A stretch of DNA of 39,701 nt from Gammaproteobacteria bacterium (GCA_013001685.1 JABDMD010000044.1:1-39701), one strand, 5' to 3'. Counted from the first letter of the stretch, positions 1 through 39,701 are shown. Notes: a model not told the origin generated them from the sequence alone. Program-made: numbers and translations.

Positions 1-60
1 AGCTAACATCCTCGGCATGCACCTCAAGTTTCGCAATCCACGTCGAAACCAAGTCGCCCC
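1..60 (-). ncRNA. ssrA: tmRNA (ssrA), 5' portion only, truncated by window start
   Basis: Reverse complement of 1-61 reads GGGGGCGACTTGGTTTCGACGTGGATTGCGAAACTTGAGGTGCATGCCGAGGATG, which matches the conserved tmRNA 5' end pattern (GGGGC..GATT..GGATTCGACG...GCGAAAC...GGTGCATGCCGAG). A TATAAT-like -10 lies upstream on the minus strand (84-89). The exact 5' end (60 or 61) is uncertain. Confidence 0.85.
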
Positions 61-216
61 CAAAAGAGACATAAAACAGAGCAATTATACTATATAAACA
101 ACCACTTGGCCGTATTCTGATAGCACAATTATCTTAATGATTAGACCGCTTGTTTTCGATATGATTCACGCCTTTCTTATACTCATTCGCCAACCTATAA
201 AAGGCACTGCATTTTC

Positions 217-3200
217 ATGTTGATCATCGACGGAGGTCATGCGTTATCTCAATTTAGAACCGAATCTCTCCAGCGCCAACTTGAAGGTATTACTGCAAAA
301 GTAGATGGCTTCTCTTCGAAGTTTGTTCACTTTATTCAATCTAGTAGTGATTTAGAGCCACAAGAAGTTTCAAAACTAGAAGCATTACTCTTATACATAC
401 CTCCAGCTTCTACAAACTCTAAAAATGATCTTCAGATCTTGGTTGTTCCTCGGTTTGGAACGATTTCTCCATGGTCATCTAAGGCTACTGATATTGCACA
501 TAACTGTGGCTTAACCAATATTGTTCGAATAGAGCGCGGCACGTTGTATGAATTTTCATTAAAAGAAGCAGCGGATGAAAATGAGATTCAACAAATTTCT
601 CATCTATTACATGACCGGATGACGGAATCGGTTTTATTTGATGCACAAGAAGCTGATTCTTTATTTAAGGATGAAGCAAAACGTGAATTAGTAGAAGTTA
701 CCTTAGGTGATAATCCTAAAGATGCATTGTTGAGTGCAAACCAAGATATGGGTCTTGCGCTAGCAGAAGATGAAATTGATTACTTAATCGAGAAGTACGA
801 ACAATTAGACCGTTCGCCAACCGATGTTGAATTGATGATGTTTGCACAAGCAAACTCAGAGCATTGTAGACATAAAATATTTAATGCCAGGTGGGTTATT
901 GATGGTCAAGCAAAAGAAGAAACATTGTTTGGCATGATTAAGAACACCTATAAGCATTCACCAGAAAATATTTTATCTGCTTACAGTGATAATGCCGCAG
1001 TAGTGACAGGTCATTCAGCAACACGTTTTCACGCCAATCCATCTACTTATCAATATCAATTTGATAATGAAGATGTGCATATCTTAATGAAAGTAGAAAC
1101 ACATAATCATCCTACTGCTATTTCACCTTTCCCGGGTGCGGCAACAGGTTCGGGTGGTGAGATACGTGATGAAGGTGCAGTAGGGCGCGGTGGCCGGCCT
1201 AAAGCGGGCTTATGTGGTTTTTCAGTTTCAAATTTACATTTACCAGGAAAGTTTCAACCTTGGGAATTTGAATATGGCAAACCCGACCGCATTGTTTCAG
1301 CTTTAGACATTATGAAAGAAGGCCCAATTGGGGCTGCATCTTTTAATAATGAGTTTGGTCGACCAAATATTCTTGGCTATTTTAGAACCTTAGAGTTGGA
1401 TGCCTCAGAGCAACAGGACCATAGTGATGTTCGCGGTTATCACAAACCAATTATGATTGCAGGTGGGTTGGGTAATGTTAGAAAAGAACATGTATTAAAA
1501 GAGAAATTCCCAGATGACACACCGATTGTTGTATTAGGTGGCCCAGCGATGTTAATTGGTCTTGGAGGCGGTGCTGCTTCTTCAATGGCCAGTGGAACCA
1601 GTACTGAAGATTTAGATTTTGCATCCGTGCAACGTGGTAATGCAGAAATGGAGCGTCGTTGCCAGGATGTAATTGAGCAATGTGTGGTACGAGGCAATGA
1701 GAGTCCTATCATTTCTATTCATGATGTAGGAGCAGGAGGGTTATCCAACGCCATTCCTGAACTGATTCATGATGCAGATTTAGGCGGTTCGTTTGAAATC
1801 AGAAATATACCAAACGCTGAACCAGGAATGTCCCCTAAAGAGATTTGGTGTAATGAGGCTCAAGAACGCTATGTAATTGCAGTAGCTAGGGACAAGTTAG
1901 AAGAATTTGAAGCCTTATGTAAACGTGAACGTTGCCCTTATGCAGTAGTAGGCGAGAGCACTAAAGAATCACAGCTCGTTCTTTCAGACAATGCTTTTGA
2001 AAATAATCCAATCGATATTCCGATGGATATTTTGCTTGGTAAAACCCCAAAGATGACACGTGATGTAGCTTCAGTCGCAACAACTTCAAAAGCAATAAAC
2101 ACAGCAGAAATTAATCTTGAAGAAGCTATCAATCGTGTTTTGCAATTGCCAAGTGTCGCATCAAAGAGTTTTTTAATAACCATTGGTGATCGAACCGTTA
2201 CGGGTATGGTTGCACGTGATCAATTCGTTGGTCCATGGCAAGTTCCTGTCTCAGATGTTGCAGTTACTTGCAGTGACTATATAGGTTACACAGGTGAATC
2301 GATGTCGATGGGTGAGCGCACTCCCGTTGCTTTATTATCAGGTCCTGCGTCTGGCCGCATGGCAATTTGCGAAGCGATTACTAATATTCTTGCTTCGGAT
2401 GTAAAACAACTTTCAGATATTCGCTTATCAGCAAACTGGATGTCGCCTGCGGGCCATGTTGGTGAAGATTCAAATTTATTTGCAACGGTACAAGCCGTGG
2501 GCAAAGAATTGTGTCCTGATTTAGGAATTGCGATACCAGTTGGTAAAGACTCTTTGTCTATGAAAAGTGTCTGGGAAGATAACGGTAAAAACAAAACTGT
2601 TACTGCTCCTTTGTCTTTAATTATTTCTGCATTTGCACCAGTAGAAGATGTTCGCAAGACATTAACACCACAATTAAACTTAGACATAGAAAGATCTAAT
2701 CTTTTATTAATTGATTTAGGTTCTAAGAAAAATCGCATGGGTGGGTCAGCTTTAGCGCAAGTGTTTTCGCAAATAGGCAATACTCCACCTGATTTAGATA
2801 ACACAACATTAATTAAAAGTTTGTTTGCAGCAATTACTGAATTAAAAACTGAAAATTTGATACAAGCTTATCATGATCGTTCAGATGGTGGTTTGTTAGC
2901 GTGTGTTTGTGAAATGAGTTTTGCTAGCCATGTAGGTATTGATATTCATTTAGATGATTTGGGCGATGATACAGTTCCCAGCTTGTTTTCAGAAGAGCTA
3001 GGTGTGGTGATGCAAATAGACGCAGAAGACCTTGATAAAGTAGAAAACATTATAGTGAAACATAATTTGGCTTCTATCACACACGTTTTCGGCAAACCTA
3101 ACGATACAAACACTATTAGCATTTCGCATAATAAAAAAGTTATTTATGAAAAGGATTGGTGTGAACTGTTAAATCATTGGTCTAGTACCAGCCATACTAT

Positions 3201-4110
3201 CCAATCTTTGCGTGATAATCCTGAATGTGCAGATCAAGAATTAACTGCGATTATTGACAAAAGCAATCCAGGTTTGAGTGTTAAGTTAACCTTTGATATT
3301 AACGAAGATACTAGTGTTCCTTATATTAGCACTGGCGTTCGACCTAAAATTGCGGTGTTACGTGAACAGGGTGTAAATGGCCATATGGAAATGGCGGCTG
3401 CATTTGATCGTGCTGGATTTGATTCTGTAGATGTTCATATGACTGATTTGATTGAGAAACGTCTGAAGTTAGATAACTTTCAAGGATTGGTGGCTTGCGG
3501 TGGGTTTTCATATGGAGATGTATTAGGTGCTGGCGGTGGCTGGGCGAAGTCGATCCTTTTTAACAGTTACCTAAAAGACGAGTTTGCAAAGTACTTTGCT
3601 AACCCCAATTTTTTTGCATTGGGGGTGTGTAACGGATGCCAAATGATGTCTCAGCTAAGCGACATAATTCCAGGGACTGAACACTGGCCAACCTTTGTTC
3701 AAAATACTTCGGAACAATTTGAAGCGAGGCTAGTAATGGTTGAAGTTAAAAACTCAGCTTCATTATTATTTAATGGTATGCATGGTTCGACGATGCCAGT
3801 AGTGGTAGCGCACGGTGAAGGTAGGGCGGATGTGTCCAATGATTCACTAGATTATCTGAATAAACATAATCAAATAACGATGAATTACATTAATAATAGT
3901 CAACAAGCTACTGATATTTATCCATTTAATCCTAATGGTTCACCTCAGGGCGCAACTGGATTTTGCAATGAAGATGGACGCTTCACGATTATGATGCCGC
4001 ACCCTGAGAGATTATTTCGTAGTGTTCAGTATTCATGGCGACCAAAAGAGTGGGCTGAAAATGGGCCATGGATGAGAATGTTTAGGAATGCTCGAAATTC
4101 TTTAGGTTAA
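217..4110 (+). CDS. purL: phosphoribosylformylglycinamidine synthase (PurL, large fused form with C-terminal glutamine amidotransferase)
   Basis: 1297 aa; motifs [46 protein letters not shown]-terminal amidotransferase [41 protein letters not shown]. Confidence 0.98.
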
Positions 4111-4289
4111 ACAGTGCCTTAAGAGCATTTTATAAGTAAATTTATAAAGAAAATTCGATATCTAAAATATTTTTTCTAAAAAATGCTCTAATTATGTCAA
4201 TTATTGCTAATTCGTAATTTCTATTTGCTATCTAAATAACCTATAATTACATAAAGCCTTAAAATAGGCAGGGTAGAATTGGTTAAATC

Positions 4290-4910
4290 ATGGACAATTT
4301 TCGCAAAACATTACTCACTTCAGCAGCATTTACTGTGCTGACATTAAGTACTATTCAAGCAGAGTGGTATGTAGGTGCAGATGCTGTTCAGCAAGATGTA
4401 ATTCCTTACCCAAGTAGTTTGTCTAATACTGATTTTTCTTCTGACGATATTTTGAGTTACAAACAAAATAGAAATGCTCAGGACAATAATGTTTCTTTGT
4501 TTGGCGGTTACAAAACTACTCAAAATTTTGCTTTGCAGCTTGAATACCAAGATGAACTTTCATTTGGTATCGACGATATGTTTGCTGGTTCATCACTTTG
4601 GTTTCCTGAAGCCAGTACTCAAAATTTTGAATCGACTGGATTGTACCTTTCTGGCATAAGCAGTTATCCAATTAACGATAATGGCGCTTTGTATATGAAG
4701 GGTGGCTTATTCAACTGGGAAGTTGATTCGAATTACTACGAAACGAGTTCTAATTTTCTCGGCCAAACTCGTGGCACCGATATATTCTATGGTTTAGGTG
4801 CAAATTATGACCTAAATGCTCGATTTGGTGTAAGTGCCGAATGGGAACGTTATCAGATGGAAAAATCTGATATTGATTACCTATCTACCAAGCTTAAGTT
4901 TAAGTTTTAA
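4290..4910 (+). CDS. small outer-membrane beta-barrel protein (OmpA-like/porin-like), function unknown
   Basis: N-terminal signal peptide (MDNFRKTLLTSAAFTVLTLSTIQAEW), alternating beta-strand pattern, terminal aromatic (…LKFKF*) typical of outer-membrane barrels. Confidence 0.65.
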   Translation: MDNFRKTLLTSAAFTVLTLSTIQAEWYVGADAVQQDVIPYPSSLSNTDFSSDDILSYKQNRNAQDNNVSLFGGYKTTQNFALQLEYQDELSFGIDDMFAGSSLWFPEASTQNFESTGLYLSGISSYPINDNGALYMKGGLFNWEVDSNYYETSSNFLGQTRGTDIFYGLGANYDLNARFGVSAEWERYQMEKSDIDYLSTKLKFKF

Positions 4911-5078
4911 CGCTAGAAAATTACTATCTCTATCGGTAGATAAACCTAGAAATTTCAGGCTAAACGCTTGAAATCTACCCATATTTTCCAATTTTTATAC
5001 AAATACTTGAGCTATAATTATCTTCTTAAATTACAACACTTAATTACTCATCAATTATCTTAGTGGGAGACCTTCGTA

Positions 5079-6359
5079 ATGTTTACACCAGACATGACTA
5101 TTGCCGGTTTTGACAATGAATTAACCGATGCAATTAATAAGGAAATTCTTCGCCAAGAAGAGCACGTAGAACTTATTGCTTCAGAAAACTACGCCAGTCC
5201 ACGTGTAATGGAGGCTCAAGGTACCGTGCTAACCAATAAATATGCTGAAGGCTACCCAGCGAAACGTTATTACGGTGGATGTGAATTTGTAGACGTTGCC
5301 GAGCAATTAGCGATTGATCGTTTGAAAAGCCTTTTTGGTGCTGACTATGCAAACGTACAACCACACTCTGGTTCACAAGCGAACGCTGCAGTGTTTTTAG
5401 CATTGCTAGAGCCGCATGACACTATTATGGGATTAGACTTATCTCACGGTGGTCACTTAACACATGGTTGCCCAGTAAACTTCTCGGGTAAAAACTACAA
5501 TGCTGTTCTTTATGGATTAAATCCTGAAACTGGCGAAGTGGATTACGATGAAGTTGAACGCTTAGCTAAAGAAAACAAACCAAAGATGATCATTGCTGGT
5601 TTCTCAGCATATTCTAAAATTTGGGACTGGCAGCGTTTCAGGGATATTTGTGATCAAGTAGGTGCGTTACTAATGGTTGATATGGCACACGTATCAGGCT
5701 TAATTGCAGCAGATGAATATCCAAACCCTGTGCCTATAGCTGATGTTGTAACTTCAACTACGCATAAAACACTACGTGGCCCACGCGGTGGCATCATTCT
5801 TGCGCGCAAAAATGATGAAATAACTAAGAAATTAAATTCTGCCGTATTTCCAGGCACTCAAGGTGGACCTCTTATGCATGTGATTGCAGCAAAAGCGGTT
5901 GCATTCTTAGAAGCATCAAAACCTGAGTTTAAAGATTATCAACAGCAAGTGGTTAAGAATGCTAAAGCCATGGCGAATCAATTCATGGAGCGTGGTTATA
6001 AAATTGTTTCTGGCGGAACCGACTGTCACTTATTCTTAGTAGATCTCATTGATAAAGGTATTACTGGAAAAGCGGCAGACGCTGCACTTGGTAATGCAAA
6101 TATTACTGTAAATAAAAATACTGTACCTGGTGATCCTCAATCACCATTTGTAACCAGTGGTTTGCGTATTGGTACTCCTGCTGGAACTACACGCGGCTTT
6201 AAAGAAGCAGAGTGTAAGGAACTTGTTAATTGGATTTGCGATATTCTAGATGACTTGGAAAACCAAGAAACTATCGATCGTGTCAAAAATCAGGTTCTTG
6301 ATTTATGTAAGCGTTTCCCAGTTTACAGTTCAAGTGATCAACAACAGGCGGTTGCATAA
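5079..6359 (+). CDS. glyA: serine hydroxymethyltransferase
   Basis: 426 aa; [32 protein letters not shown]-lysine motif [15 protein letters not shown]. Confidence 0.98.
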
Positions 6360-6387
6360 AAGTACAAAAGTTATTAGGCATTAACTA

Positions 6388-6906
6388 ATGCATTGTCCTT
6401 TTTGTAAGTCTGAGGAAACAAAGGTCATTGATTCACGGCTTGCGAGCGAGGGTTATCAAGTTCGCAGGCGTCGTGAATGTTTAAACTGTAATGAACGATT
6501 TACAACTTTCGAGTCAGCAGAAAGAAACTTACCAAGAGTTGTTAAACACGACGGTAGAAGAGAACCTTTTAACGAAGAAAAGTTACGCAAAGGCATCATA
6601 CTAGCCTGTGAGAAACGTCCTGTACCAACAGAACACATCGATGCTTCAATTAATTTAATTTCCCGCAAAGCACTCGGGGTAGGTGAACGTGAGATTCCTG
6701 CAAAAGTCATTGGCGAGTGGGTTATGCAAGAACTACGATCTTTAGATCAAGTTGCTTATGTAAGGTTTGCATCGGTGTATATGAGCTTTGAAGACGTACA
6801 AGCATTCAAAGACATAATTGACCGTGTTGAGAATGACCTAACACCTGAAATGCTTAAAAATCAGCTTGCGTTACTTGTTGACGATACTGATAAAAAACCT
6901 CACTAG
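6388..6906 (+). CDS. nrdR: transcriptional repressor NrdR
   Basis: MHCPFCKSEETKVIDSR zinc ribbon (CPFC…CLNC) plus ATP-cone domain. Confidence 0.97.
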   Translation: MHCPFCKSEETKVIDSRLASEGYQVRRRRECLNCNERFTTFESAERNLPRVVKHDGRREPFNEEKLRKGIILACEKRPVPTEHIDASINLISRKALGVGEREIPAKVIGEWVMQELRSLDQVAYVRFASVYMSFEDVQAFKDIIDRVENDLTPEMLKNQLALLVDDTDKKPH

Positions 6907-6938
6907 AAATTTCATAAACTTAGCTGGCACACGTCAGT

Positions 6939-8060
6939 ATGAATAAAAATCAAAACGATCAAGCCTTTATGGCAGAAGCTCTGCGCTTAGCAGCAAAAGG
7001 TCTATATACAACACGAACCAATCCAAGGGTAGGCTGCGTAATAGTAAAAGACGGGGAGATCATTGGACGTGGTTTTCATTTATCTCCAGGAAATCCTCAC
7101 GCTGAAGTTCTTGCCTTAGAGGATGTTAAGCAGAACAGCAAAGGTTCAACAATCTATGTGAACCTAGAGCCTTGCTCACATCATGGCAAAACACCGCCTT
7201 GTGCAGAAGCACTAGCAGCTGCAAAAGTATCTCGAGTAGTAACCGCTATGACTGATCCCAATCCTTTAGTTAATGGGCAAGGATTAAAGTTATTGCAAAG
7301 CCATGGTATCAAAACAGAGACTAATGTTTTAAAAAGTGAAGCTACAGAATTAAATAAGGGCTTTATAAAACGCATGACTAATGGCCGACCTTATTTGACA
7401 GTAAAATCAGCTATTAGCTTGGATGGTAAAACTGCGTTGCAATCTGGTGAAAGCAAATGGATCAGTAGCAATGAATCTCGTACAGACGTACAAAAGCTTC
7501 GTGCAAGGAGTTGTGCAATTATGACGGGCATTGATACTGTAGTTACAGATGATCCTAGCTTAAATGTTAGACTTAACGAGAAAGATCTTGGTGTAGAGGA
7601 CCATATCGAACAGCCGAAAAGAGTTATTCTAGATACAGATTTGCGTATTTCGTCTAGTGCAAAAATATTAAATCAAACTGAAGATGTAATTATTTATACT
7701 TGTGCTGCTGAAAATAAAAAAGCTACAGAACTTAAAAAGCATAATGTAGAAATTGTTATCACAAAAAAAACTAATAATCATGTTGACCTAAATGCTGTTA
7801 TGAATAATCTTGCAAAAAGAGATATTAATGAAGTTTTGGTTGAAGCTGGATCTACTTTGATTGGTAGTTTGTTAGAAAATAAACTAGTAGATGAAATGAT
7901 TATATATATGGCTCCTCATATTATGGGGGATGCAAGCTTTGGTCTAGCAAAGTTGGATTCTATTCAAGCTATGCAAGATCGTATCGAGTTGAATATTTGT
8001 CAGACGAGAAATATCGGCAATGATATTAAATTACAATTAAAACCTCAGTATTTAAATTAA
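6939..8060 (+). CDS. ribD: bifunctional diaminohydroxyphosphoribosylaminopyrimidine deaminase / 5-amino-6-(5-phosphoribosylamino)uracil reductase
   Basis: Deaminase zinc motif HAEVLAL…PCSHHGKTPPCAEAL; reductase domain LTVKSAISLDGKTA. Confidence 0.96.
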   Translation: MNKNQNDQAFMAEALRLAAKGLYTTRTNPRVGCVIVKDGEIIGRGFHLSPGNPHAEVLALEDVKQNSKGSTIYVNLEPCSHHGKTPPCAEALAAAKVSRVVTAMTDPNPLVNGQGLKLLQSHGIKTETNVLKSEATELNKGFIKRMTNGRPYLTVKSAISLDGKTALQSGESKWISSNESRTDVQKLRARSCAIMTGIDTVVTDDPSLNVRLNEKDLGVEDHIEQPKRVILDTDLRISSSAKILNQTEDVIIYTCAAENKKATELKKHNVEIVITKKTNNHVDLNAVMNNLAKRDINEVLVEAGSTLIGSLLENKLVDEMIIYMAPHIMGDASFGLAKLDSIQAMQDRIELNICQTRNIGNDIKLQLKPQYLN

Positions 8061-8067
8061 AAAATAT

Positions 8068-8640
8068 ATGTCTACTATTGTTGCAGTACAAAAAAATGGC
8101 AAAGCTTGTATTGCCGCAGACACATTAACTACATTTGGTGATGTTAAGCAATCAAGTGAATTTGATAGTACACATGACAAAGTTTATCAATATAAAGATA
8201 ACTATTTTGGAATTGTAGGTAGCGCAGCCCATCATATTGTTATTCAAAGTTTATTGAAGAAACATGGAGATGAGTTAAATTTCAGCTCTCAATTAGAGAT
8301 TTTTGAGTCTTTCAGAACTTTGCATCCAATTCTTAAAGATGAATACTATTTAAATCCAAAAGACGAAGAAGATGATCCTTACGAATCCTCTAGAATTGAC
8401 ACATTAATTATCAACCCTCATGGAATTTTTGCAGTTTACGCACTAAGAGAAGTATTTGAGTATTCTAGATTTTGGGCCGTTGGATCAGGTGGAGATATTG
8501 CCCTTGGAGCGATGTATGCATTATATGATCGCTTAGAATGTGCAGAAGAGATAGCGAAAAATGGAATCGAGGCAGGAGCAACGTTTAATAATGCTACTGC
8601 ATTACCTTTAACTTCTTACATAATAGATTTGGATAAGTAA
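8068..8640 (+). CDS. HslV/proteasome-beta-like Ntn-hydrolase family protein
   Basis: 190 aa; N-terminus MSTIVAVQKNGKACIAADTLTTFGD and FWAVGSGGDIALGAMYAL…A…GIEAGATFNN resemble the HslV/proteasome beta fold; shorter and more divergent than true HslV, with no hslU adjacent. Confidence 0.75.
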   Translation: MSTIVAVQKNGKACIAADTLTTFGDVKQSSEFDSTHDKVYQYKDNYFGIVGSAAHHIVIQSLLKKHGDELNFSSQLEIFESFRTLHPILKDEYYLNPKDEEDDPYESSRIDTLIINPHGIFAVYALREVFEYSRFWAVGSGGDIALGAMYALYDRLECAEEIAKNGIEAGATFNNATALPLTSYIIDLDK

Positions 8641-8650
8641 GTTTTAAAGT

Positions 8651-9253
8651 ATGTTTACTGGAATTATTGAAGAAATTGGTACAATTCAAAACGTAGTTGA
8701 GAAAGGTGATATCCATCAATATCGTATCCAGGCTACAGCTGAATTTATGAAAGGTGTAGAGCTCGGGGACAGTATTTCTGTTAGTGGTATATGTTTAACT
8801 GCGTATAATATTCAAAACGATTCATTTCAAGTTGATGTATCAGTAGAAACTCAAAAATGTACTAGCTTTGGCCAGCCGATAAGAAATAATCAAGTTAATT
8901 TAGAACGTGCAGTAACTCCATCCACACGACTCGGCGGTCATTTAGTTAGCGGTCATGTAGATGGTCTTGGAACACTTGTTCAACGTAAAGATAGTTACAA
9001 CGAGACTATTTTATGGATTAGTAGTCCGACAGAACTTGTAAAATACATCGCAGTAAAGGGTTCTATTACTATTAATGGCGTTAGTCTGACTGTCAATCAG
9101 ACCAAAGAGGACCAACACTGCGTTACAATTATTCCGCATACTTTGAAAAATACCACTTTAAACGCTATACAAGTTCAAGATCTAGTAAACATTGAAGTGG
9201 ATTTAATCGCGAGATACTTAGAAAAGTTATCTGAAACAACATCCAGAACATAA
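8651..9253 (+). CDS. ribE: riboflavin synthase alpha subunit
   Basis: MFTGIIEEIGTI start, duplicated lumazine-binding domains, GHLVSGHVDG motif. Confidence 0.97.
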   Translation: MFTGIIEEIGTIQNVVEKGDIHQYRIQATAEFMKGVELGDSISVSGICLTAYNIQNDSFQVDVSVETQKCTSFGQPIRNNQVNLERAVTPSTRLGGHLVSGHVDGLGTLVQRKDSYNETILWISSPTELVKYIAVKGSITINGVSLTVNQTKEDQHCVTIIPHTLKNTTLNAIQVQDLVNIEVDLIARYLEKLSETTSRT

Positions 9254-9263
9254 ATTATAAAAG

Positions 9264-9740
9264 ATGAAACATAGCCAAACTATAGGTGCAGATTACTCAG
9301 GCAAAAGCACAAAAGTAGCCATTGTATCTGCTCGTTTTAATGGAGAAATCGTAGAATCAATGCGAGTGGCGGCACATCAAACCTTGCTAGACAATGAAGT
9401 AAACCAAGCAGACATTAAGCATGTTTATGTTCCTGGTGCATTTGAATTACCTCTGGCTTGTAAAACTCTTGCAATGACCAAAAAATATGATGCAGTTATT
9501 GCTTTAGGATGTGTCATACGTGGGGCTACGCCACATTTTGATTATGTATGTAACAGTAGTGCTGAGGGGATACAGCAAGCGAGTTTAGAAACAAATATTC
9601 CAATCGCTTTTGGCGTTCTAACTACCGATACAGCCAAACAAGCGCACGAGCGTTCATCGGCTACAAACATTGAACAAAATAAGGGCAGAGATATGGCTTT
9701 GTGTGTTCTTGAAATGATTAATGTGTTGAAGTCTATATAG
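9264..9740 (+). CDS. ribH: 6,7-dimethyl-8-ribityllumazine synthase
   Basis: VPGAFELPLACKTLA, ALGCVIRGATPHFDYVCN motifs. Confidence 0.97.
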   Translation: MKHSQTIGADYSGKSTKVAIVSARFNGEIVESMRVAAHQTLLDNEVNQADIKHVYVPGAFELPLACKTLAMTKKYDAVIALGCVIRGATPHFDYVCNSSAEGIQQASLETNIPIAFGVLTTDTAKQAHERSSATNIEQNKGRDMALCVLEMINVLKSI

Positions 9741-9750
9741 TGACAGTATT

Positions 9751-10158
9751 TTGGAACCTCAAAAACGTCACTGGTCACGAAGGTTGGCTCTACAAGCGCT
9801 ATATCAATGGCATATATCTGGCCATGAAATAGATGAATTGCTAGCCCAATATGTTGAAGACGAAAATTGGGATAAGGCGGATAAAGATTATTTTGTAGAT
9901 CTTATAACTGGGTCTATAAACCAGAATAAAGAGTTAACTGCAGTTTTTTCTCAGCATCTAAATTTAGCATCGGAGCAAATTGATCCTATAGAGAATTCAA
10001 TTCTCCTTTACGCTACCTATGAAATTCTACATAAGCCTGAGACACCCACTAAGGTGGTACTTTCGGAAGCCATTAATTTATGCAAAAAATTTGGTTCCAT
10101 TGAGGGCTATAAATTCATCAACGGTGTGTTAGACAAAGTAGCTCAACAACGTGTTTAA
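9751..10158 (+). CDS. nusB: transcription antitermination factor NusB (TTG start)
   Basis: RRLALQALYQWHISG, VVLSEAINLCKKFGSIEGYKFINGVLDKVA. Confidence 0.95.
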   Translation: MEPQKRHWSRRLALQALYQWHISGHEIDELLAQYVEDENWDKADKDYFVDLITGSINQNKELTAVFSQHLNLASEQIDPIENSILLYATYEILHKPETPTKVVLSEAINLCKKFGSIEGYKFINGVLDKVAQQRV

Positions 10159-10185
10159 ATTGCGTCTCTATAATTCAGTTTAAGT

Positions 10186-11154
10186 TTGTCAGAACAAGAA
10201 ATAATACAGAAATATTTTTCGCGCCATCAATCTATTTGCGAAACGGTTGATGTCAGCGTGGGTGACGATGCAGCTGTTGTGAGGCCTCCTGAAAATTCAA
10301 AACTTGTCGTTACAACAGACACCCTTAATGTAAATGTACACTTTTATCCTGATTGCAAACCTCAATACATAGGACATAAATCTTTGGCAGTTAATCTTAG
10401 TGATTTAGCAGCTATGGGCGCTAAACCGCTTTGGGCTACATTAAGTTTATCATTACCTAATATTGATCATGATTGGCTAAAAGATTTCTCAGATGGCTTA
10501 TATGCACTTGCTGATATGCATGAGCTAAAAATTGTCGGTGGCGATTTAGTTAAAGGACCACTTTCAATCACCATTCAAGTAATTGGGTTTATTAATAGTA
10601 ACCTGAAATTGCTTCGTAAAGCATGTCAGCTAGATGATTTTATCTATGTTACAGGATATTTAGGAGATGCAGCACTAGGTTTGAAACTAATAAATAATAA
10701 TATTAAATTTGATTTAAAAGTTAGTGATCGAAATTATTTTATACAGCGGTTACAAAAACCTATACCACGTCTTGATGTATCTACACACATCGTTGAATAT
10801 GCTCATGCAGCTATCGATATTTCCGATGGATTTTTAATCGACCTACAAAGAATTCTTACTATGAGTAATAAAGCTGCGGAAATCGATTTAGAGAAGATAC
10901 CAGTATCAAATGAAATGAAAGGTATAATTAACCAAAACTATGATATTAAAAATTTATTAATAGGTGGTGAAGACTACGAACTTTTATTTACTATCGACCC
11001 TAAAGATAAATCTAGACTTGAGAAGCATTTTAAAAAAGAAGATATTATTGTGACCGAAGTGGGAAAAATAGTTGAAGGTATTGGTGTAACACTTCTTAAT
11101 AAAAATAAGCCCACTGATTTACCAGAAATAACTGGATTTGATCATTTTTCATGA
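10186..11154 (+). CDS. thiL: thiamine-monophosphate kinase (TTG start)
   Basis: VGDDAAVV, TTDTLNVNVHF, AVNLSDLAAMGA, GGDLVKGPLSITI, AIDISDGFLIDL, GGEDYELLFT. Confidence 0.96.
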   Translation: MSEQEIIQKYFSRHQSICETVDVSVGDDAAVVRPPENSKLVVTTDTLNVNVHFYPDCKPQYIGHKSLAVNLSDLAAMGAKPLWATLSLSLPNIDHDWLKDFSDGLYALADMHELKIVGGDLVKGPLSITIQVIGFINSNLKLLRKACQLDDFIYVTGYLGDAALGLKLINNNIKFDLKVSDRNYFIQRLQKPIPRLDVSTHIVEYAHAAIDISDGFLIDLQRILTMSNKAAEIDLEKIPVSNEMKGIINQNYDIKNLLIGGEDYELLFTIDPKDKSRLEKHFKKEDIIVTEVGKIVEGIGVTLLNKNKPTDLPEITGFDHFS

Positions 11155-11639
11155 TGTCTAATTCCGTTGCCCAAATAGTATTACGCAATCCGATCCATAT
11201 ATTGTCGTTTGGATTTGGTTCAGGACTATCACCAGTTGCACCTGGAACGATGGGTACATTGGTAGCTATCCCAATATTTTTGGTGTTAGTTACATTCTCT
11301 CCCGTTATATATTTGCTCTTTGTAATGATTTTGTTTTTTATTGGATGCTGGGCTTGTGGACAAACAGCTGAAGCTTTAAATGTTCACGATCATCCAGGCA
11401 TCGTTATTGATGAAATAGTAGGCTATCTGATCACAATGGTTTTGGTTCCAGTTACTTGGTATTGGGTTATTTTGGGCTTTTTACTGTTCAGATTATTTGA
11501 TATCTGGAAACCTTGGCCCATCTCAATTGTAGATAAACAGCTCAAAGGAGGACTAGGAATAATGCTAGATGATGGCCTAGCGGCCTTGTATAGCCTGTTA
11601 TCCCTACATATCGTAATTTGGTCGGTGAAATTCCTCTAA
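11151..11639 (+). CDS. pgpA: phosphatidylglycerophosphatase A
   Basis: Overlaps thiL stop (ATGATG); GFGSGLSPVAPGTMGTL, IVIDEIVGYL, RLFDIWKPWPI. Confidence 0.95.
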   Translation: MMSNSVAQIVLRNPIHILSFGFGSGLSPVAPGTMGTLVAIPIFLVLVTFSPVIYLLFVMILFFIGCWACGQTAEALNVHDHPGIVIDEIVGYLITMVLVPVTWYWVILGFLLFRLFDIWKPWPISIVDKQLKGGLGIMLDDGLAALYSLLSLHIVIWSVKFL

Positions 11640-11844
11640 TTCATGACCTAGCTGACAGGGCAAGGTAAACTCTACAGGTTGAGGGATATACTACTATATT
11701 TCAGTTAGATATGGCCGTTTTCCATAAGCAAAATTAGGGATAAATTTGGAGCTAAAACGAGCAAGAAATCAGCCTGTATTGGTCTTTAAATTCACAATAA
11801 TTAATTTAAACAAAAAAATATAACAACTAAAGCTACTTGGAAAT

Positions 11845-14226
11845 ATGGGTGTACTAGGTGCAATTCGCGTAGATGGGACGATCGATCAAATCATCACGCA
11901 AGGTTCAGGGTCTGACTATCAGAAGAATCTAGCTAAATTACAAAAAATCGCAAATAAAGCCGTACCTAAGCTTGCAGATCGATTGGATGGAACCAATCAA
12001 GAACAAGCTATAAGTATCATTAAGATCTTATCTGATCTCGCAACAGTTAAAAACGCAGAGTATTTCAAGCCATTATTTTCTCATCAGAGCAATCAAGTGC
12101 GTGATGGTGTTGTTGCAGCATTATCAAAATCATCTGACATAGATCCAAACCGATTTATTGATTTATTTGAAAAACAAAATGCATCTAAACAAATGATAAT
12201 TAGCTTGCTAACTGCACAAAAACAAAAAGTTAACGGAACTAAATTATTGCGTTATGCCTATAAATTAGAACATAACGATCAAGCAGCATTATTTAAATTA
12301 TTAGAAACTATCGCTGGTGACACGATAGTGCCAGAACTTGTGAATAGGGTAGATACCAAAGATCCGATAATCCGCACTTACATTACTAAAGTGTTAGCGA
12401 AATTTGATACTCCTAGCGTAAATGAATCATTAAGTAAACTTTTAACAGATGAAAATAAAGCAGTACGCTTAGCTGCACTCGATGGTTTATCACGTTCAAA
12501 CAAAATTGATGATATTGAGCAACTTTGCAAGCTTATCAGTGACCCTGATTACAAAGTACAAAACAAAGCCATTGAGGTAATCGTCAAAATTAAACACCAC
12601 AAAACTGTCTTGTATTTAATTCCACATCTAAAAGACGAATCTGAATATGTTCGCAGAGCAGCTGTTGAAGTTTTAAATGAAATTGCCAGCAAAGAATCAG
12701 TAAAAGATTTACTCAATGCAATCAAAGATGAAGATTGGTGGGTGCGCAGTCGTGCTGCTGATGCGCTTGGGAAAATAGGCGGTAAACGTGTAGTGCAAGC
12801 AGTGATTCAGCTGATTAAAGATGATGATGAATTTATTCGTCGTTCAGCCATTGAAATTATTAATGCAACCAAAGATGACAGCACCTTTGAAGCTCTAATT
12901 CAATCATTAGATGATTCAGATTGGTGGGTTAGAGAAAGAGCTATTGATGGTCTTGCAGATCTTGGTAATAAGAAATGCGTGCCTATATTAATCAATTTAC
13001 TAAGTAAAAATAGTGATAATGAGGCAATGGTAGTTGTTTTACTAAAAGCGTTTGCAACTTTAAAAGCAGATGAGGCAACAAGCATCACTGTTAAGCAGCT
13101 TAAATCAAAATCTGAAAATGTTATAAAAGAAGCCATAAAGACTTTAATGGTAATTACAGACGAAAATGATGTCGAGGCAGTAGTAAAAGCAATCGATAAG
13201 GTTATTGCAAATCAATCTGAAGAAATTCAAGAGCTAGGTCAAGAAGCTATTAATAGGATTGTTGAGCAAGAGCCTGCTGGTTCTTCTATACAAGTTTTCA
13301 AAGACGCAGATGTAGACATTAGTAAAGACACGATTACGATGTCTGGCAAGATCACACGAGGTGACACTGTAACTGAGTCAAAAATCATCAATCCAGATGA
13401 CATGCAGCCTGATGACATGTTGGCAGATCGCTATCGCTACATAAAGAAAATTGGTAAAGGCGCATTTGGTTCAGTATTTCTAGTTGAAGATACAATTATC
13501 AGTGAAGAAATTATCCTTAAATTCTTAAATGCACAGTTCGTGACAGATGAAAGCATTATAAAACGATTCATATATGAGCTACGTTTTGCGCGTAAGATTA
13601 CTCACCCCAATGTGATTCGTATTTATGACATGTTGTCATTTGGCAAAGCACATGCCATCTCAATGGAATATTTTAGAAGCCATACCTTGAGTGCAGAAGT
13701 AAAAGATAAAAAGCCAATGGATATTGAGCGTGCTATGAGATTTACTTTTGATGTGTGCAGCGGTATGGAAAGCGCTCACGCTGCAAATGTAGTGCATCGT
13801 GACTTAAAGCCTAACAATATATTAATCAACGAAGAAAACATTTTAAAGATTGTTGACTTCGGTGTGGCAGCAGCTACTCAATCTACAGATACCAAGCTTA
13901 CTAAAACAGGGTTGCTGGTAGGAACACCTACTTATATGGCGCCCGAACAAGTATTAGGTAAAGAAGTTGATGAACGCACAGATATATATAGTTTAGGTAC
14001 GATTATGTATGAAATGCTTACAGGAAGACCGCCGTATTCAGGTAAAGATAGTATGTCGATTATGTATCAACACGTGCAAGGTAAGGCACCCAAGGTCTGC
14101 GAGAAAAATGAATTAGTGAGCCAAGAACTTAGTGATGTGGTATCAAAATCGATGAGTGTTAAGGCCGAGCATCGATACCAAAGCATGACAGAACTTAAAG
14201 ACGCAATTCAACATTTAATGGTCTAA
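11845..14226 (+). CDS. HEAT-repeat protein with C-terminal Hanks-type Ser/Thr protein kinase domain
   Basis: N-terminal ~480 aa of HEAT/PBS-lyase-like repeats (e.g. VRRAAVEVLNEI, WWVRSRAADALGKIG, WWVRERAIDGLADLG); kinase: IGKGAFGSVFLVED, HRDLKPNNILI, DFGVAA, GTPTYMAPEQ. Confidence 0.92.
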   Translation: MGVLGAIRVDGTIDQIITQGSGSDYQKNLAKLQKIANKAVPKLADRLDGTNQEQAISIIKILSDLATVKNAEYFKPLFSHQSNQVRDGVVAALSKSSDIDPNRFIDLFEKQNASKQMIISLLTAQKQKVNGTKLLRYAYKLEHNDQAALFKLLETIAGDTIVPELVNRVDTKDPIIRTYITKVLAKFDTPSVNESLSKLLTDENKAVRLAALDGLSRSNKIDDIEQLCKLISDPDYKVQNKAIEVIVKIKHHKTVLYLIPHLKDESEYVRRAAVEVLNEIASKESVKDLLNAIKDEDWWVRSRAADALGKIGGKRVVQAVIQLIKDDDEFIRRSAIEIINATKDDSTFEALIQSLDDSDWWVRERAIDGLADLGNKKCVPILINLLSKNSDNEAMVVVLLKAFATLKADEATSITVKQLKSKSENVIKEAIKTLMVITDENDVEAVVKAIDKVIANQSEEIQELGQEAINRIVEQEPAGSSIQVFKDADVDISKDTITMSGKITRGDTVTESKIINPDDMQPDDMLADRYRYIKKIGKGAFGSVFLVEDTIISEEIILKFLNAQFVTDESIIKRFIYELRFARKITHPNVIRIYDMLSFGKAHAISMEYFRSHTLSAEVKDKKPMDIERAMRFTFDVCSGMESAHAANVVHRDLKPNNILINEENILKIVDFGVAAATQSTDTKLTKTGLLVGTPTYMAPEQVLGKEVDERTDIYSLGTIMYEMLTGRPPYSGKDSMSIMYQHVQGKAPKVCEKNELVSQELSDVVSKSMSVKAEHRYQSMTELKDAIQHLMV

Positions 14227-14251
14227 ATAAAGACAATATAGTAATCCTGTA

Positions 14252-15337
14252 ATGGCGAGAATAGATGCATTTTTAAAACTAGGCCGTGAACAAAGTTGTT
14301 CAGATATTCATATGGCGGTCGGTGTACCTCCAATGTTTAGAATGCATGGTGATTTGGTACCAATTAAATTTAGAGATTTAGGCGATACTGAATTAGAAGG
14401 CTATATGAGTGAGATATTGACAAAATCTCAAAAAGAGAAATTTCGTCAAGGTCATGATTTAGACTTTTCATATATGTCTGAAGGTATTGGCAGGTTCCGT
14501 GTCAACTTATTTAGAAAATCTTCTGGTATAGGTGCAGTCTTTAGACATATTCCAACTGAAATACCTGCTTTCGAAACATTAAAGCTACCCCCGGTAATTA
14601 AAACATTTGCTGAATTTAAGCAGGGCATGGTGCTGGTAACTGGCTCAACAGGTACGGGTAAATCAACCACACTTGCATCGCTAATTCACCATATAAACAA
14701 AACTCGCAAAGAAAATATTATTACACTTGAAGACCCTATTGAATTTATTCACCCAAGTATGAACTCGCAAGTTATTCAGCGAGAAGTAGGCACCCATTTA
14801 AGAAGTTTCGGTGATGGTTTACGCGCTTCATTACGTCAAGATCCTGACATTATACTAGTAGGTGAGATGCGTGACGCAGAAACCATTAGTATGGCAATGC
14901 TTGCTGCTGAAACAGGGCATTTAGTATTTGGTACTTTACACACTACATCCGCAACTAAATCAATTGATCGAATTATTGATGCACTTCCAGCAGAACAACA
15001 AGGGCAAGGTAAAATATTTTTGTCACAAAACTTGCATGCAGTAGTGACTCAAGAGCTCATTAAAACAGTAGATGGAAGAGGGCGTAAAGCCATTGTAGAA
15101 ATCATGATAATGAATAATGCAATATCAAACTTAATTATGTCTGATAAAAACTTCCAAATACCTAATCAAATACAAACAGGTAGTTCAATAGGAATGCAAT
15201 TGAAAGATCAAGCATTGTTAACTGCTGTACAAAATAAAGAAGTAGATCCAGATGATGCTTATTTACATGCTAATGATAAAAAGTCATTTCAACAATATGT
15301 TACTGACCCTGAAATACTACCTACTGCAAATAAATAA
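14252..15337 (+). CDS. PilT/PilU-family type IV pilus retraction ATPase (first paralogue)
   Basis: Walker A GSTGTGKSTT, EDPIEFIH, ASP/HIS boxes GEMRDAETISMAMLAAETGHLVFGTLHTTSA. Confidence 0.92.
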   Translation: MARIDAFLKLGREQSCSDIHMAVGVPPMFRMHGDLVPIKFRDLGDTELEGYMSEILTKSQKEKFRQGHDLDFSYMSEGIGRFRVNLFRKSSGIGAVFRHIPTEIPAFETLKLPPVIKTFAEFKQGMVLVTGSTGTGKSTTLASLIHHINKTRKENIITLEDPIEFIHPSMNSQVIQREVGTHLRSFGDGLRASLRQDPDIILVGEMRDAETISMAMLAAETGHLVFGTLHTTSATKSIDRIIDALPAEQQGQGKIFLSQNLHAVVTQELIKTVDGRGRKAIVEIMIMNNAISNLIMSDKNFQIPNQIQTGSSIGMQLKDQALLTAVQNKEVDPDDAYLHANDKKSFQQYVTDPEILPTANK

Positions 15338-15345
15338 TAAACGTT

Positions 15346-16419
15346 ATGGTTGATATCGACACACTGTTAGAAATGCTGGTTGCACGTGGAGGCTCGGATT
15401 TGCATCTTGTTTCTGGTGATCCAACAAGAATGCGTGTGTTTGGTGATTTAGAAGCAATATCTGAAGATCTTCTTAGCGCAAAAGAATTGCTTGACCCTCT
15501 AATGAATATTATGTCAGTTCGTTCTCGCACAATTTTTGAGAAAGAGGACAACGTAGACTTTGCTCATAGCATCGAAGGTACAGGACGTTTTCGTGTTAAT
15601 GCATTTAGGCATCTCAATGGAGTTGGGGGTGTTTTTCGCTCTATACCTGCTGAAACTGCGTCTCTAGAAGATTTATCTATGCCTGAAATATTGACCAACA
15701 TTAGCAAACAAAAAGCCGGCATGATTCTGGTTACAGGTAAAACAGGCTCAGGAAAATCTACTACTCTTGCTGCAATTGTTAATGAGATTAATACCACTCT
15801 TAAAGGCCATATTCTGACCATTGAAGACCCGGTTGAATTTATTCATGAACAAAAAAACTGTTTATTAAGTCAACGTGAGGTTGGCGAACATGCCAAGTCT
15901 TTTGCAAGTGCACTGCATTCAGCATTGCGTGAAGATCCAGACGTGATTCTTGTCGGCGAGATGCGCGACTTAGAAACCATGAGTCTTGCTGTGACTGCAG
16001 CTGAAACAGGTATATTAGTATTAGGAACATTACATACTAATAGTGCCTCTTCAACTGTCGATCGCATCATCAATGCATTCCCGACTAACAAACAAGATCA
16101 CATTCGTACCATGTTATCTACTTCATTACGATCAGTAATTTCTCAACAATTAATTAAAACTAAAGATGGGAATGGTCGTGCCGCTGCAGTTGAAATTATG
16201 GTTAATACACCAGCCGTTGCAAATATTATTCGTGAAGGCAATACTGATCAAATCGACAACTCTATTCAAGGCGGTCGCAGTTTTGGCATGCAGAGCATGG
16301 ATACTGCAATCAAAAAGCTATTGACTGACGAAAAAATCACTCCAGAAGCAGCTTTTGAAGCAGCTAATGATAAAAGTCAGTTTATGCAATTTCTTAAAAA
16401 AACTGACGAAGCTACCTAA
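15346..16419 (+). CDS. PilT/PilU-family type IV pilus retraction ATPase (second paralogue)
   Basis: Walker A GKTGSGKSTT, EDPVEFIH, GEMRDLETMSLAVTAAETGILVLGTLHTNSA, AxxNIIRE-like motif. Confidence 0.92.
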   Translation: MVDIDTLLEMLVARGGSDLHLVSGDPTRMRVFGDLEAISEDLLSAKELLDPLMNIMSVRSRTIFEKEDNVDFAHSIEGTGRFRVNAFRHLNGVGGVFRSIPAETASLEDLSMPEILTNISKQKAGMILVTGKTGSGKSTTLAAIVNEINTTLKGHILTIEDPVEFIHEQKNCLLSQREVGEHAKSFASALHSALREDPDVILVGEMRDLETMSLAVTAAETGILVLGTLHTNSASSTVDRIINAFPTNKQDHIRTMLSTSLRSVISQQLIKTKDGNGRAAAVEIMVNTPAVANIIREGNTDQIDNSIQGGRSFGMQSMDTAIKKLLTDEKITPEAAFEAANDKSQFMQFLKKTDEAT

Positions 16420-16424
16420 TTATT

Positions 16425-17081
16425 ATGTACAAATGGGCAAGTATTTTGGTTGGTATATTACTTTGCTCAACAATGGTTCATGCAACTGATCAAGAAATCT
16501 CACATATTGAAGTGATGGCTTTATTTAAAAATAAAGCCATGGTGAGTATTAATGATAAACAGCATCTGTTAAAAGTAGGTGAGCCAGCAACGATAGGCGT
16601 AAAATTAATTGAAGCCAGTAGTAAATATGCTGTATTAGAAGTTAATGGAGAGCGATCAAAATATAATCTAGGTAATCGCGTACGTGCAAGTTACTCGAAA
16701 TCTGAAAAAAAGAAAGTGCAGATTTATCGTAATGGTAACAATATGTTTAGGACGGTTGGCTCTATAAATGGCTATCCTGTTGATTTTCTTGTAGATACTG
16801 GTGCAAGTTCAGTGGCACTAAATTCTGCATTAGCCAAACGGCTTGGGCTACAATATAAACTTAAAGGAGAGGAGACCGTTGTATCTACTGCATCAGGTAA
16901 GGCATTGGCGTATTCTATTTCTTTGGATCAAGTGAAGGTTGGCGAGATCATGTTAAGAAATATAGATGCCGTTATAATTGAAGGAAACGACCCATCCACG
17001 CCGCTATTAGGCATGTCCTATCTTGGGCGCCTTAAACTAAATAATGAAAATCAGTATTTAGAGTTAGAAGAAAAATATTAA
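16425..17081 (+). CDS. exported retropepsin-like aspartic protease with N-terminal small beta (PilP/GspC-like) domain
   Basis: Signal peptide (MYKWASILVGILLCSTMVHA); VDFLVDTGASSVALNS active-site motif and LLGMSYLGRLKL C-terminal motif of the TIGR02281-type family; N-terminal segment VMALFKNKAMVSINDKQHLLKVGE…VKLIEASSKYAVLEVNGERSKYNLG. Confidence 0.85.
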   Translation: MYKWASILVGILLCSTMVHATDQEISHIEVMALFKNKAMVSINDKQHLLKVGEPATIGVKLIEASSKYAVLEVNGERSKYNLGNRVRASYSKSEKKKVQIYRNGNNMFRTVGSINGYPVDFLVDTGASSVALNSALAKRLGLQYKLKGEETVVSTASGKALAYSISLDQVKVGEIMLRNIDAVIIEGNDPSTPLLGMSYLGRLKLNNENQYLELEEKY

Positions 17082-17090
17082 AATTAGAAT

Positions 17091-17984
17091 ATGGCTAAAG
17101 ATAGTAAAGACGTCACGGTAATGTTTGTTGATATAGCGGGTAGCACCCGTTTATACCAAGAATATGGCGATACCTTAGCGCAAGATAGTATTGCTCGCTG
17201 TTTGATACGCATGTCGGAAATCATTAAACGGCATAAAGGCACTGTAGTGAAATTCATAGGAGATGAAATTCTATGCTATATGACCGATCCAGAACTAGCT
17301 TTCCAAGCCGCTTTTAAGCTTCAGGAAACTGCTAAAGAAACTGTTGACCCAAATGGTGTGCGATTAGCTTTGCGCATTGGGATGCATTACGGCTCTGCAA
17401 TTGTTGAAGCTACTGATATGTTTGGTGATTCGGTAAATGTCACCGCTGCTATGCGAGATATCGCGAAAGGCGGGCAAATAATCGCTACTGATGCCATCGT
17501 CAAACATATACCACCAGAAATTGCACATTTCACTCGTCGTTATGACACCTCGCGTATAAAAGGTCGTCAAGAACAAACTATTATTTATGAAGTGATGTGG
17601 GAAGGCGAAGCTTCAACCCAGATTCTTTCTGGTACGACTTCATTAGAAAATATGAAGGCGTCAAAACTACAACTTTCTTTTCAAGACAGTGAAATAGCAC
17701 TACTTGCAAACATGCCTGCATTAACGATTGGTCGTGATTTGAACTGTGGCATCGTTGTTGAAGGTAATCTGGTTTCTAGGCAACATGCAATTATTGAATA
17801 TCGACGAGGTAAATTTTTAATTAGAGATCAAAGTACTAATGGTACTTATGTTCTTACCGAAGATGGTCGCAGTATATACCTTCGTAGAGAAGAATTTCCG
17901 TTATGGGGAGAAGGTAAAATAAGTTTAGGTAAAACCATTCTTGATGATAACGACCCTGATCTTATTCATTTCAATTCGCTTTAA
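17091..17984 (+). CDS. class III adenylate/guanylate cyclase domain fused to a C-terminal FHA domain
   Basis: VTVMFVDIAGSTRLYQEYGD and VVKFIGDEILCYM cyclase motifs; FHA motif TIGRDLNCGIVVEGNLVSRQHAIIEYRRGKFLIRDQSTNGTYV. Confidence 0.93.
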   Translation: MAKDSKDVTVMFVDIAGSTRLYQEYGDTLAQDSIARCLIRMSEIIKRHKGTVVKFIGDEILCYMTDPELAFQAAFKLQETAKETVDPNGVRLALRIGMHYGSAIVEATDMFGDSVNVTAAMRDIAKGGQIIATDAIVKHIPPEIAHFTRRYDTSRIKGRQEQTIIYEVMWEGEASTQILSGTTSLENMKASKLQLSFQDSEIALLANMPALTIGRDLNCGIVVEGNLVSRQHAIIEYRRGKFLIRDQSTNGTYVLTEDGRSIYLRREEFPLWGEGKISLGKTILDDNDPDLIHFNSL

Positions 17985-18080
17985 ACACATATAGCCCCTA
18001 TAAAATAAACTTAGAGTCCAAAATAGGGCTTTAAAGCTAACAATCTTGAGCATTAAATAAATTTCTTTACATTCGTAATT

Positions 18081-19487
18081 ATGAAAGTACGTACAAGATT
18101 CGCACCTAGTCCTACTGGTTATTTGCACATTGGTGGAGCACGTACAGCACTCTTCAATTGGTTATATGCACGTAAGCATAAAGGTGAATATGTGCTGCGT
18201 ATTGAAGATACTGACAAAGAACGATCAAAAAATGAATTTACAAATGATATCTTGACCAGTTTATCTTGGTTGGGTATCGATTCAGATATTGAACCTGTCT
18301 ATCAATCTAAGCGTTCTGATATATACCAAGAAGCCATAGAAAAACTACTCGATGGAGGTAATGCATACCATTGTTATTGTTCTAAAGAAAGATTAGATGC
18401 ATTACGTGAACAACAAATTAAAAATAAACAAAAGCCTCGTTATGATCGAACTTGTCGTGATTTAGTACAAAACTCTAGTTCAACTGAGCCATCTGTTATT
18501 CGTCTCAAAAATCCTATTGAAGGAAGTGTAAAGGTAAATGATGAGATAAGAGGGAAAGTTAGTGTTCAAAATGACGAGCTAGATGACTTAATATTAGCGC
18601 GTACTGATGGATCGCCTACATATCATTTAACAGTCGTAGTAGATGATATGGCAATGGACATTACACATGTCATTCGTGGAGATGATCATTTAAATAACAC
18701 TTTTCGACAACATAATATTTTCCTAGCATTAGGTAAAGAACCACCCATATATGCACATATTCCTTTAATACATGGTATCGATGGTAAGCGGTTATCTAAA
18801 AGACATGGAGCCGTGTCTGTAAATCAATACCGTCAAGAAGGCTTCTTGCCTGAAGGCTTGTTAAACTACCTGGTACGGTTAGGTTGGTCTCATGGAGACC
18901 AAGAGATATTCAATAGCCAGGAAATGATAGAAAGCTTTGACTTGGAATCGGTACAACAATCTCCTGCTACATTTGATGTTGATAAGCTTCTGTGGGTTAA
19001 CCAACAACATATGAAAAACACATCCGGTACAGATCTCAGTGATACTTTAAATTACTTTTATACAAGTCATAACTATAAGTTTGATGAGCAACCTGATTTA
19101 TGTAGCGTATATGATGCAATGAAAGACAGGTGTAAGACTTTACAAGAGCTATGTGATGCTAGTAAGTTTCTGTATGAAAATATTGAAGAATATGAAACTA
19201 AAGCAGCGAAGAAAATTTTTACCAAAGATAAAATTTCAGTATTAAATTCACTGAAAACTCGATTATCAAGTATTAATAATTGGACAGCTGAAAATATCCA
19301 TAAAGAAATAAAGTCTACTGCAGACGAGATGAACTTAAAATTAGGAAATGTAGCACCGGCATTGAGGTTAGCCGTTACAGGGGGCGCAAATTCACCCTCA
19401 ATTGATTCAACTTTAGAACTATTAGGAAGTGATAAAACTCTGCAGCGTATAGATCAAGCAATTGAATATATTACTAGTACAGTATAG
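18081..19487 (+). CDS. gltX: glutamyl-tRNA synthetase
   Basis: RFAPSPTGYLHIGGARTALFNWL, KRLSKRHGA (KMSKS-like). Confidence 0.98.
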   Translation: MKVRTRFAPSPTGYLHIGGARTALFNWLYARKHKGEYVLRIEDTDKERSKNEFTNDILTSLSWLGIDSDIEPVYQSKRSDIYQEAIEKLLDGGNAYHCYCSKERLDALREQQIKNKQKPRYDRTCRDLVQNSSSTEPSVIRLKNPIEGSVKVNDEIRGKVSVQNDELDDLILARTDGSPTYHLTVVVDDMAMDITHVIRGDDHLNNTFRQHNIFLALGKEPPIYAHIPLIHGIDGKRLSKRHGAVSVNQYRQEGFLPEGLLNYLVRLGWSHGDQEIFNSQEMIESFDLESVQQSPATFDVDKLLWVNQQHMKNTSGTDLSDTLNYFYTSHNYKFDEQPDLCSVYDAMKDRCKTLQELCDASKFLYENIEEYETKAAKKIFTKDKISVLNSLKTRLSSINNWTAENIHKEIKSTADEMNLKLGNVAPALRLAVTGGANSPSIDSTLELLGSDKTLQRIDQAIEYITSTV

Positions 19488-19517
19488 ATTGCCATTAATG
19501 TTTTAAATTTAGTAATT

Positions 19518-19593
19518 GGGGCTATAGCTCAGCTGGGAGAGCGCTTGCGTGGCACGCAAGAGGTCGGCGGTTCGATCCCGCCTAGCTCCACCA
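19518..19593 (+). tRNA. tRNA-Ala(GGC)
   Basis: 76 nt cloverleaf: GGGGCTA acceptor pairing with TAGCTCC, D-arm AGCTCAGCTGGGAGAGC, anticodon stem-loop CTTGC-GTGGCAC-GCAAG, T-arm GGCGGTTCGATCCCGCC, encoded CCA. Confidence 0.97.
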
Positions 19594-19617
19594 ATAACAT
19601 GTACTCTGATTAACATT

Positions 19618-19851
19618 ATGGCAGTAAACCCTATTATTAACGACCGCCGTAATAAGCCTGAAAGAAGGAATAGTACGGATGTCTGCCAATTTCCTGTGAT
19701 CACCACTCAAGGTTCATGCATTCGTAAGGATCGCCGCAGTACACCTGAACGTAGAATTTCTAAAATTATTGTTAAGGAATGGCGTATTAAAGATTCAATA
19801 TTTGAAACTTTATTTTCTAATCAGGCATCAAATGAAAAAAATAGTAACTAA
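19618..19851 (+). CDS. small basic protein with two DRRxxPERR motifs, unknown function
   Basis: ATG at 19618 lies after the tRNA. MAVNPIINDRRNKPERRNSTDVCQFPVITTQGSCIRKDRRSTPERRISKIIVKEWRIK… The ORF-track start at 19549 lies inside the tRNA and is rejected. Confidence 0.5.
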   Translation: MAVNPIINDRRNKPERRNSTDVCQFPVITTQGSCIRKDRRSTPERRISKIIVKEWRIKDSIFETLFSNQASNEKNSN

Positions 19852-19859
19852 TGAATAAA

Positions 19860-20600
19860 TTAGATGCCTAGTTGTCCTTGATGAACTAGTTTTACACTAT
19901 CTTCAGTGATTTTCTTACCGATCATCTGCACAGTCTGTAAAACGTTATCTGGAGTGCGTGCATTCTTTGATAAGGTCAAATCTGCATTATAAGCGCCACC
20001 ATTAGCTACATAAATGATTCCATCCAAATCCAATTCACCATTTTGGTTATGTAGATTGATTTGAAATCCATCATCTTGCGGGGAAAATTCACTGCTAATA
20101 TCACCCAAATTTAAAGGTACGAAGCCTAAGATACTAGTATTAGACGTTTTTAAAATGCCGTCTGCATAATGTGGAATACCATTTTTGATATGTAAGTTAT
20201 CAAACTTTGCATCAAATTGACCATTTATAGTTAATCCATAACGCTCAAAGTAAGGGCCTAGAAGGGAAAGTTCACCATTGAGATCGATATCTTTTGTATG
20301 TACATCTGATCCTGAGTAAGTAGTTTTAAAATCACCTTTTATATTACTCGAGTCTATAGAAACGTCTGCTTGAACTTTCCCGATAAGCAGACTAAGAGGC
20401 TTAGCTGTCCATTTAGTGTTTTGTAAACCAATCTTGTCAATAATAACATTCTGTACGTTGCCATTTAATAAAGTACCGCTTAAACCTGCGGCAGAAATAT
20501 TACTAGGTAAGAACTTCTCAATTATAGAAGCAGGTGCAAAATAGGCGATAGCACCTACAAAAATTACCAAACCTAAAAAAAGTTTTATGATTATCTTCAT
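19860..20600 (-). CDS. gspN: type II secretion system protein N
   Basis: Last gene of the gsp cluster; N-terminal TM; ISAAGLSGTLLNGNVQNV… beta-rich GspN-like sequence. Confidence 0.8.
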   Translation of the reverse strand: MKIIIKLFLGLVIFVGAIAYFAPASIIEKFLPSNISAAGLSGTLLNGNVQNVIIDKIGLQNTKWTAKPLSLLIGKVQADVSIDSSNIKGDFKTTYSGSDVHTKDIDLNGELSLLGPYFERYGLTINGQFDAKFDNLHIKNGIPHYADGILKTSNTSILGFVPLNLGDISSEFSPQDDGFQINLHNQNGELDLDGIIYVANGGAYNADLTLSKNARTPDNVLQTVQMIGKKITEDSVKLVHQGQLGI

Positions 20601-20607
20601 ACCATAT

Positions 20608-21093
20608 TTATCTAGTTAAAGTAACTTTACCAGTAATTTTGCCTATCTGGTCTGAACGATTAAAAGATGCATCCGCCACTTCAATGTTATTTCTTCTCTC
20701 TAACTCACCTAGAAGCACAATCAGGTAATCAAATGCCATATCTTCTACATAAATATGAACACTATCTTCACCTTTGGGCTCAATTCTAGTGATGGCAGGG
20801 CGTATACCCATCTGTTTGGCACCAGTATCTACTATTGCTAACAAGGAGCGGCTATCGCTAGCACTATTAAACATATTAGGATTAATACGCTTCAAGTGTT
20901 CTACTTCTTGTTTTTTCTGGGTCATCCACGTAACCGTTTCGCGCTTTGCCTCAACACGTTTTTGTTTTATATCACGGCTGGATGCAATTGGAGACCAAAT
21001 AGCTAGATATAGTATTGCAATTGATACCAATACCGTAGCGATAAGCACCATATAACGCTCACGTGATTGAAGAGTTTCCCACCAATCTTTCAT
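20608..21093 (-). CDS. gspM: type II secretion system protein M
   Basis: WWETLQSRERYMVLIATVLVSIAILYLAIWSPI N-terminal TM and ferredoxin-like C-terminus; gsp cluster position. Confidence 0.9.
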   Translation of the reverse strand: MKDWWETLQSRERYMVLIATVLVSIAILYLAIWSPIASSRDIKQKRVEAKRETVTWMTQKKQEVEHLKRINPNMFNSASDSRSLLAIVDTGAKQMGIRPAITRIEPKGEDSVHIYVEDMAFDYLIVLLGELERRNNIEVADASFNRSDQIGKITGKVTLTR

Positions 21094-22343
21094 TTGATGT
21101 CTCCTTTAGCAATAACAAGTTTTGCTTCAACAGTATTGCCCTGCGTATTGGCTGATTGAATATCTGCCGAATAATTCTTACTTTTTAAAGTTTGCTTGAT
21201 GCTATCGAGTATTTGCACATCAGCAGATTTTACATTCATATTTAATTTACCTTCTCGATAATTCATAGTGTCGATATCTACTTTTCCAGCTTGTTTCATC
21301 GATTCACCACTCAAAGCAAGTAATTCCATAAAACCTGCTTTGGAGTTTGCACTGGTTGTGTCCATAAAGTTCTTTAAACGTGCTTCCATCTTGGTACGTG
21401 CACTATCTGCAGATACATTCAGCATATCCGGAAAGGTCTGCTTCATAATTTGGACTATTTGAGCATCTAATACCTTTTCTTGTTTGCTAAGACGAGAATG
21501 ATCGATAAAGACGGATAAAAACGAAAGCGCTATCCAAGCTCCAAACAACATTGCTGCCACTTTCCATGGACCAACTTGACGGTGTTTTTTATCCTTATTC
21601 TTATAAGTTGTTTGCAGCAGATTAATACATTCATTTTCATCTAAGCCATCTGCAAATAAACCAGGAGGGCAATCATCTAATTCATTTGTGCTAATTGGTA
21701 AGTTAAGTTTTTTAATGCCAGTTTGTTGATCATCACAGCAATAAACGTTTAGCTCTGCAGGAGCTTCTTCTGCTTGCCGTAAAGAAGAAGTAAGCATTTG
21801 TTGAAGGTTGTGTAAATCAATCGTGAAACCTTGGTATCTTGCAGTACGAACTAAAGCACGATCATTTTCAATTAATATTGTCCATGTGCCGTCTCTAAAT
21901 GGTAAACCAAAAACATCTGCAGTTAATAAATCAGGATATATACCTGCTTCAGAAAGTGCATCTAGAACCATATCTAAAGTGCTTTTATTTATTACTGCTA
22001 CAGGAAAATCATTTTCGCCATATCGTTGTCCTAAGGCGAAATGTAAGCTATCGACATCATCTGCAAGTTCATCTTCCAAAGCGAAGGGTACTGCTTTCTG
22101 CAAATGTTTTTGTTTACGCGCTCTTGTGTTCACGCTGGTAAGTAACATCTGCTCAAGCGGCAGTAATACAATTACGTTTGCATTTTGAGTAACAGAAGAC
22201 ACTTGTTCCAAACGCGCCTCAGCACCTCTAGTGATAGGAACACCTTCTTCGTCTAACTTAATCCACTTAACAAAATGAGAATCTTCAATATCAAGATTTT
22301 GAAGTAATTCACTTTGTATATATATGATTACGGTTTCTTCCAT
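21090..22343 (-). CDS. gspL: type II secretion system protein L
   Basis: Actin-like cytoplasmic domain (LPLEQMLLT, KAVPFALEDELADDVDSLHFALG), TM WKVAAMLFGAWIALSF, overlaps gspM. Confidence 0.92.
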   Translation of the reverse strand: MEETVIIYIQSELLQNLDIEDSHFVKWIKLDEEGVPITRGAEARLEQVSSVTQNANVIVLLPLEQMLLTSVNTRARKQKHLQKAVPFALEDELADDVDSLHFALGQRYGENDFPVAVINKSTLDMVLDALSEAGIYPDLLTADVFGLPFRDGTWTILIENDRALVRTARYQGFTIDLHNLQQMLTSSLRQAEEAPAELNVYCCDDQQTGIKKLNLPISTNELDDCPPGLFADGLDENECINLLQTTYKNKDKKHRQVGPWKVAAMLFGAWIALSFLSVFIDHSRLSKQEKVLDAQIVQIMKQTFPDMLNVSADSARTKMEARLKNFMDTTSANSKAGFMELLALSGESMKQAGKVDIDTMNYREGKLNMNVKSADVQILDSIKQTLKSKNYSADIQSANTQGNTVEAKLVIAKGDIK

Positions 22344-22368
22344 ATCGTTCTCTTTTCCGGTTCTCTAT

Positions 22369-23322
22369 TTAGAGTTTCTGACTGCGTTTAATTATTTGTA
22401 GGTTATTGCCAGCACCACGATGAATCAGACTGACCATTTTTACTTGGCTTTTGCCAATCACACATTTTGTATTTAGTAAAAAATGATCACTTTTTATCCC
22501 AAGCTTATCTGTATCTAAAGTTATACCATTTTGCTGTATTAATGGATGTCTTTGTAAGTCCCCAACTTGTTTATAAGGTTTGTCTTCACGTTCTGCAACT
22601 AATTCTTGTCCAAGTCCTGGTCTAATATTAGGGGCTAAAGTTTCTAAAACTTCAGCAGATGCAGTATTTATATTTAATGACGAATTAGCATCAGACAATA
22701 CTGTGACATGAGGGATTAACTTATTATATATTTCTTGATCTATACCATGCACAAGTCTGAGTTCAGAAATATCCTTCATAGGTTGATCTGCGGGCAAATA
22801 AGGTGTTTCTAAACCTATATAAATATCAAATTCTGCTCCATCCGAGCCAGTAGGATTAGGATTAGCGTCAATCCAATCAATTATTGCACCTACTAAACCT
22901 TTGTTAATTTCTAGTGTAGTAAATAACCTCTCAAATCGAAGTTGCGCAATTGGATTTGGCTTATTACCCTCTAGTAGAGAGTTAATATTTAATTTCCCTT
23001 GTGCATCTTCTAAGCTGCCTTCAATAAAGCCATCAGGAAGAGGGAACACTAGTGGAGCACCATTGTTCCACCAAGCATTATCTGTATCATAAGCATCATA
23101 GGTATTATCTTTTTGATCCCTAGCTAGAATTGCTTTTGCCCATTGTTCTGCACCTTTTGCATATGACCATGCTTGACCGCTATCAAAAGCAGTGATGGTG
23201 CGACGAAAATTTAATTCATAATTTTCAGCAATTGAGATCGAAGCAACCACAGCAAGAGAAACGATTAATACCGCTGTAATTAAGGCAACTCCAGATTGCT
23301 TATTTTTAGATTGAAAACTCAT
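22369..23322 (-). CDS. gspK: type II secretion system minor pseudopilin K
   Basis: SGVALITAVLIVSLAVVASISI prepilin-like N-terminus; DAQGKLNINSLL; DWIDAN; LNINTASAEVLETLAP. Confidence 0.95.
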   Translation of the reverse strand: MSFQSKNKQSGVALITAVLIVSLAVVASISIAENYELNFRRTITAFDSGQAWSYAKGAEQWAKAILARDQKDNTYDAYDTDNAWWNNGAPLVFPLPDGFIEGSLEDAQGKLNINSLLEGNKPNPIAQLRFERLFTTLEINKGLVGAIIDWIDANPNPTGSDGAEFDIYIGLETPYLPADQPMKDISELRLVHGIDQEIYNKLIPHVTVLSDANSSLNINTASAEVLETLAPNIRPGLGQELVAEREDKPYKQVGDLQRHPLIQQNGITLDTDKLGIKSDHFLLNTKCVIGKSQVKMVSLIHRGAGNNLQIIKRSQKL

Positions 23323-23333
23323 TTCAGCATCAT

Positions 23334-23969
23334 CTATGTAATTTCAGGAGCTGCAAACACACGTTTAATTTCTTCCATATTTTCTACTTTGATAGTCAGC
23401 TCTAATGCACGCGGTATATTAAATTGCTGAACAGAACCAATTTGTGGTGCAGAACTACTGTTTAGAGGTGGCCAGGTAGTTTGCCATTGATTCGCTTGAT
23501 CAAGGTAACGAAGTTTTATTGATTCAACACCTTCGAGCAGATCAGTTTCAAAAAATTCTTCAGCAATTGCACCATCCAACTGTCCCCAGGTATAACGCTT
23601 TAACGTGTTTTCATCCAACTCATAAGAAACACGTTGCATTTTACTGCGTACTAAATTAGCCGGATTACGCCAGCCTGAATGGGTAAAACTAAAGGCTTTG
23701 TCCTCATCTCCAACGAAGGATGGTTGTAGATCTTGATACTGATTGCGAACAGAGCGATTAATCATTTGATTAATATCTTTTTCAAAATACCGGAAAGTAA
23801 GTTGCATATCTCTAAGCTGATCAGATGAGCTTTGTAAGTAATTTTGTCCTTTTAAGACATAATTAATTCCGCCGTATGCCATGATAGAAACGATACTAAA
23901 GATAAATATCGCAATCATCATTTCAATTAATGTAAATCCAAATGAATTATTTATTCTATATAACTTCAT
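23334..23969 (-). CDS. gspJ: type II secretion system minor pseudopilin J
   Basis: FGFTLIEMMIAIFIFSIVSIMAYGGI prepilin motif; GspJ-like body (RDMQLTFRYFEKDINQ…RSVR). Confidence 0.93.
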   Translation of the reverse strand: MKLYRINNSFGFTLIEMMIAIFIFSIVSIMAYGGINYVLKGQNYLQSSSDQLRDMQLTFRYFEKDINQMINRSVRNQYQDLQPSFVGDEDKAFSFTHSGWRNPANLVRSKMQRVSYELDENTLKRYTWGQLDGAIAEEFFETDLLEGVESIKLRYLDQANQWQTTWPPLNSSSAPQIGSVQQFNIPRALELTIKVENMEEIKRVFAAPEIT

Positions 23970-23977
23970 TAGTTACA

Positions 23978-24373
23978 TTACCTAGGATTGAAAAACAGTG
24001 TGATTAACGTTGCATAATTTTGTGCAGATTTATCTTTATCTTTTCGCACAGTAATTTCTATACGATTTGTATCAGGATCTTCTGTGCCTTCAATTTTTCT
24101 CGTCCAATGCCAGGTCAGACCTGCTAATTTTTCTTCGCCGTCCGTAAACCCTGTTTTCGGACTCGCTGCAGTAACCTCAATCTCTGCTAGTTGATTCTGT
24201 GCCACCCAATACGCAAAGGTTTTATCTCTTAAGTAAATGGTATTAGATGTTGTGGTAGTAACCGTTTTGATCACCGCTGCCATACCCAGAGCAATAACGG
24301 CAAGAGCCACCATAACTTCTAGAAGTGTAAAACCGCTAACAGATTTAGTATTCATGTTAATTGATCGCGTCAA
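23978..24373 (-). CDS. gspI: type II secretion system minor pseudopilin I
   Basis: SGFTLLEVMVALAVIALGMAAVIK; YWVAQNQLAEIE. Confidence 0.93.
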   Translation of the reverse strand: MTRSINMNTKSVSGFTLLEVMVALAVIALGMAAVIKTVTTTTSNTIYLRDKTFAYWVAQNQLAEIEVTAASPKTGFTDGEEKLAGLTWHWTRKIEGTEDPDTNRIEITVRKDKDKSAQNYATLITLFFNPR

Positions 24374-24920
24374 TTTCGTACTTTCCGTTCTCTGCCATTA
24401 TCATCTTAAAGGTATGATCAGCTTTATCCGTGAGCTTAAGTTCAAATGGACTAATTGAGCCATCAGAAAGAATAAAGACATGTGGAGTTATTTCTTTTAA
24501 TTTAGAAGCAGCAAACGTTACTTGAATACCCTCAAGAAAAAGTTCATATTCCAAGCTATCAGGCAGAGTACGTTTAGTTAATATTCTGTCATCTTCAATA
24601 GGCTGCCAAATAGTAACTTCCTCTTTTTTCTTATTAACAGCTGAACCCATTTTATAAAAAGAGTAACTGTCTTTTGTAAATAGCAAACCTAACTCTTGTG
24701 AATTAAATATGGCTTGCTCTTTAGCTAAATCAATTAATGCGCCTAACTGTTGTGACTTATGCGACATACGCTCAGCTTGATTATCACCGAAGGCTAATGT
24801 TGCAAATGACACTGCGATGCCAATAATCACAATGACGACAAGCAGCTCTAATAGAGAAAATCCTGAATTACAGTTTCTCGCAGAACTATGCCTAGCAAAT
24901 TTGTGTGAGTAGAAAATCAT
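24357..24920 (-). CDS. gspH: type II secretion system minor pseudopilin H
   Basis: SGFSLLELLVVIVIIGIAVSFATLAF; QLGALIDLAKEQAIFNSQELGL; overlaps gspI by 17 nt. Confidence 0.92.
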   Translation of the reverse strand: MIFYSHKFARHSSARNCNSGFSLLELLVVIVIIGIAVSFATLAFGDNQAERMSHKSQQLGALIDLAKEQAIFNSQELGLLFTKDSYSFYKMGSAVNKKKEEVTIWQPIEDDRILTKRTLPDSLEYELFLEGIQVTFAASKLKEITPHVFILSDGSISPFELKLTDKADHTFKMIMAENGKYEIDAIN

Positions 24921-24955
24921 TTAATATTAACTAAGCGCTAAGTTGTATTGTTCTA

Positions 24956-25408
24956 CTATCTTAAATCTGCAGTAGACAAATCTTTATTATTCTCTTCACC
25001 ACCCAGTTTTCCATCAGCACCAAATGTGAATAAATCGAATTCATTACCACTGGCACCAGGGTAAGCATATTGATATTCACTACCCCATGGATCCAAAGGC
25101 AATCTTGGTATGTATCCACCTTTTCTCCAGTTTTTAGGTTCAGGGCTGCCACTTGGCTTGGTTACCAAAGCCTGTATTCCTTGATCGGTGCTAGGGTAGT
25201 TAAAATTATCTAATCGGTAGAGGTTCAGTGCAGATTCCAAAGCACGAAGGTCGCTTAGGGATTTTTTAATGCGTGCTTCTTCTACTTGTCCAAAAATATT
25301 AGGCGCTATTACAGCTGCCAACAATCCAATAATGACTACCACCACAATAATCTCAATCAAGGTAAAACCTTGCATGCGATGGATTTTGGTTCTTTTAAAG
25401 TTATTCAT
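24956..25408 (-). CDS. gspG: type II secretion system major pseudopilin G
   Basis: QGFTLIEIIVVVVIIGLLAAVIAPNIFGQVEEARIKK…LYRLDNFNYPSTDQGIQALV…DPWGSEYQY. Internal ATG at 25408 (MNNFKRTKIHRMQGFTLIE) preferred over the track start at 25456. Confidence 0.95.
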   Translation of the reverse strand: MNNFKRTKIHRMQGFTLIEIIVVVVIIGLLAAVIAPNIFGQVEEARIKKSLSDLRALESALNLYRLDNFNYPSTDQGIQALVTKPSGSPEPKNWRKGGYIPRLPLDPWGSEYQYAYPGASGNEFDLFTFGADGKLGGEENNKDLSTADLR

Positions 25409-25537
25409 ATATGTAATTACTCTCTGATTTATTAACTTGCTGATTATCAAGGGCAAATGTGTCCAAATTGTAACAAGAACTAAGCTATCTGCTATTTAGT
25501 TATGTTAATTACTGGTCTCACTCAACGGATAGCTGGT

Positions 25538-25566
25538 ATTGCACTCTGCATTAGTATTTAAGTCAA
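25538..25566 (-). promoter_or_regulatory. candidate promoter in the gspF-gspG gap driving gspG onward
   Basis: Minus-strand TTGACT (25566-25561), 17-nt spacer, TGCAAT (25543-25538, 4/6 match to TATAAT), upstream of gspG in the only large gap of the gsp cluster. Confidence 0.3.
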
Positions 25567-25632
25567 TAAAATAACCATTAATTACATATAGTTAGAAGTA
25601 TTAATTAAAGTTATACAACTTTAGTGCGTCCA

Positions 25633-26850
25633 TTATTGTCCAACCAGCTGGTTCAAGTTAAAGATAGGCATCAGAACGGCCATAACGATACCTAACACCA
25701 TGACACCCATGAACACGATGATCAGGGGTTCAAGCAGTTTAAGGGTAGTGTTAATGACAGTATTTAGTTCCCGTTCTTGTTGAGATGCTGCTCGGTCTAA
25801 CATTTCTTCCAAATTACCACTTTGTTCACCACTAGCAATTAGGTGCAAGGTCATAGGCGGGAAGTGCCCTGAACGCTCTAATGATGAATGGATAGTCGCA
25901 CCTTCACTAATACTCACGGCAGCTTCTTGTACGGCTTGACGCATTGGTCGATTCATAATTACTTCGGCTGCTATACGTAATGAATCTAGTACAGGAACGC
26001 CTGATGCAGTCATTATGCTTAATGTTCGTGAAAATCGAGCTGTGTTCACACCGCGAGTTAATTTTCCAACAATAGGCATACGAAGATAAAACTGTTGCAC
26101 TTTTGCTCTAAAGGTTTCGGTACGCATTGCACGTTGAAACAAAATTATCCCAATGATGGCGGCAATTAAAATATATATGCCATAGGAAACTAAAAAGTTG
26201 CTAAAAGAAATGAGCATTTGCGTTAGCAATGGTAATTCTTGCCCCAAATCTTCAAATATTCCAACTACTTTTGGAACTACTACGACTACTAACAACACTA
26301 CAACTGCTAATGCAATAAATAATAAAGCAATTGGATATACAAGGGCACCTACAACACTTTGTTGAGTTTCTTGTTTAGTCTCAGTGTAATCTGCAAGTCG
26401 ATCAAGTACTGCATCAAGGTAACCGGATTTTTCACCTGCTGCAATAGTTGCGCGATACATTTCAGGATAGTCAGAAGGGAATTCGCCCATGGCTTTCTCT
26501 AATGAGTAACCTTCAGAGACACGTGATCGTACACCCATGACAGTACGTTTTACGCGTGGTTTTTCTGTGTGATTCCCAATCGTACGCAAGGCCTCCTCTA
26601 GAGGTGTGCCTGAACGAACAAGTGTAGCTAGTTGACGAGTAAATAAAGCTAAATCAGTTGAATTAAATCGACGTGCGAATAAGCCCTTAAAGGACGTTTT
26701 ATCTTTGCGCTCTCTAACTTGATTTATTGCAAGAGGATCAAAACCTTTGGAACGCAAATGTTGTCGCGCAGCACGCGGACTATCGCCTTCTATAACGCCG
26801 CGTTTTTCGCGACCGGCAGTGTCTAATGCAGTATATTCAAAAGCAGGCAT
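25633..26850 (-). CDS. gspF: type II secretion system inner membrane protein F
   Basis: MPAFEYTALDTAGREKRGVIEGDSPRAARQHLR; ASGEQSGNLEEMLDRAA. Confidence 0.97.
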   Translation of the reverse strand: MPAFEYTALDTAGREKRGVIEGDSPRAARQHLRSKGFDPLAINQVRERKDKTSFKGLFARRFNSTDLALFTRQLATLVRSGTPLEEALRTIGNHTEKPRVKRTVMGVRSRVSEGYSLEKAMGEFPSDYPEMYRATIAAGEKSGYLDAVLDRLADYTETKQETQQSVVGALVYPIALLFIALAVVVLLVVVVVPKVVGIFEDLGQELPLLTQMLISFSNFLVSYGIYILIAAIIGIILFQRAMRTETFRAKVQQFYLRMPIVGKLTRGVNTARFSRTLSIMTASGVPVLDSLRIAAEVIMNRPMRQAVQEAAVSISEGATIHSSLERSGHFPPMTLHLIASGEQSGNLEEMLDRAASQQERELNTVINTTLKLLEPLIIVFMGVMVLGIVMAVLMPIFNLNQLVGQ

Positions 26851-26865
26851 AGTTTAGCTCGAGGT

Positions 26866-28398
26866 TTAGTATTCAACATCTTCTTTAGTCACACGCATGA
26901 CTTCTTCAAGTGTAGTTACTCCCTCAAGCACTAGGCGAATACCATCCTGTCGAATACTAGCCGTGTGTTGGTGTGCGTATTTTTCTAATTCTTGTTCTGC
27001 ACCAATATCGTGAATCATGCCACGCATGGTTTCATCAATCGTTACAAGTTCGTAAATACCTGTTCTACCTGAATACCCTGTGTTATTACATGCGCTACAA
27101 GATCCAGGAGAATAAATGTTAGGTGGCTCAGTTAATTCTTTACCAATTTGCACATTTTTTATTTGATCAAATTCGACAGAACTTGCAGTGTGGGCAACCC
27201 TGCATTCATTACAAAGTACTCTTACCAAACGTTGTGCAAGTACTGCTACTAAACTTGAAGATAATAAAAATGGTTCAACACCCATATCACGCATACGTGT
27301 AATTGCACCCACAGCAGTATTAGTATGCAGAGTAGAGAACACCATGTGACCAGTTAAACTGGCTTGCACTGCAATAGAGGCGGTTTCTAAATCACGTATC
27401 TCACCAACCATCACCACATCAGGGTCTTGTCGCAAAATTGCACGTAAACCACGTGCAAAAGTCATATCAACTTTACTGTTAACTTGAGTTTGGCCAATGC
27501 CATCAATGAAATATTCAATAGGATCTTCAACGGTAAGAATATTACGTTTCTTATCGTTAATTTCACTTAATGCTGCATATAAGGTTGTAGTTTTACCAGA
27601 ACCAGTAGGGCCAGTTACCAAAACAATGCCGTGAGGTTTCTCAATAGCTTGTTTAATCTTGTTATGCAGGTCTCTTTGTAAACCTAAGTGTTCTAAATCG
27701 AGTCGGCCCGCTTGTTTATCTAACAAACGCAATACCACGCGCTCACCATGACCAGAAGGTAAGGTAGATACGCGCACATCAACTGGGCGACCTGCAACGC
27801 GTAAAGAAATACGTCCATCTTGCGGTAAACGTTTTTCGGCAATGTCTAATGCTGCCATTACTTTAATACGAGACACGACCAATGTACCTAGGTTACGTGG
27901 TGGTTGTAATACCTCACGTAACACACCATCGACACGCATGCGAACAGATAACCTAGATTCAAATGTTTCAATATGAATATCAGAGGCACCTTCTTTAACT
28001 GCTTGAGTAAGTAAAGCATTAATCAAACGAATAATTGGAGCGTCATCATCAGCATCCATTAAGTCTTGTGGTTCGGGTAAGGCTTCTGCAAGGCTGGCTA
28101 AATCAAGATCGTCTTCAAAACCTTCCATTAACGCTAACGTACCGGTAGCACTATCGTCATAAAGTTGAGTTAACAACTCATCGAATTCATCTTCAGATAG
28201 AGTGCGAATATTTAATGGCTTACCCACAAAACGACGCGCTTCGGCAAGTGAAGGGGGTTTTACATCCGGGCGCTGAAAAATCATCACACGGCCATTAATT
28301 TCATTACCAATTAAAATACCGTGACGTTTAGCAAAACTAAACGGCGGCCTGCGAATTTCGCGCGGCGCTAAGGATGGTTGAGCCTTTTCTGTTTCCAT
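26866..28398 (-). CDS. gspE: type II secretion ATPase E
   Basis: Walker A GPTGSGKTTTLY, EDPIEYFIDGIGQTQVN, GEIRDLETASIAVQASLTGHMVFSTLHTN, zinc site CNEC…CSACNNTGYSGRTGIYE. Confidence 0.97.
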   Translation of the reverse strand: METEKAQPSLAPREIRRPPFSFAKRHGILIGNEINGRVMIFQRPDVKPPSLAEARRFVGKPLNIRTLSEDEFDELLTQLYDDSATGTLALMEGFEDDLDLASLAEALPEPQDLMDADDDAPIIRLINALLTQAVKEGASDIHIETFESRLSVRMRVDGVLREVLQPPRNLGTLVVSRIKVMAALDIAEKRLPQDGRISLRVAGRPVDVRVSTLPSGHGERVVLRLLDKQAGRLDLEHLGLQRDLHNKIKQAIEKPHGIVLVTGPTGSGKTTTLYAALSEINDKKRNILTVEDPIEYFIDGIGQTQVNSKVDMTFARGLRAILRQDPDVVMVGEIRDLETASIAVQASLTGHMVFSTLHTNTAVGAITRMRDMGVEPFLLSSSLVAVLAQRLVRVLCNECRVAHTASSVEFDQIKNVQIGKELTEPPNIYSPGSCSACNNTGYSGRTGIYELVTIDETMRGMIHDIGAEQELEKYAHQHTASIRQDGIRLVLEGVTTLEEVMRVTKEDVEY

Positions 28399-28431
28399 TA
28401 GAAAGTCATTTGATAGTTATCAATCTTGGCG

Positions 28432-30597
28432 TTATTCAAGAATGATTACGTCAGAATCGGTTGGTATAGATATATTCTCAGTTTGAATTTCATCAACTGG
28501 AATATCATTTACTTGTATGTCACCAAGCTCTTCAATCGCAGTAGTTTCAATACCAGGTGATTGCTGCAGCAATTGATCCACTGAAACAGGGGAGGTTGAT
28601 GTCACAGCTCCACCAGGCAATTGTGTCACAAGTTCGTCAAGATCGGGTAACCGTCGTGCACCGTTTTTAATTAATCCGCGATCATCAATCTCAGCTTCAA
28701 TTTGTCTGGCTTTCATGAAACTGTATTTAGCGTTAGTAGCATATGTGCTTGTAGCAGCATCGCGAACAATAACTGGGTGTATAAACACCATTAAGTTCTG
28801 TTTATCTTTTCTAGTTGAAGTAGATTTAAACAAATTACCCAATAATGGAATATCGCCAAGCAATGGTACTTTCTGTACATCGTCCGTGAATTCATCTTCA
28901 ATTAATCCACCCATTACGATGGTTTGCTGATCTTTTGCTAATACAGTTGTAACTATGGAGCGTTTATTTGTGATTAAATCACTTGCTACTGGTGATGGGG
29001 AGAGGGAAGAAGATTCTGTCTCAACGGCTAATATAACACTATCCCCCTCATTAATTTGTGGTGTAATTCTTAGTGTTATACCTACATCTTCGCGTTCAAT
29101 GGTCTGAAATGGGTTCACAGCAGAATCGGTACCAGATCCCGTATTTGTAAATTGGCCGGTAATAAAGGGTACGTTTTGTGCGACTACAATTTCGGCTTCT
29201 TCATTGTCTAACGTCATTAGTTGAGGTGTTGACAAGATGTTGGTTGCTGAATCACCCTCAAGTGCTCGTAATAGAGCAGCGAAACGATCTTTTCCACTCA
29301 ATTTTGCTGCGCCAACAAAAAATCCACTGGTTACAGCAGTAAGTGCAGCGTCAGAACCACCTGCTATTAGTCCCGCAATATTAGCCTGCGAATTTGTAAA
29401 TAATTCGCCAACCGCAGGCGTGGTTCCTGAAGAACGTTCAGTAGGTACATAGGCAAATTGCACGCCCAACTCTCTAGAAAGACCCGTAGAGACTTCAGCA
29501 ATAATTGCCTCTACCAAAACTTGTGCTCGGCGAATATCCAATTGGCTAATGATTCGCCGAATGCTTTCAAATTTTGCAGGCGCTGCAGTGATGATTAAAG
29601 CATTGGTAGTTTCATCTGCTTGGATATCTACATCCTGCAAATTTGCACCCGTTGCTGTGCCACTAGCATTACCTTGTTGGCCTTCTGCTTCAAATTGTGT
29701 AACACCCAGCAGAATCGGGGCTAATTCTGCAGCTTTTGCATATTTCAAAAATACAACTTGTGAATTTCCACCACCTTGTAAAGGTGTATCAAGGTGAGCG
29801 ATTAGTCCTCGAATTCTTAAACGTGCGGCATTATCACCGGATAACAAAATACTGTTGGAACGTTCATCTGCAGCGAGCGTTGTGCCACCAGGAACTTGCC
29901 CTTGTGCATCTTGACGACTCATAGAATTAATAATTCTTACTACTTCAGCTGCAGAAGCATGCTCCAATGGCACGACCTCAATTTCTTGGCTATCCGGTCG
30001 GTCAATACGGTTAATAATAGAAATCAACCTTTGAATATTTGCAGCACGATCAGATATAACTAAAACATTACTATTAGGGTAGGCTGCAAGATGTCCTTGT
30101 TGTGGTACGAGAGGACGCAAGATTGGAACCATTTGTGCAGCAGGTACGTTTTTAATCGGAATTACACGAGTAACTAGTTCGTCACCAGTTGATTTGATGC
30201 TTCCGTTACCAGTAACAACCGGACCTTGTTTAGCATTTACATCCGGTAAGATTTTAATAATTTCACCAACTTGCACTGCTGCATATCCATGCACTTGCAA
30301 AACGGATAGGAATACTTGATATACCTCCTCGCGATTCATTGAACGTGCTGAAACAACGGTAACTTTTGCTTTCACACGAGGGTCAACTACAAAATTACGT
30401 TCGGTAGCTTCTGCTACCGTTTCAATAAAGGAACGGATATCTGCATCTTTTAGATTTAATGTCACACCAGTTTCTGCAGATACAACGTTAAAGGTAAATG
30501 CAACAGTAAAAGTAAAAAGCACTGCATAAGCGCAAAAAGCTTTAAAAATTTGATTCAAGTTAAACTTATTATTCATATAGTTATATGGCTTAAACAA
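28432..30597 (-). CDS. gspD: type II secretion secretin D
   Basis: 721 aa; N0 domain LNLKDADIRSFIETVAEATERNFVVDP, repeated N1-N3 domains, secretin core VPLLGDIPLLGNLFKS…LMVFIHPVIV. Confidence 0.97.
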   Translation of the reverse strand: MFKPYNYMNNKFNLNQIFKAFCAYAVLFTFTVAFTFNVVSAETGVTLNLKDADIRSFIETVAEATERNFVVDPRVKAKVTVVSARSMNREEVYQVFLSVLQVHGYAAVQVGEIIKILPDVNAKQGPVVTGNGSIKSTGDELVTRVIPIKNVPAAQMVPILRPLVPQQGHLAAYPNSNVLVISDRAANIQRLISIINRIDRPDSQEIEVVPLEHASAAEVVRIINSMSRQDAQGQVPGGTTLAADERSNSILLSGDNAARLRIRGLIAHLDTPLQGGGNSQVVFLKYAKAAELAPILLGVTQFEAEGQQGNASGTATGANLQDVDIQADETTNALIITAAPAKFESIRRIISQLDIRRAQVLVEAIIAEVSTGLSRELGVQFAYVPTERSSGTTPAVGELFTNSQANIAGLIAGGSDAALTAVTSGFFVGAAKLSGKDRFAALLRALEGDSATNILSTPQLMTLDNEEAEIVVAQNVPFITGQFTNTGSGTDSAVNPFQTIEREDVGITLRITPQINEGDSVILAVETESSSLSPSPVASDLITNKRSIVTTVLAKDQQTIVMGGLIEDEFTDDVQKVPLLGDIPLLGNLFKSTSTRKDKQNLMVFIHPVIVRDAATSTYATNAKYSFMKARQIEAEIDDRGLIKNGARRLPDLDELVTQLPGGAVTSTSPVSVDQLLQQSPGIETTAIEELGDIQVNDIPVDEIQTENISIPTDSDVIILE

Positions 30598-30741
30598 TGT
30601 AATTATTGTGTTTATTCAGCTTATCAAGAATATCGCAATACCGCATAGAATATGCTTGATGTTTATACACTAATTCCTTATCTGCTGGATGAGATACAAA
30701 CTCTGTGTTGTTTATTCCTTGATCAACGGCCATATTGCTAC

Positions 30742-31659
30742 CTATTGGCTCATATCCTGCAATAAAGTGATTTCTGTACCTTCACGCATTACTACCATCT
30801 TTACTTCGGTAGCCGTTGACAGGGCTTGCATGGCTTCTGGCCCCTTATTTGGGGCATCCAATAAAATATCGTTGATGTTAATCACAACATCGCCTGGCTG
30901 TAAGCCAAGTTGATAAAACATATCTGAATTATTGCTAGGCGTTAGTTTGTAACCTATAAATTTGCCGTCTTCATTATTCTCTGGGGCTGCATTAATAAAC
31001 TCTGTCAGACGCACAGGATTCTTCATGATCTCTTGGCGAAATTGACCAATTGTTTCAAAATTCGTTTCCGCACCAGAAGCATTAGTTTGTTGCGGCGTAG
31101 TAGCTGCTTTAGTGGTATTTACAGGTTTCTTTTGATTAAACCCTTTGGCATTAGCTCTTGGTAAACGTAAGGTTTCCATACGTATATCACGTTCTAAAAT
31201 AACTCGGTCAGAGAAGACAGCATGTAAAGTTGCACCACCTGGTACGTCATCCCCAAGTGCGTAATGCTTAATTTTATTACCGCCACTGGAAATGATTGCA
31301 TAGCCATAATCCTTGCCTCCCGCAAGCACACCTAATAGCTTCAAGTTAAGGGTAGTTTCAGGAGCGTTCTCAACTTGTTTTGTAGTAGAGGCGGGGGCTG
31401 GTTTACCCATTAGGTGTAATTGAGCAATCTTACGGTCGTGATTTACTCTTGGCTGTGGTTTCACATTGGTAGTAGCTGCTGTGGTAGGGATGGTAATCAC
31501 TTTATTTGATCCACTATCAAAAAATCCCACAATAACTTTTGCCAAGGTAATTAAGATAAGAATAGCTAATGCAATGCTAACCCAGCGGGGTAGCTTCATT
31601 TCTATTTTCGGCCATAGGTTGTTTAGTGCTGCAGCGTCCAAACTTGTTAATAAATTCAT
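30742..31659 (-). CDS. gspC: type II secretion system protein C (PDZ-containing)
   Basis: N-terminal TM, HR domain LNLKLLGVLAGGKDYGYAIISSGG…HYALGD, C-terminal PDZ GYKLTPSNNSDMFYQLGLQPGDVVININDI. Confidence 0.93.
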   Translation of the reverse strand: MNLLTSLDAAALNNLWPKIEMKLPRWVSIALAILILITLAKVIVGFFDSGSNKVITIPTTAATTNVKPQPRVNHDRKIAQLHLMGKPAPASTTKQVENAPETTLNLKLLGVLAGGKDYGYAIISSGGNKIKHYALGDDVPGGATLHAVFSDRVILERDIRMETLRLPRANAKGFNQKKPVNTTKAATTPQQTNASGAETNFETIGQFRQEIMKNPVRLTEFINAAPENNEDGKFIGYKLTPSNNSDMFYQLGLQPGDVVININDILLDAPNKGPEAMQALSTATEVKMVVMREGTEITLLQDMSQ

Positions 31660-31804
31660 GTTCCGCTGAGTGGTTGAATATATTTATATAGGTTCATTTA
31701 TAACTATCTAGTTAGTCTACTTGACAGCAAAAGCATGGTTAGCGTAACTTTCGCCGCCTCTATTAGATAAGATTTCCTTAATTTAGAGTGATATTTTCAA
31801 TTTA

Positions 31805-31880
31805 GTCCCCATCGTCTAGAGGCCTAGGACACTGCCCTTTCACGGCGGCAACAGGGGTTCGAATCCCCTTGGGGACGCCA
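31805..31880 (+). tRNA. tRNA-Glu(TTC)
   Basis: 76 nt: GTCCCCATCGTCTAGAGGCCTAGGACACTGCCCTTTCACGGCGGCAACAGGGGTTCGAATCCCCTTGGGGACGCCA; near-identical to canonical bacterial tRNA-Glu; anticodon loop CTTTCAC. Confidence 0.98.
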
Positions 31881-32407
31881 TTGAAATCAAATACTTGTGT
31901 CTTCTTCGACCCCAAACCTATTTAATTCAGGTAAATTCCTAACTCAATTCTTATATATATATGTTGCTAATATATACATTGCTAACGTAATCATAACGCA
32001 CTCATATTAAATAGAATTCACGACAGAATATATCAAAAGTTCGATCAAAGGTTACAAATATCTGGCGAAAATAAGGGGTAGGGTATAAACAAAGAACTGA
32101 AGGATAAGATCAAAGCTTTTACTAAGCGATCCGGCTTAGAAGGGCCACAACAAACCGTTTAAAATTAACCAGTACCTTGCCAAATTACTTTCATTATAAT
32201 TAACATTATCTAGTTAATTTAACTCTATAAAATATATATAAATTTTCGATATCTAAGTTCATTAATTTTACCTTACTACATCTTTAGAATGTTTCAGACC
32301 ATCCCAATGGGTGTACATCTATAGTAAATTCGTTTGCTAAAGTCTCCGAGTAAATAAGTATTTATTAATATACTTTATTCAGCTGCAAGTAATCTAGGAG
32401 AGGCGCC

Positions 32408-33013
32408 ATGCAAGAGACACTTGATATTCAAAATCTAGATCAAGAAACGTTAAACAAATGGTTTGACAAAAGACTTGAACAAAAACTAAAAGAACGCGAA
32501 GAGGCGAGAACTCCGCAATTATCTCTAATTGCCACCAAAGGCACTATGGATATGGCTTATCCACCATTTATACTAGCGTCAACTGCTGCAGCGCTGGGCT
32601 GGGAGGTATCCTGTTTCTTTACCTTTTATGGTTTAAATCTACTGAAGAAGGATCTCGATCTAGAAATCTCTCCTCTCGGTAATCCTGCTATGCCGATGAA
32701 AATGCCATTTGGACCTGATTGGTTTAAAAGTGTGGAATGGAACATTCCAAATGCATTAAGCAGCAATATTCCTGGCTTTGAAAAATTTGCTACCTCAATG
32801 ATGTCAAAAACACTCAAGAATAAAGGTGTTGCAAGTATACAAGAATTGCGAGAATTATCTGTTGAAGCGGATGTGAAACTTGTCGCTTGTCAAATGACGG
32901 TAGATTTATTTGGTTACAAGAAAGACGAATTTATTGATGATATCTCAGACTGGGTCGGAGCAGCCTCATTTTTACCTAACGCTCAACAATCCGATATCTG
33001 CTTGTTCATTTGA
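32408..33013 (+). CDS. DsrE2-like DsrE/DsrF/DrsH-family sulfur relay protein
   Basis: KLKEREEARTPQLSLIATKGTMDMAYPPFILASTAAALGWEVSCFFTFYGLNLLKK…VKLVACQMTVDLFGYKKDEFIDDI; conserved Cys in the (V/A)CQMT motif. Confidence 0.85.
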   Translation: MQETLDIQNLDQETLNKWFDKRLEQKLKEREEARTPQLSLIATKGTMDMAYPPFILASTAAALGWEVSCFFTFYGLNLLKKDLDLEISPLGNPAMPMKMPFGPDWFKSVEWNIPNALSSNIPGFEKFATSMMSKTLKNKGVASIQELRELSVEADVKLVACQMTVDLFGYKKDEFIDDISDWVGAASFLPNAQQSDICLFI

Positions 33014-33579
33014 ATAAACATAATCCATTCGCCATTGCTCTTTTTGTTGCATGCATTATTTCAGCATGTTCAAACAATAATGTTGATGAAGAATTAACTC
33101 TAAGCCGCGAGATTAGCAAAGAACTCGGCACTCAACTTAAAAGCAAGCTTGTAAGCACAATGCAATCCAGCGGGCCGGATGCTGCTATCGCAGTTTGCAA
33201 TCTTGAAGCAATCAATATCACTGCAGATATTTCAGATAAAAATAATCTAGTAGTAGGGCGCACATCTTTAAAAATACGCAATCCCGCAAATAAACCAGAT
33301 GCATGGGAAACGAAACAACTAGAATGGTTTGAATCACAACTAGCTTCTGGAGTTGATGTTAAGACTTTAGAAAAAAACGAGATCGTAAAAGAAAAGGGTA
33401 AAAAAATATTTCGTTATATGAAAGCCATTCCTATGCAAGAACCTTGCATGCTGTGTCATGGCGAAGTGATTTCAACCGCTATAAAAGAAAAAATAAACGA
33501 CTTATATCCGCAAGACCAAGCAACAGGGTATAAAGTAGGGGAGTTGCGCGGTGCATTTACCATCAAAATAGAAATGTAG
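33010..33579 (+). CDS. DUF3365/Tll0287-like haem lipoprotein (single CxxCH)
   Basis: TTG start overlapping the upstream TGA (TTGA); lipobox IISAC; GRTSLKIRNPANKPDAWE; haem motif PCMLCHGEV; GYKVGELRGAFTIK. Confidence 0.85.
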   Translation: MNKHNPFAIALFVACIISACSNNNVDEELTLSREISKELGTQLKSKLVSTMQSSGPDAAIAVCNLEAINITADISDKNNLVVGRTSLKIRNPANKPDAWETKQLEWFESQLASGVDVKTLEKNEIVKEKGKKIFRYMKAIPMQEPCMLCHGEVISTAIKEKINDLYPQDQATGYKVGELRGAFTIKIEM

Positions 33580-33592
33580 CATCCGCTTTCAT

Positions 33593-33628
33593 ACAAAAAT
33601 ATATGCCTATGTGCAAACCTATTTTTGT
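33593..33628. terminator. AT-rich inverted repeat between convergent genes, possible weak bidirectional terminator
   Basis: Perfect 9-bp inverted repeat ACAAAAATA (33593-33601) / TATTTTTGT (33620-33628) with an 18-nt spacer, overlapping the end of the convergent minus-strand ORF. Confidence 0.3.
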
Positions 33629-33981
33629 GTCAATAGTGCAAGCCGCAGCTTTTTTAATTTTTCCCACTTCTGCTGATTATATTTACCAAACATAGGTCTT
33701 TCCCAAGAGTGATAAACCACATACAACATTGTGCGCGTTTCTAAATCATTCCCTCTAAACCCTAATTCAGAAAACACTGAGCGAATATAATCCATGCGAA
33801 GTTTATTTACTTTTTTTACAGTTCGCCTTGCAACAGGGTCATGTTTAGCCCAGATACGAATTGCGAGATCGTACTTTGTAAGGTCACGTTTCCAGATCAT
33901 TTCCGCAACTTGATTGAGACGCACAGCAGGATCCATTTCAATCATAGAAAGTTCTTGAATCACAATTTCGGTATATTTCAC
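33619..33981 (-). pseudogene. TetR-family regulator remnant (ligand-binding portion only, HTH missing)
   Basis: Reading upstream of the annotated GTG in the same frame gives …QKNRNELLNELLKFWTVKYTEIVIQEL, the typical end of a TetR HTH (FKNRxELLxxLLxFW), but it is interrupted at an A7 run and no HTH core is present before the fccB terminator. Confidence 0.6.
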
Positions 33982-34105
33982 TGTCCAAAATTTGAGAAGT
34001 TCATTTAGTAATTCATTTCGGTTTTTTTGGCGTAATTCAAAATATAAGAGATTAAAATCATTATTTTATTCATACGTTCCCCCAATTATTTCTAAAACAA
34101 TAAAA

Positions 34106-34123
34106 AGGGGACAAAAGCCCCCT
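34106..34123 (-). terminator. rho-independent terminator downstream of fccB
   Basis: Minus strand reads AGGGGGCTTTTGTCCCCTTTTTA: GC stem, short loop, T-run, about 25 nt after the fccB stop. Confidence 0.8.
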
Positions 34124-34147
34124 AAATTATTATAAATAACGAAAGAC

Positions 34148-35425
34148 TTATCCAAACATTTCTGCGGTCATATTATTAAACCAACTATAGGCATACTGTA
34201 CTTCACGAGCACGCGCCTCTGCAGTGGCGTCCATTGGTGTAAGTCCACCGCCAAGTTTTTTAATTTCAGAGCGGTCTTCAGCCAGCGCATAAACTGCAAC
34301 GACTGAAATACCGTAATCTGGTGCGATTAGACTGTAACAGGCATTTGCATAAGACGCTGTGCCTGGTTCTTTACCATTTAATAAAGCCACGATAGAAGCT
34401 GCACATACTTTAGCTTGTGTGCTTGCAGCGTATCCTGATTTTGGCATGCCGGTTGCAATACTCGCATCACCAATAACATGAATGTCTTTATGTTTCTTAG
34501 ATTCAAATGTACCTAAATCAACAGGACACCATCCAGAGTCATCAGTAAGGCCAGCATCTTGCGCAATTGTTGCTGCTTTTTGCGCTGGAATGATATTCGC
34601 AACTGCAACTTTATGATCATCAAAGTCCGTACTCACCGTCATAGTTTTAGTGTCTACGGATTTTACGCCGCCACCGGTATCTGCAGCGGCAACCCATTCA
34701 ATCATTTCGCCGTAAACATCTTTGTAACCTTGCATGAACAAGTCTTGTTTAGAAAATTTGTCTTTCGCATCAAGAATCAGCAATTTAGATTTAGGCTTAT
34801 TATGTTTTAAATGATGTGCAATTTGTGCTGCGCGCTCATATGGTCCTGGAGGGCAACGGAAAGGATTTGGAGGAGCCGCTATAACCACAAGACCACCATC
34901 TTCCATTGACTCTAATTGTTTGCGAAGCAGGGCAGTTTGCGATCCTGCAATCCATGAATGCGGCATAATTTCTGCGGCTTCTTCACTATAGCCCTCAATT
35001 GATCCGTACTTCAGAGAAATACCAGGAGACATAACTAAACGGTCATATTCTAGAGTAGTTCCGCCGGCTGTCTTCACTTTATGTGCTTCTGCATCTACTT
35101 CAGTGACCATGTCTTGCACAAGCTTAATGCCATGACTTGCAAGATTATCGTAACCAAATTTAATAGTAGAAATATCGCGATCACCACCAATTACTTCATT
35201 ACTCATAAAACAAGTGTGGTGATGGGTTTTAGGTTCTACAATAGTGACTTCTACTGAAGAATCGCCTTTAGAAATATATCTAGCAGCAATTAAACCACCA
35301 ACACCACCACCAACAACCACTACGCGTTTTTTTGCCGCACTGGCTAGAAAAGGGAAACCCAAACTACCGGTAGCCAAGGCTCCACTGGTAGCTTTTAAAA
35401 AACTTCTTCGATTTAGATTGATCAT
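34148..35425 (-). CDS. fccB: flavocytochrome c sulfide dehydrogenase flavin subunit
   Basis: TAT-like signal NRRSFLKATSGALATGSLG; FAD motif VVVVGGGVGGLIAARYI; PPNPFRCPPGPYERA; conserved Cys in THHHTCFMSN and NACYSLIAPDYGISV, characteristic of FccB. Confidence 0.95.
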   Translation of the reverse strand: MINLNRRSFLKATSGALATGSLGFPFLASAAKKRVVVVGGGVGGLIAARYISKGDSSVEVTIVEPKTHHHTCFMSNEVIGGDRDISTIKFGYDNLASHGIKLVQDMVTEVDAEAHKVKTAGGTTLEYDRLVMSPGISLKYGSIEGYSEEAAEIMPHSWIAGSQTALLRKQLESMEDGGLVVIAAPPNPFRCPPGPYERAAQIAHHLKHNKPKSKLLILDAKDKFSKQDLFMQGYKDVYGEMIEWVAAADTGGGVKSVDTKTMTVSTDFDDHKVAVANIIPAQKAATIAQDAGLTDDSGWCPVDLGTFESKKHKDIHVIGDASIATGMPKSGYAASTQAKVCAASIVALLNGKEPGTASYANACYSLIAPDYGISVVAVYALAEDRSEIKKLGGGLTPMDATAEARAREVQYAYSWFNNMTAEMFG

Positions 35426-35450
35426 TTTTTAAAACTCCTGAAAGATATGG

Positions 35451-36113
35451 CTATTTTTTATTTGCGTAGAATTGAATCAGATCTCTCATCGCATCATCAC
35501 CATTCGCTGTGTGAGCTTCTTCCATCTGCTTCTTCATTTTCTTAGGCATATCTCGATCGCCACTAGCAAAATCGGCCATGGTGTACTCAAGATAAGGTAC
35601 CCATTGACCGGCTAACACGCCTGCATCATCTTCAGCCGAACTACCGCCTTCCTCATGGCACTTTTCACAATGTGTTTCATGTAACTTTGCGCCAGTTTTA
35701 GCTTGATCAGCATTAACAGATTGTTGGGCGCTTTCAAAAGGCAATTCCGCAAAGTGTTTAGCAAGAATTTTTATTTCTTCTTCAGTGTAGCCTTGAGCAA
35801 TTCGGTTCATTACCGTTGAGATTCTGGCAAAAAACTCTACGTCTTCAAAGTCTACATCTGCTTCAATAATTTCGTCAATTTTGTCTTCGTCGTTATCATA
35901 TTTGTAAGCCAGCATTGCACCAATAATATAGAGCTCAGACATGCCTGAGATAGTAGGTGTAGCAGGGCCTTGGCTGATTCCAGCTGGACCGTGGCAACCT
36001 AAACATGTATTGGCAAGCATTTCTGGGCTTGCTACGTCAGCAGTAGCGTTTGATGCGAAACTTACTCCAATTAAAAAAGTAAGTAGAATTGCAAGGATGT
36101 GATCATTGAACAT
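35451..36113 (-). CDS. fccA: dihaem cytochrome c subunit, probable FccA
   Basis: Signal peptide; two CxxCH motifs (CLGCHG, CEKCHE); immediately upstream of fccB on the same strand. Confidence 0.85.
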   Translation of the reverse strand: MFNDHILAILLTFLIGVSFASNATADVASPEMLANTCLGCHGPAGISQGPATPTISGMSELYIIGAMLAYKYDNDEDKIDEIIEADVDFEDVEFFARISTVMNRIAQGYTEEEIKILAKHFAELPFESAQQSVNADQAKTGAKLHETHCEKCHEEGGSSAEDDAGVLAGQWVPYLEYTMADFASGDRDMPKKMKKQMEEAHTANGDDAMRDLIQFYANKK

Positions 36114-36223
36114 AGAACTCCTCCTATCCTGGATCCTTATGTTGTTATTAATTACGTAAAAGCCTTATGAAAAGATAATTAACTTTTGGAAACTGTAGCA
36201 CATTGTATTAACCGTAATTAGCG

Positions 36224-36796
36224 CTATTCTATGGAAATTGGCTGATTTAAATGAGCATTATTAGCAGTATGCTCTTCTTCATCGGGTTCTTCAGGAATTT
36301 CATGCGCTACACCTTTATGGCAATCAATGCATGTTTTGTTACTACTACCTTTAGCAATTTTCTTATGTTTTTTTCGTGCTGAACGATCTTGCTCTTTTAG
36401 ATCCATCGCTGCAACGGTGTGACATGATTTACATTCTCGAGAATCTGTAGCTTTCATTCGATCCCAAACGGCATTCGCCATTTGCCATCTATGGTGTTCA
36501 AATTTTTCTTCGTTATCGATTGTTCCTCGAATTTCATGCCATACATCTTTAGCAGCACGAAGTTTTGCCACCAACTTAGGACCTGTATCATGCGGAACAT
36601 GGCAGTCTGAACAATTCGCTCTTACACCTGATACATTTGCGTAGTGAACACTCTCCATCCATTCTTCTTTTACCCATTGCATTGAGTGGCAAGAAGTACA
36701 GAACTCAGTTTCATTAGTGGCTTCTAAAGTTACGGAAGAGGCTGTGGCAAATGCAAAGCCAACTCCCAACAAGATAAGAACAGCTATTAATTTCAT
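36224..36796 (-). CDS. NapC/NirT-like membrane-anchored tetrahaem cytochrome c
   Basis: N-terminal hydrophobic anchor; four CxxCH motifs (CTSCHS, CSDCHV, CKSCHT, CIDCHK); KEEWMESVHYANVSGVRANCSDCHVPHD pattern of the NapC/NirT family. Confidence 0.88.
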   Translation of the reverse strand: MKLIAVLILLGVGFAFATASSVTLEATNETEFCTSCHSMQWVKEEWMESVHYANVSGVRANCSDCHVPHDTGPKLVAKLRAAKDVWHEIRGTIDNEEKFEHHRWQMANAVWDRMKATDSRECKSCHTVAAMDLKEQDRSARKKHKKIAKGSSNKTCIDCHKGVAHEIPEEPDEEEHTANNAHLNQPISIE

Positions 36797-37216
36797 TAAT
36801 AACTATCCGAATTATTCTGGGGCAATGAGTGAAATAGATAAAGCATGTAAATAATGATCAATTACTATAAGTGTTTATATTACATTGCATTGTGCCATTT
36901 GCGCGAAAACTTAACTAATTTATGTTCTGTTTGTGATTAAATAAGAGTTAATAAACATTAATTTTCTATTACTAAATATTATCCATATTTTGCAACAATA
37001 TATTTGCTGTAGCACAGTGCAACAATATTGCAATAATTTACTTTGAATAAATATAATAACTATATGAATAATATGATTATACTATGTTATTGAAGCTATA
37101 ATAAGTAAAATGAATTAGAATATAGTAATATAATAATATATTATCAAACGTATCTGTATAATACATACCAGATCGCTAGAAAATTAAATCTACCTCACTG
37201 TCACTCATATTAATCA

Positions 37217-38611
37217 ATGAAAACGATAATTTTTTTTGTATTTGGCTTACTAAGTTGGTTACTCCTTACTAACTATCAACTTGTGTATTCCAAAGTAACT
37301 AGTTTTACCAATCCTGTTCAGGAATCAAATTTAGTAGTGGCAAGCGTTGATACTAACGCAAGTTCTGCGCTGGAAGAATTATATGAAGACAACATTTCAG
37401 AAGAAGAACTAGGTTCTGATACTAGAAATGCAGCGCAAGATGAGGTTAGCTCGCTTGAATCTGAGTTAACTGAAAAAACAGAAAGCGTGGTAGACAAAAC
37501 ATCAGCGAATAATGCTGAATTATCCAGCAATGATGCGATTACTGAAAAATTAGATGAGAATTTAGAAACAATAGAAGGGACAACAAAGTCTGAAACTGAA
37601 TTAGAAAGTGAAACAGAAGTAGGGTCGGAAATTGAAAAAGAAATAGAGCAGCAACCAAAGGCAGAAACCAATTCTAGTAACACGCCTGCTGCAAGCCAAG
37701 CACATATGAATAATCCTTGGATGCAATTTATGCAACCAAATACGGTAATGCCTACGTTTAATCAAAACATGATGAACTCAGGAATGATGAATCCTGGCAT
37801 GTTTGTGAACCCCATGGCCATGATGACTCCAATGATGATGAGTATGATGATGGGCCCAATGATGAATCCGGCGATGATGATGAATCCAAACGCAATGATC
37901 AATCATCCAATCAATACCATGACTCATCCGCAAAATATGAATGCCATGATGATGTCAATGGACCCAAAGATGATGTTTAGTATGTTCGGTCAACCGAGCA
38001 AAGAATACCTAGAAGGCGAAGTTCCAGACCAACTCCCCGTGGTTACCATCCCTGGAATGCCAACTCAAACTTATCAAAACTGGCCAGTAAATAAATTATC
38101 ACCTGGCGTATCTCGCGAAGCAAAGAAAAATGCCTTTCAAACTGCAATGGCAATGAGCCCATTAAACATGCGCGACATGCTCGGCATCATGGCTGATAAA
38201 ATGCCGGTTGATGAAGGTGTTACATGGGATGATGCCGTAGAAGCAATGAAATTACGTGCCAACGAAGTTAATTTTAAATTTGTGGGTTCAAGCCCTTTAT
38301 GGAAACAAATTGAAGCAGAAACTGAACAACCATCTGCAAAAGTTGAGATGTTTAGATTTTGCGACGCAACAGTGGCGCGAAAAATATTAGATGTAGTGCC
38401 AGAATTTATTATCTTTCTACCATGTAAAATTGCATTATTAGAAGACGGAGAGGGCAAGCTATGGGTGATGACTATGGATTGGGACGTAAGTTGGCTGGAC
38501 TTTGCGCAAAACCCAAATAGTCATTTGTCAAAAGAAATTCGTGAAGATGCAAAACGTATTCGAGATAACTTGAGTTACATCATGGAAGGAGCAGCGACAG
38601 GTGATTTTTAA
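37217..38611 (+). CDS. exported Met/Asn/Pro-rich protein with C-terminal DUF302-like domain
   Basis: N-terminal hydrophobic signal/anchor; acidic Ser/Glu-rich linker; Met-rich block (MMNPGMFVNPMAMMTPMMMSMMMGPMMNPAMMMNPNAM…); C-terminal FKFVGSSPLWKQIEAET…KVEMFRFCDATVARKILDVVPEFIIFLPCKIALLEDGEGKLWVMTMD, which resembles DUF302. Confidence 0.8.
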   Translation: MKTIIFFVFGLLSWLLLTNYQLVYSKVTSFTNPVQESNLVVASVDTNASSALEELYEDNISEEELGSDTRNAAQDEVSSLESELTEKTESVVDKTSANNAELSSNDAITEKLDENLETIEGTTKSETELESETEVGSEIEKEIEQQPKAETNSSNTPAASQAHMNNPWMQFMQPNTVMPTFNQNMMNSGMMNPGMFVNPMAMMTPMMMSMMMGPMMNPAMMMNPNAMINHPINTMTHPQNMNAMMMSMDPKMMFSMFGQPSKEYLEGEVPDQLPVVTIPGMPTQTYQNWPVNKLSPGVSREAKKNAFQTAMAMSPLNMRDMLGIMADKMPVDEGVTWDDAVEAMKLRANEVNFKFVGSSPLWKQIEAETEQPSAKVEMFRFCDATVARKILDVVPEFIIFLPCKIALLEDGEGKLWVMTMDWDVSWLDFAQNPNSHLSKEIREDAKRIRDNLSYIMEGAATGDF

Positions 38612-38648
38612 TTTAAATAGTATTAAATAGTAATAGCGGAGAGAAATA

Positions 38649-39236
38649 GTGTTATCAAGAAATAAGATAGTTCAATTGATTGCCGTAGCAATATGCTTGT
38701 ACGTAGCTACTGCGGCAACCATCCAAGCTGAAGAGCATGCAGGCAATGAAGCTGAAAATAAATCAAATGCTAATGCATCAAATTTAAATTGGGGGCAAAT
38801 GAGTCAAGCCACGCAAAAGTCCATGGACCCCAATGTTATGAATAACTTGATGAATATGATGATGACAAGCCCAGATAAGTTGATGTCAATTGAATCATGT
38901 GCGAAATGCCATACTGATGAAGAAGTAGCACGGTATCAAAAAGACTTTGGTCCTATGATGGAAGCCATGAAACCCATGATGGGCATGATGAATCCTATGA
39001 TGGCTATGATGAATCCTATGATGGGCCCAATGATGGGCATGGCGGCTCCAATGATGAATCCAATGATGGACATGAGTGGCGCTATGATGAGCCCAATGAT
39101 GGGTATGGTGAATCCTATGATGGGTCCCATGATGAATCCTGCGGGAATGATGGATCCAAAACAATACGAGCAGTGGTTTAATCAGTGGACCGAGAGTATG
39201 AAGAATATGGCTCCACAACCACAGGCTACAAAATAA
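38649..39236 (+). CDS. exported Met-rich repeat protein with one CxxCH haem motif (GTG start)
   Basis: Signal peptide (LLSRNKIVQLIAVAICLYVATAATIQAEE); SIESCAKCHTDEE; then MMGMMNPMMAMMNPMMGPMMGMAAPMMNPMMDMSGAMMSPMMGMVNPMMGPMMNPAGMMDP. Confidence 0.8.
   Translation: MLSRNKIVQLIAVAICLYVATAATIQAEEHAGNEAENKSNANASNLNWGQMSQATQKSMDPNVMNNLMNMMMTSPDKLMSIESCAKCHTDEEVARYQKDFGPMMEAMKPMMGMMNPMMAMMNPMMGPMMGMAAPMMNPMMDMSGAMMSPMMGMVNPMMGPMMNPAGMMDPKQYEQWFNQWTESMKNMAPQPQATK
39006..39140 (+). repeat. in-frame degenerate coding repeat (units of ATGATGAATCCTATGATGGGC type)
   Basis: Repeated ATG ATG AAT CC(T/A) and ATG ATG GGC CCA triplet groups; the 21-mer ATGATGAATCCTATGATGGGC at 39006-39026 recurs exactly at 39658-39678 in the next gene. 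Confidence 0.8.
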
Positions 39237-39348
39237 TACCCATTATTGAATTTCTACAAGTTATGCATAGTTTTTATACAGGGTATAAAAATTCATTACA
39301 AAAAAATTAACTTTTAATTTAACAACCAACAACCATAGAGGCAGTTTT

Positions 39349-39701
39349 ATGTATTCATTGCAAAATTTTTTCCGGTTATTCGTGATCACAAGCTGTCTTT
39401 TCATTATCGGAGTCACCAGCACGCAAGCAGAAGATATGAAAAGTCAAGGTACCTATCCTAGCTGGGGTCAAGGTGCATACCCTGGCATGGGTGGATATGG
39501 CGGTATGGGTGGCACCCACCCAATGTTCAATCCAGCAATGTGGATGAATCCAATGACATGGATGAATCCTGGAAATTACATGAGCCTGATGAACCCATAT
39601 CTTTGGATGAACCCTGGAAATTACATGCAAATGATGAATCCTATGGCCTATATGAATATGATGAATCCTATGATGGGCATGATGGGTCCAATGATGAATC
39701 C
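39349..39701 (+). CDS. third exported Met/Asn/Pro/Gly/aromatic-rich repeat protein, truncated by window end
   Basis: Not in the ORF track because it is open at the edge. Translation MYSLQNFFRLFVITSCLFIIGVTSTQAEDMKSQGTYPSWGQGAYPGMGGYGGMGGTHPMFNPAMWMNPMTWMNPGNYMSLMNPYLWMNPGNYMQMMNPMAYMNMMNPMMGMMGPMMN…; ATG at 39349 follows the purine-rich ATAGAGGCAG. Confidence 0.8.
   Translation, partial: MYSLQNFFRLFVITSCLFIIGVTSTQAEDMKSQGTYPSWGQGAYPGMGGYGGMGGTHPMFNPAMWMNPMTWMNPGNYMSLMNPYLWMNPGNYMQMMNPMAYMNMMNPMMGMMGPMMN

Follow-up and report, generated by a model that had tools for sequence, protein, structure and literature searches.

The window analyzed here is a 39,701-nt stretch of gammaproteobacterial DNA. 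It contains a run of five open reading frames on the same strand, separated by intergenic gaps of 25, 8, 5 and 9 nt (Table 1). Domains were assigned using Pfam and NCBIfam profiles, with a curated cut-off of 319.1 bits for TIGR01420. The initial annotation had described five co-directional genes with gaps of about 5–25 nt, and the ORF and profile check bore out both the positions and the domains. Promoter-like and terminator-like sites are no more common in the region than in shuffled sequence. The site counts are compatible with a single transcript carrying the five genes, without proving it. The five-gene order is not a matter of chance. It recurs in the family of the window wherever the genes were found, and the full order followed by gltX is present in this family and in two others (f126 and f62).

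Table 1. Coordinates and profile matches of the genes in and beside the operon.
Feature	Product	Position	Strand	Properties
HEATK	HEAT-repeat Ser/Thr kinase	11845-14226	+	793 aa; Pfam HEAT_2 2.3e-49, Pkinase 3.6e-53
PilTa	dedicated PilT-family ATPase	14252-15337	+	361 aa; TIGR01420 420 bits
PilTb	second dedicated PilT-family ATPase	15346-16419	+	357 aa; TIGR01420 437.5 bits
AspP	predicted exported retropepsin-like aspartic protease	16425-17081	+	TIGR02281 (clan AA) 3.1e-32, above cut-off
CycFHA	class III cyclase-homology domain + FHA	17091-17984	+	Guanylate_cyc 1.2e-17, FHA 2.9e-13
gsp genes	type II secretion	19860-31659

HEATK has a HEAT array at residues ~200–400 followed by a Hanks kinase domain at 530–781, and lacks a transmembrane stretch (peak 19-residue hydropathy 1.3). 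All the Hanks motifs are present, i.e. GKGAFG537, the Lys in EIILKFL555, HRDLKPNN651, VDFG670 and APEQ699, and they are conserved across 48 orthologs. HEATK is predicted to be a soluble Hanks-type Ser/Thr kinase. Across the orthologs the conservation of the HEAT segment 241–360 (mean 0.67–0.72) matches that of the kinase domain (0.54–0.73). This suggests that the segment has a fixed binding partner, for which PilTa and PilTb would be the obvious candidates.

We searched a class-wide sample of 369 genomes with the HEATK protein, and mapped the neighbors within 20 kb of the HEATK orthologs and their close relatives. A strong ortholog is present in 48 of the genomes, mostly full length and with 38–57% identity. 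HEATK, PilTa and PilTb follow each other in that order on one strand in 45 of the 49 loci having more than 2.6 kb of downstream sequence. Two of the four exceptions are distant paralogues (~30% identity), one is a shortened gene, and in the last PilTa lies on a different contig. The initial annotation had named restriction of the gene order to close relatives as a result that would count against it; the order of the triad in fact extends over 24 families. What has been conserved is this core, and the remainder of the proposed five-gene unit, the retropepsin and the cyclase, is lineage-specific. The operon is two-layered, with an old HEATK–PilTa–PilTb core and variable accessory genes.

The core genes also co-occur. 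A PilTa ortholog (E ≤ 1e-105) was found in 46 of the 369 genomes, and every one of these has HEATK; the two HEATK genomes lacking PilTa are 72% and 78% complete. The hypergeometric probability of this co-occurrence is ~1e-56, uncorrected for kinship. In two genomes (G180 and G382) HEATK and PilTa are both present even though they are on separate contigs. The neighbors of the triad differ by lineage, and include genes for methionyl-tRNA synthetase, an aminotransferase, PP2C or a GAF-HD protein. Given the 24 families and the changing surroundings, a passive account of the HEATK–PilTa coupling through shared ancestry appears unlikely. In the lineage of the window the operon sits within a stable housekeeping stretch, rib-nusB-thiL-pgpA ... 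gltX, as might be the case if the genes were simply co-directional neighbors with no functional link. However, in other lineages the triad is a unit in unrelated contexts, and its order and co-occurrence already contradict that explanation, to which we give almost no credence.

A phylum-wide sample of 399 genomes, probably weighted toward species-rich lineages, contained no carrier except the genome of the window, and so the module seems to be restricted to part of the class. HEATK distances correlate with those of PilTa and PilTb (0.78 and 0.77 respectively). The correlation with canonical PilT is lower at 0.35 (only 13 genomes), which may be due to no more than the limited variation of canonical PilT and the few genomes compared. 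PilM, which marks type IVa pili, is present in 43 of the 48 HEATK genomes, compared with 231 of the 321 others (Fisher p = 0.008), leaving five HEATK genomes with no PilM match.

The two ATPases were placed in a FastTree analysis of 129 PilT-family sequences, for which the program gave a warning that the branches separating the canonical clades are long. PilTa (n = 47, support 100) and PilTb (n = 45, support 99) each form a clade, as do canonical PilT (n = 14, support 100) and PilU-type sequences (n = 23, support 100). PilTa and PilTb stand apart from the PilU-type clade, the reference for a PilU ortholog being the gene downstream of PilT, and neither of them joins the PilT that is linked to yggS/proC in these genomes. 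Further PilT-family genes are located elsewhere in all 14 carrier genomes checked. In the genome of the window there are three, adjoining yggS and proC, the classical place of pilT-pilU. The canonical pilT-pilU cluster is intact in the same genomes. Because they form separate clades beside canonical PilT and PilU, PilTa and PilTb are classed on phylogenetic grounds as dedicated paralogues, distinct from PilT and PilU proper. The two genes had been described as encoding pilus-retraction ATPases. Membership of the TIGR01420 family stands, both scoring above the cut-off, but an identity with PilT or PilU does not, since they have clades of their own.

Both clades retain Walker A, Walker B and the catalytic Glu, and the best structural relative of the kinase-linked ATPases is a P. 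aeruginosa-type PilT (3jvu, 2.5e-91). The His box is intact in PilTa. In PilTb its first His is replaced by Ile (TGILVLGTLHT), and given the loss of this histidine PilTb may not be an autonomous motor. An alternative to regulated motors is that PilTa and PilTb are adaptors. As hexamers of their own, or in assemblies shared with canonical PilT/PilU, they would form the platform targeted by the kinase and would tune retraction force in the manner of PilU and PilT-2. The occurrence of distinct clades alongside canonical pilT-pilU is consistent with this, as are the altered His box of PilTb and the reports that PilU is PilT-dependent and that PilT-2 modulates speed (PMC6762196). Yet with Walker A, the catalytic Glu and most of the motor motifs still in place in the two clades, ATPase activity has probably been selected. 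We therefore regard the adaptor role as a tentative possibility, with the odds somewhat against it.

An FHA protein is encoded locally in 24 of 38 well-covered loci, a tally that includes one locus (L053) in which the CycFHA gene runs convergent to the triad. There are three local architectures. A tandem-FHA protein (~222 aa) is encoded after PilTb in 15 of the 38 loci and a cyclase-FHA protein in nine; the third is FHA-GAF-HD, whose gene, like that of PP2C, is divergent and upstream of the triad in some loci. A PP2C phosphatase gene adjoins 9 of the 42 loci with enough upstream sequence. In 14 of the 38 well-covered loci there is no recognized FHA gene nearby. Most of the corresponding genomes tested have a distant relative of the tandem-FHA protein elsewhere; in one (G338) no such relative was found. 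The tandem-FHA proteins have a near-invariant YEPTMF(I/V/L)(K/R)AE sequence after FHA1, and the CycFHA proteins a nearly invariant Thr (T176) in the linker just before the FHA domain. The Thr of EPTMF and T176 are conserved candidates for a phospho-switch. A unit of kinase, FHA and PilT-type proteins, as originally suggested for the window, is therefore found far beyond close relatives, with the triad in 24 families and a local FHA gene at most of the well-covered loci. Conserved gene content lends good support to the prediction of a kinase/FHA circuit built around the PilT ATPases.

Two further accessory genes were examined. A family of 155-aa proteins precedes HEATK in 29 of the 42 loci with enough upstream sequence, and is absent from the family of the window. 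The AlphaFold model is confident (pLDDT 91) and its strand pattern indicates two small beta barrels, but it has no significant match in the PDB, and assignment to PilZ or another known fold was rejected on that basis. AspP has its catalytic D124 in a DTGA motif and an N-terminal hydrophobic stretch that resembles a signal peptide. Its AF2 model (pLDDT 84) matches the Rickettsia retropepsin 5c9f with E = 7e-11. A small N-terminal beta domain (27–87) was compared by profile with the GspC of the window as a potential homology region (probability 0.8%) and with ten PilP sequences (0.1%). Both assignments were discarded, and a comparison with PDB sequences likewise gave no support for kinship with PilP or GspC. 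The retropepsin had been included in the proposed circuit. The gene and its protease domain are indeed present, but among the triad loci it is limited to the family of the window and two others, and on this distribution we consider it a lineage-specific passenger.

CycFHA comprises a cyclase-homology domain (1–165) and an FHA domain (208–260). The phosphothreonine-binding residues G214, R215, S229, H232 and N250 are all present, and are invariant in the alignment. We assign the roles of the catalytic residues according to established knowledge of class III cyclases. The metal-binding pair D14 and D58 is invariant in 18 aligned sequences, and the adenine-type pair K54/D109 and the transition-state Asn N116 are present. 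At N+4, where the transition-state Arg is expected, the window and every aligned member of its own family have Ala120; the Arg is kept in several relatives outside the family, that of L053 among them, and in Ma1120. The nearest Arg is at position 122, and might compensate. The description of a class III cyclase with FHA thus holds for both domains and for the FHA residues, but not for the transition-state Arg at its canonical place. Because this Arg is replaced by Ala120, cyclase activity, and with it the suggested alteration of cNMP output, is doubtful in the lineage of the window.

This bears on the full circuit originally envisaged, in which the FHA domain would read phosphorylation by the kinase and switch the cyclase, and cAMP-dependent regulators would set pilus activity. 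Such regulation has a precedent in CyaB/Vfr of Pseudomonas. The retention of both metal Asp residues, Lys54, Asp109 and Asn116 is consistent with it, and the genome encodes five cNMP-binding proteins, one of them fused to a Ser/Thr kinase. Against this is the Ala at N+4. In addition, most triad loci lack a cyclase, which precludes cAMP as the general output. Nor is the cyclase a core part of the module, since most lineages have a tandem-FHA protein in its place or no local FHA gene. We think the cAMP circuit improbable.

The gsp genes that follow gltX raise the question of whether the module serves the pseudopilus of type II secretion instead. This proximity is seen in the genus of the window and at one further locus (L048). 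In the other triad loci, including two from the same family (L047 and L090), gsp genes are not within reach, and with neighbors that are not conserved we have set type II secretion aside as a target; its probability is very low. A role in defense was rejected too, as the PADLOC matches seem to reflect no more than the general homology of kinases and of cyclases.

The module may be compared with known systems. Like PpkA-PppA-Fha1 of type VI secretion, it has a Hanks kinase, PP2C at some loci and an FHA reader with an envelope machine; in Agrobacterium, phosphothreonine of TssL is reported to be read by Fha (PMC3953482). It differs in that the kinase is predicted to be soluble with a HEAT array, and in that PilT-family ATPases are the machine components coupled to it. 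There are no type VI structural genes near the operon of the window, where the neighbors are housekeeping or type II secretion genes, and the TagH/VI_FHA model scores only 35.5 bits, far short of its cut-off of 120, which speaks against an FHA protein of the TagH type. As in actinobacterial GarA/OdhI, a Thr motif lies beside the FHA domain, and the FHA region of CycFHA matches OdhI (2kb3, E = 5.5e-5). However, the motif of the tandem-FHA proteins follows FHA1 and that of CycFHA precedes the FHA domain at a different offset, the context is not metabolic, and the phosphosite is putative. PilTa and PilTb share TIGR01420 and the ATPase motifs with PilT, PilU and PilT-2 of type IVa pili, but constitute two separate clades in fixed partnership with a kinase. 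Synechocystis SpkA is a Ser/Thr kinase required for pili and motility, reported to act on pilA expression (cited in PMC6213207). The link to pili is shared, as a prediction for HEATK, whereas neither a HEAT array nor a PilT operon is mentioned for SpkA in that article. In the Sulfolobus Arn network the FHA protein ArnA and the kinases ArnC/ArnD are described as controlling the archaellum, a type IV-pilus-like filament (PMC5300886). There too a kinase and an FHA protein are paired with type IV-pilus-type machinery, but the network is archaeal and targets archaellum expression and not PilT-type motors. Overall we rate the module as probable kinase–FHA signaling coupled to type IV pilus motors.

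Our preferred interpretation, to which we assign a probability of about 0.55, is that the five genes are one lineage's form of a gammaproteobacterial phospho-module controlling type IV pilus dynamics through PilTa and PilTb. Through the conserved surface of its HEAT array, HEATK would dock on PilTa/PilTb or on the complex that these form with the pilus platform, and would phosphorylate itself and/or a partner on threonine. The reader of the phosphothreonine would be an FHA protein, of the tandem-FHA type in most lineages and cyclase-FHA here, and the PP2C phosphatase, where present, would reset the phospho-state. That state would decide whether PilTa and PilTb engage, assist or antagonize the canonical PilT/PilU motor, and would thereby affect retraction. 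The retropepsin would be a periplasmic add-on of the lineage of the window.

In the literature searched for a kinase with PilT, FHA and related terms, which covered few subscription papers, the arrangement is not described. A review of bacterial Hanks kinases (PMC6213207) does not mention PilT, and the paper on PilU reports extra PilT paralogues but not phosphorylation (PMC6762196). What the module suggests is a switch, apparently not described before, by which protein phosphorylation would control bacterial pili. We put at even odds the wider proposal that it is an ancient post-translational control of type IV pili, built from a HEAT-scaffold Hanks kinase, two private PilT-family motors and FHA modules (tandem-FHA, cyclase-FHA and possibly FHA-GAF-HD) that are interchangeable by lineage. 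Extra PilT-family proteins and second messengers are known to tune the retraction of type IV pili. If our interpretation is correct, there would in addition be direct phospho-control of pilus motors by a kinase tied to its own PilT pair, with FHA modules exchanged around a fixed core. It would explain the presence of five or more PilT-family genes in many carrier genomes, and would provide a testable function for an unassigned family of kinases.

Three PilT-family genes outside the kinase-linked module lie together in the genome of the window, and this three-gene cluster was found again in most of the 14 genomes checked among those carrying the HEAT-kinase and its linked PilT-family ATPases. 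In the genome of the window it adjoins yggS-proC.

The same genome encodes other kinases and FHA proteins (table). A second Ser/Thr kinase, whose gene adjoins a Mur ligase gene, is possibly a bacterial cAMP-responsive kinase. The L155 trio is a second complete kinase-phosphatase-FHA set. The paired FHA genes of L106 lie close to an Hsp90 gene, with no kinase gene in the locus neighbourhood.

Features outside the module
Feature	Location	Strand
pilT, pilU and a third PilT-family gene, consecutive	L099:7718-11355 (own genome, C55)	
Ser/Thr kinase, C-terminal cyclic-nucleotide-binding domain	L100:6639-7946 (own genome, C7)	
Kinase, PP2C phosphatase, FHA protein, consecutive	L155:2406-5619 (own genome, C145)	
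Two adjacent FHA-protein genes	L106:7231-8789 (own genome, C49)	
Conserved 155-aa family, 5' of the HEAT-kinase gene	e.g. L082:5950-6417, L048:6812-7261	
Type II secretion cluster, gspN to gspC	window 19860-31659	minus
Flavocytochrome c sulfide dehydrogenase and DsrE-like genes	window 34148-35425 and 32408-33013	

Distant HEAT-kinase paralogues (~30% identity) occur at L093 and L105 (G171 and G281, family f154), with no PilT genes in either neighbourhood. They share a gene context that differs from that of the triad loci. The 155-aa family, absent from the window's family, matches DUF6812 weakly. Its structure is modeled as two barrels, and the model had no relative among solved structures.

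The gsp cluster immediately follows gltX in the window. It is the module's neighbour in L048 as well as in the genus to which the window belongs. Genes for a flavocytochrome c sulfide dehydrogenase and for DsrE-like proteins point to an organism that probably oxidises sulfur.
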